From a bacterium (GTDB lineage: Bacteria > SZUA-182 > DTGQ01), in the NCBI GenBank assembly GCA_040755755.1, contig JBFLZW010000004.1, positions 1-64,000 of the forward strand: a stretch of 64,000 bases of DNA, read 5' to 3'. The notes beneath the pieces were generated by a model. That model searched no databases and was not told the DNA's origin. It saw only the letters and a list, made by a program, of their open reading frames with translations. The position numbers were made by a program, and so were the translations under genes. This document shows, piece by piece, positions 1-64,000 of this stretch; within the stretch, counting starts at the first letter, position 1, and every line of letters begins with the position of its first letter.

Positions 1-144
1 CTGCCGTTCCACCTTTAGCCCTCGATCCTGCAACTCTCGAGCCAAGACGATTTCGTACACGGTTTCAAGGAGCCCCGGACCAAGCTCGCGATGTACGGCA
101 ATGGCACAATCAACTATAATTGTCCCTATGTCATTTTCGGTCAT
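1..144 (-). CDS. GxxExxY family protein, N-terminal part (cut by window edge)
   Basis: The minus strand from position 144 reads 48 open codons with no stop before the window edge. The peptide starts MTENDIGTIIVDCAIAVHRE and carries GPGLLETVYE, the motif (G-x-x-E-x-x-Y) that names this small PDDEXK-like family. Members are usually about 120-130 residues, so roughly two thirds lie outside the window. ATG at 144 is the only reasonable start; it sits directly after a triplicated CTCTGCG repeat (146-168), and the GAGG within that repeat could serve as ribosome binding site. The family is annotated as a putative nuclease-like fold, but its cellular role is not established. It lies downstream of cvpA on the same strand. 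Confidence 0.85.
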   Translation of the reverse strand, partial: MTENDIGTIIVDCAIAVHRELGPGLLETVYEIVLARELQDRGLKVERQ

Positions 145-145
145 T

Positions 146-168
146 CTCTGCGCCTCTGCGTCTCTGCG
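146..168. repeat. Triplicated CTCTGCG repeat, 8-bp period
   Basis: CTCTGCG occurs at 146-152, 154-160 and 162-168 with one base between copies. Read on the minus strand this is CGCAGAG three times, ending two bases before the ATG of the GxxExxY gene. It probably includes that gene's ribosome binding site. My recollection is that similar repeats precede other GxxExxY genes; that is memory, not something shown here. Confidence 0.6.
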
Positions 169-199
169 GGAGATCATTCCCCCATTCACTCATACAGTG

Positions 200-778
200 T
201 TATAGCGGGTTATTGTTTTTTTTCTTTCTCAGGTTTTTCTCTGGATGCTGTATTTCTTCAAGTTTTCTCTGAAACCCGAGCTTGACAGCCGAGGGCGCAT
301 ACTTCATCAGGAAAGATGTGCTCTGGAAGAGAAACGGGGCCAGACGCGAAGTCTGAATCAAGTGGCTATCGGAAGGAAGAGCCAGGACCAGAATGGCAAT
401 CAGCAGGCAGAGCAGAAAATATCCTTTGGCCAGGCCAAGAATCATCCCTCCCAGGTGATCCAGCCAGCCGAACTGGGCGGTTTTGATAATCCCGCGCAGC
501 AGCATGCCCAGCAGAGTGATTATGATGTAGGCAGCCAGAAAAAGCAGAACAAAGACTGCGACATTGATTATCCAGGAGCTATCTGCGCCTCCCCAGATTT
601 GGGCTGCCTGATGGAAGAGCCGCCGGGCAAAAACTATCCCCAGCACCAGAGCGAGAAGAGAGAAAACTTCGTGGACAATTCCCTTGAGGAAGCTCCGAAT
701 GCCGCTGAAAATGAGGGTGATGACAATAATGATATCGAGAATATTTTTCCCGAAAAGCAGATTCTCTATTATCCTCAT
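200..778 (-). CDS. cvpA: CvpA family inner-membrane protein
   Basis: A 192-residue protein with four strongly hydrophobic segments. An N-terminal segment sits around NILDIIIVITLIFSGIRSF, followed by LLALVLGIVFARRLF, a segment near WIINVAVFVLLFLAAYIII, and one near LGLAKGYFLLCLLIAILVLAL; the C-terminal tail is Lys-rich. This matches the CvpA (colicin V production) family in length and in the early DIIIV...G...G pattern. ATG at 778 is preferred: it follows AAGGAG by 13 bases, whereas the longer frame to 823 would run into znuB. It lies just after znuB (stop at 789) and may be co-transcribed with the transporter. Known CvpA proteins are linked to envelope homeostasis; a link to metal uptake here is only positional. 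Confidence 0.8.
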   Translation of the reverse strand: MRIIENLLFGKNILDIIIVITLIFSGIRSFLKGIVHEVFSLLALVLGIVFARRLFHQAAQIWGGADSSWIINVAVFVLLFLAAYIIITLLGMLLRGIIKTAQFGWLDHLGGMILGLAKGYFLLCLLIAILVLALPSDSHLIQTSRLAPFLFQSTSFLMKYAPSAVKLGFQRKLEEIQHPEKNLRKKKNNNPL

Positions 779-788
779 GACAGATGGT

Positions 789-1628
789 TCACTCCTTCTG
801 GACAGGATTGACAGGTCGGGCAAAACCAGCCATCAGTCTGCGGGCAGCAAGGGAGATGATAAAAAACAGGGAGGCGAGAAGGATAATCGACCCGGAGGCT
901 GGAATATCCCAGAAAAAAGAGATACATAAGCCGAGAATTACTGAAATGGCGGCTATCAGGATAGCCACGCCGATGGCCTGCCGAAAATTCCTGGCCACCT
1001 GCAGCCCGGCGGCCGAGGGTATTACCAGAAGGGCTGCTACCAGAAGCAGGCCCACCACTTTCATGCCCAGGACAGCGGTTACGGCAGTCAGAACGGCCAG
1101 AATGGTCTCAAGCCGGCTGACCGCTATCCCGCTGGAGCGTGCGGATTCAGCATCGAAAGTAACAAACAGCAGTTCCTGGTAAAAAAGAATAATAATAATG
1201 AATACGGCACCGGCAAGGATTACCGATATCCAGAGCTCGGAGGGAGCGATGGCCAGGATGTTGCCGAAAAGATAACTCATCAGGCTGACGTTAAAACCTT
1301 GAGCCATGCTTGCCAGGATTACCCCTGCGGCCATACCGACGCTGCTCAGGATGCCAATGGCTGTATCCTCGTAAAGACCAGCCTTTTCCCTTAGCTTGAT
1401 AATGCCAAAAGCGGAAAGAACCGCTGCCCCAAGGGCGGTAATCATGGGCTGAATATGGAGAAACAACCCCAGCGCTACTCCGCCGAAGGTCAAGTGGGCC
1501 AGCCCATGCCCGACCATGGCGTCACGCCGCAAAATGAGAAAAACTCCGAGGGTGGCGCAGACCGATGCGATCAGCAGGCCAACCAGGAGTGCCCGCAGCA
1601 TAAAGCCATACGAAAGAATCGATAGCAC
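789..1628 (-). CDS. znuB: Metal (Zn/Mn) ABC transporter permease
   Basis: A 279-residue polytopic membrane protein of the ABC-3 family (ZnuB/MntB/TroC-D type), which forms the channel for zinc or manganese import. Recognisable family signatures are GVFLILRRDAMVGHGLAHLT near residues 28-47, the EDTAIGILSSVG stretch, and the late VGLLLVAALLVIPSAAG segment. GTG at 1628 is preceded by a good GAGGGAG site. It follows znuC by 15 bases and is followed by cvpA, so the order on the minus strand is znuA-znuC-znuB-cvpA. Which metal is carried cannot be told from the permease. No Zur-like operator was identified. Confidence 0.9.
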   Translation of the reverse strand: MLSILSYGFMLRALLVGLLIASVCATLGVFLILRRDAMVGHGLAHLTFGGVALGLFLHIQPMITALGAAVLSAFGIIKLREKAGLYEDTAIGILSSVGMAAGVILASMAQGFNVSLMSYLFGNILAIAPSELWISVILAGAVFIIIILFYQELLFVTFDAESARSSGIAVSRLETILAVLTAVTAVLGMKVVGLLLVAALLVIPSAAGLQVARNFRQAIGVAILIAAISVILGLCISFFWDIPASGSIILLASLFFIISLAARRLMAGFARPVNPVQKE

Positions 1629-1643
1629 GGCTACTCCCTCTCT

Positions 1644-2399
1644 CTAGTGACGGTGGCAGATCAGGTGCTGCTCGCCGCGCAAAAAATGCTCTACCACCGA
1701 GGACTGGCAGAACTCGTCGTGATTACCGTGAAAGATCAATTTCTGGTTCAGGCAGGCGACCTTGTTGACGTATTTATTGACTACACCGATGTCGTGGGTA
1801 ATCAGCACAATCGTAATATTTCTGATCTGGTTCAGGGAGCCGAGCAGATCATAAAAACGGGCCTGGGTAACTGCATCCACACCGGTAGTGGGTTCATCGA
1901 GAAAGAGAAGGTCGGGCTTCCTGACGATGGCCCTGGCGATGAATATTCGCTGCTGCTGCCCGCCGGAAAGCTCTCCGATTCTCCTGGTTTTGAATTTTTT
2001 CATATCCACCAGCTCCAGCGCTTCATCAATGGCCTTTTCATCGGAGCGCGTTACCAGACGGGGGAATTTTTTACCCGAAAGCAGGCCCATAGCCACTACC
2101 TCACGCGCCGATACCGGGAAAAAGGGGTCGATGTGACTCGCTTTCTGGGGCACATAGCCAAGCTTGTCCCACCGGGAAAAGCCGCCGATATCCTGGCCGA
2201 AGAGCTTGACCTGGCCGCTGCCGGGCCGCAGGATGCCGAGGATGATCTTGATCAGCGTGGTCTTTCCGGAGCCGTTGGGACCGATGACAGCCAGGAAATC
2301 ACCCCTTTTGATATCCAGGCTGATTCCGGACAAAACACTGGTTGAACCATAGGCAAAGTCAACATCCTGTACGCAAACCAAAGGATGATTATCACTCAC
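1644..2399 (-). CDS. znuC: Metal (Zn/Mn) ABC transporter ATP-binding protein
   Basis: A 251-residue ABC ATPase that powers metal import through ZnuB. Visible motifs are Walker A GPNGSGKTT (near residue 40), the Q-loop region VPQKASHIDPFFPV, signature LSGGQQQRIFIARAIV, Walker B LLFLDEPTTGVD and the switch His in ITHD. The C-terminus has HGNHDEF and a His/Cys end (LICHRH), as in several ZnuC proteins. The start is GTG at 2399, overlapping the znuA stop by 8 bases, which implies translational coupling. Confidence 0.92.
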   Translation of the reverse strand: MSDNHPLVCVQDVDFAYGSTSVLSGISLDIKRGDFLAVIGPNGSGKTTLIKIILGILRPGSGQVKLFGQDIGGFSRWDKLGYVPQKASHIDPFFPVSAREVVAMGLLSGKKFPRLVTRSDEKAIDEALELVDMKKFKTRRIGELSGGQQQRIFIARAIVRKPDLLFLDEPTTGVDAVTQARFYDLLGSLNQIRNITIVLITHDIGVVNKYVNKVACLNQKLIFHGNHDEFCQSSVVEHFLRGEQHLICHRH

Positions 2400-3384
2400 A
2401 GAGCAAGCCTTTCCGCAGGGTTTCCAGGTTTTTTTCCATCAGCGAAAGAAAGCTGACCCCGGCTTTGACCTGCTCTCCGGTGAGATTCGCTCCCGGATTG
2501 AGCGTGAGCGTGGCAGCACCGACCTCCTGTGCCAGAACCCGGGCCATCCGGTCGCTGATCAGCTCTTCGAAGAAGATGGTCTTGATGTGCAGTTTTCTGG
2601 CCAGGTCCACGGTTTCGGCTAACTTTTTGGGACTTGGCTCAGCATCGGGGCTGATCCCATAGAGGGTGATCTGCTCAAGATGATAGCGCTTAGCCAGATA
2701 GGCAAAAGCGGAGTGCCCGCCGATAATGATCTTTCGGCTGCTGCAATTGTGCAGTCCCTTCTGATACTTCCGATCAAGCTCAGCCAGTTTCTTTTGATAC
2801 TGCGCGGCATTTTGCGAGTAAACGGCGGCACCGGCGGGATCGTGCTCTGAAAATGCCCTGGCTATTTGGGAAACCATGATCTGATCATAGGAGAAATCAA
2901 GCCAAAGGTGCGGGTCCATCGGCCCATGATGATGGTCTTTTTTCCCTTCTCCGGCCTCTGTCTCCTCCTCATGATCGCTGTCTATTACCGATAGTCCATG
3001 ACTGGCTTCAATCACCTTCAAAGAGGGGCGATTGATACCTTTCAGGAGATCATGGACCCAGGGCTCCATACCAGCCCCCAGGTAAATAAAGATGTCAGCC
3101 CTGGTCAGAGTGGCAATATCACCGGGTTTTGGCTCCCATGCATGAGGCTCTGCACCGGGGGGCAGGAGAAGATCGACGCTGGCACGGTCACCGCCAACAG
3201 CACGGGCCATCTCCTGAAGCGGAAAAAGGCTGGTTACGACTCGTAATTTCTGCCCGGCCAGACAGACTGGCGGATGACTTAACCCGATGAAGGCGGTCAT
3301 GAAAGTTAAAGCTATCAGGATGGGTACTTTTATTATTGCTGTTTTCTTGTTAATCACATGAGCATCCCTTGTGCTCGCTGCCAT
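2392..3384 (-). CDS. znuA: Metal ABC transporter substrate-binding protein (cluster 9, ZnuA-like)
   Basis: A 330-residue periplasmic binding protein. ATG at 3384 is chosen because GGGAGG lies five bases upstream; the open frame extends to 3444 but would overlap the upstream gene. The N-terminus is a signal peptide (hydrophobic segment after KKTAIIK, cleavage expected near CLAGQ). Probable metal ligands are His in GAEPHAWEPKPGD, His in MDPHLWLDF, His in IIGGHSAFAYL and Asp in SPDAEPSP. An acidic/His-rich loop (SDHEEE...KKDHHHGP) precedes the second ligand, typical of zinc-binding ZnuA; zinc is therefore likelier than manganese. It sits 28 bases downstream of the metallophosphoesterase gene, so it may share a transcript with the island or have a promoter inside that gene. 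Confidence 0.92.
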   Translation of the reverse strand: MAASTRDAHVINKKTAIIKVPILIALTFMTAFIGLSHPPVCLAGQKLRVVTSLFPLQEMARAVGGDRASVDLLLPPGAEPHAWEPKPGDIATLTRADIFIYLGAGMEPWVHDLLKGINRPSLKVIEASHGLSVIDSDHEEETEAGEGKKDHHHGPMDPHLWLDFSYDQIMVSQIARAFSEHDPAGAAVYSQNAAQYQKKLAELDRKYQKGLHNCSSRKIIIGGHSAFAYLAKRYHLEQITLYGISPDAEPSPKKLAETVDLARKLHIKTIFFEELISDRMARVLAQEVGAATLTLNPGANLTGEQVKAGVSFLSLMEKNLETLRKGLLCE

Positions 3385-3412
3385 TTCTGCCTCCCTTACT
3401 GAAATTTTCCCC

Positions 3413-4321
3413 TTATAATTGAAAAAGTTGCCGTTCTTGGTCATAGGTAAGTTGCCTTGATCTTATTTTGATAACTTTTCCACTTTCTATATGAATCTCT
3501 CGCAAATGAATTTTTGTATCCTCATCTTGTCCAGTACAAGTCGATGTTCCAGCGCAAATTACCCAAACAGAACTTTCTATAATCTGATATTCTTTGCTAA
3601 GATGGGTATGTCCACAAAAAATATATCTAACTCCAGCTTTTTCAGCCTGTTCAATTAATTTTTCAGAATTAATCAGTTTCAAATGCTTTTTAAATTTTAG
3701 GCTGCTAAAATAGTCTTCAAGTTTAGGTGCAAAATGGACCATCCATATAACAGCACAGGAAGGATACAATTTGAGTGTATTTTTTGTGTGTTGAACAAGA
3801 TTCTGCAGCCTCTCTTTGTATACTCTGCCTTGGCCCCAAATGCCGCGCAATGTATTACTATCCGAAGTGTTATTTAGCGAAAAATCACAACAAATGATTG
3901 CTAACATTGGAGTATTTTCATTTGGTAGTAGAGAGCATTGGACCCCACCTTCTCCAGCATTCCAGTAAGATATTAAATAGCTGTAGAATCGATTTCCAGG
4001 AAAACCCAATATATTACGATAGCGATCATGATTTCCAGGTACTAATATAATAGGCTTGTCAAAAGCTTTAAGGGGGGGGGACTCAAGAAACTCTTGTGCA
4101 CATTGGAGGTCAGATTTTAATCCTGTTACCGCAATATCGCCAGTTATCAAGATAGCATCAAGGTGATCACGCCAGTTATAAATAATTTCTGTCAGGGCGT
4201 TTAAGGCATCAATATTATGGACTGATAATGATTTGGTGTTCTTATGAAGTGCTTCGTACCATGCTCTATAAGTTCCTGCCAAATGTAGATCAGATATATG
4301 CAAAACTCGTAAGGTTGACAT
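3413..4321 (-). CDS. Calcineurin-like metallophosphoesterase
   Basis: A 302-residue metallophosphoesterase. The dimetal motifs are complete and in order: ISDLHL (D-x-H) near residue 10, ILITGDIAVTG, VPGNHDRYRN, VHFAP and the final FCGHTHLSKE. Such enzymes hydrolyse phosphomono- or diesters, and the substrate here is unknown. The gene is clearly AT-richer than the znu genes that follow. It has no good ribosome binding site upstream of ATG 4321. It follows two unknown genes on the same strand with a 100-base gap and may form one unit with them. A run of nine G (4072-4080 on the plus strand) lies inside the reading frame and could be a slippage site. Confidence 0.85.
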   Translation of the reverse strand: MSTLRVLHISDLHLAGTYRAWYEALHKNTKSLSVHNIDALNALTEIIYNWRDHLDAILITGDIAVTGLKSDLQCAQEFLESPPLKAFDKPIILVPGNHDRYRNILGFPGNRFYSYLISYWNAGEGGVQCSLLPNENTPMLAIICCDFSLNNTSDSNTLRGIWGQGRVYKERLQNLVQHTKNTLKLYPSCAVIWMVHFAPKLEDYFSSLKFKKHLKLINSEKLIEQAEKAGVRYIFCGHTHLSKEYQIIESSVWVICAGTSTCTGQDEDTKIHLREIHIESGKVIKIRSRQLTYDQERQLFQL

Positions 4322-4421
4322 GTTATGAGTGAGGAAAAAACTGATACATACACGAAGAGACAGGTTAATAAGCCTCTATTTTCATAATGATAGTAGGTAT
4401 TGAACTTTCACCGTGTACTTA

Positions 4422-5279
4422 CTAGGTAATAGTCCACTTTTCATCTTTTTCTATTTCATCAAAGTTCGGCAAGGAGAATGCATTGTCAGTTAAGATTAGT
4501 TTAATTTCTGAATTTGTAATATTAACTTTACCCCAAACACGTTCGCGAGTACCTATTGATATAAAGTTAAAAAGCTCGTTATATAAACAGTCTAAAACTG
4601 GACGCAGATCATATGGATCTAATCCCAATCGTTTGGTTAACTCCCCGCAAATTTCAGGAGTAAATCTATTGCCGTTGGAAATTTTTATAGGATTCTTAGC
4701 TTTATAGCTGCGTTTTGCCAGGTTAGTAATGAGTCCTTCAACTTGTTCTGTAATTAAATTCGCTATATTATGGCTCTTGTCTATATGACAACAAGTATCT
4801 TTCGTTTTTATTGCTGCTTTTTCTATATCCTCCAACAATTTGAGTACTTCATCTTCATAAGGATGAATCATGTGCTCTTGGACAAGATTTACAAGATGTT
4901 GGCTTGGGATAAACTTTTCATAGGGATTAAACTGTAAATTCTTCCGAAATTCTCGAATTGTTTTAACGTAAAAAGGGGATAAATTGAAAGATTCCCGCCG
5001 AAACCGCCATACTTCCTGTCGCTTAAGGTAAATTCTTTTAAATTCAGTAAGAATCCGGCCAATATTGGGCTGGCAATATTGGGTATCATGAACAAATTGA
5101 AGGAATTTAGGCTCAGGTTTTCTTTCGGCTCTTGATTCGATTATCTCCTTGAATCTCTGAGTTTTTTGCCTTTTTAAAGTATATGCATCCTCTTCTTCTG
5201 AATACTCAAAATCACCATAAAGTCCCCTGGCCCAACAAATAGGCGGTATTTCCTCTACCCGTTCTATGGTTGTATTCAT
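4422..5279 (-). CDS. Hypothetical protein, AT-rich island
   Basis: A 285-residue protein that I do not recognise. It is charged and predicted mostly helical, with no signal peptide or membrane segment. A Cys/His cluster (KDTCCHIDKSHN) lies near residue 165. The segment ICGELTKRLGLDPYDLRPVL could be a small helical or DNA-binding-like module, but this is a guess. The start overlaps the stop of the upstream gene by four bases (ATGA), so the two are translationally coupled. Low GC relative to the surroundings suggests acquisition by transfer together with its neighbours. Confidence 0.7.
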   Translation of the reverse strand: MNTTIERVEEIPPICWARGLYGDFEYSEEEDAYTLKRQKTQRFKEIIESRAERKPEPKFLQFVHDTQYCQPNIGRILTEFKRIYLKRQEVWRFRRESFNLSPFYVKTIREFRKNLQFNPYEKFIPSQHLVNLVQEHMIHPYEDEVLKLLEDIEKAAIKTKDTCCHIDKSHNIANLITEQVEGLITNLAKRSYKAKNPIKISNGNRFTPEICGELTKRLGLDPYDLRPVLDCLYNELFNFISIGTRERVWGKVNITNSEIKLILTDNAFSLPNFDEIEKDEKWTIT

Positions 5280-5959
5280 TCTTCTTCACCACAAATATGG
5301 GTTGCTTTTAAACCAGCTTCTTCCATCATTTTTTGTGCTGTTTCACCTTTCCTAAGAGCACGCTCACAGATTTCTAAAAGTCTTTTTATATCGTTATGAT
5401 CTAAGGCAATACTAAGGCTTTTACTTCCTTCGAGACTATCATAGTAAAGGCGAAGAGTATATGAAATAATCGTTCCCTGAATGTGCGATGCATCTTCATT
5501 AAAGACTGGACGAATGTCAGTAAGTACTTTTACGTTTTGAAGCAGGTTAGTATAATCATACGATAAATCCAATGCTTTTACAACAGTCCAGACATTCGGT
5601 ATTGTGAGTAAATTTTGTAAGTCAGGGTTTAATTCTTCCCATCGGGATATCTGTTCGTCAGTCCAAGGTGGTTCCCCTGTTTTAATACCATATAAGAGTC
5701 CTTCCAATAAATCTTGCACTTTTAAATCGCGGCGTCTCCTCAGAGTGTAAAGAGACATTAGTTGGTTTAAAATAATATTGGTCTCAAAGGAATTCGATAA
5801 TATATCATTAAGAGCATTATATAAAGCAGATGGCCGAAGAGGGGAAGGATCAAGGCTTGATAACTTTTCTATAATTTCCCGTATTTTACTGGCACCAAGG
5901 TCTCGTATAAAGCTTAATCCCTCAATCTGCTCTTTTCTTAGTTTTAGTTGAATCGGCAT
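5276..5959 (-). CDS. Hypothetical protein, AT-rich island
   Basis: A 227-residue protein without a recognisable family. It is soluble and helical, with the basic segment YTLRRRRDLKVQDLLEGLLYG near residue 72 and a C-terminal QKMMEEAGLKATHICGEEE end. It is the first gene of the minus-strand run 5959 to 3413. The ATG at 5959 follows AGGAA at about ten bases. The pairing with the next gene (four-base overlap) suggests the two products act together. Transfer is likely from base composition; function is unknown. Confidence 0.7.
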   Translation of the reverse strand: MPIQLKLRKEQIEGLSFIRDLGASKIREIIEKLSSLDPSPLRPSALYNALNDILSNSFETNIILNQLMSLYTLRRRRDLKVQDLLEGLLYGIKTGEPPWTDEQISRWEELNPDLQNLLTIPNVWTVVKALDLSYDYTNLLQNVKVLTDIRPVFNEDASHIQGTIISYTLRLYYDSLEGSKSLSIALDHNDIKRLLEICERALRKGETAQKMMEEAGLKATHICGEEE

Positions 5960-6185
5960 ATTTTTTAACGTTCCTAATTTTGGGTATTGTTTTGCTTTGC
6001 ATAAATATATTCGGAGTTCCGATTATTTTTGTACGGTGTGCGTAGTTGAAAAAAATTTCATGGATGTATGAAAATGCTCCGGCCCTTTTTTATCAATGAT
6101 AGTTATAGAAGTAACCATTGATTTGGGAGTCTATAATGAGGTACGATTATTACTGGAGCAATAGTTACCATTTTTAAAAGGCATC

Positions 6186-6265
6186 AATCCCGTCTTCCCG
6201 CGTAAACTGGAATCCAGAAGTGATCGCAATCCCTGGATTCCCACCTTTAGAGGGAATGACGAACG
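6186..6265. repeat. Degenerate intergenic repeat with inverted arms
   Basis: CGTCTTCCCGCG, CTGGAATCCAG, CCTGGATTCCC and AGGGAATGACG follow each other within 80 bases. This is the layout of a widespread family of short intergenic palindromic repeats in which CTGGATTCCC arms flank GGGAATGACG. No second copy was seen in this window, so the family assignment rests on pattern memory. Confidence 0.4.
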
Positions 6266-6752
6266 AGGTGACAGTTATCGTCTATGAGCGAATTTATGAA
6301 AAGTATGTGGAATAGCATTACTCACCCTCTATGAGTGAAAACAGATAATACCAACATCGGAATTTTAACAATTAGGCATTAAAAAGTCAATCGCTTTATA
6401 TATCTAAATTCAAAGGTAATAATTTTAGTAGTGTTACAAAAAATAGTGCTTATAGAATTTAAGCTCTCCGGTATCAACCAGTTACTCAAAGTAATAAGGG
6501 TTTCCAGCATTACTTGCAGAGTGCCGCTTTTAATTTTAATCTTTATGGAAATTGTTCAATATGGTAGAATATATCAATATAAAATTGACCTGCCCGTAAT
6601 GTTTGCCGTCTTGTGCATTTATCAGCCACACGGTCCGAAAGACAGGGCATAAGCTGAGGATTATAAGGATCATGCAGGGATTATGAGAAAAGCAGGCAAG
6701 AAATTTATCGGGCCAAATCCCCGGGGGGACCCGCTGTGAGTGCATTTTTGTC

Positions 6753-6780
6753 TTGACACTTACAGAAACTTATCTATAAT
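6753..6780 (+). promoter_or_regulatory. Sigma-70 promoter for the receiver/H-box gene
   Basis: A consensus TTGACA at 6753-6758 and a consensus TATAAT at 6775-6780 are separated by 16 bases. Transcription would start near 6787, which leaves only a very short leader and argues against translation from ATG 6795. Confidence 0.8.
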
Positions 6781-6809
6781 TAAAGCCTTATCGCATGAGA
6801 GGAGTATTT

Positions 6810-7610
6810 TTGTCTCAGTGGGGGGGACAATCAACGCGAATGGAAGTTGGTGAACACATGGTAATCGGTAATCATATTCAGGATGTTTATATCGATCGGG
6901 AGCAGGCGAAAAATGAAAAGATCCTGGTCGTAGAGGACAATGAGGACATTCTGGAGCTGCTGCGCTGCATGCTGAAAGCCAAGGGATACCGGGTTGTTGC
7001 GGCTGAAAACGGTGATGAAGCCCTGCGAATGGTCAAGGAGGAAGAGCCTCACCTGGTTCTTCTGGATCTTTCGCTGCCCAAGGTTAATGGCTACGACGTA
7101 TGCAGAATGCTGAAAGAGTCGGAAAAAACGCGCTATATCCCCATCATTATTGTCACCTGTAAATCCAGCCCTCAGGAGAAGATCATGGGCCTTGAGCTGG
7201 GAGCGGATGATTACATCGTAAAGCCCTTCTGCCGGGAAGAAGTTCTGGCCAGGGTAAAATCATTGCTCAAATTGCGCAGCCTGCACTATCGGCTGATTCA
7301 GGCTGAGAAGCTGGCTACCCTGGCCCAGGTGGCGGTCAGTGTGAACCATGAGATTAATAATCCCCTGTGTGCTATTTCCGCCAATGCGGAAATTATTAAA
7401 ATGATGCTGGCCAAGGGAATTGAACCTGCGCGGATGAATGGCAAGGTTGATTCCATACTGAATGAGGTTGATCGGATCAAAAGGGTGATTGAAAAGCTGT
7501 CCAGAGCGACCAAGGTTGTCAGTATGGAGTACATTGCCGGTATTCAGATGCTCGATATCGATCAGTCGATTGAGCGGATCGGGGATGAGGATAAGGAATA
7601 CAAAGATTAG
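6810..7610 (+). CDS. Response-regulator receiver fused to an H-box domain lacking an ATPase
   Basis: About 266 residues. A CheY-like receiver occupies roughly residues 35-155, with acidic VVEDNED, phospho-acceptor Asp86 in LLDLSLPKVNGYD, and the conserved Lys in IVKPFCREEV. It is followed by a short linker and a histidine-kinase dimerisation region with an H-box, VNHEINNPLCAI (His180). The protein ends about 85 residues later without any N, G1 or G2 box, so it cannot bind ATP as a kinase. It may act as a phosphotransfer or dimerisation partner for a separate ATPase. Start choice: AGGAG at 6800-6804 sits five bases before TTG 6810. ATG 6795 is nearly at the transcription start, and ATG 6840 or 6858 are alternatives. 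It stands alone between a promoter and ffh. Confidence 0.8.
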   Translation: MSQWGGQSTRMEVGEHMVIGNHIQDVYIDREQAKNEKILVVEDNEDILELLRCMLKAKGYRVVAAENGDEALRMVKEEEPHLVLLDLSLPKVNGYDVCRMLKESEKTRYIPIIIVTCKSSPQEKIMGLELGADDYIVKPFCREEVLARVKSLLKLRSLHYRLIQAEKLATLAQVAVSVNHEINNPLCAISANAEIIKMMLAKGIEPARMNGKVDSILNEVDRIKRVIEKLSRATKVVSMEYIAGIQMLDIDQSIERIGDEDKEYKD

Positions 7611-7649
7611 CCCCCAACGATTTTCCCTAGTAAACTATACCTTTGGTAC

Positions 7650-7678
7650 TTGACTTTATAGTGCCTGCCATATAAACT
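7650..7678 (+). promoter_or_regulatory. Possible promoter for the ffh operon
   Basis: TTGACT at 7650-7655 and TAAACT at 7673-7678 are 17 bases apart (TATAAA at 7671-7676 is an alternative -10). It lies about 55 bases before the ffh start and directly before a nested inverted repeat. Confidence 0.5.
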
Positions 7679-7710
7679 AATTGTATAAAAATTATACAAA
7701 AGTGCAGGCA
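7662..7710. promoter_or_regulatory. Nested inverted repeat upstream of ffh
   Basis: Inner arms TTGTATAA (7681-7688) and TTATACAA (7692-7699) are perfect, separated by AAA. Outer arms TGCCTGC (7662-7668) and GCAGGCA (7704-7710) are also perfect. The element sits between the putative promoter and the ffh ribosome binding site, so it could be an operator or a leader hairpin. There is no T-run, so a terminator is unlikely. Confidence 0.5.
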
Positions 7711-7731
7711 AGATATCAATAAGGATATTCA

Positions 7732-9075
7732 GTGTTCGATAATTTATCAGATAAACTCCAGACAGTCTTCAAGAAGCTGCGCGGATATGGAAAGCTTACT
7801 GAAAGCAATATTCAGGAAGGCTTACGGGAAGTAAGGCTTGCCTTACTGGAAGCGGACGTCAATTACAAGACGGTTAAGGAATTTATTGAGAAAGTAAAAG
7901 AGAAGGCCGTTGGTGACCAGGTTCTGAAGAGTCTGTCCCCCGGCCAGCAGGTGGTCAAGATTGTCCATGAGGAAATGGTCGCGCTCATGGGGGGAGAGTG
8001 TAAAAATCTGGCCCCTTCTCCTCATCCTCCGACCAGCATTATGCTCATGGGTCTTCAGGGGTCAGGAAAGACGACAACGGCAGCCAAGCTGGCGAACCTT
8101 TTTCACAAAGAGAGACGCAAGGTTCTTCTGGTGGCTGCCGATCCTTACCGGCCTGCGGCTATCGACCAGTTGGCGATCCTCGGCCAGCAATTAGGCATTG
8201 CGGTCTATACAGACCGGGAGGCCAGGAATGCGGTAAAAATCTGTCAGGATGCCCATCAGGCTGCCCGCTCCGGCGGATATACCTATATGATCATGGATAC
8301 TGCAGGCAGGCTCCATATTGACGATGAGCTGATGCAGGAGCTGCGGGAAATCAAGAAGATCGTCTCTCCCCAGGAAGTAATTCTGGTGGCTGACGCCATG
8401 ACCGGTCAGGACGCGGTGAACATTGCCAAATCCTTTGATCAGGAGATCGGGATTGACAGTGTCATCCTGACCAAGATCGACGGGGATGCACGGGGAGGGG
8501 CGGCGTTATCGATCCGTGCCGTTACTGGAAAGCCGATCCGGTATGTGGGTACCGGGGAAAAGATCGAGGCTATTGAACCCTTTCATCCGGACCGGATGGC
8601 CTCCCGGATTCTGGGAATGGGAGATGTGCTTTCGCTGATCGAGAAAGCGCAGGCTGCCTATTCTGAAGAAAAAGCCAGAGACCTGCGGAAAAAAATTGCC
8701 CAGGATGCATTTACCCTGGAAGATTTTCGCAACCAGCTCAGGCAAATCAGGAAATTAGGGCCTCTGGAGCAGGTCATCGGCATGATCCCCGGAGCCAAAA
8801 AAATCGCAAAAAAAACAGACCTTAAGGCGGACGAAAAAAAATTGGTTCAGATTGAAGCGGTTATCAACTCGATGACGATGGAAGAGCGCAACAATGCGGA
8901 ACTGATCAATGGCAGCAGAAGGAAACGGATCGCCCGGGGAAGTGGCACGACAGTACAGGATGTCAACCAGGTGCTTTCACAATTTACCCAGATGCAGAGA
9001 GCGCTGCGGCAAATGAAGAAAATGGGCATGATTCCTGGTTTTGGCGGAAATCCATTTAGAAAGAAGAGGAGGTGA
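7732..9075 (+). CDS. ffh: Signal recognition particle protein Ffh (SRP54)
   Basis: A 447-residue GTPase that binds 4.5S RNA and signal sequences and docks with FtsY for co-translational membrane targeting. Order seen: N domain (LSDKLQTVFKKLRGYGKLTE), then the G domain with P-loop GLQGSGKTTTAAKLA, DPYRPAAIDQL, DTAGR, TKIDGDARGG and GTGEKIE. It ends with the methionine-rich M domain (IPGAKK, MTMEERNN, RRKRIARGSGTTVQDVN, FTQMQRALRQMKKMG). Length is normal. The start is GTG 7732 behind AAGGAT. First gene of a tightly packed plus-strand operon. Confidence 0.98.
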   Translation: MFDNLSDKLQTVFKKLRGYGKLTESNIQEGLREVRLALLEADVNYKTVKEFIEKVKEKAVGDQVLKSLSPGQQVVKIVHEEMVALMGGECKNLAPSPHPPTSIMLMGLQGSGKTTTAAKLANLFHKERRKVLLVAADPYRPAAIDQLAILGQQLGIAVYTDREARNAVKICQDAHQAARSGGYTYMIMDTAGRLHIDDELMQELREIKKIVSPQEVILVADAMTGQDAVNIAKSFDQEIGIDSVILTKIDGDARGGAALSIRAVTGKPIRYVGTGEKIEAIEPFHPDRMASRILGMGDVLSLIEKAQAAYSEEKARDLRKKIAQDAFTLEDFRNQLRQIRKLGPLEQVIGMIPGAKKIAKKTDLKADEKKLVQIEAVINSMTMEERNNAELINGSRRKRIARGSGTTVQDVNQVLSQFTQMQRALRQMKKMGMIPGFGGNPFRKKRR

Positions 9076-9080
9076 ATTAT

Positions 9081-9323
9081 TTGGCGCTTCGGATACGGTT
9101 AACGAGACTGGGAGCGAAAAAGCGGCCATTCTACAGGATCGTGGTAATAGATTCCAGAAGATCACGCAGTGGCGAATATCTGGATCTGATTGGAAACTAT
9201 GACCCGCTGAAAGCCCCGGCAGAGATCAGAATCAATACGGAAAAAGCCGTCTCTTGGATGCAGAAAGGCGCAATACCATCTGACACCGTTAAACAGCTAT
9301 TTAGCAGTCAGGGAGTAATCTAG
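9081..9323 (+). CDS. rpsP: 30S ribosomal protein S16
   Basis: An 80-residue S16 protein of the small ribosomal subunit (MALRIRLTRLGAKKRPFYRI, then RSGEYLDLIGNYDPL). The start is set at TTG 9081: the strong AGGAGG at 9067-9072 lies eight bases upstream and this N-terminus matches the family. The GTG at 9072 overlaps that ribosome binding site and is unlikely. The site also covers the last bases of ffh, so the two are coupled. Confidence 0.96.
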   Translation: MALRIRLTRLGAKKRPFYRIVVIDSRRSRSGEYLDLIGNYDPLKAPAEIRINTEKAVSWMQKGAIPSDTVKQLFSSQGVI

Positions 9324-9379
9324 TTGTATTGTAATCTCCAACTCAAACAGGGAGTTATTAAATTACGGAGGTAGGGAAA

Positions 9380-9616
9380 ATGGGCATGAAGGAATTAATC
9401 GAAGATATCGCTAGAGCACTGGTTGATTATCCTGAAGAAGTTAGTGTGACTGAGGTTGATGGCGAACGGACTACGGTGCTGGAGTTACGGGTTGCCAAGA
9501 CTGATCTGGGCAAGGTAATCGGCAAACAGGGGCAGACTGCACGGGCCATGCGGACGGTTTTAAGTGCAGCGGCCACCAAGATCGGCAAAAGGGCGGTACT
9601 GGAGATACTTGAATAG
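9380..9616 (+). CDS. khpA: KH-domain RNA-binding protein KhpA (YlqC)
   Basis: A 78-residue single KH domain protein. The RNA-contacting GxxG loop is GKQG within [19 protein letters not shown]. The position between rpsP and rimM is the classical one for this family, which in other bacteria partners with KhpB in RNA binding. GGAGG lies about nine bases before ATG 9380. Confidence 0.95.
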
Positions 9617-9653
9617 TATCCAGGGAAAACCTCACGCATTTGTGCAGGATATA

Positions 9654-10172
9654 ATGGACCTCGTTCAGATCGGTAAAATCATCGGCACCCATGGTAACAA
9701 GGGGGAGGTAAAGGTTTATCTGCTGACGGATTTCCCGGAAAGATTTCAGTCTCTGAAAGAGGTCTTTTTAGTAACTCCTTCGGGGCGAAGAAGCCTGGCT
9801 GTTGAAAGTGTCCGGTTCCATAAGAGCTATGTAATTCTGAAGCCGCAGGAGTCTCACACCATGAGCGATGCGGAGAAACTCAAAGGGGCTGCGATCTGCA
9901 TACCCGAAGAGGAAGTTTATCCTCTGGGAGAGGATGAATACTACTGCTTCCAGCTCATAGGCATGGAGGTCTACACGGAGGAAGGATTATTTTTAGGAGT
10001 AATAGAGGATATCTTTCCGACAGGAAGTAACGATGTGTATGTAATTAAAGATGAACACAAGGAGTACCTTATCCCGGCAATCAAAGAGGTGGTTAAAGAG
10101 GTAAATCTGGAAAGAAGAAGAATTACCGTTCATCTTCTGAAAGGATTGTTGAATCCCGCTGATGCTCTTTGA
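9654..10172 (+). CDS. rimM: Ribosome maturation factor RimM
   Basis: A 172-residue 30S maturation factor that binds S19 and supports 16S rRNA processing. The N-terminal RimM domain starts LVQIGKIIGTHGNKGEVKVY; the C-terminal PRC-barrel part contains GEDEYYCFQLIGMEVYTEEG and TGSNDVYVIK...YLIPAI. ATG 9654 is preferred because AGGATATA precedes it and the family starts here; the open frame extends back to 9564 but overlaps khpA. The stop overlaps trmD by 11 bases. Confidence 0.95.
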   Translation: MDLVQIGKIIGTHGNKGEVKVYLLTDFPERFQSLKEVFLVTPSGRRSLAVESVRFHKSYVILKPQESHTMSDAEKLKGAAICIPEEEVYPLGEDEYYCFQLIGMEVYTEEGLFLGVIEDIFPTGSNDVYVIKDEHKEYLIPAIKEVVKEVNLERRRITVHLLKGLLNPADAL

Positions 10173-10881
10173 TATCATTACCATATTTCCGGAAATGTTT
10201 CCGGGGATCATTCAGCAGAGCATTATCAAGAGAGCCCAGGAGAAGGGCCTGGTAAGCATTCGGATCCATGACCTTCGGGATTTTACTGAAGACAGGCACC
10301 GAAAAGTCGATGATTCTCCGTATGGAGGCGGCCCGGGAATGGTGTTCAAGGCCGAACCCCTCTGTCGAGCCATCAGGGCAGTGATGCAGGAGAGCTCGCT
10401 GGTCAAGAGGGTTTATCTGTCTCCGGAGGGCACCCTTTTTTGTCATCACATGGCTAAGGAGTTGGCTCAGGAAAGTCATCTGGTACTTGTATGCGGCCAT
10501 TATGAAGGAATCGATCAAAGAGTCCGGGATACCCTGATTGATGAAGAGATTTCGATTGGAGATTATGTCTTAAGCGGCGGGGAGCTGCCGGCACTGGTTG
10601 TGCTGGATGCTGTAGTCAGACTGATCCCTGGAGTATTGGGTTCTGAGGAGTCTTTGCAGGTTGAATCTTTCTCGGATAATCTCCTTGATTATCCTCAGTA
10701 TACACGACCGAGAATCTTTGAAGGCAGGGAAGTTCCCGATGTTTTGCTCTCCGGACATCATGAAAGAATCCGGAAGTGGAGGCGCAGGCAATCTCTCTTA
10801 CGAACCGCCCAGAGGAGGCCGGACCTTTTCAGGAAGGCAGTTTTGACTACTGAGGATATCGAATTATTGAAGGATCTTTGA
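10162..10881 (+). CDS. trmD: tRNA (guanine-N1)-methyltransferase TrmD
   Basis: A 239-residue SPOUT enzyme that makes m1G37 in tRNAs using S-adenosylmethionine. Signatures: FDIITIFPEMFPGI, DDSPYGGGPGMV, the knot region GHYEGIDQRV and IGDYVLSGGELPALVVLDAV, and YPQYTRP. ATG 10162 lies inside the end of rimM, so translation is coupled. Length is normal. Confidence 0.97.
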   Translation: MLFDIITIFPEMFPGIIQQSIIKRAQEKGLVSIRIHDLRDFTEDRHRKVDDSPYGGGPGMVFKAEPLCRAIRAVMQESSLVKRVYLSPEGTLFCHHMAKELAQESHLVLVCGHYEGIDQRVRDTLIDEEISIGDYVLSGGELPALVVLDAVVRLIPGVLGSEESLQVESFSDNLLDYPQYTRPRIFEGREVPDVLLSGHHERIRKWRRRQSLLRTAQRRPDLFRKAVLTTEDIELLKDL

Positions 10882-11453
10882 CCTTGGAACGATCACTGAT
10901 CTCTATCGGGCTCCTCCATTTCCCTGTTTATAACAAAAACAAGGAGGTCGTTACCACCTCAATAACTACCTCCAGTCTTCATGATATTTCGAGAACAGCC
11001 AGAACCTTTGGGGTTGAAGGTTTTTATATCATAACTCCGATCCAGGCACATAAGGAGCTGGTCAACCGACTGATCCAGCACTGGCAGACAGGCTATGGAG
11101 CCGATTACAACCCGACGCGCAAGGATGCCCTTGAAAACGTTATTGTCATGAGCAGCCTTGGAGAATGTCTTCGGAGCCTGAAAGAGAAGTACCAGAAAGA
11201 CCCTGTCACGGTTGTAACCTGCGCCCGGGCGCGCAGAAATGCAATCTCTTATCCGGATCTTCGTGAGAAGATACGGCGGGAGAGGCAATTATACTTCATT
11301 ATTTTCGGAACCGGCTGGGGTATTGAACAGAGCCTGATGGAAACCATGGACTTTACCATCGAACCAATCTATGGACAGGGAAGGTATAATCATCTTTCCG
11401 TAAGAGCTGCGGTAGCTATAATTCTGGATAGATTAACTAACGAAAACAGGTAA
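10878..11453 (+). CDS. SPOUT-type RNA methyltransferase (Methyltrn_RNA_4 family)
   Basis: A 191-residue protein whose N-terminus, IGLLHFPVYNKNKEVVTTSI, and C-terminal FGTGWGI plus QGRYNHLSVRAAVAIILDRL are characteristic of the SAM-dependent RNA methyltransferase family found between trmD and rplS in several anaerobic phyla. The target RNA is not established. No ATG is present. TTG 10878 overlaps the trmD stop, and TTG 10884 is an alternative with better spacing (nine bases) from AAGGA. Confidence 0.88.
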   Translation: MTLERSLISIGLLHFPVYNKNKEVVTTSITTSSLHDISRTARTFGVEGFYIITPIQAHKELVNRLIQHWQTGYGADYNPTRKDALENVIVMSSLGECLRSLKEKYQKDPVTVVTCARARRNAISYPDLREKIRRERQLYFIIFGTGWGIEQSLMETMDFTIEPIYGQGRYNHLSVRAAVAIILDRLTNENR

Positions 11454-11468
11454 AGAGGTAGAAGCGAC

Positions 11469-11819
11469 ATGAATAACATTTTGAACGCATTGGAGCAGGA
11501 ACAGCTTAAAAAAGATATTCCCGGTTTCGGGCCAGGTGATACGCTCAGGGTGCATCTGAAACTTATTGAAGGTGACCGGGAAAGAATTCAGGTCTTTGAA
11601 GGGGTAGTTATCCGCATTCGCCGGGGGAATAACCGGTCCACGTTCACCGTGCGGAAAATCTCGTACGGAGTGGGAGTTGAGAGAACCCTCCCCCTTCATT
11701 CTCCCATTATTGACAAAATCGAGGTTACGCGCAAGGGAAGGGTCCGCCGGGCAAAACTGTATTATATGCGGCAGCGTATAGGCAAGAGAGCCAGAATCAA
11801 GGAAAGAACTACGAGGTAA
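11469..11819 (+). CDS. rplS: 50S ribosomal protein L19
   Basis: A 116-residue L19 protein located at the interface of the ribosomal subunits. Diagnostic stretches are [51 protein letters not shown] and [13 protein letters not shown] precedes ATG 11469 by nine bases. It is followed at 12 bases by yraN; the rnhB gene often found between the two is absent. Confidence 0.97.
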
Positions 11820-11830
11820 GAAGTGGTTTA

Positions 11831-12199
11831 ATGGCAATAACTCACCGAGTACAACTGGGGAAACAAGGTGAACGGATGGCGGTTCAGCTCCTGAAATCGG
11901 AGCATCTCTCGATCCGTGAGCTGAATTTTCGCTGCTCTCTCGGAGAAATCGATATCATTGCCGAGCAGGAGGATGTCATTGTCTTCATCGAAGTCAAAAC
12001 CAGGAGCACTACAAATTATGGCTTGCCAGAAGAAGCGGTTGGTTACCCCAAGCAGCAGAAGCTTATCCAGGTGGCCATGCATTACCTTCAGAAGGAGCGA
12101 TTGGAAAATAGAAGCTGCCGCTTCGATGTGGTATCCATTATCATGAAGAACAACACAGTTGAGAAAATTGAACACATTATGAATGCTTTCTCAGCTTGA
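11831..12199 (+). CDS. yraN: UPF0102 family protein YraN
   Basis: A 122-residue predicted nuclease-fold protein. The family core is present: LGKQGERMAVQLL near the N-terminus, then SLGEIDIIAEQEDVIVFIEV with KTR, carrying the GEIDII-(x)-VFIEVK (D-ExK-like) active-site pattern. It is the last gene of the ffh operon. The role is unproven; DNA processing is usually suggested. Confidence 0.93.
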   Translation: MAITHRVQLGKQGERMAVQLLKSEHLSIRELNFRCSLGEIDIIAEQEDVIVFIEVKTRSTTNYGLPEEAVGYPKQQKLIQVAMHYLQKERLENRSCRFDVVSIIMKNNTVEKIEHIMNAFSA

Positions 12200-12638
12200 A
12201 GAAATTATGGAAGGTCAGAGGGAACTATCCTTTTGCATAAAAACAAAGTATGGCCAAAGGCAGTATCGGATTGTCAAGAAGGTTCGTGAGCAGTGATTTA
12301 TATCTCCAGGTTTAATCCCTCCCTCAAAGTAGTATTCGTAGTATTCGGCAAATTCTTCTGCTCAGTGAGTTTATTTTTCTGGCTTTATTAATCCAAAGGT
12401 ATTATATTATTATAATGGCATGTTTTGTGCTTTCCATTTCTCCTGGAAGGCCACAGATACCGGAGCATTCATCCGGCGTGGAAGGGTGAGAAAGGTTTTG
12501 GGGTATGCTCTGGGTGTTCAATTAATAAACATAATAAACAAAACAGCCCGAATCTGAATTTTTCATGTCTCTGACGGAATTGGTTATGTATTGTTAGAGT
12601 TATCTATTAACAACAGAATCACTTTGAAGGAGAGAGTG
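12200..12638. other. 440-base intergenic region
   Basis: No gene seen. A TATAAT at 12411-12416 has only a weak -35 (TTAATC) at 17 bases. The part nearest the next gene has short direct AATAAACA repeats (about 12520-12542). No clear terminator for the upstream operon was found. Confidence 0.5.
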
Positions 12639-14540
12639 ATGAAGGGTAAGCCTATATATTCCTTCTTCTGGATTTGCCTGGCGGTCGTACTGGTTGTTCA
12701 GCTTTCTGGAGTAAAAGTTTTTGCACAGGAGATTTATCCTCAGGTACTTGAGTCCGACCCTGAGTCAATGCAAACTGATGTGCCTGTATCAAGTGCCATA
12801 ACCATCTTGTTCACTGTCCCCATGGACCCTGTTACTACGGCTGAGGCCTTTCATTTCTACATTGAAGGAACCGACGAGGTCTTTAACAACCTCAAGGATT
12901 CCGGTTACCTCGATATAGAGAATGCCACTTTGACCTTTACTCCTCTCCATGATCTGGAGCCTGGAACGACATACTGGATTAAGATTAAATCAACGGCTAC
13001 CGACATGAATCAGCCGCGGAACTCCCTGGATGGGAATAATAACGGCGTTGGTGAAGAGGGAGAGGATGATGACTGGAAGATTATGTTCACCACCGCAGCC
13101 ATAGAAGTTCCTCCTCCTGCCCAGGACCACTGGAGTCAAGTCTATGGTCCAGGCCAGGGCATTGACGGAAAGATTTGCTGTATGGCCGTTGACAGCCGGG
13201 ATAATCTCTGGGCAGCAACCAATGATGAAGATGGCATTTACTACTTTGATGGGAATGCCTGGCAGAATAAAACATCCTCTCTCGATGACTCTCAAATGAT
13301 AGATAACTTCCTCTGTATGGCTGCTGACGGGCAGGACCGCCTGTGGGTAGCACTCGATACATCGCGAGAGACCAGTCTCGATGCTCCCCGGTTAGCCAGA
13401 TGGGAGAACAATACCTGGCAAGAATTTTCTGCCGCAAACCTCAGCCTCCTCGAGGACGAGGTCATTCTCAAAATTGCCTTCGATTCCAGTGATAACGTCT
13501 GGATGATTACCAGTGGAAGTAAGGTCATTAACTACAACAATAGCAATAGGCAGGTAATCACCTATGCGAAAAACGATCTTTCCGAAGGTGCACTGGTGAT
13601 CGACAGGGAGGATAATGTCTGGGTTGGATCGGCGGTTAACGGTGCCTTCAAACTGCCGAAGGGAAAGGATACCTGGGAAGTTTACAGTTACAATGACGCC
13701 CCTGGACCTTATTCTACGAAAGGCATGGGGATCGATCCTGCCGGGCATATTTGGATCGGAACAACGATCGGGCTCCTGAAATTGGATCCATCCATTGGAA
13801 AACCCGGCGTATGGACACGCTATACCACTAGTAATACCGGTGCGGGATTGCCGAGTAACGATATAACCTCCCTGGCTGTTGATCCGAAGAGCGGCGCAAT
13901 ATGGGCAGGGACTTCGTCCGGTCTTGGGAAGTTTGACGGCAAGACGCAATGGACGAATTTTGCAGTGACCAATATCAGTGAGCTATCAGACCAAAAAATC
14001 AATACCCTGGCCCTCAACCCGCGGGGTGAAGTCTGGCTTGGAACAGATGACGGGCTGATGAAACGGGATGATATCAGACCCTATATCGTAGTGGAGGAGA
14101 GCTCTCCCACGAATGAGACCCTGGTAGATCAAACGGTGAAAATCCGAATCGTCTTTAGTGAGCCGATGAGGCAAGATGCGGCTACAAACGCTTTTACCCT
14201 GATGAATGCGGTCAAGGCAACAACCGTTGCAGGAGAATTTTCCTGGACTGATGAAAGGACTCTGGAGTTTACTCCGGAGAAGGGTGTTCTGGATGCCGAT
14301 CAGACCTATAGAATCATCATGGCTACTTCAGTCCTTCCAAAAGATCTGGCAGGCAACTCTCTTTCCACCACAGGGTATGAGGTTACTTTCTCCACACAAG
14401 GTAATCAGCAAAGTAATACTCGATTTTCACCTGCGTATGATGATGACGTTAACCTGAGCGGCAGCGGATGCTTTATCGATTCGGTGAGCCATAAACCGTG
14501 GTCCTGGCTCAGGCGGGTTGTGGAACTTCTCTGGTCATAA
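12639..14540 (+). CDS. Secreted Big_5 / two-component-type propeller protein with CFI C-terminus
   Basis: About 633 residues. ATG 12639 is chosen because AAGGAG lies six bases upstream and a clean signal peptide follows (hydrophobic FFWICLAVVLVVQLSGVKVF, cleavage near FAQE). Residues about 35-155 form a Big_5-like domain (DVPVSSAITILFTVPMDPVT ... FTPLHDLEPGTTYWIKI). Then come about six beta-propeller blades of the kind found in two-component sensor propellers (VDSRDNLWAATNDEDGIYYF, DREDNVWVGSAVNGAFKL, IDPAGHIWIGTTIGLLKL). A second Big_5-like domain follows (SPTNETLVDQTVKIRIVFSE). The end is GSGCFIDS plus a short basic tail with no membrane segment. No kinase domain is present, so the propeller is probably structural or ligand-binding. 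Confidence 0.8.
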   Translation: MKGKPIYSFFWICLAVVLVVQLSGVKVFAQEIYPQVLESDPESMQTDVPVSSAITILFTVPMDPVTTAEAFHFYIEGTDEVFNNLKDSGYLDIENATLTFTPLHDLEPGTTYWIKIKSTATDMNQPRNSLDGNNNGVGEEGEDDDWKIMFTTAAIEVPPPAQDHWSQVYGPGQGIDGKICCMAVDSRDNLWAATNDEDGIYYFDGNAWQNKTSSLDDSQMIDNFLCMAADGQDRLWVALDTSRETSLDAPRLARWENNTWQEFSAANLSLLEDEVILKIAFDSSDNVWMITSGSKVINYNNSNRQVITYAKNDLSEGALVIDREDNVWVGSAVNGAFKLPKGKDTWEVYSYNDAPGPYSTKGMGIDPAGHIWIGTTIGLLKLDPSIGKPGVWTRYTTSNTGAGLPSNDITSLAVDPKSGAIWAGTSSGLGKFDGKTQWTNFAVTNISELSDQKINTLALNPRGEVWLGTDDGLMKRDDIRPYIVVEESSPTNETLVDQTVKIRIVFSEPMRQDAATNAFTLMNAVKATTVAGEFSWTDERTLEFTPEKGVLDADQTYRIIMATSVLPKDLAGNSLSTTGYEVTFSTQGNQQSNTRFSPAYDDDVNLSGSGCFIDSVSHKPWSWLRRVVELLWS

Positions 14541-14583
14541 CATACTGGCAGATAGTGACCTCTGCGGTGAACATACGGTTAAC

Positions 14584-14633
14584 AAACGAGGTTGAAGCCT
14601 CACTACGGAGTGAGGCTTGGCCTCGTTTTTGTT
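14584..14633 (+). terminator. Strong intrinsic terminator between the two propeller genes
   Basis: Outer arms AAACGAGG (14584-14591) and CCTCGTTT (14621-14628) enclose perfect inner arms AAGCCTCACT (14595-14604) and AGTGAGGCTT (14609-14618) around an ACGG loop. The structure is followed by a T-rich tail. The second propeller gene must therefore have its own promoter or depend on read-through. Confidence 0.85.
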
Positions 14634-14671
14634 GTTAATCTTTCATTTTGGATAACACGAGGGCCAAGCGT

Positions 14672-17600
14672 ATGAGTAGGCAAAGAAATACCTGTCTTTT
14701 TCTGCTGATCATTTCCATCTTTCTCCTGATTTTTGCTTCTCATCCAGAGGTTGAAGCCACGGATTACCTGAATATCTGTACCATGAGCGGTTCGCAAATC
14801 TCTCCTGCATCGGTGTGGAATAAAGAGCAGGCCGAGTATCTGACCGTCTGGCAGAGCGGCCAGAATACGGATCCCAACCGGAGCATCTGCGGCCTTCGGC
14901 TTGATCCCAGCGGAGGTATTACGGGAGGCTCATCCACGCCATATATTATCAGCCCTATTCGGGGCGGCGATCTTTACTATCCGAGCGTCGCCTGTAATCC
15001 CGCGAAAAACCAATACCTGGTTACCTGGCATGATAAGGATGCCGACAATCCTTCCTCTACAAAAATCTACGCTTCTCTTGTATCTTTTGATGGAAATGGG
15101 AAGATCACCAAAAACCTGATATCAGCTATCCATACGGTAAAGGGGAATCCGTCATTTCCCAAGGCAGCCTGGAATGGCGAGCAATTTCTGATTGTCTGGT
15201 ATGATTATCATGAGTTAACGGGTATTGCGGGTGCTGACATCTACGGGACGCGCATTGATGCGGATGGCACGGTGCTGGATCCCAACAGTTTTGCGATCTG
15301 CACCAGCACATCATCTCAGCTTGCCCCTGTAATCACCGGCTACCATCGGCAATCGGCTGAAGGAGGGCCGGAAGAAAGGGGCTGGCTGGTGGCCTGGGTT
15401 GATGAGCGTAACCCATCGTCAGGGAAGGATATCTATGCTGCTGTGATTCAGCAGAATGCTGACGGTACGGTTTCCCCGGCAGAGAGCTTCCCTGTCTGCA
15501 CTGTGGAAAAGGACCAGAAATCCCTGAGCGTGGCAACCGGGCCACAGGGTTTTTTTATTGTCTGGCAGGATGGAAGGCTGAGGGATACCAAGGACAATCA
15601 GGGAAATTCCTATGGTAATTTTATCCTCGGTGCCCGTATTTCCTTCGGCGGGCAACTCCTGAATCCGGCCAGGATGGAGATTCCGATTACCAGACTTGAA
15701 CCTTATGAGGGGAGAATACCGGGGACTCAGCCGAGCGTTGCCTGTATTCAGAATAATTATCTGGTAGTCTGGGATTATAAGAGCACAGTGTATGGGCACA
15801 GGGTATCATTGGAAGGAGAAATTTTAGACATTGATAGTCAAACCGGACAGCCAAAGCCTGTCTCTCTCAGCGATACGGCCAAGAGTGCCAGCATGCCCTC
15901 GGTTGCTTCCGGCGGCCCTGACGCCAGAGGCCTGATTACCTGGGTTATTGATGCAGGGCAGTCCCAGGGCAAGGATATTTCCGGAGTTGTTTATGAATTG
16001 CCTCCATCACCCCAGTTAGAGTGGGTAGAGGGGGACGGCGGAGTCAGTCCGGATCCGGGAGAAGGGGGCACGGAATTTACCTTCAAGGTGAAATATATCA
16101 AAGCCGAGGGTGGAGGAAGCCAGCCGCTTGCCCATGGTGTACTGATCGACATCAATTATAATGGAACCTACGATGGAAATGAGGTTTTTGACCTGGCGAA
16201 CTCCGGCAATGATATTTATCAGAAAAAAATTAAAATCTTATACGATGGGGAGCAAACCGGGGAAAAAACGATCAGCTACAAATTTTATTTCAGGGATGAA
16301 CATAATGTGGCTCAAGGGCCTCCGGCTGAAGATCACACCTTCACTATCGGTCCCCATAACCAGGTGCCGAAGCTGAGCTGGTCGGCGGGAAAAGGGTATC
16401 TTCAGGATGGAGTTGAGCCGGACAGCAGTGAGGATGGAATAACCTTCACTTTTAAGGTCAAGTATCAGGATATGGATGGGACCGTTCCTTCAACTCACCA
16501 GGTATGGATTGACCTTGATGGCAGCAACATGTTTGAAGAGAACGAAAAATTCTCCCTGGAAACAGAAGGCAGCGTAAATTATGCCCAAGGTGCAATTTTC
16601 CAGCTTTCCAAACTCATGCGGGTGAATCGTGCAGGGCTCATCCCTTACCGGTTCGTCTTTGACGACGGTGCTAATGTGGCCCAGGGAGAGCCGGCAGAGG
16701 TTCACTGTCTGGTTATCACCAACACTGCTGAAACCTGCATCCACAGCAGCCTGAATTCCCAGGCGTTTCCAGATATCGCTTCTTTATCCGGAGGAAGTCT
16801 GGTAATATGGGAGGACCTGCGTGACGCGGAGCTGGTAGATAAGGAGAAGCATCCGGAGCTTTATCAGGGTTCCAGAATTTATGGCCGCTTTCTGGATAAG
16901 GAAGGGGCTCTCCTGGAGAATCAAGAGGAAATCCAAATCGGAAACCAGAGTAAGGCCAAATTCAAACCGCGTATTGCGGGCCAGGGGGATGTATATCTGG
17001 TGGTCTGGGAGGATCTGAGAAACGGTAGAGTCGAAACCGGAGGCACTAATCCTGGTTATTTGAATACTGATATCTATGGCCAGATCATCGATGCCACGGA
17101 TTTGGACAGGGTGATTGAAATACCAATCGCCACTTACTCCACCGACACACTGTCCAGTAATCAGAATAAACCGGCTGTGGCCGCGGGGGCCAATAACCGG
17201 TTTCTGGTAGTCTGGGAGGATAGTAAAGACATCGATAATACCGGAAAGAATATCCAGGGGGCCATTGTTTCCTATGATCCGGCATATTCCACTGCCGGGG
17301 TAATCCCGCAGGATACGGCTGCAAACGACAATTTTATCATCTATGACGAAGACTATCATGAACATCAGACCAATCCGGCCGTGGCCTGGGGAGGAAGCAA
17401 TTACCTGGTTGTCTGGCAGGATTACCGGCCGGAAGAGGATGGAGATATAAATTCCCATCTCTATGCCAACCCGGTGGACCCCAATGGGCAGGTTATGGAT
17501 GGCTACCGTCCAAAGTTGCAAAATCAGATCCTTGGCAATCCCGTCTGCACAGACCCTAATACCATTCAGGAGAATCCGGCCATAGCTTCGGATGGAACGA

Positions 17601-20164
17601 ACTTTCTGGTTGTCTGGGAAAACCAAGCCACGGTCAATAATTTCTTCGGCAAGGATATCTACGGTGCCATCGTAGGGCCAAACGGCTCAATTGTCAAACA
17701 GCGATTCATTATCTGCACCATGCAAGGCGATCAGACCAGCCCGCGGGTTTCCTGGGACAAGGCCACGGCAAGCTACCTGGTGGTCTGGGACTCACAGCCC
17801 CTCTATAAGGATGCCAAAGGTGATACCGTAGCCTGGTATGACACTGATATCCGTGGATTGCGAATTGATAAAGACGGGGCGTTAATCGGCAGTGCGGCCA
17901 CAAGCCCAGGATTTGAAATCTGTGCCATCCAGGGAATCCAGAAATTCCCGGCAATTTCGGGTAACGACCTTCTTTCCCAGGTGGTATGGATGGATAACCG
18001 GAACATCTCTCCCTATTCCCTATCCTTACCGTACAGTTTCGATATCTACAGTACTCCGGTTAAATCCTTTCTGGGCTGGCTGGAGGATGAAGATTTCATG
18101 TCCGGCGTTAATCCGGTCATCGGAGGTAACGGGAAGAACTATACGTTTAAAATTAACTATCTGGATATGTACGGCAAAGACCCGAAAACCAGCCAGGTGT
18201 GGATCGATCTGAATGGAGATGGCGAGTATAGTGCCCAGGAAAAGTACAACTTGACTCCTGACACTCAGGATTCAGATCCTCTCGATGGAAGGACCTACAG
18301 CAAGAGCATCTCTCTGGCCTTATCACCGGACAGCTATCTGGGAAACGGCAGACTCAACTACCGGTTTTATTTCGAGGATACAAACTTCTCCCCGGCAGCC
18401 GGAAGTGCCAATCAGACTAAAACCATTCAGGTAAATTATCCCAGGCTGTTTTGGACGCAAGGTCAGCAGGGAGTTAACCCTTCAACCGGAGCTCCCGGTA
18501 CTTCGTTCCAATTTTCGGTCACCTATTACTACCAGCCTTCAGATACTCAAAAATATGGTCCAGAACCGGGGATTGCCCAACTCTGGATTGACCTTAACCA
18601 TGATGGGCAATATCAGTCGAATGAAAAATACAACTTGAGCCAGGTGGACTCGAATGACCAGAATTATATGGATGGGAAAGCATATTCGTATAAATTCACG
18701 GGAAATACACCTGGCGAATATAATTATCGGTTCTACTTCGAACATCCGGAGGGCGGGCAGGCACTGGGAGAGCCGACAAAAGATGACCAGAAGTTTACTG
18801 TTTCCGGCGGTCCTTCTTCCTGGACAACTTACACAACCGGGAATACACCAAATCTGGCCGGAGATTATATTACCTCCCTGGCGTTTCAACAAGATACCCT
18901 CTGGGTGGGTACCGCGACCGGCTTGAGCAGATTTGATGAGCCGGATACATGGTCAATAGTGCAAGTCGGTGCCGATCCTGATACGGCTCGCTCAATGATT
19001 ACTGCTTTGGCTGTTGAATCTTCCTCCGATAACCTGTATGTTGGGACTCCCTCCGGACTGAAAAGCTACAATGGCACTTCCTGGAAAGAATACGACAAGG
19101 CAACCACTGATGAGACACTGGATAAAAATTACATAGGTGCCCTGGCTCTTGATGAGGTAAACCGGAGATTGTGGATTGTTGTCCCCCCCACGAGCAGCGG
19201 TCAGGGATCAGACCAGACATCAGCCTCGGAGAGCGATCCTAATGACCCTTCAATCCAGGCCACGTTAATTCAATATGATATAGAGACAAACACCTGGACT
19301 TCGTATACCAAGCTCAACACCGCGACTCATGCAGGTGGAGGGCTTCCGGGTAATCAAATCGGTGCCATAAGCGTTGACAGTAACGGAGACCTCTGGGTTT
19401 CCACTGCTGTCCCGGGAACTGCCGAACAGCCGGGATACAGGGGGCTTTCCCGGTTCAGGGTTGAGCAGAAGGAATGGACCCATTATTCCACGACGGTAAA
19501 TAATGAAGGGGGAACTCTGAAGACGGATTACATTCAAAGAATTAATGGAAGTGATCCCGGCTTCCTGTGGATTAGCGGAATCAGCACGGATTCAGCCGAT
19601 ACCGGAGGAACGAATGGAGGGCTTTACCAGTTTGATATCGAAGATAACAAGTGGGTTGCTCACCTGAGTAAAGGCAGTCCGGATGTAAACTTGGGCAGCA
19701 ATTTCATCAATGCCCTGGCGGTAAATGGCTCCGTGATCTGGATTGGAACCTGGCCCCCCACAACAGATGAGGCTGCCGGAGGTGTCAGCCGGTATGACTA
19801 CAATAAGAATACCTGGGCACGGTTCACTACGAGTGACGGCCTGGTTGATAATCGCATTAACGCTATTGCAGTCCAGGGTTCTGATGTCTGGATCGGCACC
19901 CCGGCAGGTTTGAGCCGCTATGGGACCGGTCCCGGTGATGACAAAAAAGTCGATTCATATTTTAATGCCGATAATCGCTTTGCTTTTCCCGATGACAAGG
20001 GCTGTTTTATCAGTTCCCTTGCCAATCCCTTCAATCGAAATTCAGTCACGAGGTTCCGTGCACTCTGGTTCTTCGGACGGATTTTTGGGGTGGTGATTAT
20101 ATTCGGCGCAGGTGCCGCATTCCTCTCTTGTGTAAGGAGATATTCATGGGTAGAAAGACAGTAG
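14672..20164 (+). CDS. Giant secreted multi-repeat propeller protein
   Basis: About 1830 residues. ATG 14672 follows GAGGG at nine bases; a signal peptide (LFLLIISIFLLIFASH) ends near EVEAT. Layout: first block of repeats centred on YLVVWxD with IYGxR and G-x-L (residues about 35-450). Next, two Ig-like units with WVEGDGGVSPDPG and Asp-rich loops such as DINYNGTYDGNE (about 455-680). A second YLVVW block follows (about 690-1130), then Ig-like units with DLNGDGEYSAQE and DLNHDGQYQSNE, possible calcium loops (about 1140-1390). Propeller blades (LAVDxxxxxLWVST, IWIGT) run from about 1395 to 1780. The end is KGCFISSLANPF, a hydrophobic segment (FGRIFGVVIIFGAGAAFL), then basic CVRRYSW: a tripartite C-terminus like a surface-sorting signal. 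Probably a cell-surface protein; ligand unknown. Confidence 0.75.
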   Translation: MSRQRNTCLFLLIISIFLLIFASHPEVEATDYLNICTMSGSQISPASVWNKEQAEYLTVWQSGQNTDPNRSICGLRLDPSGGITGGSSTPYIISPIRGGDLYYPSVACNPAKNQYLVTWHDKDADNPSSTKIYASLVSFDGNGKITKNLISAIHTVKGNPSFPKAAWNGEQFLIVWYDYHELTGIAGADIYGTRIDADGTVLDPNSFAICTSTSSQLAPVITGYHRQSAEGGPEERGWLVAWVDERNPSSGKDIYAAVIQQNADGTVSPAESFPVCTVEKDQKSLSVATGPQGFFIVWQDGRLRDTKDNQGNSYGNFILGARISFGGQLLNPARMEIPITRLEPYEGRIPGTQPSVACIQNNYLVVWDYKSTVYGHRVSLEGEILDIDSQTGQPKPVSLSDTAKSASMPSVASGGPDARGLITWVIDAGQSQGKDISGVVYELPPSPQLEWVEGDGGVSPDPGEGGTEFTFKVKYIKAEGGGSQPLAHGVLIDINYNGTYDGNEVFDLANSGNDIYQKKIKILYDGEQTGEKTISYKFYFRDEHNVAQGPPAEDHTFTIGPHNQVPKLSWSAGKGYLQDGVEPDSSEDGITFTFKVKYQDMDGTVPSTHQVWIDLDGSNMFEENEKFSLETEGSVNYAQGAIFQLSKLMRVNRAGLIPYRFVFDDGANVAQGEPAEVHCLVITNTAETCIHSSLNSQAFPDIASLSGGSLVIWEDLRDAELVDKEKHPELYQGSRIYGRFLDKEGALLENQEEIQIGNQSKAKFKPRIAGQGDVYLVVWEDLRNGRVETGGTNPGYLNTDIYGQIIDATDLDRVIEIPIATYSTDTLSSNQNKPAVAAGANNRFLVVWEDSKDIDNTGKNIQGAIVSYDPAYSTAGVIPQDTAANDNFIIYDEDYHEHQTNPAVAWGGSNYLVVWQDYRPEEDGDINSHLYANPVDPNGQVMDGYRPKLQNQILGNPVCTDPNTIQENPAIASDGTNFLVVWENQATVNNFFGKDIYGAIVGPNGSIVKQRFIICTMQGDQTSPRVSWDKATASYLVVWDSQPLYKDAKGDTVAWYDTDIRGLRIDKDGALIGSAATSPGFEICAIQGIQKFPAISGNDLLSQVVWMDNRNISPYSLSLPYSFDIYSTPVKSFLGWLEDEDFMSGVNPVIGGNGKNYTFKINYLDMYGKDPKTSQVWIDLNGDGEYSAQEKYNLTPDTQDSDPLDGRTYSKSISLALSPDSYLGNGRLNYRFYFEDTNFSPAAGSANQTKTIQVNYPRLFWTQGQQGVNPSTGAPGTSFQFSVTYYYQPSDTQKYGPEPGIAQLWIDLNHDGQYQSNEKYNLSQVDSNDQNYMDGKAYSYKFTGNTPGEYNYRFYFEHPEGGQALGEPTKDDQKFTVSGGPSSWTTYTTGNTPNLAGDYITSLAFQQDTLWVGTATGLSRFDEPDTWSIVQVGADPDTARSMITALAVESSSDNLYVGTPSGLKSYNGTSWKEYDKATTDETLDKNYIGALALDEVNRRLWIVVPPTSSGQGSDQTSASESDPNDPSIQATLIQYDIETNTWTSYTKLNTATHAGGGLPGNQIGAISVDSNGDLWVSTAVPGTAEQPGYRGLSRFRVEQKEWTHYSTTVNNEGGTLKTDYIQRINGSDPGFLWISGISTDSADTGGTNGGLYQFDIEDNKWVAHLSKGSPDVNLGSNFINALAVNGSVIWIGTWPPTTDEAAGGVSRYDYNKNTWARFTTSDGLVDNRINAIAVQGSDVWIGTPAGLSRYGTGPGDDKKVDSYFNADNRFAFPDDKGCFISSLANPFNRNSVTRFRALWFFGRIFGVVIIFGAGAAFLSCVRRYSWVERQ

Positions 20165-20808
20165 CTGTTACCATATTCATTGTTCTGTGTACTACGCTGC
20201 CGCTTGGGGCCAAGGCTGAAACTTTGCGGAGAGGAACCTCCCTGGAACTGAGAGGCGGCTATTACCGTCCTTCGGACAATGATAAGTGGGATATCGCTTT
20301 TGGCCGGAGTTTTTCCGGATTCGGGGGTCTGAAAATCGGTAAGGAACTTCTCACAAACATCGACATTGGATTCAGTGCAGACTATCTGCACGAAACGGCG
20401 AGGGAGTGGTCCGTTTACTTTGTTCCCCTGGGACTGAGCCTGACCTATGCCATGCGCTATTATCAGGATCAGCTTTTCGTCCCCTACCTGGGGGGAGGAG
20501 TCGACTTTGTCTACGGAAAGACAGGGCGCATACACCAGGGTAACATCGAGCCATCCTATCTGAAAGAAGCGGGCTACCATGCGGTCGCCGGAATGCGGCT
20601 GCTCCTGGACGCACTGGCTGGTGAAGATGCCGAATCTTTTGATCAAAAGTACGGAGTCAATAACAGCTACCTGGTACTTGAGGCCAGATATCTGAAACTT
20701 TTCAATGCAGATTATGCTGATCAGGAATTTGAATCCGGTGTACCGGGGACAGGATATCTGGACCCTAAAGGAGTTATGATTTCTCTTGGCTTTCTGGTGG
20801 AATTTTAA
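20146..20808 (+). CDS. Outer-membrane beta-barrel protein
   Basis: About 220 residues. AAGGAG precedes ATG 20146, which overlaps the end of the giant gene by 19 bases (coupled translation). A signal peptide (VAVTIFIVLCTTLPLGAKAE) is followed by alternating strands such as LELRGGYYRPSD, FGGLKIG, IDIGFSADYLHE and YLGGGVDFVYG. The last residue is an aromatic Phe (SLGFLVEF), as expected for insertion by the BAM machinery. Coupling to the giant gene suggests the barrel helps anchor or export it, but that is inference. The stop overlaps the convergent tatD stop. Confidence 0.75.
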   Translation: MGRKTVAVTIFIVLCTTLPLGAKAETLRRGTSLELRGGYYRPSDNDKWDIAFGRSFSGFGGLKIGKELLTNIDIGFSADYLHETAREWSVYFVPLGLSLTYAMRYYQDQLFVPYLGGGVDFVYGKTGRIHQGNIEPSYLKEAGYHAVAGMRLLLDALAGEDAESFDQKYGVNNSYLVLEARYLKLFNADYADQEFESGVPGTGYLDPKGVMISLGFLVEF

Positions 20809-21599
20809 GCAGGTCCGAATTGAGGGAATAGCCGGTTGAAGTTGGCAGCGATCCGGGAAGCCGCTTCGGGGAGAGGAACCTTTTTTATTTCAGCGATCCT
20901 GCTGGTTACGGCAGCCACATAGGAAGGTTCATTCCTTTTTCCTCGATGGGGTGAAGGGGCAAGGTAAGGGGAATCCGTTTCGGTCAGGATGCGGTCAAGC
21001 GGGGTTTCCCGGCAGACCTCCTGAAGAGTTGCGGACTTTGGATAGGTCAGCGGTCCGGCAAACGAGATGAGAAGATTAAGCTTCAGGCAATCATGAGCAA
21101 AGGAGCGATCGCCGGAAAAGCAGTGCATAATTCCCCCGATGCTGGATACATCCTCCTCTTTCATGATACGAAGGGTATCGGCCTGAGCATCCCGGCAATG
21201 GATCACGAGCGGAAGCTTTAATTCCCTGGCCAGACGAATCTGGGCACGGAATATGCGCTGTTGATCCTCCCGGGGAGAAAGGTCCCGATAGTAATCAAGT
21301 CCCGTCTCTCCCAGAGCCACAAAGAAAGGCTGCGAGGTCAAAAACCGGCTCATCTGCTCGAGAGTTTCATCAGTGACTTTTTGAGCATCATGGGGATGGA
21401 TGCCCAGGGCTGCCAGAAAGAAATCGGGATCTTGACGGCAAATATCCAGAGTCTGGTGGGCTGAAGGAATGCTGAGGGCTACGGTGAGTATTTTTTTCAC
21501 CCCGGCCTTTCGAGCAGCCTGGATAACCTCGCTCCGGTCCTGGTTGAACTGCTTCATATCCATGTGGGCATGGGAATCAATCAGCGGGATTTCATTCAC
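20805..21599 (-). CDS. tatD: TatD family hydrolase / DNase
   Basis: A 264-residue metal-dependent TIM-barrel hydrolase. Metal-binding and signature motifs are all present: DSHAHMD at the N-terminus, ALGETGLDYYRD, LVIHCRDAQADTL, IMHCFSGD and TETDSPYLAPSPHRGKRNEP. Family members act as 3'-5' exonucleases. ATG 21599 overlaps the moaC stop by four bases. Confidence 0.95.
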   Translation of the reverse strand: MNEIPLIDSHAHMDMKQFNQDRSEVIQAARKAGVKKILTVALSIPSAHQTLDICRQDPDFFLAALGIHPHDAQKVTDETLEQMSRFLTSQPFFVALGETGLDYYRDLSPREDQQRIFRAQIRLARELKLPLVIHCRDAQADTLRIMKEEDVSSIGGIMHCFSGDRSFAHDCLKLNLLISFAGPLTYPKSATLQEVCRETPLDRILTETDSPYLAPSPHRGKRNEPSYVAAVTSRIAEIKKVPLPEAASRIAANFNRLFPQFGPA

Positions 21600-22126
21600 G
21601 GGTTTTTCTCTGCTCCTTCCTTTCCAGTCACCGCCGCTTCACTCCCTTCGCGGATAAAGGTTCCGCTGCGGCCTCCGCTTTTTTTCATGAGAACAATATT
21701 GGAAATGCTCATGGCCCGGTCTATGGCCTTGCACATGTCGTAGATGGTGAGAGCAGCGACAGACACGGCAACAAGAGCTTCCATCTCGACCCCGGTTTGT
21801 CCGATGGTCCTGACCCTGGACTCAATGATGATCGAGCTTTGTGTCTGATCAATGGCAAAATCAAGGTCAATGGCAGTTAAGGGAATCTGGTGACAAAGCG
21901 GAATCAGTGATGAAGTGCGCTTTGCGGCCATGATGCCGGCAATTTTGGCTACTTCCAGAGCGTTCCCTTTTTTTATCTCATTCTGCATGATAGCGTTCAG
22001 AGTCTGAGGCTGCATAAAGACAGTCCCGCGGGCCGACGCTTCGCGGACCGTTGCCTCTTTGGAACTGACATCAACCATCCGGGCCTGCCCATGTTCATCA
22101 AAGTGTGTAAGTTCTGGACTGTTCAA
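21596..22126 (-). CDS. moaC: Cyclic pyranopterin monophosphate synthase MoaC
   Basis: A 176-residue enzyme of molybdopterin biosynthesis that forms cPMP from the MoaA product. Typical stretches: THFDEHGQARMVDVSSKEAT, AAKRTSSLIPLCHQIPLT, GQTGVEMEALVAVSVAALTI, YDMCKAIDRAM and LMKKSGGRSGTF. It fits the molybdoenzyme (formate dehydrogenase) encoded 13 kb away. The C-terminus is slightly extended. It forms a two-gene unit with tatD. Confidence 0.96.
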   Translation of the reverse strand: MNSPELTHFDEHGQARMVDVSSKEATVREASARGTVFMQPQTLNAIMQNEIKKGNALEVAKIAGIMAAKRTSSLIPLCHQIPLTAIDLDFAIDQTQSSIIIESRVRTIGQTGVEMEALVAVSVAALTIYDMCKAIDRAMSISNIVLMKKSGGRSGTFIREGSEAAVTGKEGAEKNP

Positions 22127-22161
22127 AGGATTATCCTTTCCCTATAGTTCTTAAAATCCCC

Positions 22162-23412
22162 CTAAACTTCAGGTGAGATGAACCAATTCCGTAAGATGTC
22201 GCTTTTTTTATTCTGGTTATGAGAAGTCTTATAGTTCATCAGTTCTTCTTTATTGGAGAGTAATCGCCAGGCTGTTTTAATATACAAAAATATATTACTT
22301 TTTAAATACAACGGGTAATAGAGCAAAGCTTTTTTAGAGCTTAAATCCAGGTCATATATTCCCGATACAGCTCTCAACGAGGTAAACAACCCTTGTTGGA
22401 AGATGGCTATCTTGGCTTTCATGTGCGGTGCTACCCATAATCGAGCTATGATATTCGGTCGTGGTACAGCATTACTAAAAAGCTGCTCTATCGCCAGGTC
22501 AATGATCTGGGGATCAAAATTATCCGGCTTTAAATCTTCCAAGACCGCCGGGGGTATGGTTACCTGGAGCACTTCCTCTGCAAGACGAAGTGTGAGGTAA
22601 ACACATTTCTCGCTTTTCCACTCATGGGTACGAAGCGTTACCTGTTCCCAGTCAATCTCATCATGATAATACCACAATGTTTGGGAAATGTCATACAGGT
22701 GTTTGAGTCCACCGGAAAATATATGGGCCGCAGTATGAAGACATTGATGTAAAATCAAATCTTCAGGACAGAGAATGAGCGCTTCAACACCGGCTATGGT
22801 ACATGGCCGGGCCCTTTTCCAAAACCCTTCGATATCAATTGTGTAACCATGAATAAAATTGCTGATATTCCAATGCAGCTCCAATATTTCTTTATCCGGT
22901 CCTTCGAATGGAACTAAATGTTTTTGGATTTTGCACTGCTTTTCAATGCTGAGTTGTATGTTTTGCTTATAACCTATTTCAAGCAATTTTTCCCCGGCCC
23001 TGGCCAGGTCCCTTTTCCTGATTAAAAGATCGATATCGTGAAAAAAACGCAAAGCCTTATCCTGATAGACAGTTGCAGTCAAGGCAGCACCCTTGAGAAC
23101 GATAGGTTCGATTCCATCCTCTTTAAGAACCTTCAATATGTTGCCAAGCTCATGATAGAGATGCTCATTCCGAAAGGCGTTCAGATAATATCCAGCTTTT
23201 AACGTCTGGAGCACACTTTGGGGAATGCTGCCTCCGATTCCCTTCAGCTTATGATACAAGAGCGGAATACCTGCATTCAACTGGGCTTTCATCATGACTT
23301 CGTTCCAGTTGAAACCGGAATTGGGAATACTCTTGACTTTGTCATATATCCCGGTATCTGTTTCCCCTCTCATGCAAGAGAGCAAAAATTCACATTCAGG
23401 AGATAGATTCAT
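22162..23412 (-). CDS. Nucleotidyltransferase family protein (NTP_transf_5 type)
   Basis: A 416-residue protein of the uncharacterised nucleotidyltransferase family. The key region is IEPIVLKGAALTATVYQDKA followed by the metal-binding FFHDIDLLIRK (D-x-D). The rest is helical, including ELHWNISNFIH and LIHQCLHTAAHIFSGG-like segments common to this family. Such proteins recur next to HprK-like kinases and PqqD proteins in peptide-modification loci, which is the arrangement here. The substrate is unknown. It is the last gene of the minus-strand cluster, seven bases after the C25 protease. Confidence 0.82.
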   Translation of the reverse strand: MNLSPECEFLLSCMRGETDTGIYDKVKSIPNSGFNWNEVMMKAQLNAGIPLLYHKLKGIGGSIPQSVLQTLKAGYYLNAFRNEHLYHELGNILKVLKEDGIEPIVLKGAALTATVYQDKALRFFHDIDLLIRKRDLARAGEKLLEIGYKQNIQLSIEKQCKIQKHLVPFEGPDKEILELHWNISNFIHGYTIDIEGFWKRARPCTIAGVEALILCPEDLILHQCLHTAAHIFSGGLKHLYDISQTLWYYHDEIDWEQVTLRTHEWKSEKCVYLTLRLAEEVLQVTIPPAVLEDLKPDNFDPQIIDLAIEQLFSNAVPRPNIIARLWVAPHMKAKIAIFQQGLFTSLRAVSGIYDLDLSSKKALLYYPLYLKSNIFLYIKTAWRLLSNKEELMNYKTSHNQNKKSDILRNWFISPEV

Positions 23413-23418
23413 GGCATT

Positions 23419-26400
23419 TCACCTCAATACCTTATCTTCATCCCACACACTGGGCCGCCAATTATTTTTCGGGTCGATAATTTCAATAAGGTATCCTGTA
23501 TCTTTCAGAATCCGGGATTTTTTTCCAGCAGGCATACCGAAGAAGTAATAGCTTTCCTGCCACTTTCCTCCTGGAGCATCGAGGGTTTGCAGACTCGAAA
23601 TAAATTTTTCGCCTAATTCTTCGAGAAGATCATATGAGGTAAAAGCATGAAGGGGTGCGGGGAAATTTATCCAATGAGAGCCTATTCCCCATGTATAGCG
23701 GGGATAAATATCTGAGCAGGTAAGGGGTAGGGTCAGGTCATTTTTCATCTCAGCGTAAAGGATGTAGCTTTGTCCGGGTATAATTTCAAAATCTTCCCCC
23801 TGGAAACCTCCGTTCTGCCAACCTCCGATTTGCCATCGGTGGTGAAGAGAATCGAAGGCTGAAATTTTTTGCAGCTCGATTCCCTGAGTATTCGCATATG
23901 CCTGAAGATCTGACACCTTCCATGAATTTTCCATCTTGCCGGGTAAACAGAATACATTAATCCCGGGTTTAATCAGTATCTGTGTCTCTGCCGATGGTCC
24001 CAATCTGCCTTTCAGTTCAGTAGCGGGGTCGCCAAAAAGCATATATGATTGAAGCGTGTTCGCCGAAACTTTATTCTGGACATATGAATTAATACGGGCG
24101 GATGTAGTACAAACGCCCAACCGTCTTATCTTTTGTTTGAAAATAAGATCAAACAGCTCTGCACTTAAATTGCTTTGATTTGCAGGATATTCTACATTGA
24201 TGGGAGCAAAACAGGCCAAAGCCCCCTTTCTTTCCGCCCGCAGCAGCTCTTCCGCCAGGCAGTAATCTGCCTCGGGGTGGGGGAAAAAACCATTCAAACA
24301 GGTAAAGGTAAGAACAAAAGCAGGCTTATCGATATTGTGGAGACTTGCGACGTCTTTTATCGTAAATAGACCTGACCATTGATCGGTACTGCCATGGCCG
24401 GTATAGGTAGTAAGTAAACACCCTTGAGAAATTTTTTGCTTTAAATCCTCTTTGGCCAGGGAGACATCAGCATAATTACCCTTATAGACTTTCTGAAGCT
24501 CAAAATTGCCGGGCAAAAATTTTTGAGCAAGGCTATCGGGGATATCGGTATACGACGAATCTCCACTTCCCGCCACAAAAAGCGCTCTTTGATGCCAGGG
24601 CTGGTTTTCCTGTTGTTCGTAGGAGATAATCTTTTCGCCGACTTTTTGAGCCTCTTCCGGGGTTCGGATCGATATTCTGCCTAAGAACATGTCTGGCAAA
24701 ATATCTTCGCCATTGACACACACAAACCAATTATCATTTGGAGTTTCTCCAATTTCAGGAGTATGATAGATGTGGGTGGGAACAAAGTTCATTCTTCCTT
24801 TTCGAAAATGATCCAGATAATCCATATTCGCATCGCCTACCAGTAATACATACAATGGGGCTGGAGGAGTCCAATTCTGGAAGCAATATTTCAAAAAATC
24901 CCGGATTGCCTGAGGGGTAAATATCCCGGCGGAAAATTCGTCGTATATATCCTGCACATCTACCACCTTCACCCGCAGTCCCTGAGATCTTCTATGCTCA
25001 GCCAGGGGCAGAATGCTTTCATACAAGGAAGAATGAGTTATCATGATGTAATCTGCACCCTGTCGCTCCGATCGTAAGCTGCTCACGTGATCCAGTTCAA
25101 GGGAAAGGGGTTTCTTTTCTCTCCCGATACCGAGTATTGCATACCGTTGAGCCCCTTTGAGGGTATCAGTGAATTTCACCCGGTATTGTGAAGGACCGGT
25201 TTTTTCAACGGTAATGTCTTCTAGTGCGGTGATATTGCAGGGATCATCGACATCAAAGACAGACAGTTCCTTTTCAGTGAACCCGTCTATCTGGACATCC
25301 TGCACCCCCTCTCCCGGCAGAGAAAAAATCAACTGGTTATCATTGGCCATGAAACGTCTTGGATAAGCAAGCTTAATCCAATTTACATAGATGATATCGA
25401 CCGGATTCCCTGCCTGCGCCAAGGCTTCGATGGTGACTGTATTGCTTCCTTCCTGTAAAATTCCCTGAGAAATTTCTATCCGTCGTAAATATTCGATTTG
25501 CCCATCCCAGGAAAAATCGTCTACTTTTGTGCCATTCAGGGAAATGACCAGATGATGATCCGGAAAGAAGGAAGTATTAGTCTTCCCCTGAAAAAAAAGC
25601 TGTAACTCACAATTCATATCGCCAGGGGCAATATGGTAAAGTTGCATGGGGAAATTATTGCTGGCCGGAGGTGAAAGCTGTTCCCAAAACCAATGGTCTT
25701 TCCCTTCTCCATCGGGAATGGTTTGCCAATAGAGGTTATTTTCTTCCCAGTGAAGATGCTCCGTGAAGTAATCCTTCGCTGTTCCGGCGTTGCCGAATGC
25801 ACCGTTACGGCATTGGATTCTCAGCCCTTCTGCTGTATTCTCCTGATACAACCAATAGATATTTGTTCTGGTAAACTCGGAATCAACCGGACATCCCCAG
25901 AATTTAATCTGATCATCGGGATGAAATACACCATCTTTCGCCCCGATGATTTTGATGGGGACCTGCTGTCCCTTATTGGAGAGAGCTAATTTTTGCGGAA
26001 TAATCAGGTTAAGGTCCCATCCCGCGCTGTGTAAGTCGGTTCCGGAAATTCGGTAGAGTCCTTCCTGCTCAACCGCAATTTTCAGGGGAGGCAACTCGGA
26101 AAAAGAAGGCTCTTTTCTTTTTCTTATCGTTTCTTCCGGGGAAATAGACAATAATTGCCTGCTTTCCTCCATCGAGTAATTCAGTAAAGTATTCTCCAAG
26201 ACCTGTTCGAATTCTCCCCAGAAGGGCTGATAATCAGAATTTCTTATTACGGTGATTGATCTCCTGAGTCTTTGAGGGATATTGTCAAAGGTGATTTTTA
26301 TTTTGAGATTTTTGTAAAACCGCATCTTTTGTAAGGCAGGATTATACTGAACAGGATAGATAGATAAGCGGGCAACTTTCTGGTACCTGAGATATCCTTC

Positions 26401-26889
26401 CTGCTCAATAATAACCGGCTTCTCCGGCATCCAATGGTCCTGGGCATAGCATGTGCGGTCAAGAGTAAATTCTTCCCGCAGGAAAGATGCACTATCTTCT
26501 GTCTCAAGAATCCGCCTGGGAGCAGGACAAATAAGAATGTTATCGAAAGTCTCTATCTTCTCTTCCAGGATTTCCCAACCGACTCTGGCCAATGGAGGCA
26601 CTGCGATCAAGGCCCCTTGCACGGGAAGCTGCGGTTTACCTGGTTCCTGAGTCACTCCTGCATCAGCGAGAGCGACAGTGGAATAAAATTCCCGTTGTAT
26701 TTTTTTCTTCTTGATTTGAAGCTCGGCGGGACAAAATTCAATCGTCAGACCCTGCGGCCCTTTTTCGACGATTTTTATTTCACCCGCTTTACTGTAATTG
26801 GCGGGAAAAACGAAAAGAACACTCAATAAGATGATAAAAAGGAGATGATTTTTCATGGTATCAAATACAGAGTAACGGCTTTCAAGCAC
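23419..26889 (-). CDS. Secreted C25 (gingipain-like) cysteine protease
   Basis: 1156 residues from GTG 26889, which overlaps no gene but starts two bases after the kinase stop. ATG 26856 is an equally possible start and gives the neatest signal peptide (NHLLFIILLSVLFVFPANYS). Residues about 40-600 are a propeptide-like and beta-rich N-terminal region (AALADAGVTQEPGKPQLPV-type segment, PLKIAVEQEGLYRISGTDL). The C25 catalytic domain follows: YIMITHSSLYESILPLAEHR, VLLVGDANMDYL, catalytic His832 in YTGHGSTDQW and catalytic Cys864 in FTCLNGFF. This is the usual gingipain dyad spacing. The C-terminal 200 residues resemble a surface or adhesion module. In context it may process the cluster's peptide outside the cytoplasm, which is inference. 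Confidence 0.88.
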   Translation of the reverse strand: MLESRYSVFDTMKNHLLFIILLSVLFVFPANYSKAGEIKIVEKGPQGLTIEFCPAELQIKKKKIQREFYSTVALADAGVTQEPGKPQLPVQGALIAVPPLARVGWEILEEKIETFDNILICPAPRRILETEDSASFLREEFTLDRTCYAQDHWMPEKPVIIEQEGYLRYQKVARLSIYPVQYNPALQKMRFYKNLKIKITFDNIPQRLRRSITVIRNSDYQPFWGEFEQVLENTLLNYSMEESRQLLSISPEETIRKRKEPSFSELPPLKIAVEQEGLYRISGTDLHSAGWDLNLIIPQKLALSNKGQQVPIKIIGAKDGVFHPDDQIKFWGCPVDSEFTRTNIYWLYQENTAEGLRIQCRNGAFGNAGTAKDYFTEHLHWEENNLYWQTIPDGEGKDHWFWEQLSPPASNNFPMQLYHIAPGDMNCELQLFFQGKTNTSFFPDHHLVISLNGTKVDDFSWDGQIEYLRRIEISQGILQEGSNTVTIEALAQAGNPVDIIYVNWIKLAYPRRFMANDNQLIFSLPGEGVQDVQIDGFTEKELSVFDVDDPCNITALEDITVEKTGPSQYRVKFTDTLKGAQRYAILGIGREKKPLSLELDHVSSLRSERQGADYIMITHSSLYESILPLAEHRRSQGLRVKVVDVQDIYDEFSAGIFTPQAIRDFLKYCFQNWTPPAPLYVLLVGDANMDYLDHFRKGRMNFVPTHIYHTPEIGETPNDNWFVCVNGEDILPDMFLGRISIRTPEEAQKVGEKIISYEQQENQPWHQRALFVAGSGDSSYTDIPDSLAQKFLPGNFELQKVYKGNYADVSLAKEDLKQKISQGCLLTTYTGHGSTDQWSGLFTIKDVASLHNIDKPAFVLTFTCLNGFFPHPEADYCLAEELLRAERKGALACFAPINVEYPANQSNLSAELFDLIFKQKIRRLGVCTTSARINSYVQNKVSANTLQSYMLFGDPATELKGRLGPSAETQILIKPGINVFCLPGKMENSWKVSDLQAYANTQGIELQKISAFDSLHHRWQIGGWQNGGFQGEDFEIIPGQSYILYAEMKNDLTLPLTCSDIYPRYTWGIGSHWINFPAPLHAFTSYDLLEELGEKFISSLQTLDAPGGKWQESYYFFGMPAGKKSRILKDTGYLIEIIDPKNNWRPSVWDEDKVLR

Positions 26890-26891
26890 TA

Positions 26892-28085
26892 CTAATTTTC
26901 AGACACTAAATTCTTGAGTAATCCTGCCATATCTTCCAGTCTGCCCGCAGTTAGCCGGTAGCACTTCGCATTCTCCAGAAGAGAGCTTATGAGCAGCGTC
27001 ATTGAGGCTATGCCGGCCCCATTATCTTTGAAAATAGATGACTCCTGCCCGCCCCGAAAGCTCCTTAAAAGCTCGAACAGCGCTCTTGATTTACGTATTT
27101 CAATCAGGTGAGGTTCCTGGGAGAAGTCAGCTTTCCGTTTCTTCCTTTCTTTGGTAATATCAAAGAGGGCAACTTGATGGTGATAACAAAGATTTTTTAT
27201 TTCGGGCAATAAACAGGAGCCGGTTTTAACCGTGAGTTGTATAACAGGCGATGCCCCTCCTTCTATTTTATTAATCTCTGTTATTCCGGGAAAATCCTGA
27301 AGCTTTGAGATCATTTTTTCATCAAATCGGTCTACAGCAAGATATAAGGATGTATAATCCTGCCTTGCAGGATGGGGCGGATTTGCCCTATCCTCAGATC
27401 CCTCTTCAGCGAATGAGGACAAAATGATCACATATTTTGGCAGGCAGGGATCACTGAGCTGTATGCCGGGAACATCTGATACATGCATAACAGTTTTTCC
27501 TTCACCAGAAATCATGGGTAAGGAATCGAGATTGGACAGGTTAAAATCCTTGAATAACTGGAGGGCGGTTGTTCGAACTCCCAGGGTTCTTGGAAAGGGG
27601 TACAAGAGATGATTTTCCCGATGAATACAGGTAATTTCATCGGTAAAGAATTTAAAGCCCTGCCTGATTAATTCTATAGCCAAGGTGCTCTTCCCCTGCC
27701 CGGAGGAACCCAGGATGATGACACCCTGTCCCTGCCATGATACAGCCGCTGCATGGAAGAGAAGATGAGATTTTATCTTAGCCATGACAGAATTGATGAT
27801 GAGGTTATGGGCATAACCCGGCAGCATATGAGCCTTTGGGCAAGGATAAATCTTATCGTCTGCCAGGATAAACGGCTGTTCAGAAAGAGCCGGTTCATCA
27901 ATCACATAATATCTTCCGATGTGCCCACCTCCCGTTGATGTCTTCACCAGGAAGTTTGCGTACATCTTTTCAAAGTAGATCAAGGCTGAAGATTTATTCG
28001 TGGAAATGGTAAAGGTGTGATCCAGAAAATGAAAAGTATAACTCAAATTTGCCACGGTATTGATGGATGATAGATCAATTACACG
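26892..28085 (-). CDS. HprK-like P-loop kinase of a peptide-modification locus
   Basis: About 397 residues from ATG 28085, which overlaps the radical SAM stop by 11 bases; the frame stays open to 28154. A P-loop GSSGQGKST is at residues 127-135, preceded by the LLFHAAAVSWQGQGVI block and followed by FFTDEITCI, the layout of HPr kinase/phosphorylase-related proteins. It lacks the rest of classical HprK and no HPr gene is nearby. Such HprK-related proteins are known next to PqqD and nucleotidyltransferase proteins. The substrate is not known and could be a small molecule or the peptide. Confidence 0.82.
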   Translation of the reverse strand, partial: RVIDLSSINTVANLSYTFHFLDHTFTISTNKSSALIYFEKMYANFLVKTSTGGGHIGRYYVIDEPALSEQPFILADDKIYPCPKAHMLPGYAHNLIINSVMAKIKSHLLFHAAAVSWQGQGVIILGSSGQGKSTLAIELIRQGFKFFTDEITCIHRENHLLYPFPRTLGVRTTALQLFKDFNLSNLDSLPMISGEGKTVMHVSDVPGIQLSDPCLPKYVIILSSFAEEGSEDRANPPHPARQDYTSLYLAVDRFDEKMISKLQDFPGITEINKIEGGASPVIQLTVKTGSCLLPEIKNLCYHHQVALFDITKERKKRKADFSQEPHLIEIRKSRALFELLRSFRGGQESSIFKDNGAGIASMTLLISSLLENAKCYRLTAGRLEDMAGLLKNLVSEN

Positions 28086-29487
28086 CATTTTCCCGTATAT
28101 TTTCCCATTTATGACCTGATCCTGATGAGCTGCACTTTTCGGCAGCCAGGCCAAAAATTGTCTGCGGATACATCTTCTGTCTTAATTCACAAAGATCGTC
28201 AACCTCATGGAATGTGCCTTTTGATTGATAAACTGTGCCCGCGCATCCCGCTTGACAGAAGTGGTGCCATGCACAGGCCCTGCATCGAGAGATATCATCC
28301 TTACGCCTGCGGCACACCTCTTGTATTTCTGCCATCTTTTCTGACTCAACAGCTTGCTGCAAGCTCATCTTCTGGATTTTACCCAATCTAAATTCCGGCT
28401 CCATGAGCAAAGGACAGGGATAAAGCCATCCCTGTGCGTCTAGGGCAAGTATTTCCCCAATCTGACACCACATGGTTTGGCCTGCCGAAAAATAAAGCAA
28501 GAAGCCGTGAAACCCGGGGCTGATGTGAAACCCAGGGAACAGAGAGGGGACCTTCTGATACATATAGGTATAAAATTTTGTGTAATCCCGCGTGGACAGG
28601 GCTAACTTATCCCAGTGCACCCTGGCTGAACCCATGGCCTGGATCGGGACAAATCGTAAAGAGGATATCCCTTTCTCGGAGGCCAGGGCGAGAATATCAG
28701 GGATATACTCAATGTTATTCCTGCTGATCGTTACACAAAAAGCGATTCTTTTTCCGGCACCCTTGCCGATGAGAAGGTCTATAGCCTGTAATGTCTTACC
28801 AAAAGCACCCTTACCCCGTATGAAATCATGGATAAACTCCCCGGGGCCGTCAAGACTGATCTGTAGACTTACACCAAGATCGGCCAAAACACCGGCCAGG
28901 TAATCATCTATTAAGGTTGCATTGGTATTCAAACCGGTTTTGACTCTTGGGGCTGCATAAGAAAGTATCTTGATGCAGTCCTCTCGCATGAGAGGCTCTC
29001 CCCCGCCAAGAGTTAAAAAACAATTCCCGGATTCTTGGGCTTCGTCTATGATTCTGAAAATCTGCTCTGTACTCAGGTAATCTCTCTTTTCTCTGCCATC
29101 TGTTACCGCACAATGTCTGCATCGGAGATTACACCGTTCCGTGATATTCAAATTTATTTTCCGGAGGCCAGGGGAGAGCTTTCCAAAAAGATTGTTCTCT
29201 CTGTGAGTTGGATCAGAAGCCGATAAAAAGCCATCTTGAGCCAACTGCCTGATAAATGTTTTTACATCCGAACATGAAGAATCAAAGGATATGCCATACT
29301 GCCGGCTGATTAGCTGGGCAATTTCCTTTACACTCGTGTGACCATCGCACAGGGATACAATACAATATCCCGCTTCATTGATTACTCTCCATACGGCTCG
29401 ATCCGCGTGCACCAGGATTGCGCGGTTTTTATCACCTGAAGCGATACATACCCCTTTATAGTGAGGTTTGAAATCTTCAGTCATCAT
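28075..29487 (-). CDS. PqqD-fused radical SAM/SPASM peptide maturase
   Basis: 470 residues. Residues 1-95 form a PqqD-like leader-recognition domain (RAVWRVINEAGYCIVSLCDG, SVKEIAQLISRQYGI). The radical SAM core starts NLNITERCNLRCRHCAVTD with the 4Fe-4S cysteines C119, C123 and C126, followed by TLGGGEPLMRED, TNATLID and QISLDGPGEF. A C-terminal SPASM region with auxiliary-cluster cysteines follows (MWCQIGEILALDAQGWLYPC, CRACAWHHFCQAGC, DDLCELRQ). Enzymes with this architecture install cross-links such as thioethers on ribosomal peptides. AAAAGGAAA precedes ATG 29487; the next codon is also ATG. A terminator separates it from the precursor gene upstream. Confidence 0.92.
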   Translation of the reverse strand: MMTEDFKPHYKGVCIASGDKNRAILVHADRAVWRVINEAGYCIVSLCDGHTSVKEIAQLISRQYGISFDSSCSDVKTFIRQLAQDGFLSASDPTHRENNLFGKLSPGLRKINLNITERCNLRCRHCAVTDGREKRDYLSTEQIFRIIDEAQESGNCFLTLGGGEPLMREDCIKILSYAAPRVKTGLNTNATLIDDYLAGVLADLGVSLQISLDGPGEFIHDFIRGKGAFGKTLQAIDLLIGKGAGKRIAFCVTISRNNIEYIPDILALASEKGISSLRFVPIQAMGSARVHWDKLALSTRDYTKFYTYMYQKVPSLFPGFHISPGFHGFLLYFSAGQTMWCQIGEILALDAQGWLYPCPLLMEPEFRLGKIQKMSLQQAVESEKMAEIQEVCRRRKDDISRCRACAWHHFCQAGCAGTVYQSKGTFHEVDDLCELRQKMYPQTIFGLAAEKCSSSGSGHKWENIRENACN

Positions 29488-29513
29488 TTTCCTTTTGATT
29501 ACAGAGAAAATAC

Positions 29514-29575
29514 AAAAAAAGGGGGAAGAGAATTTTAGCCGTTTTTCTTAATGGCTAAAAACTCTTCATCCCCCT
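29514..29575 (-). terminator. Intrinsic terminator/attenuator between precursor and maturase genes
   Basis: On the minus strand GGGGG-TGAAGAGT-TTTTAGCC pairs with GGCTAAAA-TTCTCTT-CCCCC; the innermost arms TTTTAGCC/GGCTAAAA and the outer G5/C5 arms match exactly. Seven T follow at once (A-run at 29514-29520 on the plus strand). It lies 35 bases after the precursor stop and 27 bases before the radical SAM start. Partial termination here would make precursor mRNA more abundant than enzyme mRNA. Confidence 0.85.
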
Positions 29576-29609
29576 CGAAGGTTTTTCTATAAAAATGAAT
29601 GCTTTGAAA

Positions 29610-29774
29610 TCAACAACCAACTATATTGCCAAACGGACTGCATGCCTGAATAGGCCCAAGCTCTTCGGCCAGGTCCCGTTCAGAAAAGCTGATCATGGCG
29701 GGTGGCTCGTACCTCACCACCGGTTTTGTTTCATTGGCAAGCTCTTTTTCCTCTTTCTTGGTATTCATATCCAT
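29610..29774 (-). CDS. Candidate RiPP precursor peptide (54 aa, C-terminal Cys pair)
   Basis: A 54-residue open frame on the minus strand, too short for usual gene calling. GGAGGG lies six bases before ATG 29774 (a second ATG is two codons later). The leader is charged (NTKKEEKELANE) and contains KPVVRYEPPAMISFSE, with a YxxP motif like those bound by leader-recognition domains in other RiPP systems. The C-terminal part reads LAEELGPIQ and then ACSPFGNIVGC, with Cys45 and Cys54 (the last residue). It lies 41 bases after the secreted 274-residue protein gene and directly upstream of a terminator and a PqqD-radical SAM gene. A thioether or other cross-link on the CSPFGNIVGC core is a reasonable expectation but unproven. 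Confidence 0.8.
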   Translation of the reverse strand: MDMNTKKEEKELANETKPVVRYEPPAMISFSERDLAEELGPIQACSPFGNIVGC

Positions 29775-29815
29775 ATTTTTCCCTCCACTTTCTCAATGGC
29801 TTATATCAATCATAA

Positions 29816-30640
29816 TTACCAGTACCAATACGGCCATAGCTGCGAATAGTACCAATACGGCCATAGCTGTGGTGCTGAATACCCCCGATACCAGTCTATC
29901 GAGTATATTGGCCACAATGCCGGAATACTAGCTGAGACGGGCCCATGCACGGTACTGACGCCCCTTGTATCTATATCCTCCAGCTTGTAATAATAAATAA
30001 CTCCGGCTACGGCCGTAACATCATTAAAAGAATACTCTCTACTTACCGCGCCACCCTGGGCCCTGATGATTGCAGGGTTGATCATGATGTACTCGCCATC
30101 TTCCGATTCACTGCGCAAGATGTTAAAGCCTGCATTATCGAGCTCACATCCAGTGCTCCAGGAAATGGTGATCTGGTTATTTTGGGGAGTTGCAGTAAAT
30201 GTATCTAATTCAATGGCATCTGGGTGCTGCAGTATTGTAATACTGGCCTTGGCAACATCTGAGCTTGTGTCTGGACTTGATCCGCAGATGGCCATCAGGG
30301 TGACATCGAATGTTTTACCTATGTCACTACAATCAAAGGTGAGGCCGTGATCCTCATCCTTTAATTTAACGTACAGCCTGACGGGACCGCAATGGCCGGA
30401 GTTTTCGTGGGCGGAGCAATGTGAATTTCTGTCCACTACCTCAGGAGTTAGAGTAAACTCCTTACAATTATCAATGTATATCACTATCGGACTGTTCTTG
30501 GCCAAAGCATGTGCCTTACATACTGGATCGGCTTCTGCCCCTCGGACATAAGCCATCGATACTGCCAATATAACCCCTGTTACCACCAACCCTAAAACCC
30601 AGATTGATTTCCCTGGATAAAAGTTGAGAAATTTTTTCAT
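29816..30640 (-). CDS. Secreted Cys-rich/Fn3-like protein with WPYWY tail repeats
   Basis: 274 residues; AAGGAGG lies seven bases before ATG 30640. A signal or anchor segment (SIWVLGLVVTGVILAVSMAY) is followed by a Cys-rich part (KAHALAK, DNCKEF, NSHCSAHENSGHCGP, AICGS) and then a fibronectin-III-like domain. Characteristic Fn3 stretches are ITISWSTGCELDNAGFNILR and VIYYYKLEDIDTRG. The C-terminus is unusual: QLWPYWYYS is followed by QLWPYWYW, a 27-base tandem duplication (29821-29869), with a degenerate earlier unit ALWPIYSIDWYRGYSAP. It is the first large gene of the peptide locus. The aromatic tail could be a second modification substrate or a binding site, which is speculative. Confidence 0.72.
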   Translation of the reverse strand: MKKFLNFYPGKSIWVLGLVVTGVILAVSMAYVRGAEADPVCKAHALAKNSPIVIYIDNCKEFTLTPEVVDRNSHCSAHENSGHCGPVRLYVKLKDEDHGLTFDCSDIGKTFDVTLMAICGSSPDTSSDVAKASITILQHPDAIELDTFTATPQNNQITISWSTGCELDNAGFNILRSESEDGEYIMINPAIIRAQGGAVSREYSFNDVTAVAGVIYYYKLEDIDTRGVSTVHGPVSASIPALWPIYSIDWYRGYSAPQLWPYWYYSQLWPYWYW

Positions 30641-31163
30641 TATTGAGCCTCCTTATTTCTTAATTTCTTATTTTTTTCCAGACTTAACCCCTGTGGGATC
30701 AGCACTGGTCCAGTTGAGCAGGAAAGCATGAGATATGGGATCTTTTGCTGATTTTGATATTTGACAATTTTGCGCCTCCTTTCTAACAAAATCAGCAAGA
30801 TAAAAATTCCGCTTTCAGATGTAGTGTGGATCCGTGCCGTGCTTTCCAGTATGACAAATCATTAAAGCTCTTCCCACCGGATGATACCCAAAATATCACT
30901 TTACGAGCAGTTTGATAATGGTGTCTTGCAGGAGAATCTCTAGCGGTTTTAAGATAGACAGCAGGTTCCGGCCTTTATGCTTTCACCGGGCTCGGTAGTT
31001 TGGAGTATAGATTTATTTCGGATTTACCAACCATTACCACCTTTATTATTCTAGTATAAATTCCACAAATATGTCAAACATAAAAATACATTACTTAAAA
31101 AATAATATACCATTAGTCCAATCTCCAGGTGTATGTGATTGATAACACAGAATGCTCTCCCGG
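30641..31163. other. 520-base regulatory gap upstream of the peptide locus
   Basis: AT-rich, with no large gene. It holds one 22-codon minus-strand frame with a very strong ribosome binding site (30699-30767). The rest, toward the TorD-like gene stop, shows no recognised element. Transcription of the minus-strand peptide locus presumably starts here. Confidence 0.5.
30699..30767 (-). CDS. Possible 22-aa leader or second peptide, TTG start
   Basis: Minus-strand TTG 30767 is preceded by AAAGGAGG at seven bases, among the best ribosome binding sites in the window. The frame encodes 22 residues, starting MSNIKISKRSHISCF and ending LDQC, again with a terminal Cys. It ends 59 bases before the 274-residue protein start. 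It could be a leader peptide, a second small substrate, or a chance frame. Confidence 0.35.
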   Translation of the reverse strand: MSNIKISKRSHISCFPAQLDQC

Positions 31164-31748
31164 TCAATTCAGTACCCCAGCTCTTTTCAGAAGGATGATC
31201 TCCAGAAGGAGCTTTTCGAGTTGAAAAAAGTTTTCAAGGTTCGAGGCAAGATCATGGTAAAACCGGGATGTCGTTTTCTTTTGAATCTCCGCACACAGAT
31301 CGGGCAGCCAGTTAAGGTGGCCGAGAAGATAGTCCTGCTGCTGATGTAGAAGGTTTACCGCCATCAGGTAATTTCTTCTCTGCCACTGCCGCTTTTCTCT
31401 TTCGATTAAAAACCGCATATAGTTCAAACCGATCAGAAAATGATCATCCGGTTTTTTGTCTTCCCTGGCATTGCCTGTCAGAAAATGAAGGACCTTCCCC
31501 TTCTTCCCCTTCCTTTTTTTCCGGTAATCCGAACCACAGGAGGGAACGTATTTGACATTGGGGCGGATAAATAAATCCAGGTATTCCTTGTTTAATGCCT
31601 CGACATTTTCCTCAATGTCCACAAGATTTATTAATTTCTCAGGCGGAGATTCGAGGAGCTGACCGTAGACTTTGTAATATTCGAGGCGAAGGGAGGCAAG
31701 TTCAGAGCCATTCAGGAAAAGCTGCAAGTTTCTGAGCTGAAGTATCAT
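31164..31748 (-). CDS. TorD/NarJ-like molybdoenzyme chaperone
   Basis: About 194 residues, mostly helical. ATG 31748 is preferred (AAGGA four bases upstream). The family pattern EYLDLFIRPN followed by VPSCGSDYR and then PDDHFLIGLNYMRFLIERE resembles the Y-x-x-L-F ... pP-y-x-S ... DHL-x-x-E-L-x-F-M layout of TorD-family proteins. These hold apo-forms of DMSO-reductase-type enzymes until cofactor insertion. A basic loop (YRKKRKGKKGK) is unusual. It is divergent from the formate dehydrogenase operon, whose FdhA is the obvious client. Confidence 0.7.
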   Translation of the reverse strand: MILQLRNLQLFLNGSELASLRLEYYKVYGQLLESPPEKLINLVDIEENVEALNKEYLDLFIRPNVKYVPSCGSDYRKKRKGKKGKVLHFLTGNAREDKKPDDHFLIGLNYMRFLIEREKRQWQRRNYLMAVNLLHQQQDYLLGHLNWLPDLCAEIQKKTTSRFYHDLASNLENFFQLEKLLLEIILLKRAGVLN

Positions 31749-32330
31749 ATTATCCTTTATCATCACTAACCGGGAACCTTTACTTGTACATTCCAGTCTC
31801 TGGGTTTTCTCCTGGCTCTGAAAACCAGTCGGTACGGAAAAGCCGGGAGCACATCTCCAACCATAGCATTATGCTTAAAATGTATCGGCATTTCCTGAGA
31901 TATCATTCATCGAAAAAAGAAGAAGAAACATTTATTCTTTCAGGGGTATAGCACGTGTACGGGAAACAGAAATTCGGCGTGGCTTCGGTGAAAAATCTTG
32001 GTATGAAGGAGCCGTAGTTTTTCCTTCCCTGCGAGTAAAGGGTTGAGAATAAAAAAATTTTATTTGGGCACGATTGTCGTAACTTCAAATAGACGTGAGA
32101 CGGTTTTTAAATTTCAGTAATATTGCTACCCAGTCGTTTTTTTCTTTACATTCAACCTTTTTCTGGTAAAATAGAGTTCTATTTTACCAAAGTTTTTCCG
32201 ATAAGGGATTGGCTCTCCCGGTAAGAGGGCGTTTTTACAATGCTTATTAAGAATGGAAAAATAACGACGTTTTAAAATAGAAACAGTTGTATTTGAGCAG
32301 CAGGCATGATACTTGATTTGAGGTGCCAGA
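31749..32330. other. 580-base divergent intergenic region upstream of the fdh operon
   Basis: No gene. It contains a 7-bp hairpin GGTTTTC/GAAAACC (31803-31826), a 26-base inverted repeat (32164-32189) and an extra half-site (32273-32281). This is the probable control region for both the fdh operon and the TorD-like gene. No FNR-like or sigma-54 consensus was recognised. Confidence 0.5.
32164..32189. promoter_or_regulatory. 26-base inverted repeat upstream of the fdh operon
   Basis: Perfect 12-base arms TGGTAAAATAGA (32164-32175) and TCTATTTTACCA (32178-32189) are separated by GT, 142 bases before the nuoE-like start. The half-site TAAAATAGA recurs at 32273-32281. This fits a dimeric regulator operator. 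As RNA it would be a hairpin followed by AAGTTTTT, so a weak terminator or attenuator is the alternative. Confidence 0.6.
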
Positions 32331-32855
32331 ATGAATCCCAAATTAGATTTGACCAATGTAGCCACCCTGTTAAAGGACTATAAGCAGAAGAAGGGAGCAC
32401 TTATCCCCGTTCTGCAAAAAATTCAGGAATATTACACCTATATTCCCGAGGCTGCCGTTGACCTTGTAGCCGAGACATTAAACGTCCCGGCCAGTGAAAT
32501 CTATGGAGTTATTACCTTTTATGCCCAATTTTACACCCGTCCGCGAGGCAGGCATGTGATCAGGGTCTGCCGGGGAACAGCATGCCATGTAAAGGGGAGC
32601 AAGACGGTCCTGGAGATCATCAAAGATAAACTGGGGCTCAAGGAAGGAGATACCACCGAGGATCTGCAATTCACGCTGGAGACAGTAGGCTGTCTGGGTG
32701 CATGTGCCCTGGCTCCGGTGATAGTGATTGATGGCACGTATTATGACAAAGTTACTGCCCAGAAGATAGACGATATTTTACATCGGCTCTCTCAGAGTGC
32801 CGGGCAACAATCTCATGCTTCACCTGCCGAAGCGGAAGCAGCAGGTGAGTTATGA
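32331..32855 (+). CDS. NuoE/HndA-like [2Fe-2S] thioredoxin-fold subunit
   Basis: A 174-residue subunit that carries a 2Fe-2S cluster and works with the NADH/flavin subunit encoded next. An N-terminal helical part (LKDYKQKKGALIPVLQKIQE) precedes the family motif GVITFYAQF. The cluster cysteines lie in CRGTACHVKGS and CLGACALAP. The C-terminal tail (SAGQQSHASPAEAEAAG) is low complexity. GAGGTG precedes ATG 32331. The stop overlaps the next start by four bases. Confidence 0.93.
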   Translation: MNPKLDLTNVATLLKDYKQKKGALIPVLQKIQEYYTYIPEAAVDLVAETLNVPASEIYGVITFYAQFYTRPRGRHVIRVCRGTACHVKGSKTVLEIIKDKLGLKEGDTTEDLQFTLETVGCLGACALAPVIVIDGTYYDKVTAQKIDDILHRLSQSAGQQSHASPAEAEAAGEL

Positions 32856-34699
32856 GAAGAATTACGAGCCGAGAGGAATTTGACCGGATAAAAAAAGAGC
32901 TGGAAGAGCTATTTAACCAGAACAAAAAGAGGATCATCGTTTGCAAAGGCACCGGATGCAGTGCCTTTGGCAGTGCCAAAGTTATTGAAGCCTTTGAGCA
33001 TGAGATAGAAAAAGCGGGGCTATCGGACATGGTGGAGGTCAAAAAGACCGGCTGTCATGGTTTTTGTGAAAAAGGCCCCATTGTAGCCATACTGCCTGAG
33101 GATATCTTTTATCACCAGGTATCGGTGGAAGATGTCCCTGATATCATTGAGCTGACCATTAAAAAGGGTGAGCTTATCGATAAATTATTATACAAGGATC
33201 CAAGAACAAAACAGAAATATGTCTATACCCACGACGTTCCCTTTTACGCCAAGCAAAAGAGGATAGTTTTTCACCACAACGGTCTCATTGATCCTACCAG
33301 GATTACGGACTACATCGGTGTTGGAGGATACGAAGCCTTCGTAAAAGCTATCTTTGAGATGACTCCTGAGCAGGTTATCGAGGAAGTAAAAAAGTCAGGC
33401 CTTCGCGGCCGGGGTGGCGGGGGATTTTTAACCGGCCTCAAGTGGGAATTTTGCTCGAAAGCCAAGGGAGAGCCCAAGTATTTAATCTGTAATGCTGACG
33501 AAGGAGATCCGGGTGCTTTTATGGACCGGAGCCTGCTGGAAGGCAATCCTCACCTGGTGCTCGAAGGGATGCTGATTGCTGGCTATGCTATCGGCTCACA
33601 CCACGGCTATATTTATGTCAGGGCTGAATACCCTCTGGCTATTGCCAATCTCAAGACAGCTATAGCCCAAAGCAAAGAACTTGGGATTTTGGGGCAGAAT
33701 ATCCTGGGGACAGACTTCTCTTTTGATGTCCTGATAAAAGAAGGGGCAGGGGCTTTTGTCTGCGGTGAAGAGACGGCCCTGATGGCCTCTATCGAAGGGA
33801 AACGGGGCATGCCCCGGCCCAGACCGCCATTTCCAGCCCATAAGGGATTATGGGGTAAGCCGTCGAATATCAATAATGTCGAAACCTTTGCCAATGTTCC
33901 TTTTATTATTACTAAAGGTTCTCAGTGGTATGCGGAAATCGGCACCGAGAAGAGCAAGGGGACGAAAATTTTCGCCCTGGCAGGGAAGGTCAATAATACG
34001 GGACTGGTGGAAGTTCCGATGGGCATTACCTTGCGGGAGGTCGTTTTCGATATCGGCGGCGGCCCCCCGAAGGGGAGGAAATTCAAGGCAGTACAGCTTG
34101 GCGGTCCATCGGGCGGCTGTATCGCCGAGGACAACCTCGATGCTCCCATCGATTATGACTCTCTGATCAGCCTGGGAGCCATTATGGGTTCGGGCGGTAT
34201 GGTGGTCATGGATACGGCAAACTGCATGGTTGATGTAGCCCGGTTTTTCCTGGAGTTCATCCAAAGCGAGTCCTGTGGAAAATGTGTGCCCTGCCGTGTT
34301 GGAACCAAAAGGATGCTCGAGATCGTCACCCGAATTACCGAGGGCAGGGGGGAGGAATCGGATCTGGAATTACTCAAGGAGCTTGCGGAAGGGATAAAAG
34401 CTACTGCCCTTTGTGGACTTGGGCAGACGGCACCCAATCCGGTTTTGAGTACCATGCGGTATTTTGCGGATGAATACCGGGCTCATATTCTCGAAAAGCG
34501 GTGCCCGGCTCACGTTTGCAGTGCACTTATCAAGTTTGAAATCGCTCAGGATCTTTGCAAAAAATGCGGCATTTGTAAAAAAATGTGTCCGGCAGGTGCG
34601 GTCAGCTGGATGCCGAAAACGGTAGCGGCCATTGACAAAAATCTCTGCATTCAATGCAAAACCTGTATCGAAAACTGTCCTGCCCAGGCAATACAGTAA
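32852..34699 (+). CDS. NuoF/HndC-like NADH-binding flavoprotein with extra FeS domains
   Basis: 615 residues. Residues 1-120 form a 2Fe-2S thioredoxin-like domain (VCKGTGCSAFGS, GCHGFCEKGP). The FMN/NADH core follows with GLRGRGGGGFLTGLKWEF, NADEGDPGAFMDRSLLEGNP and GAGAFVCGEETALMASIEG. A 4Fe-4S site is at SCGKCVPCRVGTKRM with a distal CGLG. Two C-terminal ferredoxin-type clusters lie in CKKCGICKKMCPAG and CIQCKTCIENCPAQ. This multi-domain form occurs in NAD-linked hydrogenases and formate dehydrogenases, including electron-bifurcating ones. It would pass electrons between NAD(H) and FdhA. It is coupled to the upstream gene and lies 16 bases before fdhA. Confidence 0.94.
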   Translation: MRRITSREEFDRIKKELEELFNQNKKRIIVCKGTGCSAFGSAKVIEAFEHEIEKAGLSDMVEVKKTGCHGFCEKGPIVAILPEDIFYHQVSVEDVPDIIELTIKKGELIDKLLYKDPRTKQKYVYTHDVPFYAKQKRIVFHHNGLIDPTRITDYIGVGGYEAFVKAIFEMTPEQVIEEVKKSGLRGRGGGGFLTGLKWEFCSKAKGEPKYLICNADEGDPGAFMDRSLLEGNPHLVLEGMLIAGYAIGSHHGYIYVRAEYPLAIANLKTAIAQSKELGILGQNILGTDFSFDVLIKEGAGAFVCGEETALMASIEGKRGMPRPRPPFPAHKGLWGKPSNINNVETFANVPFIITKGSQWYAEIGTEKSKGTKIFALAGKVNNTGLVEVPMGITLREVVFDIGGGPPKGRKFKAVQLGGPSGGCIAEDNLDAPIDYDSLISLGAIMGSGGMVVMDTANCMVDVARFFLEFIQSESCGKCVPCRVGTKRMLEIVTRITEGRGEESDLELLKELAEGIKATALCGLGQTAPNPVLSTMRYFADEYRAHILEKRCPAHVCSALIKFEIAQDLCKKCGICKKMCPAGAVSWMPKTVAAIDKNLCIQCKTCIENCPAQAIQ

Positions 34700-34715
34700 C
34701 ATAAGGAAACAGCAC

Positions 34716-37412
34716 ATGGAAGAAAAAAAAATATACCTGTCCATCAACGGCAAAGAAGTTGCCTCCGGTCCTTCCCAGACCATTCTGGAAGTTGCCAGAG
34801 AGAATACTATCTTTATTCCCACCCTGTGTGACTGCCGGGACCTGAGCCCATTCGGCGCCTGCCGGCTCTGCCTGGTGGAAGTGGCAGGGCTGCCCAAGCT
34901 CGTTCCGGCCTGCTCTACTATTGTCGCGCCGGGAATGAAAATCAGGACCGAATCGGAAAAGATCGATAAATATCGAAAGCTGATTGTTGAAATGCTCCTC
35001 TCCGATCATAAGCCGGATTGTATGTTTTGTGAAAAATCCGGTGACTGCCTGCTGCAGGATCTGGCCTATCAATACGGTTTAAAAGACAGCCGGCTGGCAG
35101 GGGAGCAAAGAGCAGGCATAATCGATGATTCCAACCCGTTTATCGAGCGGGACAACAGCAAATGCATTCTCTGCGGACGGTGCGTCCGTGTCTGTGACGA
35201 GGTGCAGGGAGTTTCAGCTATCGGTTTTGTCGGGCGGGGATTTCAGACCCGGATCGGTACTCCTTTTGACCGGAAATTAAACTGTGAGTTTTGTGGTCAG
35301 TGTATCGCCTCCTGTCCCGTGGGTGCCCTGACGAATAAGCCTTCACGGCAGAGAGGAAGGAAATGGCAGACCAAATGGGTTAAAACTGTCTGTCCTTACT
35401 GTGGATGCGGCTGCAATCTGACCCTTCATATCAAGGACAATAAGATCGTCAGCCTTCATTCAGACAGCACCACGGTAAACGAGGGCTATCTGTGCAGCAA
35501 GGGCAGGTTTGGCTATGAATTTGTCCACCATCCCGATCGCTTGCAGTTTCCTCTCATCAGAAAGAACGGCCAGCTCGTCCGGGCAGGATGGGATGAGGCC
35601 CTGAATCTGGTGGCCACAAAATTTCAGGACATTAAAAGCCAGCATGGAAACAGGAGCCTGGCAGGCTTAAGCTCGGCCAAGTGCACCAACGAAGAAAATT
35701 ATCTCTTTCAGAAATTTATCAGGGCGGTCCTTGGCACCAATAATGTCGATCATTGCGCCCGGCTCTGACACGCTTCTACCGTGGCTGGTCTAGCCACATC
35801 ATTCGGCAGCGGAGCAATGACCAATTCAATCGCCGAGATCGGTCAGGCCAAGGTGATTCTGGTGATCGGTTCCAATACAACCGAAGCCCATCCCATCGTC
35901 GGCCTTCAGGTGAAAAAAGCGGTCAGAAAGAATGGCGGCAAACTGATCGTGGCTGACCCACGGCCTATTCCCCTGACCCGGATAGCCGATATCTGGCTGC
36001 AGCTGCGGCCGGGAACAAACGTGGCCCTGCTCAACGGGATGATGAAGGTGATTATCGATGAAGGGCTTGCCGATCAGCAATTCATTGCCGAGCGTACCGA
36101 AGGCTACGAGGAATTCCAGAAGACGATCGGCCATTATGACCTGGACAGGGTTTCGCAGATAACCGGCGTTCCCGCTTCCCTGATCCGGGACGCTGCCCGC
36201 ATCTATGCACAGGCTGAAAGCTCATCCATACTCTACGCTATGGGGGTCACCCAGCACAGCTCCGGCACCGATCAGGTTATTTCCATTGCCAATCTGGCCA
36301 TGTTGACCGGCAATGTAGGCAAAGAAAATGCCGGGGTCAATCCGCTCAGGGGGCAGAATAATGTCCAGGGTGCCTGCGACATGGGATGCCTGCCCAATGT
36401 CCTGCCGGGCTATCAGAATATCTCCGATCCTCAGATTCTGGGTAAGTTTGAAGAAAAATGGGGTGTATCGTTATCCAATAAACCGGGCCTGACAGTTACC
36501 GAGATATTTCATGGAGCCCTGAGCGGTGAGATCAAAGGACTTTACATCATGGGTGAAAACCCGATGCTGAGCGACCCCGATCTTCACAAGGTGGAGAAAG
36601 CGCTCCATGCTCTCGATTTTCTGGTAGTCCAGGATATCTTTCTGACTGAAACCGCCAAACTGGCGGATGTTGTTTTACCGGCAGTAAGCTTTGCCGAAAA
36701 GGAGGGTACGGTAACCAATACCGAACGAAGGGTCCAGAAGATGAATAAGGCCGTGCAGACATCCGGAGAGGGGATGGAGGATTGGAAAATCATCAGTGAG
36801 CTGGCCGCCCGGATGGGTTATCCCCTGGGCTACCGCTGCGCTGAGGAGATTTTCCAGGAAATAGCCGACCTGACTCCAAGCTATGGAGGGATGACCTACC
36901 AGAGGATAGAGCAATCGGGAGGCCTCCAGTGGCCCTGCCCCAGTATCCAGCATCCGGGAACAAAGTTCCTGCACCATCGCCGCTTTGCCAGGGGGCTGGG
37001 CAAGTTCAAGCCGGTGGAATACACACCTGCGGCTGAGCTGGCTGATGCTGACTATCCTTTTACCCTGACCACGGGAAGGAGGCTGTTTCACTATCATACG
37101 GGGTCGATGTCCCGGCGGGTAGCTCCCCTGCACGAAATTTATCCGGAAGGGTACCTGGAAATCAGTGAGCAGGATGCCCAGGCTATCAGTATTACCTCCA
37201 ATGATGAGGTTTTAGTAAAGTCCAGGAGGGGAGAGGTGCGGGTGAAAGCCCTGATCACTGACAGGCTGCCTGCAGGAGTGGTGTTTCTTCCCTTCCATTT
37301 TCATGAGTCCCCGGCAAATGCTTTGACCAATTCAGCTATCGATCCTGTAGCTAAGATTCCGGAATTGAAGGTCTGTGCGGTAAAGATTGAAAGGCTTGCC
37401 AGGGGAGATTGA
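34716..37412 (+). CDS. fdhA: Formate dehydrogenase alpha subunit, selenocysteine-containing
   Basis: 898 residues when the in-frame TGA at 35766-35768 is read as selenocysteine (Sec351). The codon sits in [25 protein letters not shown], exactly where formate dehydrogenases carry Sec or Cys, and the frame continues unbroken to 37412. The N-terminus is a NuoG-like 2Fe-2S domain (CDCRDLSPFGACRLC) with a His-Cys3 cluster (HKPDCMFCEKSGDC) and 4Fe-4S sites (CILCGRCVRVC, CEFCGQCIASC). The bis-MGD catalytic domain begins with CPYCGCGCNL. ATG 34716 follows AAGGAAA; the frame is open further upstream but overlaps the flavoprotein gene. With the two upstream subunits this is an NAD(P)-linked, soluble formate dehydrogenase. 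Standard gene calling would split it in two. Confidence 0.95.
35766..35812 (+). promoter_or_regulatory. Bacterial SECIS element directing Sec insertion at UGA
   Basis: Directly after the UGA, GTGGCT (35781-35786) pairs with AGCCAC (35792-35797) around the loop GGTCT. The GGTC apical loop and its distance from the UGA match the SelB-binding hairpin known from E. coli formate dehydrogenase genes. The organism must carry selA, selB, selC and selD elsewhere. Confidence 0.88.
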
Positions 37413-37451
37413 TTATCTGCTGTGCGTCCACATTTTAGGGGGTTTTAAAGT

Positions 37452-37913
37452 ATGTGGGATATCGAGCAATTAAAGGAAATCAAGCTTTTTAAAGACTTAA
37501 GTATTGCAGAATTAGAGAGTGTCAGTAGCATCGCCAGGCTGCAAACCTTTAAGGCCGGAGAGATAATCATCAAAGAGAATGAGATTGGCAAGCATCTGTA
37601 TGCGGTTATTGAAGGATCGGTGAGAATCAGCAAACTGATTGCAGCGGGTGAGAAGGTGACTTTTACTACCCTGAAAAAGGGAAGTTTCTTTGGAGAGTTG
37701 TCGCTTCTGACCCAGAAAGCCCATTCAGCTACAGCCGAGGCCATGGAAGATACCAGGGTAATGGTCATCAGTAAAATTGACTTTGATCGGTTCATTGAAG
37801 CGACCCCCCAGGCCGGATTCAAGATTTTCAAAGTTATTATCGGGGAAATCAGTGAACTGCTCAAGCAGATGAATAACCGGTTTATCGACATGATGGGTTA
37901 TATGTGGCATTGA
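37452..37913 (+). CDS. Cyclic-nucleotide-binding domain protein without DNA-binding part
   Basis: 153 residues, a single cNMP-binding beta-roll (FKAGEIIIKENEIGKHLYAV, GSVRISKL) plus a C-terminal helix. The phosphate-binding cassette reads FFGELSLLTQKAHSATAEA; the usual Arg that contacts the cyclic phosphate is His here. Binding of cAMP may therefore be weak or the ligand different. The Crp/Fnr helix-turn-helix is absent. Forty bases after fdhA it may be co-transcribed, perhaps as a regulatory partner protein. Confidence 0.82.
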   Translation: MWDIEQLKEIKLFKDLSIAELESVSSIARLQTFKAGEIIIKENEIGKHLYAVIEGSVRISKLIAAGEKVTFTTLKKGSFFGELSLLTQKAHSATAEAMEDTRVMVISKIDFDRFIEATPQAGFKIFKVIIGEISELLKQMNNRFIDMMGYMWH

Positions 37914-37926
37914 AAATGAGAAATAT

Positions 37927-37956
37927 TTGACATTCTTCTGGGAAAGTTACTATAGT
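37927..37956 (+). promoter_or_regulatory. Sigma-70 promoter ahead of a short transcript
   Basis: TTGACA (37927-37932) and TATAGT (37951-37956) are 18 bases apart. Transcription from about 37963 would meet the terminator at 37991-38036 after roughly 75 bases. Confidence 0.6.
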
Positions 37957-37990
37957 ATAACTGAAAGCCGATACTCAGATTCCGGTAATA

Positions 37991-38036
37991 AAAGCCATCT
38001 GGAAACCTCAAGCGGATAGACAGATGGCTTTTTTTT
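37991..38036 (+). terminator. Intrinsic terminator after the cNMP-binding gene
   Basis: AAAGCCATCTG (37991-38001) pairs perfectly with CAGATGGCTTT (38021-38031), followed by eight T. It would end the fdh operon and also any transcript from the promoter at 37927. Confidence 0.88.
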
Positions 38037-38119
38037 CGGGCAGGATGGAGAGGAGATTTTCCGGGAATTACCCGATCTGAGTACCATGTACCGGATTTGA
38101 TAGCCAGAAGGAGGGGGTT

Positions 38120-39814
38120 ATGAACGAGCTGGTAAAACATCTGGAATTTTTTGAGCCGGCAGACTGGATTCGGGCTATGCTGGGCACGGAATGCTTTTCC
38201 AAAGAAATCCAGGAGATTTTCTTTCTTGCCCGCAGCATTTTTTCCAGTCATAGCGTGTATTCGATCAAAGAGTCGATGGCTCCCATCCTCAACCGCAAGA
38301 AGCCGTCCTTGCCATCATCGAAAGACGTGCAGAAGCGCTCGCAAAGCCCGCGGTGGCGGCCGCAGCCGTTATCCGATAATATGGATATCGCCAAGGTTTC
38401 CTGGGTTTACCAGATCGCCTCTGTTTTGCCGCGGGAGTTTGTCATTAACCATGATACCATATTTTACAAAAAGCTCATCAACAAGGAGTTGAACCGCCGG
38501 AGATTCGAGGCTCCGGAAGAAGAGACCCTTTCGACAACTGAGCTTGTGCACGGACAGGATCAGAGAGTCAACAAAGCGCAAAAAATCTATGTGCTCTTTG
38601 ATAATTCCTCATCAATGAGCGGGGAGAAGCTGAATAAATTTTATGCAGCCAAAGCTATATCACTGGAGTATTTACGGCGGGCTCAGCCGGAAAATCCACA
38701 AATTTATTTTCGTTCGTTTACCGACCAGGTCAGCCCGTTGATCCGGTCGGAGAGAGCCAAAGATATCAAGAAGATTATAAGACATATAGCTCATCTGCAT
38801 ACCGCCGATTGCTACCAGACCGAAATCGGCAAGGCCATTTTACAGGCCATCGAGGATATCCGGCGGGATCCCCGGATGGAGAAGGCTGAAATATTGGTCA
38901 TCACTGATGGGCTTGGACCCATCCCTGAAAATCTGCGCGAGCTTCTCGGTGGAATCAAGCTGCATGTGATCCTGATTTGCGGCCTGGATATCGATCAGGT
39001 GCTGAAACTCTACCCTGACCGTGCAGCCTGGGACCTGGCTGGACAGGATGACAAACCAAGGGAAATGCCGGCCTTCTGGAGCGCCTGGAACCTCGATAGA
39101 AATGGCTTATCCCTCCCGGATCCGGGGGAGAATCTGGAAGCCTTGCGAAAGAGCAAATTGACTCCCCAGCGGAGTCAGATGCTGCGGAAGATGGAGATCT
39201 TACTGGCATTGGCTCAAGTTTACCAGCTTCAGGAGATAGTTGATACTTTCATTCCCCTTCCTTCGATACTTGGGGAAAAATTCGACCTTTTCAATGCCTA
39301 TGAGCTTGAACTGATTATCGAGTACAGAAAAACGCTGGAGCAAAACCAGCATCAGCATTCATCTATTCCGGAAAAAACCGAGATATATCATCGCATTCAT
39401 TTCATGATCAGATATCTTAACAATCTGTTGAGCCGCAAACCATCCCAGGAAATGCAGGAGCAAATCAGGCAGGAAATTAATCATTTTATCCGAATCAAGC
39501 AAATACTTTTGAAAGATTCCTGGTTCGTCTCGATCCTGGAGAATTTTGCCCGTCAGGGGGAGGGAATCACAACCCTGGAGGAAGAGCAGGAGAAAGGAAT
39601 ACGCTCACATAAGAACCGCAAGGGCCTTCGTACCTTCCTGATTATTCTCGGCAGAAAGATCAAAAGGCTTTATCATTGGGTCATGCAGTCCCGCCCCTGG
39701 CTGGTAAACCTTATCCGATACTGGATTGCCTGCCTGAAAAGAAAGCGATTGATTCGGCGAAAAAATAAACTCCGTGACAAGCTTCGGGCTGAGCTTGGCG
39801 GAGTGGGGAGTTGA
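38120..39814 (+). CDS. VWA-domain protein
   Basis: 564 residues. The central part (about 150-320) is a von Willebrand A domain with MIDAS motif FDNSSSMSG and downstream ITDG; the TEIG within TADCYQTEIGKAIL could supply the Thr. N- and C-terminal parts are helical and charged, with a very basic C-terminus (RKRLIRRKNKLRDKLRAE). No signal peptide. Cytoplasmic VWA proteins usually pair with a MoxR-type AAA ATPase, but none lies next to it here. AAGGAGGGGG precedes ATG 38120. Function unknown; metal-dependent protein assembly is the general theme for this class. Confidence 0.78.
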   Translation: MNELVKHLEFFEPADWIRAMLGTECFSKEIQEIFFLARSIFSSHSVYSIKESMAPILNRKKPSLPSSKDVQKRSQSPRWRPQPLSDNMDIAKVSWVYQIASVLPREFVINHDTIFYKKLINKELNRRRFEAPEEETLSTTELVHGQDQRVNKAQKIYVLFDNSSSMSGEKLNKFYAAKAISLEYLRRAQPENPQIYFRSFTDQVSPLIRSERAKDIKKIIRHIAHLHTADCYQTEIGKAILQAIEDIRRDPRMEKAEILVITDGLGPIPENLRELLGGIKLHVILICGLDIDQVLKLYPDRAAWDLAGQDDKPREMPAFWSAWNLDRNGLSLPDPGENLEALRKSKLTPQRSQMLRKMEILLALAQVYQLQEIVDTFIPLPSILGEKFDLFNAYELELIIEYRKTLEQNQHQHSSIPEKTEIYHRIHFMIRYLNNLLSRKPSQEMQEQIRQEINHFIRIKQILLKDSWFVSILENFARQGEGITTLEEEQEKGIRSHKNRKGLRTFLIILGRKIKRLYHWVMQSRPWLVNLIRYWIACLKRKRLIRRKNKLRDKLRAELGGVGS

Positions 39815-39835
39815 TGATTGGCGGTGAATGGTAAA

Positions 39836-39878
39836 AAAGGGGCAAAGGATACACAAAATATGCATCCTTTGCCCCTTT
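39836..39878. terminator. Bidirectional intrinsic terminator
   Basis: AAAGGGGCAAAGGAT (39836-39850) and ATCCTTTGCCCCTTT (39864-39878) are perfect 15-base arms between two convergent genes. A-runs precede and T-runs follow, so it can stop transcription from both sides. Confidence 0.88.
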
Positions 39879-39904
39879 ATGCTATTTAAGCCTGCCGATG
39901 CTCT

Positions 39905-40471
39905 TTATAACGCACGGCCCGGTCCCGTTCCCGGCCCCTTTCCGAGGCCGCATCCTGATCCTTGCGCCGGGGGAAGATCGTCTCCATCCGGCCCTCCGTG
40001 CCAGTAGGGCATGCTCTCGAATTTTTTCAGTTGTTCGGGAGTGAGAATCTTTTTCACTTCCACCCGGTGCCGCATTCTTTCCTTTTCCATGCTTGCCCTG
40101 AGCTTGGAGATCTGGTCGGTCAACTCATCGACCTTTTTCCAATCTACCGTGCTGTTTTCCAAAAGCGTCTTTTGCTCCAGTCTCTTTTTCCCCAATTCAT
40201 CCCGGAGATTGAGGGTTTTCTTCTGAAAGGCGAACTGAAGATCATGCATCTTCTGCTGCTGCTGGGTAGACAGGTCAAGAAGCTGACCAAGATGGCGTCC
40301 TTTGCCCGGTCCCCCGCCGCCTGGCCCCATCCCCTGACCAGGACCCGGTCCGGTCATGCACTGGCCTTTGCTTCCCCAGAAAGCATTGGCTGAGGGGGAT
40401 GTAAAGGAAACCAGAATAGCCATAAGAGTGAAAGCAACCAGAAGACTGGTAATAAAAGATTTCTTGTTCAT
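39905..40471 (-). CDS. Spy/CpxP-like periplasmic protein, Gly/Pro-rich
   Basis: About 188 residues. The start follows the internal Met with AAAGGGA upstream; the frame is open to 40609 but would overlap the neighbour. A signal peptide (FITSLLVAFTLMAILVSF, cleavage near ANAFWG) is followed by a Gly/Pro-rich segment. Then comes a helical Spy/LTxxQ-type region (LLDLSTQQQQKMHDLQFAFQ ... VKKILTPEQLKKFESM) and a Gly-rich tail with one Cys. Proteins of this type act as periplasmic chaperones or metal-responsive sensors. It belongs to an ECF sigma cluster. Confidence 0.8.
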   Translation of the reverse strand: MNKKSFITSLLVAFTLMAILVSFTSPSANAFWGSKGQCMTGPGPGQGMGPGGGGPGKGRHLGQLLDLSTQQQQKMHDLQFAFQKKTLNLRDELGKKRLEQKTLLENSTVDWKKVDELTDQISKLRASMEKERMRHRVEVKKILTPEQLKKFESMPYWHGGPDGDDLPPAQGSGCGLGKGPGTGPGRAL

Positions 40472-40553
40472 TTTTGTCCCTTTCATGGTGATGTTGTTCT
40501 GAAGAAACTGCCGGTCAACAAATTCTGGCCATATCCGAAACTGCGATAAACCG

Positions 40554-41066
40554 TCACCACCTCCCCTTTTGCTTTTTCCCAAATCCAGGGCCAATGGGTC
40601 CCTGGCCAAAGGGACCGCACCCCGATCGTTGACGGATGGCTTTCAGTAACCTCCGCTGCTTTTCTTCCGGAAGACTGGCTTTCAGGTTGATAATCTGATG
40701 AGTAACCACCTTTTGCATGGCAGCCTGAAGAGCTGCGATCTTTTCAATCTGCTGATCAACCTGGACCTGGTTAATCTGAGGCTTGTCGAGCAGATCAAAA
40801 AGGATCTGCCGCTGCTGATGGATCTGGCATCTCAACTGCACCAGATTCTCTCTATCCTGTTTAAAAAGCGACTGCAAGCGGGAAGTCTCTTTGTCTTCGA
40901 GTTGAAGGTTTTCCCGCATAAATCTGCCGAGAGGCTTTTGACCGCAGACCAGTCCGGCTCCATCCCGGCTCACCCGCCAGTAATGATAGGCAAGAGTCCC
41001 TGCCACAGCAATATTGACGGCCACGGAAAAAATGAGCACCAGATACAGGGCGTATTTTTTCATCAC
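40554..41066 (-). CDS. Spy-like periplasmic heavy-metal sensor protein
   Basis: 170 residues with an N-terminal membrane anchor or signal (YALYLVLIFSVAVNIAVAGT) and a long helical periplasmic part. The latter includes LQLEDKETSRLQSLFKQDRE and LKASLPEEKQRRLLKAI, the LTxxQ-like end. Cysteines occur in LVCGQ, LRCQIH and SGCGPFG. It resembles CnrR/ZraP-type sensors. Its start overlaps the anti-sigma stop by four bases, so it is made together with the anti-sigma factor and may signal to it. Confidence 0.8.
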   Translation of the reverse strand: MMKKYALYLVLIFSVAVNIAVAGTLAYHYWRVSRDGAGLVCGQKPLGRFMRENLQLEDKETSRLQSLFKQDRENLVQLRCQIHQQRQILFDLLDKPQINQVQVDQQIEKIAALQAAMQKVVTHQIINLKASLPEEKQRRLLKAIRQRSGCGPFGQGPIGPGFGKKQKGRW

Positions 41067-41533
41067 GATTCCCCTTCTAAGATACTCTCAAGGTTCATTT
41101 CGGCAAGAGAAGGAGAATAAATCTCCTGGGGCGAGAGAACTGCCATCAGGTCGATTCCCTCTTGCTCCCTGACCAGGCAAGCGGTCAATTTCGTCCCCAT
41201 GAGCGTCCCCAGAAAGATCCCCAAAGCCACCAGGCAAGCGGCTGCAAACCGCAAGTTCAGGCCATGTTTACAGAAGGGTGCGCTATCCGCAGCACTGGAC
41301 GATTCCTGCCGCTGTACGTGAGCCAGTATCTTGTGCTCTAATAACGCAGGAGGAGATATCGTGCGCTCAGAGTGCACGAGGCAATGGTCAACCTGCTGCC
41401 ATTTCAGCAGCTTACCCCTGCATCTTTGGCATTGATCGATGTGCCGGATAATAGCCTCCCGCTCTTCCGGCGATAATTCCCCATCAATCAGGGCCGATAT
41501 CTTCTGGTCTCTTACATGTCTTTTTATGTGCAT
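41063..41533 (-). CDS. Anti-sigma factor with zinc-finger (zf-HC2) domain
   Basis: 156 residues. The N-terminal ZAS-type zinc finger is IIRHIDQCQRCR (H-x3-C-x2-C) preceded by ISALIDGELSPEERE. A single membrane segment (RFAAACLVALGIFLGTLMGT) puts the C-terminal 45 residues in the periplasm. It should hold the sigma factor encoded upstream inactive until a periplasmic signal, probably sensed through the Spy-like proteins. Confidence 0.88.
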   Translation of the reverse strand: MHIKRHVRDQKISALIDGELSPEEREAIIRHIDQCQRCRGKLLKWQQVDHCLVHSERTISPPALLEHKILAHVQRQESSSAADSAPFCKHGLNLRFAAACLVALGIFLGTLMGTKLTACLVREQEGIDLMAVLSPQEIYSPSLAEMNLESILEGES

Positions 41534-41620
41534 CTTTGCTACCCTCTTTATCTCTAATACCAGATATCAAAAAAAAACTTGCGCTGCCTATTCAGGGATT
41601 ATTTATTTTCCCAACCCTCA

Positions 41621-42217
41621 TCATCCGAGCTCACGCTGGATCTTCTGTTTGGCCCGGAAGATCAATGATTCCACAGCCGGAAGGTTGATGTCCATGACGT
41701 CGGCGATTTCTTTATAACTCAGCCCTTCCAGCTTGCTCAGGGTCAGGGCAACCTTTTGCCTGGGGCTGAGACTATCGATGGCTTGCTGCACTCGTTGAGA
41801 CATCTGCTGATGGGAGAATTCTTCTTCCGGATTTTTCCGGGGATCGACAATTTCCTCCTCCTGAGAAATCTCCTGTTCCCTATCGTGCTCAGAGCGGTTC
41901 CAGAAGAAAAAAATCCGTCGCCTCCTGGCCGAGTTTAAAACGTTAATGGCCAGGTGACTGGCAATGGAAAATATCCAGACCCGGAAAGGATACTTCGAAT
42001 CGTATTGGCCGGCGCTTCGATACACCCGGAGGAAGGTTTCCTGAACGAGGTCCTGTGCCTCTCCCTCATCCTTGAGAATTCGGTAGATGAACCGATAGAG
42101 TGCAGTACCGTATCTTTCGACCAGTCTTTCAAAGTTTTGGCTATTCCCCTGCTGAAGGCCGGCCATCAGCTTTTCATCGGTGATTTCTTTCAATCCGCAG
42201 ACTTCCTTATCGATCAT
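41621..42217 (-). CDS. ECF sigma factor (RpoE type)
   Basis: 198 residues. Region 2: FERLVERYGTALYRFIYRIL, EAQDLVQETFLRVYRS and FRVWIFSIASHLAINVL. Region 4: IDSLSPRQKVALTLSKLEGL followed by SYKEIADVMDINLPAVESLI. An acidic insert with basic RRRRIF lies between. The start could be ATG 42217 (weak site) or a TTG eight codons in with AAGGAAG upstream. It drives the Spy-like/anti-sigma group on the same strand. Confidence 0.92.
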   Translation of the reverse strand: MIDKEVCGLKEITDEKLMAGLQQGNSQNFERLVERYGTALYRFIYRILKDEGEAQDLVQETFLRVYRSAGQYDSKYPFRVWIFSIASHLAINVLNSARRRRIFFFWNRSEHDREQEISQEEEIVDPRKNPEEEFSHQQMSQRVQQAIDSLSPRQKVALTLSKLEGLSYKEIADVMDINLPAVESLIFRAKQKIQRELG

Positions 42218-42268
42218 GGCATAAATTGCATAGGGTGCTACAAGTTACCTGGTCAGTGATCATGAGAT

Positions 42269-42296
42269 ATGCTACTATAATATACAGGCAAGTCAA
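42269..42296 (-). promoter_or_regulatory. Possible promoter of the ECF sigma gene
   Basis: On the minus strand TTGACT (42291-42296) and TAGCAT (42269-42274) are 16 bases apart, about 45 bases before the gene start. Confidence 0.4.
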
Positions 42297-42349
42297 CCAA
42301 ATCTTGCGCCATGATTTAAGAGATCGGCAGAAGGATAAAATGCTGGGCT

Positions 42350-44287
42350 TCAGGGATTCCCGGTCTTGGTGTTGAAAATCTGCTCTGTCATCTGATAGCT
42401 GATTCTGATCTCGGAGTTTTCCGCTTCTTGGGAAACGGACACCGGAATATCCAGCCGCTCTTGAGCCAGAAAGCACTGGGAATAAGCTTCTGCCTGGCTG
42501 CTGCAATAATAAACCAGCATATCGACAAATATATGGGATTTGCCTTCAGCAGCCTGAAAAGGAATGGTTATGGGTAAATTATCGCTTTCGAATTGAAGGT
42601 AAGGGGGAGAGATCGGAAACTGCAACCGATCGTTATCTGCCTGCCAGGAGACGGTATGGGGGGCATAGGGAGTCAATTGGCAGCCTTTGGGAATGACCAG
42701 ATCAATGAGCAGTTTTCCTTCGCCGGGATGGATCGTCTTGGGATCGTACCGAATCAGCTTGCCGGTAAATTCCTCGACTGCTGTTGCCTGCTGAAGGAAC
42801 TCAAGACCAGTAAAGGCAATAGTTTTCACGGCATAGTCCTGCAAGTCCATCTTTCTGATTACATGATTGTTTGTATCGGCGATATATAATTGACCGTGGG
42901 CGATGCTTAATCCTCCAGGTTCATTGAACAGGACCTGCTGGCCGACTCCATCGCGAAATCCTTCCGGTCCCGCCCCGGAAATGGTTTCACAGGTCTTTCT
43001 CAAAGGGTCGATCCGCTTGATTTTATTATTATAAGTATCAGCTACATAGAGATATCCCTGTTCAAAAACCACCCCCAGAGGATGCTGAAGCAAGACTGAT
43101 TTTCCTTCGCCATCCTGGTCTCCAAACACAAACAGGTCCCTGCCAACAATGGTCGAAACGGTGCCGTAAGGAGGAAGGTCCACCGAGCGAAGAGCACTGC
43201 TTTCACTATCTGCAACATAGAGTTTTCTGCCATCCGTGGTTATTCCGCTTGGCTGGGCCAGAGCCGCTGCTTTGAGCGGGCCATCCACAATCCCTTCCCG
43301 GCTGCTGCCTGCATAGGGTTCAATAAAGCCGTCGCGGAGCCTCAACTGCCAGACCTGGTGAAATCCGGCCATGGCTATATACAGATATCCCTGATGAAGA
43401 ACCAGATCCCAGGGAGAGTTCAAGAGAATGGTAAGCCCGTAGCCCGAATTTATTCGACGGGCCTGACGTCCATTTCCAGCCAGGGTTATTACCTGATGGT
43501 TTTTCATATCCACCTGTCGGACAGCATGGTTTTCCGTATCAGCTACATAGAGCAAATCTCCCTGGACAGCCATCCCTTGAGGATGGTTAAATTGAGCGAT
43601 TCGGAAGTTTCCGTCCCGAAAACCAGCTTCTCCCTGGCCAATAATTGTCTGGATAGCCAATTCATCCAGGCTGGCAGCAATGATCCGGTTGTGATTGGTA
43701 TCGGCGATAAAAAGCCGATTTAATGCCTTATCGGCCAGAATCTTGCCCGGGAAAGCCAGGAACGATTCGGGTACGGGTGAAGCTTCCAGCTCACGCCGGA
43801 TGGGGCGGCGATCTATTTTTCCTTCCCGGTCATATTCCTGGATAATGCTGTTGATAATGGTGCTGAAAGACTCGTAGATTCCTTCACCGGAGGTAATGCC
43901 GATCAGGTTGCCCTCCGGGTCAATGAGGGCAAAGCTGGGCCAGGCCCGAACATCATAGAGACGCCAGATAAGCAAATCCTTATCATTTACCACCGGGTGC
44001 CTGATTCCATGACGTAAAATAGCCTGCCGGATATTTCCTTCTCTATATTCAGCGTCAAATTTGGCCGAATGGACCCCGATAACAACCAGTTCATTCGGAA
44101 ATTTCTCTTCCAGCCGGGTGAGATCCAGGATAACATGAAGACAATTGATGCAGCAATAGGTCCAGAAATCCAGGAGCACTACTTTTCCCCGCAATTCCTT
44201 CAATGAGATGGGGTGGCGGGTATTATACCAGGTAAGGCCGGATGGAAAGTCCGGAGCTTTTATTTTAAATCTGTCAGGTCTGTTCAT
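42350..44287 (-). CDS. Thioredoxin-fold plus NHL-repeat protein (NHLRC2-like)
   Basis: 645 residues. Residues 1-150 form a TlpA/thioredoxin domain with the redox motif FWTYCCINCLHV (C-I-N-C) and VRAWPSFALIDPEGN. Six NHL-type propeller blades follow (LFIADTNHNRIIAASL, LYVADTENHAVRQVD, LYVADSESSALRSVD, LYVADTYNNKIKRID, LYIADTNNHVIRKMD). A C-terminal beta domain ends the protein. This order matches the NHLRC2 family. There is no signal peptide, so it is cytoplasmic by appearance. AGAGG precedes ATG 44287. The substrate is unknown. Confidence 0.9.
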   Translation of the reverse strand: MNRPDRFKIKAPDFPSGLTWYNTRHPISLKELRGKVVLLDFWTYCCINCLHVILDLTRLEEKFPNELVVIGVHSAKFDAEYREGNIRQAILRHGIRHPVVNDKDLLIWRLYDVRAWPSFALIDPEGNLIGITSGEGIYESFSTIINSIIQEYDREGKIDRRPIRRELEASPVPESFLAFPGKILADKALNRLFIADTNHNRIIAASLDELAIQTIIGQGEAGFRDGNFRIAQFNHPQGMAVQGDLLYVADTENHAVRQVDMKNHQVITLAGNGRQARRINSGYGLTILLNSPWDLVLHQGYLYIAMAGFHQVWQLRLRDGFIEPYAGSSREGIVDGPLKAAALAQPSGITTDGRKLYVADSESSALRSVDLPPYGTVSTIVGRDLFVFGDQDGEGKSVLLQHPLGVVFEQGYLYVADTYNNKIKRIDPLRKTCETISGAGPEGFRDGVGQQVLFNEPGGLSIAHGQLYIADTNNHVIRKMDLQDYAVKTIAFTGLEFLQQATAVEEFTGKLIRYDPKTIHPGEGKLLIDLVIPKGCQLTPYAPHTVSWQADNDRLQFPISPPYLQFESDNLPITIPFQAAEGKSHIFVDMLVYYCSSQAEAYSQCFLAQERLDIPVSVSQEAENSEIRISYQMTEQIFNTKTGNP

Positions 44288-44454
44288 ACCCCGATTACCT
44301 CTTTTGTTTCAGTAACGTCTCCTGTTTTTATGTTTAATCGGAAACTCTACCTGCAATATGGTAGTCAGCGGTTTATTATTGTGAAAAACCGGAAAATAGA
44401 GTATCTTATTTCATAGTTGGTCAGGCCTTTTTTGGAAAAGTGAGGTGAGGTAAA

Positions 44455-45345
44455 ATGGCTGTTGATAAAATACCTGAAGAATGGCTGATGCTGGTCAAGG
44501 ATATTGAAGGCTATCAGCGCCGATTTATTGTTTTTACCCTGGGGGAAAATGATACAGGAAAATCCACATTCTGCCGTTACCTGGTTTCCCAGTTATGTCA
44601 TCAAGGGCGACGAGTGGCCTGGATCGATGCGGATTTGGGGCAATCCATCCTTGGACCTCCCGCCAGCGTGGGAATGACTATTCTTTCTCCGCCGGGAGGA
44701 GAGGAAAGCCCTTTATTTTTACGCTTTGTTGGTTCCACCTCTCCAGTAGGGCATCTCCTGCAAACCCTGGTGGCAGTCCGGGTCCTGATGGATAAAGCTA
44801 TCCGGCAGAGAGTGGATGGGATTGTCCTTGATACTTCCGGCTTTGTCTCAGGCAAGATTGGCCTTGAATTCAAATTCCAGAAAATCGATCTGGTGAATCC
44901 TACTCACCTTGTCGCTCTGGAGCGAGGTAAGGAATTGGAAGTATTGCTGAAAAATTTCTCTTACCGCAGATCGCTCTCCATTCGCCGCTTTCCCATACCG
45001 GAGGCTGTTCAGCTCAAATCCATGGAGCAGCGATGGGAATACCGCCAGGAGCAGTTTCGCAGATATTTCAATGAGGCCAGAGTGACAGACTTTACTTTCG
45101 GTGGGCTTGGGCTTCACGGGCACCTGCCGGACTTTCAGAGTTTACGGAATTGGCAGGGCCTGCTTATTGGGTTCTGCGATGAAATAAACGATACTCTTGC
45201 CCTGGGAGTTATCCAGAGTGTAGATCTGAAGCGCAAGCATCTCTCCTGCCTGACTCCGCTCCAGCAGAAGCACCGGGTGAGATCGATTCAGTTTGGATCA
45301 CTCCGCCTGGATCCAAGCGGGCAGGAGCTGGGTCCAAGGAAATAA
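44455..45345 (+). CDS. Clp1/Grc3-like P-loop polynucleotide kinase
   Basis: 296 residues. Walker A is GENDTGKSTFCRYLV near residue 33, followed by WIDADLGQSILGPPASVGM, the hallmark of the Clp1/Nol9/Grc3 group of 5'-hydroxyl polynucleotide kinases. Then come FVGSTSPVGHL and VLDTSGFVSGKIG. GAGGTGAGG precedes ATG 44455. No RNA ligase or repair partner lies next to it. RNA or DNA 5'-end phosphorylation is the expected activity. Confidence 0.8.
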   Translation: MAVDKIPEEWLMLVKDIEGYQRRFIVFTLGENDTGKSTFCRYLVSQLCHQGRRVAWIDADLGQSILGPPASVGMTILSPPGGEESPLFLRFVGSTSPVGHLLQTLVAVRVLMDKAIRQRVDGIVLDTSGFVSGKIGLEFKFQKIDLVNPTHLVALERGKELEVLLKNFSYRRSLSIRRFPIPEAVQLKSMEQRWEYRQEQFRRYFNEARVTDFTFGGLGLHGHLPDFQSLRNWQGLLIGFCDEINDTLALGVIQSVDLKRKHLSCLTPLQQKHRVRSIQFGSLRLDPSGQELGPRK

Positions 45346-45370
45346 AAAAAAGAGAATCTTCAGCAGCTTG

Positions 45371-45421
45371 AAAAGGCCGGGGAGATGAAATTGGAAAGTC
45401 TATCTCTCAAACTCCCCGGCC
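45371..45421 (-). terminator. Intrinsic terminator of the CBS-pair gene
   Basis: Perfect arms GGCCGGGGAG (45375-45384) and CTCCCCGGCC (45412-45421). Read on the minus strand the structure is followed by TTTTC. It lies about 80 bases after the CBS gene stop. Confidence 0.7.
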
Positions 45422-45498
45422 CTTCAGAAGGGGCAAAGGCTTACTCGGCTCATGGAACGATTACAGCCCTTTCCCCTGAGGACTATCAATTTTTCAGG

Positions 45499-45960
45499 TC
45501 AATCCGAGCTCATTGAAACTACCTCAACGACCTCAGCCAGGTCGGTCTCAGGCAGCTCGACCTGGCCACTCTGTTTCTCCCTGAGAGCCTCTCTGGCAAT
45601 ATCGGCTGTAGCAATAATGCCCTGAAGTGTTCCATTCCGATCAACTACCGGCACACGACGGACCTGATGTTCTTTCATGATTTGTTCAACCTTTTTAATG
45701 TCATCATCCGGCTGGCAGGAAAATATCTGCTTGCTCATGCATGATTCAACATTAAGCTGCGAACAGGCCTTCTCTTCGGCTCCGAGACTCAGGGCAACAT
45801 CACGGTCAGTGATGATCCCGACAAGATGGCCCCCTCCCGCCCCGTCGGTTACCGGCACTACACCGACATTGTTCTCTCTCATGATATCAATAGCACTGCA
45901 CAGTTTATCTTTGGGATGGCAGGAACTCGGATTACTGGTCATGATATCTCGTGCTTTCAT
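45499..45960 (-). CDS. CBS-domain pair protein
   Basis: 153 residues made of two CBS motifs (ARDIMTSNPSSCHPKDKLCS ... VGIITDRDVA and CMSKQIFSCQPDDDIKKVEQ ... GIIATADIAREAL). Stand-alone CBS pairs bind adenine nucleotides or similar ligands and modulate partner proteins. ATG 45960 is chosen because AAGGAGG lies upstream and the first CBS domain starts there; the open frame continues to 46014. The tail is acidic. The partner is unknown. Confidence 0.92.
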   Translation of the reverse strand: MKARDIMTSNPSSCHPKDKLCSAIDIMRENNVGVVPVTDGAGGGHLVGIITDRDVALSLGAEEKACSQLNVESCMSKQIFSCQPDDDIKKVEQIMKEHQVRRVPVVDRNGTLQGIIATADIAREALREKQSGQVELPETDLAEVVEVVSMSSD

Positions 45961-46088
45961 TGCCTTATCCTCCTTATGGCTAAAATCGGTCATGATCTTT
46001 CGATCATTCCACATACTCTCGATGAGATATCCGGGCAGGTTTCCCTGCCATTAAAGATTATCGGCTGAAATGATCAGGAAGAGTGACA

Positions 46089-46115
46089 CGGCAGGAGAAA
46101 AAGTTACTCCTGCCG
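46089..46115. promoter_or_regulatory. GC-rich hairpin upstream of the cupin gene
   Basis: Perfect 9-base arms CGGCAGGAG (46089-46097) and CTCCTGCCG (46107-46115), followed on the plus strand by CCATGATTGTTTTT. It could be a terminator or leader structure between divergent genes. Confidence 0.4.
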
Positions 46116-46214
46116 CCATGATTGTTTTTCGGAGCGATCAGGCTATTTTTGCTTGTATTTCTGTCTCACTTTTGCGAAAATTACCTTTTTCAGTGAGTGA
46201 GGTGGAAAGAAAAA

Positions 46215-46718
46215 ATGTCCCAAGTCAGCCGTAAACCGCATCAGGCAGAGGGGAAGAATGAATTCTCCTGTGAATGGAAACTTCACCAGAGCCAGGAGGC
46301 TTCCTCGGATAATCGGAGTGCTCTCTATCCTTTTCATAACTATACCTGGGAGGGGGTTAAGCCTGAGGTCTATAAGCAGGAGCCAGGCAATTTTGCCAAT
46401 ATTGTCCGGAATGTTATTGTCGGGGCACGGGGGGAATCGTGTCGTTTCGAAGTGCGGTATTTTGAAATAGCAGAGGAGGGCGGGTTCTCCAGCCTCGAAA
46501 AACATCACCATGAGCATGTAGTAATCTGTATCCGGGGGCAGGGACAGGTACGTATGGGAAAGGAAGTTCACGATTTGAACCTTCTGGATGTTGCCTATAT
46601 TTCACCCGATACCCCTCATCAGCTTATCAACCGTGGAAAGGAGCCATTCGGTTTCTTTTGTATCGTAGATAGAGAAAGGGATCAGCCGCAGGAATTGAGC
46701 ATGGAAAGTATCACCTGA
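46215..46718 (+). CDS. Cupin-domain protein
   Basis: About 167 residues. The cupin barrel carries motif 1 as HHHEHVVICIRGQGQVRMG (His ligands) and motif 2 as PDTPHQLINRGKEPFGFFC. The N-terminal 60 residues are polar. ATG 46215 is preferred over the in-frame GTG 46197, with GAGGTGG upstream. Metal-binding small-molecule sensing or isomerase activity is possible; the substrate is unknown. Confidence 0.88.
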   Translation: MSQVSRKPHQAEGKNEFSCEWKLHQSQEASSDNRSALYPFHNYTWEGVKPEVYKQEPGNFANIVRNVIVGARGESCRFEVRYFEIAEEGGFSSLEKHHHEHVVICIRGQGQVRMGKEVHDLNLLDVAYISPDTPHQLINRGKEPFGFFCIVDRERDQPQELSMESIT

Positions 46719-46719
46719 G

Positions 46720-47643
46720 TTACAGGGAAAATATCCCCTTGGCTTTCTTACAGTAGCCTTCCTTTTCAGCCATCAGGTCCCAATGAATGGTGTTGAGATC
46801 TTCCAGAAAGAGCAGTTCTTCTGGTATCAGTCCATAATCGTAATTAATAGTTTTGATATATCCTTTACAATTATTGCAAACATCAATCCTGCCAGCCTTA
46901 TCGTCTGAGTCCAGGTAAAAATACTGGAGGGCGTCTGCCTGCTCTGTCTGACAAAAAGGGCATCTCAACCGTGGGAATGACCAGCAGTGGTTACACAGGG
47001 AGCAGATGAGAAACCTCTGCCTTCCCTGGAAAGAGAGCTGATTTTGACTCTCCTCAGCTTTCACTGGTTTTAAATAGGACAGGGCAGGAAGAGAACCGCA
47101 GATAGGGCATGACGACTCTGTCCAGGAGGGAAGATTGCAAGTGCTGACAATCTCCTCAGCCACAGACTCAGCAAAGGGTTTCACACTGTTCTTGAGAAAG
47201 AAAAAAAGAAGAGCAAGATCAAGGTCGTGAACCTGAGCAAAGTCATAGATGGGAGCCCAATTATGCAGCAGGTAATTTTGGGCCAGGCTGATGAATATAT
47301 ATGAGTCTCTCAGGATATCCTGATGAATGTTTTCTATTTGATTATTGACTGCCGGTCCTCTATTTTTCAGCAGTGCGGTCAATTCTCCTATCAAGGGCTC
47401 ATATGCCTTAAAATTGGCAGGTATGAAACTCAACTCAAGCAAAGGACAGCCTTTCTCAAGTTTCCCTCTGGTTTTCTCTTCGGCCAGGGCAATGGATGGC
47501 AGATGGATATTCTTCTTGGCCTGTAACTGCCGTTTTAATATCTCTTTGTAAAAAATGACTATTTCATCAATCTCAGGGTGCTTCTTCTGGATGCGGTCCA
47601 ACACTTTCTCAACCTGTTCAAATGTGTAATGCATACTATTCAT
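46720..47643 (-). CDS. fdhE: FdhE-like formate dehydrogenase accessory protein
   Basis: 307 residues. An N-terminal helical part is followed by the rubredoxin-like zinc/iron-binding half with paired cysteines: SSCPICGSLP, LICSLCNHCW, RLRCPFCQTE and IDVCNNCKGY. This CxxC set and spacing are those of FdhE, which binds formate dehydrogenase before export or assembly. ATG 47643 or 47634 are both possible. It lies 10 kb from the fdhA operon and faces the cupin gene, its stop nearly touching the cupin stop. Confidence 0.85.
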   Translation of the reverse strand: MNSMHYTFEQVEKVLDRIQKKHPEIDEIVIFYKEILKRQLQAKKNIHLPSIALAEEKTRGKLEKGCPLLELSFIPANFKAYEPLIGELTALLKNRGPAVNNQIENIHQDILRDSYIFISLAQNYLLHNWAPIYDFAQVHDLDLALLFFFLKNSVKPFAESVAEEIVSTCNLPSWTESSCPICGSLPALSYLKPVKAEESQNQLSFQGRQRFLICSLCNHCWSFPRLRCPFCQTEQADALQYFYLDSDDKAGRIDVCNNCKGYIKTINYDYGLIPEELLFLEDLNTIHWDLMAEKEGYCKKAKGIFSL

Positions 47644-47983
47644 TTTCCCCTTTTGATCATTTGAGTAACCAGGGTTTTTCAGTGAGCTTATCCAACTTGA
47701 GAACTCAAGGTGTCAGATACTGCAAAATTTGTTCCTCATACCTGCTTGAAATGTCAGGCCTGAAATTACAAAACCTTTCTAGTTCTTTATGCGGACCCTT
47801 TCGGTTGATATTGAGAGCTGTCATTCTCGAACCGAGGGGTAACTGTAAACTATTCTGCATACTTCACCGGGAGAAGATATAAGGAGTTGGTATTTATGCG
47901 GCTGCATTATACTGCATCACAAATGAAATTAAAATACATCATTTACGTAAAAAGGAGAAAAAAGTGAGGAGGTGTTAGCCTCA
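47644..47983. other. 340-base intergenic region
   Basis: No gene. It contains one arm of a 13-base inverted repeat (47883-47895) whose partner lies beyond the small secreted gene, and a weak terminator for that gene (47958-47983). Confidence 0.45.
47958..47983 (-). terminator. Weak intrinsic terminator of the small secreted gene
   Basis: On the minus strand TGAGG and CCTCA (47965-47983) form a short stem followed by CTTTTTT, directly after the stop codon at 47984. Confidence 0.5.
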
Positions 47984-48322
47984 TCAATCTGAACTTTGGT
48001 CATTCCGGTTAAAAAAGTCTCTCAACTTTTCCACTCTTTCCGCTCTTGCCTCCATTCTTTTCTGATAAACCCCCTTGACCTGCTGGGCGATTTCCGAATT
48101 CATAACCATGTCGATCAATTCCGGAATCGTCGTAGGGATGGTTATATTGAGATCCGGTAATGAATCACCTTGACCCATTGCCTGTTTAACAGCCCTTACC
48201 AGGGGTCTTTGATCCGCCGATTTCCCCTCACCGGCAAGGGCGCGGCTGGCGAAACCCGGTCCACTGATAAATGCATAAGCCAGGAAAAGGATCACCATCA
48301 ATTTGAATAATTGCTGCTTCAT
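47984..48322 (-). CDS. Small secreted hypothetical protein
   Basis: 112 residues. A signal peptide (LFKLMVILFLAYAFISGPGF, cleavage near ALAGE) is followed by a mature part with LPDLNITIPTTIPELIDMVM and a charged helical C-terminus (RMEARAERVEKLRDFFNRND). No family recognised. It lies alone between two arms of an inverted repeat. Confidence 0.65.
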   Translation of the reverse strand: MKQQLFKLMVILFLAYAFISGPGFASRALAGEGKSADQRPLVRAVKQAMGQGDSLPDLNITIPTTIPELIDMVMNSEIAQQVKGVYQKRMEARAERVEKLRDFFNRNDQSSD

Positions 48323-48539
48323 ATAATATCACCTCGTTTACGCTGGAAAAGCTTGGTTTGTAGGTAAAAGCAAAAATACCAACTCCCTGTGATGATATTT
48401 TCGGTTATAAATAGAAAAAGCCGTTACTTAATTAGATAATGAAAAAATACACGGGTTTGTTGCGGCATTTTTCAAAATATGGTAATTTAAGAATTCAATG
48501 CCAAAGCTAAAATACCCAAAGAAAGAAGGAGCGCAGGAT

Positions 48540-49067
48540 ATGATTCGCCAATGCAGCCAGAGTGACTTTGAGATTATGTACACCATCATTAATGATGCAG
48601 CCCAGGCTTATTGCGGCGTTATTCCGAAGGATTGCTGGAAAGTGCCCTATATGCCCCGCAGTGAGCTTCAGCATGAAATCGAGCATGGTGTCGCCTTCTG
48701 GGGGCATGAGGAAGATGGCAATTTAGTCGGGATCATGGGCATCCAGCATATCCAGGATGTAACGCTTATCAGACATGCCTATACGCTGACCAGCAGGCAA
48801 AAGCAGGGAATAGGGAGCAGGTTATTGAAATTTCTCTGCACCATGACCACCCGGCCGGTTTTAATCGGCACCTGGGCCGACGCCCTTTGGGCTATCCGCT
48901 TCTACGAAAAGCATGGCTTCCGGTTAGTCTCCCCGGAGGAGAAAGACCGGCTGCTGAAACAATACTGGTCGATTCACAACCGCCAGATCGAAACCTCTGT
49001 AGTTCTTGCAGATCAAAAGTGGGCTGACATTTATCGGGTGAAGAAATGTGGTAATCAGAGTTTATAG
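48540..49067 (+). CDS. GNAT family N-acetyltransferase
   Basis: About 175 residues with the GNAT acetyl-CoA-binding core (LTSRQKQGIGSRLLKFLC, the R-x-x-G-x-G/S loop) and the typical C-terminal AIRFYEKHGFRLVS. ATG 48540 follows AAGGAG; the frame is open to 48498. Similar stand-alone acetyltransferases act on small molecules or protein amines. The substrate is unknown. Confidence 0.88.
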   Translation: MIRQCSQSDFEIMYTIINDAAQAYCGVIPKDCWKVPYMPRSELQHEIEHGVAFWGHEEDGNLVGIMGIQHIQDVTLIRHAYTLTSRQKQGIGSRLLKFLCTMTTRPVLIGTWADALWAIRFYEKHGFRLVSPEEKDRLLKQYWSIHNRQIETSVVLADQKWADIYRVKKCGNQSL

Positions 49068-49076
49068 GGGCGCATA

Positions 49077-49122
49077 TTGAAAAGATTATCTTTCTTTGGT
49101 AATCTAGTTTACAGGAAGATAA
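49077..49122 (+). promoter_or_regulatory. Promoter and operator of the toxin-antitoxin pair
   Basis: TTGAAA (49077-49082) and TAATCT (49100-49105) are 17 bases apart. AGATTA (49083-49088) pairs with TAATCT (49100-49105), and TTATCTT (49086-49092) with AAGATAA (49116-49122), so inverted repeats overlap the promoter as expected for autoregulation by the antitoxin. Confidence 0.5.
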
Positions 49123-49152
49123 GAGAAAGAACAACTTTGCGGGAGAAAATTT

Positions 49153-49362
49153 ATGAAATCTGTGTCAATAGATCTGCCGGATGACTTGGCTATAGCCGTG
49201 GAGAGTTATGTAAAAGCTGGTTTGTTTCATTCTGAAATGGATGTTTTACTGGCTGCAATCTCTGAGTTTGTCCGCTGCAATAAGATTGATCTCATGGAAC
49301 GCTTTGCCCATGAAGATATCGAATGGGCAAAAAAAGAAGCTCGGAAGATCAAATGCCAATAG
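49153..49362 (+). CDS. Antitoxin, ribbon-helix-helix-like (VapB type)
   Basis: 69 residues. The N-terminus KSVSIDLPDDLAIAVESYVK with FHSEMDVLLAAISEFVR has the strand-helix-helix pattern of RHH antitoxins such as those preceding DUF3368 PIN toxins. GGGAG lies upstream. It overlaps the toxin start by ten bases and would both neutralise it and bind the inverted repeats upstream. Confidence 0.8.
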   Translation: MKSVSIDLPDDLAIAVESYVKAGLFHSEMDVLLAAISEFVRCNKIDLMERFAHEDIEWAKKEARKIKCQ

Positions 49363-49841
49363 CCGTCTGTGATGCTGGCCCGATCATTCATCTCTATGAG
49401 GCGGGATTTTTGTCTTCGCTTAATAATGTGGGTGAAATCTTACTGCCGCAAAGAGTATCAGCCGAAGTCCTGGCTATTACAGATATTGATGATCGCTGGC
49501 CTGAGTGGCTTCGAGTTATCCAGCTTTCCTCTTCAGAATTGAAAGAGGCTGAAATGTGGGCAAAGATTGGAGGCCTCCATACGGGAGAAGCGGATGCCTT
49601 TATTTTAGCCAGAATGCAGAAAGCGGATTGGCTGCTGACAGATGATTCATCTGCACGATTGTTTGCTTCTTTGCTGGGCTTGGAAGTGCATGGTTCTTTG
49701 GGTATTGTACTGTGGAATGCAGCCAAGGGATATTTATCAAGAAGGGAGGCTGAACAGGCACTGGACAACCTTAAAAGATCCTCTCTATGGCTTTCTGCCA
49801 AAACCTTTGAAGAGGCACAAAAAGCACTCATGGATATGTGA
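49353..49841 (+). CDS. PIN-domain toxin (DUF3368 type)
   Basis: About 162 residues from ATG 49353, behind GGAAGA. PIN-domain acidic residues are seen in VCDAGPIIHL, HTGEADAFILA and LLTDDSSARLFA, with the DUF3368-typical GSLGIVLWNAAKG. PIN toxins are Mg-dependent endoribonucleases. The frame is open back to 49323, but that would extend further into the antitoxin. Confidence 0.88.
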   Translation: MPIAVCDAGPIIHLYEAGFLSSLNNVGEILLPQRVSAEVLAITDIDDRWPEWLRVIQLSSSELKEAEMWAKIGGLHTGEADAFILARMQKADWLLTDDSSARLFASLLGLEVHGSLGIVLWNAAKGYLSRREAEQALDNLKRSSLWLSAKTFEEAQKALMDM

Positions 49842-49850
49842 GAGGTTGTC

Positions 49851-50588
49851 TTGTATTCCATTCTTTCCAATTTCCAGCTTATAACCACAATGGACAAAGA
49901 TAAAGAGATGCCATTTACCCTTGATCAGGTTGTACCGTGGGGAAGATCGTTTGATGAATACGTGAGGATGTTTCGCTTGTCCGCAGAAGACCTGCAGCGA
50001 AGTATTCTCGGCTGCGCGGATGGGCCGTCGGGCTTCAATAGCGAAATGAAGAGAGAAGGCCACAGGGTTATCTCCTGCGATCCTCTCTACCAGTTTACGG
50101 CCAAAGAGATAGAAAGCCGCATCAGTGAAACCTGCCATCAGGTCCTGGAGCAAACATCCCGTAATAAGGATAATTTTGTCTGGGATACCATAAAATCGGT
50201 AGAAGAGCTCGGTAAGGTCAGAATGGAGGCCATGAGAAAGTTTCTGGATGACTATGATCAGGGAAAGAGAGAGGGCCGCTATTGTGCTGAAAAACTTCCC
50301 TCATTGCCCTTTGCTGCCAGACAGTTTGATTTGGCCTTATGCTCTCACTTTTTGTTCCTCTACACCGGCCAATTGTCACTGGACTTCCACCGAAGCTCAA
50401 TTCATGAAATGTGCAGAGTGGCCAGTGAAGTGCGCATTTTCCCGCTCATTGATCTTGAAGTGACCAGGTCCCCCTATGTGGAGGTAATTATACCTGAGCT
50501 TGAGCATCGCGGATTTACCGTCAGGATAGAAAAGGTGCCTTACGAGTTTCAACGCGGAGGGAATGAAATGATGAGGATTTCGAGATGA
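49851..50588 (+). CDS. SAM-dependent methyltransferase-like protein
   Basis: 245 residues from TTG 49851 (GAGAGG five bases upstream); ATG 49890 is the alternative. A Rossmann methyltransferase pattern is seen: ILGCADGPSGFNSEMKREGH (motif I), VISCDPLY (motif II Asp), FDLALCSHFLFLY (motif IV region) and EVRIFPLIDLE. The same CADGPSxFN ... SxDPLY layout recurs in a group of unassigned bacterial proteins. The substrate is unknown. It follows the toxin gene by nine bases. Confidence 0.75.
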   Translation: MYSILSNFQLITTMDKDKEMPFTLDQVVPWGRSFDEYVRMFRLSAEDLQRSILGCADGPSGFNSEMKREGHRVISCDPLYQFTAKEIESRISETCHQVLEQTSRNKDNFVWDTIKSVEELGKVRMEAMRKFLDDYDQGKREGRYCAEKLPSLPFAARQFDLALCSHFLFLYTGQLSLDFHRSSIHEMCRVASEVRIFPLIDLEVTRSPYVEVIIPELEHRGFTVRIEKVPYEFQRGGNEMMRISR

Positions 50589-50630
50589 ATCTTTATATGG
50601 CCCTCCATGTAATGCGCGGTATACTGAGAG

Positions 50631-53318
50631 CTATCTCAACAGCGGCAGAGAAAGCTGCTTGTCGGTAATGGCCTCGATGAAATACCCCTCTCCCATCTGG
50701 ATAGGGAAATCCTCTCCTCCCGGATGATTTCCAATCCAGTAGGTAAACTCGCATGCTCCTTTTGCCGGGTTATAGTGGTACAGACTTCCGGCAGTATTTG
50801 GACCGAGGTCCAGCAGAAGATCATGAGAGGAATACCGGTCTCCCATCACCACGGGTATTCCGACCAGATTGGTTCCCTGCTTTAAATTGAGCGTGCAGGA
50901 GGTAAGATTGGCACGTTGAATCTTCAGGTTAACGGTGACCGGTTGTTTGGCATAGACGGTATATCCTTCCTGGCTGCTGATGGGGAAATCAGAACCCCTC
51001 TTTTTCCCGTCCTGGGTATATCCGGCACTGATGTACTTTCCCTGGATCGTGTCGTACCGGCTGATGCTCTCAACCTTATTAGCGTCTCCCAGGAGAGAGA
51101 GCAAATCAAAAGCAGAGTCAATAGAACCCTCCGGTCCCGCCGGGTAACTGATCAGGTTTAAGCCCCTGGTTAACCTTAACTGAAGGGGGTATTGGACTTT
51201 TACCTTGATATGCACGCTAGTAACTAAGTCAAGATCACTAACCGTAATCTTCAAGGTATACTCACCGAGGTCAGCCAGACTGGTAAGATGGTGATACTCT
51301 TTGGGTATACCTGCTGATCCGCCCTCCGGGTCTTCCGGGGGGATTTGAGGCCAGTCCTTCGCCCCCCCCTGGATCGTATAAAAGAGATAGGGATTTTCAG
51401 CATCTTGGGCTACTACGGAAAAGCGCAGCTCTTTACCGGCATTCACCGTTATCTCCTGGCCATCCTGGGGTGAGGTAATAACCGGCCGGGTATTTTGCGG
51501 ACGGGGACGGTCCTCCTCCCTTGTCAGTTCAATGAGATAATTTTCCATGGTTGCATAGAACTGGAGAGTGACGGTTTTCGGTTGATATTTACTCTTCGTA
51601 ACTTCGAGCGTATAAGTCCCCAGGGGAAGAGGTACGTGAAAATTTCCTTCGGGCCCGCTCTCGATAGTATTGGCGATGGGGAGTATGACGGTTGAGGGCG
51701 CAGGAGAGATTTTGATTTCCGCACCTTTAAGAGGACTGTGATTCAGAATATCAACAACCTTGCCGGAAAATTGAGGCAGATTCAAGGCAAAGTTAAGCTG
51801 TTTGCTTCCTTCGGAAGGAACTCGCACCGGAGTGGCCGTATGGTTGGTATTACTCCCGCTGGACAGGGGCAGACGGGCTGTTATCGTGTAGTCTTTGTAG
51901 TCTCTGCGGTCTCCAGCCGTGCGAATGACCGGGAGAAAGAGCTGGTACGTGCCATCAGGATCGGTCGTTGTTGTTGCCTGGAGGTAAGGAGAATCAAGAG
52001 AGGTAGCTAAAACCTCTACCCGACCCAGAGGGATGCCGGTGATTTCATCACGGACAGTGCCGGGAATCATGATAAAGTCGCACTGGGTAGGACCGACAAC
52101 GTAAAATGTTTCATAGAAGGTGTATCTATGCCCATAAGAGATGGTTAGTGAAGATTCCTCACCAAGAAAGGATGGACTCAGCCCATAATCTCCATCAGGA
52201 AGCCTACTTATTAATTGGGCTACTCTCTGGCCTGAATAAGCAATATCAATAACGGCAGATTCCAGGCCTCTTCCTTCTTGATCCTTAACAACTCCAAAAA
52301 TAACTGCTGGCCAGACAATCATGGCTATAGAAGGACGGGCACTATTTAGGATGGTAGGGTAGAATCCACCAGAGGTAGCACCTCCATAAGACCCTCCATA
52401 AAATCCTCCATACCCTGAATACAGGTCGAGGCTGCTTGGTTGGAGGGAAAGAAGGCCATTGGGGTTGAAGGAATCTGGCAATCTTAGTGGCCAGGCGGCA
52501 TTATTTCCCGTCGAGGAAGGCATAGTGGGAAGGTAACTTCCCCCTGGCAGAGTAAGTGAATTCCCAAAGAGGGGATATGTATACCCGCCACCAGGCATAG
52601 AGTTTATCCCGAGCATCCCTCCTAAGATTGGGCCCGAAGGGGAGTTACCATATTGATAGCCCCCCATCTGTAAAGAGGAGAGAAGGGAGTTTGACAAGCC
52701 TAATGGATTAAAGGGTGACGTCATAAGGGTAGAAGCAAGTCCACCTAAAGGATATATTCCTCTTCCCTGGCTTGAGAGAAACGGTAACGGTAAACTGGGT
52801 TGAAGAGGAAAGGAGATATTGTTGAGTGCACCACTGGCACCGGGAAGAATGCCTCCCCCCAGACCGAAAAAGTTCATCAAAAGACTCGCATCTCCTCCAG
52901 GAGTGCTCCCGATAGGACTCATCGGAGCTGTCCCGACTATCCCTCCTCCCACAGGGGTCACTCCAAGCATAGACTGAGACTGCGATAGTATGGCCGCTGA
53001 CATCAATGTATTGCCGCCAAGGGATGAAGGTGAGATGAAGGGACTGAGCATAGTATTAAGCCCCATAGCCAGAGAAAGATCCGAACCGAACAGCATGGAG
53101 GGGTCCAGACCAAGTAATGATGGAAATTCTCCTCCTATTCCACCTGCCATCGCCTGAGCAGATGACATCTTGGTCATAGCAGCGGCAAAAGAAGCGAAGG
53201 AAGCATCTGCTCCCCCTGGATCCTTAATCGCCTGGGCGCATACATATCTTTGCGAACCACCCAAGATAGTCAACAAGATAACTGTATATACCCATCCCCT
53301 CAGAACCGCTGCCTTCAT
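50631..53318 (-). CDS. Large secreted Gly/Ser/Pro-rich protein with carboxypeptidase-regulatory-like domains
   Basis: 895 residues. A signal peptide (VYTVILLTILGGSQRYVCAQ) is followed by about 280 residues of Gly/Ser/Pro/Leu-rich low complexity (GGGIVGTAPMSPIGSTPGGD, GGFYGGSYGGATSGGFYP). From about 335 on, CarboxypepD_reg-like units occur (FGVVKDQEGRGLESAVIDIA, IPGTVRDEITGIPLGRVEVL, FSGKVVDILNHSPLKGAEIK). A beta domain (TSPQDGQEITVNAGKELRFS) follows. Two C-terminal repeats share the pattern LxLxxGxNLxxxP plus EGYxVYA/EGYFIEA. GGAAGG precedes ATG 53318. It lies 270 bases downstream of the FadL-like gene and is probably an exported surface protein of the same system. Confidence 0.72.
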   Translation of the reverse strand: MKAAVLRGWVYTVILLTILGGSQRYVCAQAIKDPGGADASFASFAAAMTKMSSAQAMAGGIGGEFPSLLGLDPSMLFGSDLSLAMGLNTMLSPFISPSSLGGNTLMSAAILSQSQSMLGVTPVGGGIVGTAPMSPIGSTPGGDASLLMNFFGLGGGILPGASGALNNISFPLQPSLPLPFLSSQGRGIYPLGGLASTLMTSPFNPLGLSNSLLSSLQMGGYQYGNSPSGPILGGMLGINSMPGGGYTYPLFGNSLTLPGGSYLPTMPSSTGNNAAWPLRLPDSFNPNGLLSLQPSSLDLYSGYGGFYGGSYGGATSGGFYPTILNSARPSIAMIVWPAVIFGVVKDQEGRGLESAVIDIAYSGQRVAQLISRLPDGDYGLSPSFLGEESSLTISYGHRYTFYETFYVVGPTQCDFIMIPGTVRDEITGIPLGRVEVLATSLDSPYLQATTTTDPDGTYQLFLPVIRTAGDRRDYKDYTITARLPLSSGSNTNHTATPVRVPSEGSKQLNFALNLPQFSGKVVDILNHSPLKGAEIKISPAPSTVILPIANTIESGPEGNFHVPLPLGTYTLEVTKSKYQPKTVTLQFYATMENYLIELTREEDRPRPQNTRPVITSPQDGQEITVNAGKELRFSVVAQDAENPYLFYTIQGGAKDWPQIPPEDPEGGSAGIPKEYHHLTSLADLGEYTLKITVSDLDLVTSVHIKVKVQYPLQLRLTRGLNLISYPAGPEGSIDSAFDLLSLLGDANKVESISRYDTIQGKYISAGYTQDGKKRGSDFPISSQEGYTVYAKQPVTVNLKIQRANLTSCTLNLKQGTNLVGIPVVMGDRYSSHDLLLDLGPNTAGSLYHYNPAKGACEFTYWIGNHPGGEDFPIQMGEGYFIEAITDKQLSLPLLR

Positions 53319-53588
53319 TGTCTCTTACCTTCCTAACCACCAACTAAGAGCTGCAACTTGCTTTTGAATAAAATGCAGACCAAGCCACAAGCCTAAATTC
53401 CGATTTGCAACATCAGTGCCTGTTATTGCAGGCATATGAAAGGAATTCTCTCCTATTAATCCCTTGTAAAATGAGAGTAAATATTGCTCATTATCTTTAT
53501 TTGGCCCTATCAGGCCATGAATTAACCTGAAATAAAATTCATATATGCATTTGTTTTCATGTATAGAAAATTTCCCCGAGAATTCCCG

Positions 53589-54905
53589 CTAGTAATAAAA
53601 AATGAGAGAGGATAAGAACAAATGCCGGAGAATTTTCACCTCATTTGCCCCCACCAGGCCCGTTTCGGTCGCATTAACCGCTGGCCCGGTTCGGTATTGA
53701 TAAGCAAAATCCAAAGCCAGGTGTTTGTCAGCGATTCCAATGCCAAAGCTCGCGCCGTAATAGTCATGAGGAGCATTTACCGATGGTTCAGGGTCATAAA
53801 ATCCCCCAAACCGGAGAGGAAGAACGATTCCCATTTTATCGTCCAAGATAAATGCCCGTTCCACTCCCAGACGAATAGAATAGGCAGGGTCCTTCTTTGG
53901 CACAACATCTCCTTTGGAAAAAGGACCAATCTCTCTCCCTTTCTCGACAATAGTGTAGTCCTGCCACCTTGTTCGGGTCACATCTCCGGCAAATGTCCAG
54001 GAGTCTCCCAGCCTATATGAAAGCCCTACTCCGTAGGCGGCGGGATAATTAATCTGAAATGTCCTCTCCTTATCTGGCAGATTGAGACCACTCGTGAAAC
54101 GATAATGACTCTTACATATCACGCTGGCCTGGAATGGTGTTTTGTATACTCCCCCTAATTGAAATTGCTGGGAAATTTGCCACAGGAATCCCAGGGTCCA
54201 GTTTTCTCCTGTAAAATTTTCATAGCTCATGCTGACTTCAGATATATCCACCAAGGATGAATTCGATGATGTGAATACACTACGACATTTGCTCTCCCAC
54301 TGACTCTTGCCAGTCTTACTGTCAGACCAGATATTTTTGGTAAAACCGGCATAAAAACCGGGAATAAATTCTATCGACATGGCTGGAGAAAGAGCGTAAA
54401 GAGAGCCTTCCTGATGAAAATCTATTTTTTGGGTAACCACCTTGTTTTTGTGCTCATAAGGATTAGAAATTTCAAATTGGACACTACGATTAAAGTCAAA
54501 TAGTCTCTGATAATTAATAGAAAAAAATATGTTTCTTTGCCAGATATTTCTGGCATAAGTGAAGCTGAGATAGTTGAGATCGGAAGACGAACTCTGAGAC
54601 CCTCCTTCATCTTCCAGAGGATTACCCCAGTCTTCTCGGCGTAAAAAATAATTTCCCACTACACACATCTCTGGTTTTTCTATTTGTCCAAGCCCTCCGG
54701 GGTTCCAGGATGCCGCAGTGGCATCGTCAGCTACGGCAATAAAGGCACCTCCCATGCCCTGGGCTCTGGCTCCTGAGCCTACTGGAACTGTAGGTGAGGT
54801 AGGGATCAGGTCATAATTAAAAGGACTGACACCGGCAGGAAATAACAACAAAGCCCCCAGGAGCAGGCAGGTCATCAGCCACCAGGAAATAACCGTTCTC
54901 TTCAT
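53589..54905 (-). CDS. FadL/PorV-like outer-membrane beta-barrel protein
   Basis: About 438 residues. ATG 54905 with GGAG nine bases upstream is preferred; the frame is open to 54935, where it overlaps the upstream stop. A signal peptide (ISWWLMTCLLLGALLLFPAG) is followed by PVGSGARAQGMGGAFIAVAD and DATAASWNPGGLGQ, the start typical for OMPP1/FadL and PorV-type barrels. Alternating strands run to an aromatic C-terminus (SLIFYY). It could transport hydrophobic substrates or take part in surface export. Transcribed directly after the lipoprotein gene. Confidence 0.8.
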   Translation of the reverse strand: MKRTVISWWLMTCLLLGALLLFPAGVSPFNYDLIPTSPTVPVGSGARAQGMGGAFIAVADDATAASWNPGGLGQIEKPEMCVVGNYFLRREDWGNPLEDEGGSQSSSSDLNYLSFTYARNIWQRNIFFSINYQRLFDFNRSVQFEISNPYEHKNKVVTQKIDFHQEGSLYALSPAMSIEFIPGFYAGFTKNIWSDSKTGKSQWESKCRSVFTSSNSSLVDISEVSMSYENFTGENWTLGFLWQISQQFQLGGVYKTPFQASVICKSHYRFTSGLNLPDKERTFQINYPAAYGVGLSYRLGDSWTFAGDVTRTRWQDYTIVEKGREIGPFSKGDVVPKKDPAYSIRLGVERAFILDDKMGIVLPLRFGGFYDPEPSVNAPHDYYGASFGIGIADKHLALDFAYQYRTGPAVNATETGLVGANEVKILRHLFLSSLIFYY

Positions 54906-54931
54906 CGCTCTCGTCTCCATCTTCCCTTCTC

Positions 54932-56995
54932 TCACTTGGTAATGACTCGATCTTTAACCCGGACAGTTTTCTGCTGATCCTTCACGATAATATCCGCTTG
55001 TGAAGTTTGCTCAAAGACCTTCATGATCTTGGCCTCTCCCAGAACATCGGGCAGACTTTCCAACACCTTTTGGGTGACCGGATCCTTCAATGTCCTGCCG
55101 TCGCGAAAAACGATAAATTTCGTGAATTCCTTGATATTTTTCGCTTTGCCGAGATTAACGAAAATGCTCCGCCCATCTTTTTCCACGATCACACCTTCCA
55201 CCAGCGGGAAGCTGTGCTTGAACTTCAGAGCCAGCCCCTCAAGAAGTGTCTTGAGGTTTTCAAGACCAGCCGGGCCGTAGACATCCTGGGAGTCCAGGAT
55301 CGCGGATGTTTCGATATCAATAAGGCGGGCCACGATCTCGATGAACCCCTTGTTCTCGTAAATATGGCCGGCCAGAACCGTTTCAGCGGATACCAGCTTT
55401 CCCAGTTCCAGGGGGGAAACCTCACGATTGCCTCCATCTGCATGCTGCAATTGACGCACAACCCGGTCAATCCGCTGGCGGTCTACCATGGAGAAGCGGC
55501 CTTGAGTCACGAAGGCATTGACCAGAAGCTCATTCATAAAATCCTGGTGATCATTGCGGTCTTCTTTCCCTCGCTGAGTAAAGGGAATAATGGCCATGCT
55601 CATCCGCGAGGCAATCTGATGGACCGGATTGACTTTGCGCACGATAGTCACAGACTTTGTCTTTTCATTACCGGCCAGGTCTATGGCTTTAATGGCTATG
55701 GTGGTTTTTCCGATCGGCAATTTTAAAATATAGTTAAAATAAATCCTCTTTCTTCCATCTCCTGACAGAATGGATTCATCATTGACCAGAAGGTCCCGAA
55801 TACCTCCTGCATCCTGAACCTCACCACAGATAAAGAGGGTCTCCCAGTCTACAGTCAGATCTCCCTTCGGAGCATCAAGTCGGACAGCAGGTGGCTGGGT
55901 ATCACGGGTTCCCGGCATGTCAGGGCCGCTGAGCCCTGCCAGTTGCAGCGAAGCAATCTGCATCGGATGTTCAGAAGAAGAAATATCGTGCTGATCCCCC
56001 TCTATTCCGATCCGTCCCTCCACCCGGTTGCCCAGACGATCTTCAGCCACGAAGGGGAGAGATGTCGCGGATTCATCCAGAGGAGAGCGAAAGAGGAACC
56101 TGCCCTCGTCACCTCGGAGTGAAACTTCCTGGTGATCGATCTGAAAAGTTTTGACACCACATAAATCCTGGATATATCCTTCAATCTGGATTTCTTTTGC
56201 TGTACGGCTACCCTCCTGGAGAATTTGCAGGTCATCGAGGTAAAGAAGAGGGGCCTGCCGGTCAGCGGTCAGATGCAGGCTGGCCACAGTTTCCTTTCCG
56301 ACCAGGTCCGTGGCCACAATTTTAACCTCGTTGACTCCTGCTTTGAGGTCAATGGTTGCTGAAAAGGGCATGTCCTGCCGGGAAAGCTCACACGGGTAAG
56401 GCACGCCATTGACCATGATTTTCCCGATAAAACAGTCATCCCATGCTCTGCCCTCAATGACCGCCTCAAAATCGTTAACCAGTTGCCGATCCTGATGGGA
56501 GGTAATAAATATCCGGGGAGAGGCGGTATCCTGTCGGGTTTGTCGTAATAAAGCCTCCCGGGAGCGATTCAGGTAATATTTTGCTTTGGCGGAAGGATAA
56601 CATTCCAGAGAGTAGGAAAGCTCCTGGATAGCCGATTGATAATCGGCCATTGCATAGTAGGCAATTCCAATTTCCCGGTGAGGAAAGTAATCATCGAGAA
56701 TATGGAGACCATAGGTGCGCACCCGGCGCTGGTCCCGATCCTTGAGCCGGATGGACTGCCGGAAGTCATCTATGGCCGGGGTCCAGAATTCTCCTTCGGA
56801 GTAGGAGAGCCCCCGCTCATAGAAATTCCAGAAATTGCCGCCCCAAATACCTTCAATCCAGCCATATTCTTTTCCTCCCTTGGAAAAAACCGGGCCGGGC
56901 TTGACCGCACATCCAGGCTGAAGGGCTAACAAAATAAGAGCCATTGTCCCGAGTATCATTTTAAACAACGGTGTAAACCTACCTTGCCTATTCAT
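54932..56995 (-). CDS. Lipoprotein with TPR-like, Ig-like and CsgG/FlgO-like domains
   Basis: 687 residues. The lipobox is LALQPGC after a hydrophobic signal (MILGTMALILLALQ). A TPR-like region (residues about 60-160, FYERGLSYSEGEFWTPAIDD and IGIAYYAMADYQSAIQELSY) is followed by beta-rich Ig-like repeats (MVNGVPYPCELS..., LLVNDESILSGD...IDLAGNEKT). A CsgG/FlgO-like domain follows (AIIPFTQRGKEDRN, FMNELLVNAFVTQGRFSMVD, IDIETSAILDSQDVYGPAGL), then a C-terminal domain FPLVEGVIVEKDGRSIFVNL. The last two domains resemble those at the end of the CHAT protein encoded next to it. Starts at ATG 56995, 26 bases after that gene. Confidence 0.78.
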   Translation of the reverse strand: MNRQGRFTPLFKMILGTMALILLALQPGCAVKPGPVFSKGGKEYGWIEGIWGGNFWNFYERGLSYSEGEFWTPAIDDFRQSIRLKDRDQRRVRTYGLHILDDYFPHREIGIAYYAMADYQSAIQELSYSLECYPSAKAKYYLNRSREALLRQTRQDTASPRIFITSHQDRQLVNDFEAVIEGRAWDDCFIGKIMVNGVPYPCELSRQDMPFSATIDLKAGVNEVKIVATDLVGKETVASLHLTADRQAPLLYLDDLQILQEGSRTAKEIQIEGYIQDLCGVKTFQIDHQEVSLRGDEGRFLFRSPLDESATSLPFVAEDRLGNRVEGRIGIEGDQHDISSSEHPMQIASLQLAGLSGPDMPGTRDTQPPAVRLDAPKGDLTVDWETLFICGEVQDAGGIRDLLVNDESILSGDGRKRIYFNYILKLPIGKTTIAIKAIDLAGNEKTKSVTIVRKVNPVHQIASRMSMAIIPFTQRGKEDRNDHQDFMNELLVNAFVTQGRFSMVDRQRIDRVVRQLQHADGGNREVSPLELGKLVSAETVLAGHIYENKGFIEIVARLIDIETSAILDSQDVYGPAGLENLKTLLEGLALKFKHSFPLVEGVIVEKDGRSIFVNLGKAKNIKEFTKFIVFRDGRTLKDPVTQKVLESLPDVLGEAKIMKVFEQTSQADIIVKDQQKTVRVKDRVITK

Positions 56996-57021
56996 TGTTC
57001 TGTATTTTTGATCTTGAGGTG

Positions 57022-59259
57022 TTAAGGAATGACTTTCATACCGGCTGCCAGGTCTTCGGATCTACCCAGGACTTTTGCGTAGCTGTAGTCTGCTTTTACC
57101 TCGGAAACCTCAAGTTCCCCAACTTTAACACTTTCTTCACCAATGATTTCTCCGTTTTGATAGATATGTTGATCTTTAATGATTTTTAGTTTTATTCCCG
57201 ATTTCAGCCCGTGCCTGGCCCCGATATTTACTATGACGCGATCGTAATTAATCACCGTTTTGATTCTCCCTTGCAAGGGGAAATGCTTATCAAGGGCTTG
57301 CGAAATTTGTTGGGCCAGGCGATCGGCTATCGCATCGGCGGATGTTCCACTTTCCCACTCTTCAGAGAAGGCAGCCTTCACGATCGAACTTTCATTTTCA
57401 ATAAGGCGTATGATAACCTGCAATTTTGAGCCGGTTCGGTAGAGAGAGCAGGTGCTCAGCAAATTGCCTGACAACAGCTCTCCAAGACGAAGTGCACATT
57501 CCTGATTTGCCAGAGGGGAAGAAGATACAGCCAACTCCTGCAGGATGACATCCAATTTTTCACGCTCTAAAACTGTAATGCGCTGGTTCCCCTGCAGATG
57601 CAGCATAATCTTGGTGAGGAGAATCTCTGTTTCAGCCTCTTCTCCTCCGCGAGCAGCATGGAAAAAGATCGTCAGGGGCCGAGAGCTCCAGGTATCTACC
57701 GGACCCTTTTTCCCCTGTGCCCATTGATATTTTTTGAGCAATCCCTGAAAAAATTCAGCTAAGGAGTTATCGTCCGTCAATCTATCGGCATCAGGAAACT
57801 GGTTGGCAGCTTTAACCGTAGTCCAACTGCCTGGTAAAAGATTAACCGATGTTGGCGAAAGACGGCTTTGCCTGCCATGAAAAACCGAAAACAGAGTACC
57901 GGCCACAGCCAGCGTTCCTAAAGTGGCTGCGGTGTACCAAAAGCGAGATCTGGCAGGTTTTGCTCCCCTGGCCGACTTTCCTTCACCGCTCTCCTGGCAC
58001 TCTTTTTCCGCTTGCCAGCTTCGCTCCATAAGCTCTGAGGGAGGCCGCGTTTTCCAGAGCAGGCCGCCCCGGCTTTTTTCCTGGATCAACCATTCCGTTG
58101 CCGGATTCCATTGGGGAACGACCGGAGGACTGCCAGGAAGCGGAGAGGAAAGCGTAGCCGACTGAGGCACAAACCGGAAATCCCGCTCTGCTGCCTCGTC
58201 TCTCATCAGCGGTTCAAAGTATCTGGCCGTAGGATCTCCATACAGCAGATAGCTTGCCCAGAGAATATTCTCCTGGCCATAGCGATCCTTGAGAGCCATA
58301 CGGGCCGATCTCATTGCCTGACCGATGCTTTGCCCGGTAAAAAGCTTGTAGTAAAATTCAATGGCAAAACTTGTGCTTGGCGTATCCAGCACCTTCCAGA
58401 AGGTGCCGACATAGTGCTGTACTCCGGCCAGAAGAAAGGCGTTGGCTAAACCATAGATTTTTTCGCCCTCCGAGGTACCTTTTTGCCATTCTTCGGTGGT
58501 ACCGGACTGACAGGCATTCGAGAACACCAGGGCAGGCATGGGGTTGACACCGGAAAGTTTATGGATGTCCAGAGCGGTAAATTTCCCGTCTTCGAGGATC
58601 CATCCACTGGCCGAAGGATCATCCAGATCATAATCCGCATGGCCCGCGTAGTGAATAAGATCAAATTGAAGCATCTTTTTTTTCAGATAATCGATGCTCA
58701 CTTCAGAGCTTACCAGGGTAATATTGACCGCCTTCTGCCGGAGGCTCTCACGGATACGGTTCCCTTCCTCGTAGGCCGACGGTAAATCTCCCCTGGGATC
58801 GGTAATGATGAGCATGTTCAGGGGAGGGTGAAAATCTTTCTTGACTCCAGGGGAAATAGCCTGCTGGGTCTTGACGATGCGGCCGATATTAAACCGCTCA
58901 CAGAAGAACTCCCGTCCCGTGTAAATCAATTCCCAGGGAACCTGGACCAGGCGGTTATCAATTTTCAGGATAATGTCTTCAACCGAGGTATTGGTAAGTT
59001 CCTTTTTGATACTGAGCGGAAAGATTTCATTATAGAGAACCTGCCCCATCTGCTGAAGCTCATGGAGGATCTTTCCTGGAATCTTTCCGTGACGGGAGAC
59101 GGCATTCAAAAGATGGAGAAGCTCGTTGCATCTGCGCTGCAGATCGAGGCTTGAGACTCGACTTTCTTCATAGTGGGTCAAAGTCTGCTCGCCTTCACTG
59201 AGACTGATCTCCAGGTTATCGGCTTTTCGGGATATTTCTAAATAGAGTGCCTCTTTCAT
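57022..59259 (-). CDS. CHAT-domain protease fused to a transmembrane segment and CsgG/FlgO-like domain
   Basis: About 745 residues from ATG 59259 (GGGAAG upstream); the frame is open to 59370 but overlaps the upstream gene. The CHAT (caspase HetF associated with Tprs) peptidase domain spans roughly 75-385, with VPWELIYTGREFFCERFNIG, catalytic His207 in LIHYAGHADYDL and Cys250 in ALVFSNACQSG. GVQHYVGTFWKVLDTPS and ASYLLYGDPTARYF also fit. One membrane segment (AATLGTLAVAGTLFSVF) follows a Lys/Arg-rich linker. The rest matches the CsgG/FlgO-like plus C-terminal beta unit of the neighbouring lipoprotein (HLQGNQRITVLEREKLDVIL; FPLQGRIKTVINYDRVIVNI). The CHAT domain should be cytoplasmic and the CsgG-like part periplasmic. 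The target protein is unknown. Confidence 0.85.
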   Translation of the reverse strand: MKEALYLEISRKADNLEISLSEGEQTLTHYEESRVSSLDLQRRCNELLHLLNAVSRHGKIPGKILHELQQMGQVLYNEIFPLSIKKELTNTSVEDIILKIDNRLVQVPWELIYTGREFFCERFNIGRIVKTQQAISPGVKKDFHPPLNMLIITDPRGDLPSAYEEGNRIRESLRQKAVNITLVSSEVSIDYLKKKMLQFDLIHYAGHADYDLDDPSASGWILEDGKFTALDIHKLSGVNPMPALVFSNACQSGTTEEWQKGTSEGEKIYGLANAFLLAGVQHYVGTFWKVLDTPSTSFAIEFYYKLFTGQSIGQAMRSARMALKDRYGQENILWASYLLYGDPTARYFEPLMRDEAAERDFRFVPQSATLSSPLPGSPPVVPQWNPATEWLIQEKSRGGLLWKTRPPSELMERSWQAEKECQESGEGKSARGAKPARSRFWYTAATLGTLAVAGTLFSVFHGRQSRLSPTSVNLLPGSWTTVKAANQFPDADRLTDDNSLAEFFQGLLKKYQWAQGKKGPVDTWSSRPLTIFFHAARGGEEAETEILLTKIMLHLQGNQRITVLEREKLDVILQELAVSSSPLANQECALRLGELLSGNLLSTCSLYRTGSKLQVIIRLIENESSIVKAAFSEEWESGTSADAIADRLAQQISQALDKHFPLQGRIKTVINYDRVIVNIGARHGLKSGIKLKIIKDQHIYQNGEIIGEESVKVGELEVSEVKADYSYAKVLGRSEDLAAGMKVIP

Positions 59260-59317
59260 GGCTTGCTTCCCATACTGCCCAGAGCGATGATTTTCCTCTC
59301 TGTCGTCAATTCCGTGC

Positions 59318-60028
59318 TCACGATGCCTTGCGCAGATCCAGCCGGACCTCGCCCAATTCCCTATCTTCAAAGAGGATCTTAATGAGGTATTTTCTGAGTT
59401 TCAGGTAGAAAATCGCTTCACTGTCCTCAATGGAGCTCAGCTCCCTTCCTCCTGAAAAGAGGGCCAGACGGGCACCGGTCAGGGGTGTTTGGTTGATAGG
59501 ATCCGAAGCATTGAGAATGACCTTATATGAGTCATTAATGCACTCGATCTGGATATCCATCTTCAGATCCTTGAATTCCTTGGAGATCGTAATGAAATCG
59601 GACAATTGGTCTTGCTTGATCTTATCCTCTTGTCCGCGGGCAGGCTGCAAGACAGGTTCTGGAGTCAGCAATTCTCCAGTGTTCTTAATAATCCTGATTG
59701 CTTTTTGGGTAATACTCAAAACTATTTCCAGAACTCGATTGGAACTGCCAAAGATAGCCTGTTTGGCTTTGACCATGAGCCTCTGAGGCACATCGACTAA
59801 TTCGCCAGCCATCAGCTGGTTTAAAATAATCAGTCTATCAGAGCAATAACGGCAACTCACAAGATGCTTGCCAATCTCTGTTCCTTCAGATTTGGGTAAG
59901 GTCCCCTGGTAATATGCTTCTAACCTCTCTTCAGTCAAGCAATCAGGAGTACAGCGGGGTACGGTCCCCCTTTTTCGGGGTGAGATACTGTGCAGTACCT
60001 CAGTCAACTTCTCAACGTCTCTTTCCAT
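59318..60028 (-). CDS. Zinc-finger anti-sigma-like regulator
   Basis: 236 residues. A zf-HC2-like motif is present: TPDCLTEERLEAYYQGTLPK ... IGKHLVSCRYCSDR, with H-x3-C-x2-C. No clear membrane segment is visible, unlike the other anti-sigma factor in this window. The C-terminal half is a beta-rich domain (MDIQIECINDSYKVILNASD, TGARLALFSGGRELSSIEDS). It lies between the ECF sigma gene and the CHAT gene and is probably a soluble or partner-bound regulator of that sigma factor. Confidence 0.75.
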   Translation of the reverse strand: MERDVEKLTEVLHSISPRKRGTVPRCTPDCLTEERLEAYYQGTLPKSEGTEIGKHLVSCRYCSDRLIILNQLMAGELVDVPQRLMVKAKQAIFGSSNRVLEIVLSITQKAIRIIKNTGELLTPEPVLQPARGQEDKIKQDQLSDFITISKEFKDLKMDIQIECINDSYKVILNASDPINQTPLTGARLALFSGGRELSSIEDSEAIFYLKLRKYLIKILFEDRELGEVRLDLRKAS

Positions 60029-60090
60029 GGTTTAACTCCTTGTCAGGTGGACTCTTTTTAAGGTTAACATCACCCAGATAGACGAATAAT

Positions 60091-60711
60091 CTAAAAATCC
60101 CTTATGAACGTTTCCAAATCACGGTATAAATTTTTTTCCTTGGCAATCTGAACAAGCTTATTAACCAGCCGGAACTTCAATTGGTGAATGGCATTCAACT
60201 TCAGGTTCATAATCCTTCCCACCTCGTCGGAACTGAGCTCCTCTTCGAAAATCAGCTTGAAGAAAAGCTGGTGCCGGGGGTTGAGCTCTTTTTTTAATTC
60301 CCCGATAATATTTTGCAATTGCTTCAATTCAAGATTATCATAGCCTGACTCCAGAGAGGGGCTTTCCGGGACATCCTCAATATCCAGAAAGAATCGTTTC
60401 TCTCGAAGAAAATCCACCGTGTTGTGAAAACAGATTTCCCGCAGGTAGGCGGTAAACGATTTTTCCGTTGTTCCCCGGAAATTTTGCAGCCTGCGGCAGT
60501 CATTCTCCAGCAGTGCGGCAAAAATCCGGTTGTAGATTTCCTCTAACTCATCCGATTGAAACTGAAAGTTATATCTTTTTAAAGTTTTAATAATATAATT
60601 GTATATCAGTTTGCTGTACTTGGCAATGAATTCATCCCAGGCACGCTCATCCCGGCTGATACAGGCTTCCAGAAAACCTGTAATCTCTCCATCTTGTAGT
60701 ATGGTATTCAT
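60091..60711 (-). CDS. ECF-type sigma factor of the CHAT operon
   Basis: 206 residues. Region 2 features: WDEFIAKYSKLIYNYIIKTL, ELEEIYNRIFAALLENDC and FTAYLREICFHNTVDFLREK. Region 4: ELKKELNPRHQLFFKLIFEE then LSSDEVGRIMNLKLNAIHQL. It is a divergent ECF. AAGGAG lies 12 bases before ATG 60711. It heads a minus-strand unit of sigma, zinc-finger protein, CHAT protein, lipoprotein and barrel. Confidence 0.85.
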   Translation of the reverse strand: MNTILQDGEITGFLEACISRDERAWDEFIAKYSKLIYNYIIKTLKRYNFQFQSDELEEIYNRIFAALLENDCRRLQNFRGTTEKSFTAYLREICFHNTVDFLREKRFFLDIEDVPESPSLESGYDNLELKQLQNIIGELKKELNPRHQLFFKLIFEEELSSDEVGRIMNLKLNAIHQLKFRLVNKLVQIAKEKNLYRDLETFIRDF

Positions 60712-60792
60712 ATTTTTTCACTACTCCTTCTTACATCTTCATTCTGCCCGGAAGCATTAAGTCATCCGATCGAATTTCAAGACACCTAACAT

Positions 60793-60822
60793 ACTATAAT
60801 GAAAAGTCATCTGCCATGTCAA
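60793..60822 (-). promoter_or_regulatory. Promoter of the sigma/CHAT operon
   Basis: On the minus strand TTGACA (60817-60822) and TATAGT (60793-60798) are 18 bases apart, about 80 bases before the sigma gene. It is divergent from the cyclophilin promoter. Confidence 0.6.
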
Positions 60823-60891
60823 CTTCATTATTTACAAACCCTTGATTGGCTATAACTCCTCAGTCTGGAAACGCCTTTCCCTTGACAATAT

Positions 60892-60919
60892 TTTCACCTA
60901 TTATATAATATTTTCTGGT
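60892..60919 (+). promoter_or_regulatory. Promoter of the cyclophilin gene
   Basis: Consensus TTGACA (60892-60897) and TATAAT (60914-60919) separated by 16 bases, about 65 bases before ATG 60987. Confidence 0.75.
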
Positions 60920-60986
60920 CTGGTACTTTTTCAATAAGCTTACATTTTCAATTAAATCCTTTCCATTAACAGTGAGGTGTGCGATC

Positions 60987-61655
60987 ATGATCTTCAGACG
61001 TTGTGCAGTCATTGTCGGGGCATCTTTCCTTTTTTCCCTGGGAATCCTTATCAATTCGAGTCAGGCACAAAATAAACCGGAAAAGGACAAATCTCATGAT
61101 GCTCAGCCCGCTGCCGTAGCGGTAGAGGCCAAGACACAGGAAACCAAAAAGACGAAAAACCCTGTCGTGGTCGTAGAGACCTCTCTGGGGAAGATAAAAA
61201 TTGAACTTTTTGAAAAAGAAGCCCCTTTGACCGTAAAAAATTTCCTCAGTTATGTACAGGAAAAATTTTACGACGGAACGATATTTCACCGGGTGGTGCC
61301 AAACTTCGTTATTCAGGGGGGCGGATTTACTGCCGACATGATTCAAAAGCCGACAAAGCCACCCATCAAAAACGAAGCCGGCAACAAAATCAGCAATACG
61401 GCCGGAACGGTAGCCATGGCCAGAACTCCTGTGGTTGATAGTGCCACATCACAATTTTTCATCAACTTAAAAGACAACAAGTTCCTCGATCATCAGAATG
61501 AATCGGAGCAGGGATATGGATACTGTGTGTTCGGAAGGGTGACCGAAGGGATGGATGTGGTTGCCAAAATCGGAAATGTTCCGACAACCAAAGAATTCCA
61601 TAGCGATGTACCTGCTGTGCCGGTAGTTATCAAATCCATTCGATCTCTTCCCTGA
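60987..61655 (+). CDS. Secreted cyclophilin-type peptidyl-prolyl isomerase
   Basis: About 222 residues from ATG 60987 (GAGGT upstream). A signal peptide (RRCAVIVGASFLFSLGILIN) ends near SSQAQ; a Lys/Ala-rich linker follows. The cyclophilin fold is clear: VVETSLGKIKIELFEKEAPL, IFHRVVPNFVIQGGGF and VAMARTPVVDSATSQFFINL. The catalytic Arg (FHRVVP) and the QFFINL pocket residues are present. It should act in the periplasm on proline bonds of exported proteins. Confidence 0.94.
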   Translation: MIFRRCAVIVGASFLFSLGILINSSQAQNKPEKDKSHDAQPAAVAVEAKTQETKKTKNPVVVVETSLGKIKIELFEKEAPLTVKNFLSYVQEKFYDGTIFHRVVPNFVIQGGGFTADMIQKPTKPPIKNEAGNKISNTAGTVAMARTPVVDSATSQFFINLKDNKFLDHQNESEQGYGYCVFGRVTEGMDVVAKIGNVPTTKEFHSDVPAVPVVIKSIRSLP

Positions 61656-61672
61656 CCAAGAGGGAGGAGCCT

Positions 61673-62767
61673 GTGGAGGAGAGAGAATACTGGATCGCGC
61701 TCAATGCGGTTTCCGGCATGGGAGCCGGACAAAAATTACGGTTAATCAATGAGCTTGGCTCAGCACAGGAAATCTTCCGATTAAAAAGCAGGGCGGCATC
61801 CTGGCCGGAATGCCGTCCGCTGTTCCTGCAAAACCTGCAATTCGCCGACCCTGAGGCCATTATACGGCAGGAAGAAAAAAAAGCTCATCTGGCCAAAGCT
61901 ATAATCATTACCCTCCTGGATTCCGAATTTCCTCACCTGTTGAAAGAGATTTACGACCCTCCCCTGGCCTTGTATGTCAAAGGCAGCCTTCCTGACGACA
62001 TGAGCAGGAGTATAGCGATTGTCGGCTCCCGAAGGGCAACCTATTATGGACAAATGGTCACTGAGCGAATATCACAGGAACTGGTGGCCAGTGGATTTTT
62101 GATTGTCAGCGGCATGGCCAGGGGCATTGATACGATTGCCCATCGCAGCGCTCTGACAGGAGGAGGAAAAACCATAGCTGTTCTGGGAAGCGGTATCGAT
62201 GTAGCCTACCCGCCGGAGAATAAAAACCTTATGGAGCGCATTATTGCCAATGGGGCGGTAATTTCGGAGTTTCCCTTTGGTACCGAGCCCCATAAGATGA
62301 ACTTTCCGATCCGAAACCGCATTATCAGCGGAATTCCTCGAGGGGTACTCATCGTCGAGGCCAGAGAGAAGAGCGGAGCACTGATTACCGCCAACTGTGC
62401 TCTCGAGCAGGGGAGGGAGGTTTTTGCCATTCCCGGCAACATTTATTCTCCCAGCAGCAGGGGAACCAATCAGCTTATCAAGCAGGGAGCGCGACTGGTC
62501 GAGGGAATAGAGGATATTCTGGAGGAATTGGGGATTGCTCCCATCAACCGGCAGGCTCAGATGGCTGATTCGTCCCAGACTCCCAAAATGAAACTCGATC
62601 AGGAAGAAAGCAAAATTTATGCACTTCTCTCCTATGATCCTGTACCGATTGATGTTATAATTCAAAAGAGCGGGCTTTACCCGCAGGATATCCATACTAT
62701 TTTATTGACATTGGAAATGAAAGGGATTATAAAACAGCTTCCGGGGAAGCTGTTTATCAGGGTATAA
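61673..62767 (+). CDS. dprA: DNA-processing protein DprA
   Basis: 364 residues from GTG 61673, behind AGGGAGGAG. The Rossmann-like DprA core has AIVGSRRATYYGQMVTERIS, FLIVSGMARGIDTIAHRSAL, TIAVLGSGIDVAYPPENKNL, SEFPFGTEPHKMNFPIRNRI and FAIPGNIYSPSSRGTNQLIK. A C-terminal winged-helix part (VDVIIQKSGLYPQDIHTILL) follows. DprA loads RecA on incoming single-stranded DNA. The dprA-topA order is common in bacteria and is kept here. Confidence 0.97.
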   Translation: MEEREYWIALNAVSGMGAGQKLRLINELGSAQEIFRLKSRAASWPECRPLFLQNLQFADPEAIIRQEEKKAHLAKAIIITLLDSEFPHLLKEIYDPPLALYVKGSLPDDMSRSIAIVGSRRATYYGQMVTERISQELVASGFLIVSGMARGIDTIAHRSALTGGGKTIAVLGSGIDVAYPPENKNLMERIIANGAVISEFPFGTEPHKMNFPIRNRIISGIPRGVLIVEAREKSGALITANCALEQGREVFAIPGNIYSPSSRGTNQLIKQGARLVEGIEDILEELGIAPINRQAQMADSSQTPKMKLDQEESKIYALLSYDPVPIDVIIQKSGLYPQDIHTILLTLEMKGIIKQLPGKLFIRV

Positions 62768-62785
62768 GGAATGGGAGAAGGAAAA

Positions 62786-64000
62786 ATGGCCAATGCTCTT
62801 ATTATTGTTGAGTCTCCCGCTAAGGTAAAAACTATTACCAAATTTTTAGGGTCAGACTACCTGGTCAAAGCCTCAGTGGGGCATGTAAAAGATCTGCCTT
62901 CCAATCGGCTGGGAGTAGATATCACCCATGAATTTACGCCGGAGTATATCACCATCGAGGGCAAAGAGAAGGTTCTGGCAGATATTAAAAAAGCAGCGAA
63001 AAAAGTAGGGATCGTCTTCCTGGCTCCTGATCCGGACCGGGAAGGAGAGGCAATCAGTTGGCATATTGCCAATGCACTGAAGGAAGAAAACGGAAGCTTT
63101 CAGATTTATCGGGTCCTGTTTAACGAAATCACCAAGAAAGCGGTTCTCCAGGCTTTATCCAGCCCCGGCACGATCAATGAAGACAAGGTCAATGCCCAGC
63201 AGGCCAGGCGGATTCTGGACCGGCTGGTAGGATATAAGATCAGCCCCATTCTGTGGCGCAAGGTCCGGTGGGGATTAAGTGCCGGACGGGTGCAGTCGGT
63301 GGCAGTGAGGCTGATTTGCGAGCGCGAGCGGGAGATCAAGAATTTCGTCTCCAGGGAATACTGGACAATCACGGCTTACCTTGAAGGGAGCCTTCCTCCG
63401 CCCTTTACCGCCAGGTTGTTCAAGATCGGCGATCAGAAAGCCGAAATCGAGACCGAGACCCAGGCCAGCCAGGTGGTTGATGAGGTCAAAGCCCATGATT
63501 TTCGGGTGGTTAAAGTTGACCGCAAGAAGAAAAAGAAGCAGCCGGTTGCCCCCTTTACCACGAGTAAGCTGCAGCAGGAAGCTTTTCGCAAGCTCCGGTT
63601 TTCAGCCAAAAAAACCATGTCGGTCGCCCAGAAGCTCTATGAAGGGATTGAGCTTGGAGCGGAAGGAAGCACGGGACTGATCACTTATATGCGAACGGAT
63701 TCAACCCGCATTGCCGATGAATCCATACAAGAGGTACGATCCTATATCCTTTCCCGCTTTGGCAGGGAATACTTACCCTCCCGGCCAAAGATATACAAGA
63801 ACAAAAATAATGCCCAGGATGCACACGAGGCCATACGCCCTACATCCACGCTCCGGGAGCCGGAAAAAATAAAACCCTTCCTGAAAGCTGAAGAATTCCT
63901 CCTGTATCAGCTCATCTGGAACCGGTTTGTGGCCTGTCAGATGGAAGATGCCCTGATGGATATGACCACTATTGATCTTGAGGCCGGGCACTACCTTTTC
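62786..64000 (+). CDS. topA: DNA topoisomerase I, N-terminal 405 residues (cut by window edge)
   Basis: The frame runs from ATG 62786 (GGAGAAGG upstream; ATG 62771 is in frame but unlikely) to the window end. The Toprim domain starts MANALIIVESPAKVKTITKF with LAPDPDREGEAISWHIANAL. The gate domain follows with the catalytic Tyr301 in GLITYMRTDSTRI. The LDRLVGYKISPILWRK and SAGRVQSVAVRLI stretches confirm type IA topoisomerase I. The C-terminal zinc-finger part lies beyond the window. Confidence 0.97.
   Translation, partial: MANALIIVESPAKVKTITKFLGSDYLVKASVGHVKDLPSNRLGVDITHEFTPEYITIEGKEKVLADIKKAAKKVGIVFLAPDPDREGEAISWHIANALKEENGSFQIYRVLFNEITKKAVLQALSSPGTINEDKVNAQQARRILDRLVGYKISPILWRKVRWGLSAGRVQSVAVRLICEREREIKNFVSREYWTITAYLEGSLPPPFTARLFKIGDQKAEIETETQASQVVDEVKAHDFRVVKVDRKKKKKQPVAPFTTSKLQQEAFRKLRFSAKKTMSVAQKLYEGIELGAEGSTGLITYMRTDSTRIADESIQEVRSYILSRFGREYLPSRPKIYKNKNNAQDAHEAIRPTSTLREPEKIKPFLKAEEFLLYQLIWNRFVACQMEDALMDMTTIDLEAGHYLF

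What the first reader, a model, noticed from the sequence alone, without database searches (positions are those of the whole stretch)
29610..29774. Overlooked 54-residue RiPP precursor beside a PqqD-radical SAM-SPASM enzyme
Seen: GGAGGG plus ATG 29774 opens a 54-codon frame with charged leader, a YEPP (YxxP-like) motif, GPIQ, and a core ACSPFGNIVGC ending on Cys. It sits immediately upstream of the maturase gene. Known: PqqD-like domains bind RiPP leaders, and SPASM radical SAM enzymes make thioethers or C-C bonds. Inferred: a two-cysteine macrocycle or sactionine/ranthionine-type product. I know of no named product with this core.
Basis: partly seen in the sequence, partly recalled or inferred. 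Interest (0 to 1): 0.92.

Follow-up and report, generated by a model that had tools for sequence, protein, structure and literature searches.

The report
Modified-peptide system paired with secreted proteins
A tiny overlooked gene makes the starting peptide for a conserved but undescribed bacterial pathway in which a radical enzyme and a kinase probably modify the peptide, and in many bacteria that peptide is encoded right beside secreted proteins sharing one C-terminal domain, hinting at a new way of processing or anchoring surface proteins.

Summary
In detail: 29610-29774(-) is a 54-codon ORF with a good ribosome-binding site, 122 bp upstream of a PqqD/radical-SAM/SPASM gene. It is a real gene family. 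A profile of it hits 11 of 386 genomes, the radical-SAM subfamily hits 11, and 10 genomes have both (Fisher p = 7e-18, not corrected for relatedness). Members occur in MAGs labelled Acidobacteriota, Sumerlaeota, Chloroflexi and unclassified. NCBIfam and Pfam have no match for the peptide.

Invariant are a Y..P leader and ONE cysteine, always with Ser/Thr one or two residues later; the second Cys is not conserved, so a two-Cys macrocycle cannot be the family rule. Partners recur: HPr-kinase-like protein, NTP_transf_5, PqqD, S26-like peptidase, PorU-like C25 peptidase, and secreted proteins with a C-terminal FN3-like domain. Of 35 peptide genes, 20 lie within 150 bp of such a gene; in one family all 13 do, although its single radical-SAM gene lies elsewhere. 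Of 11 genomes with C25, FN3 and this radical-SAM, 10 lack the type IX translocon SprA; 4 of 4 tested with C25 and FN3 but no radical-SAM have it.

Best reading: a RiPP-type maturation system serving FN3-domain secreted proteins, not a stand-alone bacteriocin. Chemistry and any covalent attachment are untested.

The parts
29610..29774 (-). 54-aa precursor peptide: charged N-terminus, leader Y22EPPAMISFSERDLAEELGPIQ, invariant Cys45 followed by Ser46, core CSPFGNIVGC
   Evidence: family alignment and conservation; genome survey
29781..29786 (-). ribosome-binding site GGAGGG, 6 nt before the ATG
   Evidence: read directly from sequence
29514..29576 (-). hairpin followed by a U-run between peptide and radical SAM genes, terminator-like (would give more peptide than enzyme transcript; inference)
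   Evidence: MFE -29.9 kcal/mol, z = -3.75, 0 of 200 shuffles as stable. The simple terminator scan did not list it; its loop exceeds that scan's 8-nt limit
28075..29487 (-). 470-aa radical SAM maturase: N-terminal PqqD-like leader-binding domain, CX3CX2C (C119, C123, C126), SPASM cysteines C341, C358, C402, C405, C411, C415, C433 invariant in 17 homologues
   Evidence: AlphaFold mean pLDDT 88.4; nearest solved fold CteB 5why/5wgg
26892..28154 (-). HPr-kinase-related protein (putative peptide kinase), H134 and K155 kept and an acidic pair (DE) in the position of the lasso-kinase DD
   Evidence: motif described in PMC9266682
23419..26889 (-). secreted C25 peptidase, PorU/gingipain-like, with Propeptide_C25; H832 and C864 invariant in 7 homologues
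   Evidence: best solved relative PorU 6za2
22162..23412 (-). NTP_transf_5 nucleotidyltransferase-like protein
   Evidence: PF14907, 7.6e-56
29816..30640 (-). 274-aa secreted protein with C-terminal FN3-like domain (about residues 140-240) and Trp/Tyr-rich tail, 41 bp upstream of the peptide gene
   Evidence: domain modelled at pLDDT about 85-98 by blocks, Foldseek hits FN3 domains

Best explanation
The peptide is the precursor of a RiPP-type maturation system. Its Y..P leader docks on the enzyme's PqqD-like domain (or on the separate PqqD protein of sister clusters). The SPASM radical SAM enzyme then modifies the core at or next to the invariant Cys, most likely by a thioether-type bond. The HPr-kinase-like protein probably phosphorylates the Ser/Thr that follows that Cys, and the NTP_transf_5 protein may extend the phosphate, as PsmK and PsmN do in the lasso peptide pseudomycoidin. 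The product most likely works with the secreted proteins that share the FN3-like C-terminal domain and with the PorU-like C25 peptidase, in bacteria that mostly lack the type IX translocon. Shown by sequence: the gene, its conservation, its co-occurrence with the enzyme, the gene partnerships, the retained catalytic residues, and SprA absence in the genomes tested. Inferred: that the peptide is modified at all, every chemical step, export, and the functional link to FN3-domain proteins. My confidence by layer: precursor of this enzyme about 0.85-0.9; linked in function to FN3-domain secreted proteins about 0.65-0.7; thioether chemistry about 0.45-0.5.
For: Peptide/radical SAM co-occurrence 10 of 11 and 10 of 11 in 386 genomes. 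Recurrent cluster PqqD-peptide-radical SAM-FN3-HprK-C25-NTP-S26 in several labelled phyla. 20 of 35 peptide genes within 150 bp of a same-strand FN3-like gene; in G042, G203 and G337 all 13 peptides are, with the one radical SAM gene elsewhere. FN3-domain proteins carry varied N-terminal modules (beta-helix, LamG, papain) on one shared C-terminal domain. 23 of 23 peptides have Ser/Thr at +1 or +2 of the invariant Cys; kinase H and K and C25 H and C are kept. Kinase plus nucleotidyltransferase pairing known from lasso peptides. SprA absent in 10 of 11 genomes with C25, FN3 and this radical SAM, present in 4 of 4 with C25 and FN3 only.
Against: No biochemistry. Sumerlaeota clusters mostly lack a nearby FN3-like gene. 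FN3-like proteins outnumber peptides in some genomes (25 against 1 in G050). FN3-like domains also occur in genomes without the system. No dedicated exporter was identified in the window's cluster and the peptide has no signal sequence. G004 has the enzyme, kinase, C25 and FN3 but no peptide was detected. G007 has a peptide without the enzyme and with only fragments of the FN3 gene, which looks like decay.
Confidence: 0.6

Rival explanations
1. A conventional secreted RiPP (bacteriocin or signal) with a Cys-based thioether ring; the FN3-domain genes are merely convenient highly expressed neighbours.
For: Precursor-plus-maturase layout and leader motif; nearest fold is the SCIFF maturase CteB; hairpin that would make peptide transcript exceed enzyme transcript.
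Against: No ABC exporter or immunity gene seen in the window's cluster; in one family 13 of 13 peptides are dispersed beside FN3-like genes and away from the maturase, unusual for a bacteriocin; near-identical cores repeated 5-6 times per genome.
Confidence: 0.22
2. A peptide-derived redox cofactor like PQQ or mycofactocin: the peptide is consumed to make a small molecule used by secreted enzymes.
For: Top NCBIfam score of the enzyme is the mycofactocin maturase (147.5 bits against a cut-off of 265); four Sumerlaeota peptides end in VxY, which from memory resembles the MftA C-terminus.
Against: Well below the mycofactocin cut-off; peptides come in several copies per genome beside structural beta-helix and protease proteins, no dehydrogenase is associated in the clusters read, and the C-termini are not conserved outside Sumerlaeota.
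Confidence: 0.08
3. The ORF is a chance frame or a regulatory leader of the maturase gene.
For: It is short, and a terminator-like hairpin follows it.
Against: Conserved at the amino-acid level across several labelled phyla with variable gene order and spacing, often not upstream of the maturase at all.
Confidence: 0.02

Closest known systems
SCIFF/ranthipeptide maturase CteB and sactipeptide-type SPASM enzymes (SkfB, SuiB, TigE)
   Same: N-terminal leader-binding domain plus radical SAM plus SPASM; nearest solved folds
   Different: 15-21% identity in the structural alignments; precursor unrelated by profile; no equivalog cut-off reached; family-wide only one Cys invariant
Phosphorylated lasso peptides (paeninodin, pseudomycoidin)
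   Same: HPr-kinase-like tailoring enzyme and nucleotidyltransferase beside a small precursor, PqqD-type leader binding, YxxP-type leader (the last from memory)
   Different: No lasso cyclase or B2 protease found in the window's cluster; radical SAM enzyme instead; conserved Ser/Thr sits after the Cys, not at the C-terminus
HPr-rel-A system and SynChlorMet cassette (NCBIfam)
   Same: HprK-related kinase and PqqD with small peptide and radical SAM enzymes; the L038 PqqD passes TIGR04353 (40.3 against 35 bits)
   Different: Window kinase and enzymes are far below TIGR04352, TIGR04249 and TIGR04250 cut-offs
Type IX secretion sortase PorU and its cargo
   Same: C25 peptidase closest to PorU among solved structures; cargo-like proteins with a common C-terminal domain; in SprA-bearing G160 the FN3-domain protein has a T9SS type A sorting domain
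   Different: No SprA in the window's genome; none of the 9 other FN3-domain proteins scanned has the sorting domain; C25 below the PorU cut-off (266 against 420)

Membership tests
RiPP (general) | short precursor gene genetically linked to a leader-binding domain and modifying enzyme | tested here: met
RiPP (general) | post-translational modification of the precursor demonstrated | not testable with these tools
   needs mass spectrometry
Ranthipeptide/sactipeptide | SPASM radical SAM enzyme with CX3CX2C and auxiliary-cluster cysteines | tested here: met
   C119, C123, C126 and seven SPASM Cys invariant in 17 homologues
Ranthipeptide/sactipeptide | Cys-derived thioether crosslinks | not testable with these tools
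   one invariant Cys is compatible
Ranthipeptide/sactipeptide | match to a known maturase model above cut-off | tested here: not met
   StsB 114.7 of 625, PapB 85.8 of 340, SCIFF 80 of 425
Lasso peptide | Asn-synthetase-like cyclase and B2 protease in the cluster | tested here: not met
   no such protein among the window cluster ORFs
Lasso peptide tailoring kinase | His-Lys-Asp-Asp motif | tested here: inconclusive
   H and K invariant in 11 homologues; acidic pair is DE in the window, DD, DE, ED or EE in others
HPr-rel-A system | TIGR04352 kinase and TIGR04353 PqqD above cut-off | tested here: not met
   window kinase 63.5 of 200; only the L038 PqqD of a sister cluster passes TIGR04353
Mycofactocin | TIGR03962 maturase above cut-off | tested here: not met
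   147.5 of 265 bits
Type IX secretion | SprA translocon in the genome | tested here: not met
   none in G000
Type IX secretion | PorU model above cut-off | tested here: not met
   266 of 420 bits
Type IX secretion | cargo with T9SS C-terminal sorting domain | tested here: not met
   window FN3-like protein no match; only the G160 protein matches

The most novel reading that the evidence does not exclude
In SprA-less bacteria a genetically encoded, radical-SAM-matured and phosphorylated peptide takes the place of the type IX machinery's anchor: the PorU-like C25 enzyme removes or opens the C-terminus of FN3-domain secreted proteins and joins them to the modified peptide, or uses it as anchor or sorting tag. 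That would be a Gram-negative sortase system whose attached group is a RiPP.
Probability: 0.15. Interest if true: 0.93.

Novelty: new variant of a known kind. Interest (0 to 1): 0.72.

Why it matters
It gives an unrecognised radical-SAM peptide family a defined precursor, a defined invariant residue and a full partner list, so its chemistry can be tested directly. If the link to FN3-domain proteins is right, a RiPP-type modification would serve protein sorting or anchoring rather than warfare or cofactor making, and it would offer an answer to what PorU-like peptidases do in bacteria without a type IX translocon.

Tried and rejected
Two-Cys macrocycle as family rule: rejected, 7 of 23 precursors have one Cys. 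Arg/Lys-specific leader cleavage by the C25 enzyme: no conserved Arg/Lys between the Y..P motif and the core. Known peptide family: no NCBIfam or Pfam match for the peptide. T9SS membership: SprA absent. A conserved C-terminal tail on FN3-domain proteins as a universal signal: only lineage-specific tails (Trp/Tyr-rich in the window's genus, often Arg-ended in G042/G203/G337), no common motif. Sigma-70 promoter scan: nothing found. Rfam: nothing in the window. Literature text search for core motifs: no paper. Caveats: SprA was tested in only 22 genomes, the C25-plus-FN3 genomes without the enzyme were chosen because they are rich in FN3, and several carriers are close relatives; collapsed by family p = 0.015.

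Full report
Observation. It has GGAGGG six bases before the ATG and ends in a stop 122 bp before the radical SAM gene. The enzyme has PqqD, Radical_SAM and SPASM domains. On the other side, 41 bp away on the same strand, is a secreted 274-aa protein (29816-30640). Downstream the enzyme is followed tightly by an HPr-kinase-related protein, a C25 peptidase and an NTP_transf_5 protein. A stable hairpin with a U-run lies between peptide and enzyme (z = -3.75); the simple terminator scan did not list it, because its loop is longer than that scan allows. If it is a terminator it would let the peptide outnumber its maturase, as is common for RiPP precursors (general knowledge).

Conservation. The peptide has a paralogue in the same genome (G000:C34, 42% identity), beside a paralogous enzyme (52%), kinase (46%) and C25 peptidase (50%). 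A scan of named genomes with the enzyme alignment gave 16 loci in MAGs labelled Acidobacteriota, Sumerlaeota, Chloroflexi, Pseudomonadota or unclassified bacterium. A profile of 16 peptides matched 17 of 18 genomes searched for it. In a broad set of 386 genomes the 23-sequence peptide profile matched 11, the enzyme subfamily (E below 1e-120, with a clear gap to the next hits at 1e-67) matched 11, and 10 had both: Fisher p = 6.7e-18, treating genomes as independent. The exceptions are G004 (enzyme, kinase, C25, FN3; no peptide found) and G007 (peptide and broken FN3 gene, no enzyme, no C25), which looks like decay. Neither NCBIfam nor Pfam has a match for the peptide.

Anatomy of the peptide. 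Invariant across 23 members, apart from the start: Tyr22, Pro25 and Cys45. Ser or Thr follows the Cys at +1 in 19 and at +1 or +2 in all 23. The second Cys is present in 16 of 23. Core types are CSxFxxxxxC (window lineage), CS..PCPV..P, CTGFGGS..GC (G042 family) and CTSF.P (Sumerlaeota). A macrocycle between two Cys cannot therefore be the shared chemistry; a single Cys-based bond can.

Enzymes. The maturase keeps C119, C123, C126 and seven SPASM cysteines in all 17 homologues. Its AlphaFold model (mean pLDDT 88.4) shows an N-terminal three-strand, three-helix unit of PqqD type, and its nearest solved structures are CteB, SuiB, the anaerobic sulfatase maturase, SkfB and TigE. It reaches no NCBIfam cut-off; the best score is mycofactocin maturase at 147.5 of 265. 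The kinase-like protein keeps His134 and Lys155 with an acidic pair, close to the His-Lys-Asp-Asp motif of the lasso kinases that phosphorylate a precursor Ser (PMC9266682). In pseudomycoidin a nucleotidyltransferase adds hexose to that phosphate, so kinase plus NTP_transf_5 here suggests phosphorylation and extension; that is inference, and I did not test whether PsmN belongs to the same Pfam family. The C25 peptidase keeps its His832 and Cys864 in 7 homologues, and its closest solved relative is PorU (6za2).

Secreted partners. The neighbour's C-terminal domain folds like fibronectin type III though Pfam has no match. Related proteins carry beta-helix, laminin-G, papain or C25-propeptide modules in front of the same domain, as sorted cargo does. 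Of 35 peptide genes, 20 lie within 150 bp of such a gene on the same strand; in the G042/G203/G337 family all 13 do, while the only copies of the enzyme, kinase and S26-C25 pair read there sit in a separate cluster without a peptide. For G042 alone a rough chance estimate for five of five is 5e-16. Cargo and peptide spread around the genome, processing enzymes in one place: this is the layout of a sorting or anchoring system more than of a bacteriocin.

Type IX secretion. In type IX secretion PorU, a C25 enzyme, cuts the C-terminal domain and joins the cargo to a surface glycan through a peptide bond; without the glycan, cargo was found joined to peptides from the medium (PMC4560394). I tested the translocon SprA. 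It is absent from G000, G001, G003, G004, G008, G042, G050, G203, G211 and G337, all with enzyme, C25 and FN3 (G211 has only a 41-residue sub-threshold match), and present in G160. It is present in all four genomes tested that have C25 and FN3 but no enzyme (G015, G053, G078, G081). In G160 the FN3-domain protein ends in a T9SS type A sorting domain; none of the nine others scanned does. Fisher p = 0.004, or 0.015 when collapsed by family. The sample is small and was chosen for FN3-rich genomes, so this is a lead.

Verdict. The steps not shown are modification, phosphorylation, export and any attachment.

Noticed in passing
L016 (G000:C83:40000-58000), 6947-13830: A second, distantly related system in the same genome: NTP_transf_5, PqqD, radical SAM, peptide MEQKKTLSEKTEVKKAYEQPRIVSEEVFETLALACCKSNACLRYGLPRGLHGVS, a 696-aa secreted protein with repeated YQPWSS in its C-terminal tail, HprK-like protein, S26-like peptidase.
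   Followed up: partly
29816-30640; L009 4331-5923; L126 4367-6163; L127 4045-6474: All four FN3-domain proteins of this genome end in a Trp/Tyr/Pro-rich tail (for example LWPYWYYSQLWPYWYW), seen otherwise only in the same genus. Function unknown.
   Followed up: partly
34632-37412: Formate dehydrogenase alpha subunit interrupted by an in-frame TGA at VDHCARL-U-HASTVAGL: a selenocysteine site, with a short hairpin bearing a GGUCU loop just downstream.
   Followed up: partly
L030, L034, L035, L037: Sumerlaeota precursors have an acidic C-terminal extension ending in VVY, VTY or VAY, absent elsewhere in the family.
   Followed up: no
L014 / L025 (G003:C259): A second precursor in G003 lies beside a maturase gene broken by stop codons, a decaying copy.
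   Followed up: no
L032 3885-6388: Tandem duplication of peptide plus FN3-domain gene as a unit, which supports the pairing.
   Followed up: yes
L009 13496-16438 and L011 14568-17525: A conserved large secreted protein, subtilase (S8) by Pfam in L009, sits next to the C25 gene in two sister clusters but not in the window.
   Followed up: no

Follow-up and report, generated by a model that had tools for sequence, protein, structure and literature searches.

An operon of an ECF sigma factor, a zinc-finger protein and a predicted membrane-spanning CHAT protease as a candidate envelope-to-transcription signalling cassette

The window analysed here, a stretch of 64,000 nucleotides of a bacterial contig, carries on its minus strand six genes (60711-50631), which are called SIG, ZNF, CHAT, LIP, BAR and CARB in that order. 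We propose that they constitute an envelope-to-transcription signalling cassette in which CHAT cuts ZNF at Arg131 and thereby frees SIG, a statement to which, taken as a whole, we give somewhat better than even credence. The proposal builds on the observed gene conservation, catalytic dyad, invariant linker arginine, periplasmic domain shared by two of the proteins and recurrence of the cassette; sigma binding by ZNF, the cleavage, its site, the signal and the regulon are what we infer. Regulated proteolysis, one of the roles that the first-pass annotation named for CHAT proteases elsewhere, is the best reading of the CHAT gene.

In the proposed mechanism, ZNF would bind and silence SIG in the cytosol. 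CHAT would be an inner-membrane protein whose caspase-like protease faces the cytosol and whose TolB/FlgT-like domain lies in the periplasm, and it would probably assemble with LIP through their paralogous periplasmic domains, BAR and perhaps CARB completing the envelope sensor. A change in the envelope, read by LIP and BAR through the periplasmic domains, would activate the protease, which would then cut ZNF after Arg131 (Arg131-Gly132), in the linker between the sigma-binding and the beta domains, and the cut ZNF would release the sigma factor. A precedent is provided by Csx29, whose cut in the sigma inhibitor Csx30 lifts the inhibition of CASP-sigma (PMC10028731).

The features are the following, all on the minus strand.

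60793..60822, housekeeping-type promoter TTGACA-N18-TATAGT upstream of the operon, read in the sequence
60091..60711, SIG, ECF sigma factor, 206 aa (TIGR02937, Sigma70_r4), with orthologues in G001-G004
59318..60028, ZNF, predicted soluble zinc-finger anti-sigma protein with a C-terminal beta domain, 236 aa
59843..59866, zinc motif of ZNF, His55-x3-Cys59-x2-Cys62, conserved among homologues
59609..59659, linker of ZNF, residues 124-140 (pLDDT < 50), which holds Arg131-Gly132
59638-59633 (codons), Arg131-Gly132, candidate CHAT cleavage site, from its conservation in ZNF homologues
57022..59259, CHAT, predicted cytosolic CHAT protease, transmembrane (TM) helix and periplasmic CsgG/TolB-FlgT domain, 745 aa
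58639..58641, predicted catalytic His207, invariant in 19/19
58510..58512, predicted catalytic Cys250, invariant in 19/19
57880..57936, TM helix of CHAT predicted by hydropathy, residues 442-460
57061..57684, predicted periplasmic TolB/CsgG-like (526-661) and FlgT_C (673-733) domains of CHAT, from a FlgT_C match and fold search
54932..56995, LIP, lipoprotein, 687 aa (Pfam: TPR, two Glucodextran_B, CsgG, FlgT_C)
53589..54935, BAR, FadL/PorV-like outer-membrane barrel, 448 aa (PF03349)
53406..53420, sigma-54-like -24/-12 element upstream of CARB, GGCACTGATGTTGCA, pattern GGCAY-N6-TGCA
50631..53318, CARB, exported surface protein with CarboxypepD_reg domains, 895 aa (PF13620), at the same place in G001-G004

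Conservation and transcription of the operon

According to the first-pass annotation, a CHAT protease tethered to the membrane shares an operon with a sigma factor of the ECF type, a zinc-finger regulator, a lipoprotein and a FadL-like barrel. All of these genes exist, and the co-encoding is borne out by domain matches and gene order. The interval that it assigned to them, 54932-60711, contains the genes from the sigma factor to LIP, but the barrel (54935-53589) falls outside, and the CarboxypepD_reg gene at 53318-50631, which follows BAR after a gap of ~270 bp, is a member of the same conserved cluster. Lack of conservation of the gene set had been named as evidence that would count against the operon. 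G001, from the same genus, G002 and G003, from the same family, and G004, from the same order, all share the arrangement SIG-ZNF-CHAT-LIP-BAR-CARB, which with the window's own genome makes 5/5 genomes of the order; the identity of CHAT across the G001-G004 orthologues is 72-49%. Given the kept order and this identity, the comparison indicates that the conservation of the operon is not due to chance. Among the genomes of the same class, G005 keeps ZNF-CHAT as far as the contig end, and no strong match to the CHAT profile was found in G006-G008. Rfam gave no match anywhere in the window. A DUF3368 (PIN-like) protein is encoded upstream of the cluster on the opposite strand (window 49323-49841).

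SIG scores 62.2 bits against TIGR02937 (cut-off 42.9, E 4.5e-17), which together with its length of 206 aa places it in the ECF class; Pfam sigma region 2 is undetected in the window SIG and detected in that of locus L053. The L036 and L043 orthologues retain the TTGACA-N18-TATAGT element, L038 has a weaker form of it, and because of this conserved element the operon is probably transcribed by the housekeeping sigma factor. Since its promoter is housekeeping-like, nothing points to autoregulation by the ECF sigma factor, which counts against the proposed mechanism.

The 50.6-53.3 kb gene, i.e., CARB, had also been suspected to depend on the ECF sigma factor. This is not supported, as the conserved upstream element resembles a sigma-54 site. 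It is present in 4/5 orthologues and the genome encodes rpoN (G000:C31:129247-129720), so that sigma-54 is a better guess than the ECF sigma factor for CARB, although the GGCAY-N6-TGCA pattern is expected ~1 time per window by chance and is not significant alone.

The CHAT protease, its candidate target and the envelope module

The open frame of CHAT runs from a TTG at 59370, inside ZNF, and the start was placed at the ATG at 59259 because the orthologues align from there; the earlier numbering of His207 and Cys250 fits the resulting 745-aa protein. CHAT matches PF12770 with 124.8 bits (cut-off 24), as a member of the CHAT family does, and its fold search is headed by human separase (Z 13.4), Csx29 (Z 13.3) and DdvA (Z 12.2). 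The AlphaFold model is of low confidence (pLDDT 58), too low to define the S1 pocket, which weakens the case for the proposed mechanism. Loss of His207/Cys250 in homologues was the other observation that the first-pass annotation had named as contradicting its reading; both residues are retained in 19/19 of the in-class and near sequences compared, and the dyad is also found in all further CHATs checkable by alignment or motif, the motif search having failed to resolve L133 and L135.

Asp154 and Asp158, located between the strand 147-153 and the helix 160-172, are invariant among ten CHAT homologues. In MALT1 and gingipain R, the P1 Arg is held by an Asp located where helix alpha1 begins (PMC4357240), and Asp154/Asp158 appear to occupy the corresponding place, where an Asp sets the P1-Arg specificity of these enzymes. 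The two residues were also considered as a specific mark of the ZNF-paired CHATs, which was rejected because they are present in CHATs without ZNF too, a point that also counts against the proposed mechanism.

The predicted TM helix of CHAT is weak in the window copy, with a mean hydropathy of 1.42, which counts against the proposed mechanism; nearly all homologues show it clearly at this position, with values of 1.8-2.9. Because the flanking Lys/Arg residues are in excess on the N side (74 vs 50 on the C side, 20 sequences) and no signal peptide was found in the CHAT protein, the protease domain is predicted to be in the cytosol. The C-terminal half resembles FlgT (3w1e, Z 10.4) and TolB (Z ~10), and the region earlier called CsgG-like is a CsgG/LpoB/TolB-like plus FlgT_C pair. 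Fold and domain order are those of the FlgT/TolB/CsgG/LpoB periplasmic domains; the difference is that here a CHAT protease would be joined to them from the other side of the membrane and that they are duplicated in LIP, which has the same pair and whose C-terminus is homologous to that of CHAT (BLASTP E 6e-7).

LIP has a GCAV lipobox-like motif that is retained in the orthologues, and BAR, which is conserved adjoining LIP, matches PF03349 with 35.7 bits (cut-off 29.7), the BamG/PorV models remaining below their cut-off. The presence of paralogous periplasmic domains on CHAT and LIP and the encoding of LIP beside the barrel suggest a trans-envelope assembly of an inner-membrane CHAT with an outer-membrane LIP next to the barrel. 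Since the CsgG-like domain of CHAT is placed across the membrane from the protease and is common to LIP, input is likelier than output for this domain, with a role in sensing or assembly; the "CsgG-like output" of the first-pass annotation lacks support for the same reasons. A text search for papers with both "CHAT domain" and "CsgG" found none. Another user of the periplasmic domain pair is a redoxin-TPR-CsgG-FlgT_C protein encoded in the same genome (L035:8122-10116, C31).

The N-terminus of ZNF resembles the anti-sigma domain of DdvA (8rlz, E 0.017), and ZNF matches the ChrR model TIGR02451 under the cut-off (E 8.5e-4). The HxxxCxxC zinc motif lies in the N-terminal helical domain (helices 33-73), as in ZAS proteins, and its ligands are conserved in the homologues (C59 and C62 in 23/23, H55 in 22/23), zf-HC2 being recognised in homologues but not in the window ZNF. 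No TM segment was found in ZNF or in the ZNF homologues checked. From adjacency and family we infer that ZNF is an anti-sigma factor that binds and silences SIG. The AF2 model places helices within 2-92 and strands within 99-234, with a beta-sandwich from ~145 to 236 for which the fold search gave generic Ig-like matches only (best Z 8.1); ZNF is thus modelled as two domains joined by a variable linker that is predicted to be disordered.

Within this linker, Arg131 is invariant in 24/24 ZNF homologues from ~14 families, a constancy like that of the zinc cysteines, and the residue that follows is Gly in 16/24. Other near-constant positions are L190 (23/24) and F207 (24/24). The linker minus Arg131 has a mean pairwise identity of 20% among 15 divergent representatives, and a lone fixed Arg in a drifting, probably flexible linker would have the look expected of a cleavage site. 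Csx29 itself is not known to cut after Arg, which counts against the proposed mechanism. Clan CD families that cut after Arg include clostripain, separase, gingipain R, metacaspases and paracaspases (PMC4357240).

Recurrence of the sigma-ZNF pair beside CHAT genes

The cassette was searched for in 386 genomes, and in ~14 bacterial families the sigma and ZNF genes were found to recur beside CHAT genes, whose architectures number at least five. Besides the CHAT-TM-CsgG build, these are cyclase-CHAT-TM-(TPR)-CsgG with LIP and BAR (G048 and G196, and also G326 and G056, where contigs end), CHAT-TM-PEGA (G143 and G280), zinc ribbon-TM-CHAT (G348 and G219) and TPR-CHAT (G314, G110 and G300). In G244, the pair adjoins a divergent CHAT that Pfam did not detect. 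In G143 and G280 (L089:7642-10804 and L090:130-3376), the CHAT-TM-PEGA gene is followed by a second small gene and then by the sigma-ZNF pair; PEGA plus TM and a redoxin-like small gene are as seen in L089. The pair stays with CHAT where LIP, BAR and CARB are lost and the architecture of CHAT has changed.

Fourteen ZNFs of the search profile came from loci found via CHAT, and bias was checked on the seven homologues found by the profile alone (L130, L131, L132, L133, L135, L112/L137 and L164). A CHAT gene adjoins 5/7 of these, as against 1/20 in a control set of generic zinc-finger loci from the tail of this search; the five include L130, where the contig ends within a gene that begins as a cyclase of the CHAT-fused kind, and L164 is in both groups, being one of the 20 control loci and, on reading, a full-length ZNF homologue. 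The Arg is present in all six of the profile-only ZNFs that were aligned, and L164 has one at about the same place, as judged by eye. L132 and L164 are ZNF homologues that still keep the Arg without an adjacent CHAT, which speaks against the proposed mechanism. The distances of SIG, ZNF and CHAT correlate with r 0.62-0.70, uncorrected for species relatedness, and 0/2000 permutations were as high.

Three further loci may be mentioned here. The sole CHAT locus of the generic control (L163:363-8998, G329:C5) combines an ECF sigma factor with a membrane anti-sigma factor that has two zinc fingers and with a FecR/cohesin/CarboxypepD_reg protein; its CHAT protein bears an apparent signal peptide and, in such a topology, would act in the periplasm. 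At L164:3-7962 (G003:C322), the sigma-ZNF pair is followed, without CHAT, by a giant LVIVD-repeat protein containing a legumain-type Peptidase_C13 domain; this family is also of clan CD, and a swap of the protease family is possible. The window's own genome has a second CHAT with an N-terminal nucleotide cyclase domain (L034:9447-14978, C30), accompanied by a LIP-like lipoprotein and an LVIVD-repeat protein, and no sigma or ZNF genes were found near it; loci of this type are also present in G001 (L037) and, as far as the CHAT and lipoprotein genes go, in G002 (L039).

As far as these comparisons indicate, the finding is more general than the first-pass annotation could see. It is conceivable, though we hold it only tentatively and at less than even credence, that CHAT proteases form a class of anti-sigma proteases that is widespread and that Craspase is one captured branch of a conserved cassette. 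The ECF sigma factor and the zinc anti-sigma factor with its Arg motif would then be plugged into envelope, cyclase, TPR and PEGA CHAT sensors.

Alternative explanations and known systems

An alternative order of events is that a cytosolic cue is sensed at the zinc site of ZNF, as in ChrR/RshA, and that CHAT is a member of the regulon, SIG switching on CHAT, LIP and BAR, which would then serve envelope assembly or protein turnover. The ChrR-like zinc motif of ZNF fits such a scheme, as do the location of LIP, BAR and CARB downstream in the same operon and the fact that soluble zinc anti-sigma factors are normally redox-driven (PMC8999054). However, it leaves the invariant linker Arg unexplained, the operon promoter resembles the housekeeping type and not an ECF one, and the sigma-ZNF pair stays with CHAT despite the loss of LIP, BAR and CARB and the changed build of CHAT; we consider it unlikely. 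Another possibility is that CHAT does not cleave at all and, following a pseudo-protease logic, acts as a membrane receptor that binds ZNF via the Arg motif and pulls it off SIG by sequestration or partner switch. The invariant Arg could indeed be a docking residue, and DdvA, the closest solved anti-sigma factor with a CHAT fold, has this fold in the anti-sigma factor itself. A role in binding only would not demand the His/Cys dyad, which is kept across very divergent copies, and we therefore regard a non-cleaving CHAT as quite improbable.

The first-pass annotation also mentioned a part of CHAT proteases in defence. If CHAT were the effector of a Craspase-related defence or cell-suicide system, this would agree with the equal closeness of the CHAT fold to Csx29, with the pairing of CHAT and an ECF sigma factor and with the type III RAMP genes elsewhere in the genome. 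A defence role is unsupported, however: PADLOC gave no convincing match (only BovA, E 2.5e-5, via the CHAT domain), no Cas7-11 or other cas gene was found among the neighbours read, and the operon is vertically conserved in the order and has envelope partners, so that we judge this explanation to be highly improbable.

The proposed cleavage of ZNF by CHAT is closest in logic to the type III-E Craspase/CASP system (PMC10028731), in which a CHAT protease, a sigma-inhibitor candidate and an ECF sigma factor are likewise encoded together; the CHAT fold matches Csx29, and inhibitor cleavage that frees a sigma factor is proposed for both. The window CHAT differs in being predicted to be membrane-bound with a periplasmic domain, and its inhibitor would be a zinc anti-sigma factor and not a recognised Csx30; an envelope sensor is proposed where Craspase has CRISPR. 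Membership in Craspase was rejected, as no cas genes are adjacent (the RAMP genes are on contigs C33, C36 and C61, CHAT genes on C4 and C30), no TPR was found in the window CHAT, in contrast to the TPR-CHAT of the G314, G110 and G300 cassettes, and SIG reaches 30 bits with the CASP-sigma model NF041236, well below the cut-off of 100. The system, as proposed, works like Craspase yet lacks the features of Craspase membership.

DdvS/DdvA of Myxococcus xanthus (PDB 8rot, 8rw5, 8rlz) shares the ECF sigma factor, the zinc-type anti-sigma factor and the CHAT-like fold. DdvA, however, is a single transmembrane anti-sigma factor containing that fold, whereas ZNF and CHAT are two separate genes, the former without a TM segment and the latter with a protease predicted to be cytosolic, and an assignment to the DdvA type was rejected. 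CHAT proteins also occur in the conserved context of the ECF54 sigma factors, for which control by proteolysis has been suggested (PMC8999054, after Casas-Pastor 2021); that group is described as lacking an anti-sigma factor, and no envelope module is named for it (PMC8999054). The sequence of envelope signal, protease, loss of the anti-sigma factor and free ECF sigma factor is that of RseA/DegS. There, a membrane-spanning anti-sigma factor is the substrate of proteases in the periplasm and within the membrane, whereas here the anti-sigma factor is predicted to be soluble and the protease membrane-spanning. Regulated intramembrane proteolysis of the RseA type was rejected on account of the missing TM segment in ZNF and the homologues checked.

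The logic of a CHAT cleavage that frees a sigma factor is so far demonstrated only for the CRISPR-linked relative; distinct here are the predicted membrane-spanning CHAT receptor, the predicted soluble zinc anti-sigma factor with a conserved candidate site and the proposed trans-envelope module. If the proposal is true, bacteria would possess a receptor in the membrane that cuts a soluble anti-sigma factor directly, by means of a caspase-like domain on its cytosolic side; no description of this layout was found in the literature searched. The exact scissile bond would then be named. The proposal would also suggest where the sigma-releasing output of the CRISPR Craspase might have come from, and it would give a function to CHAT genes, which are common but mostly without an assigned one.
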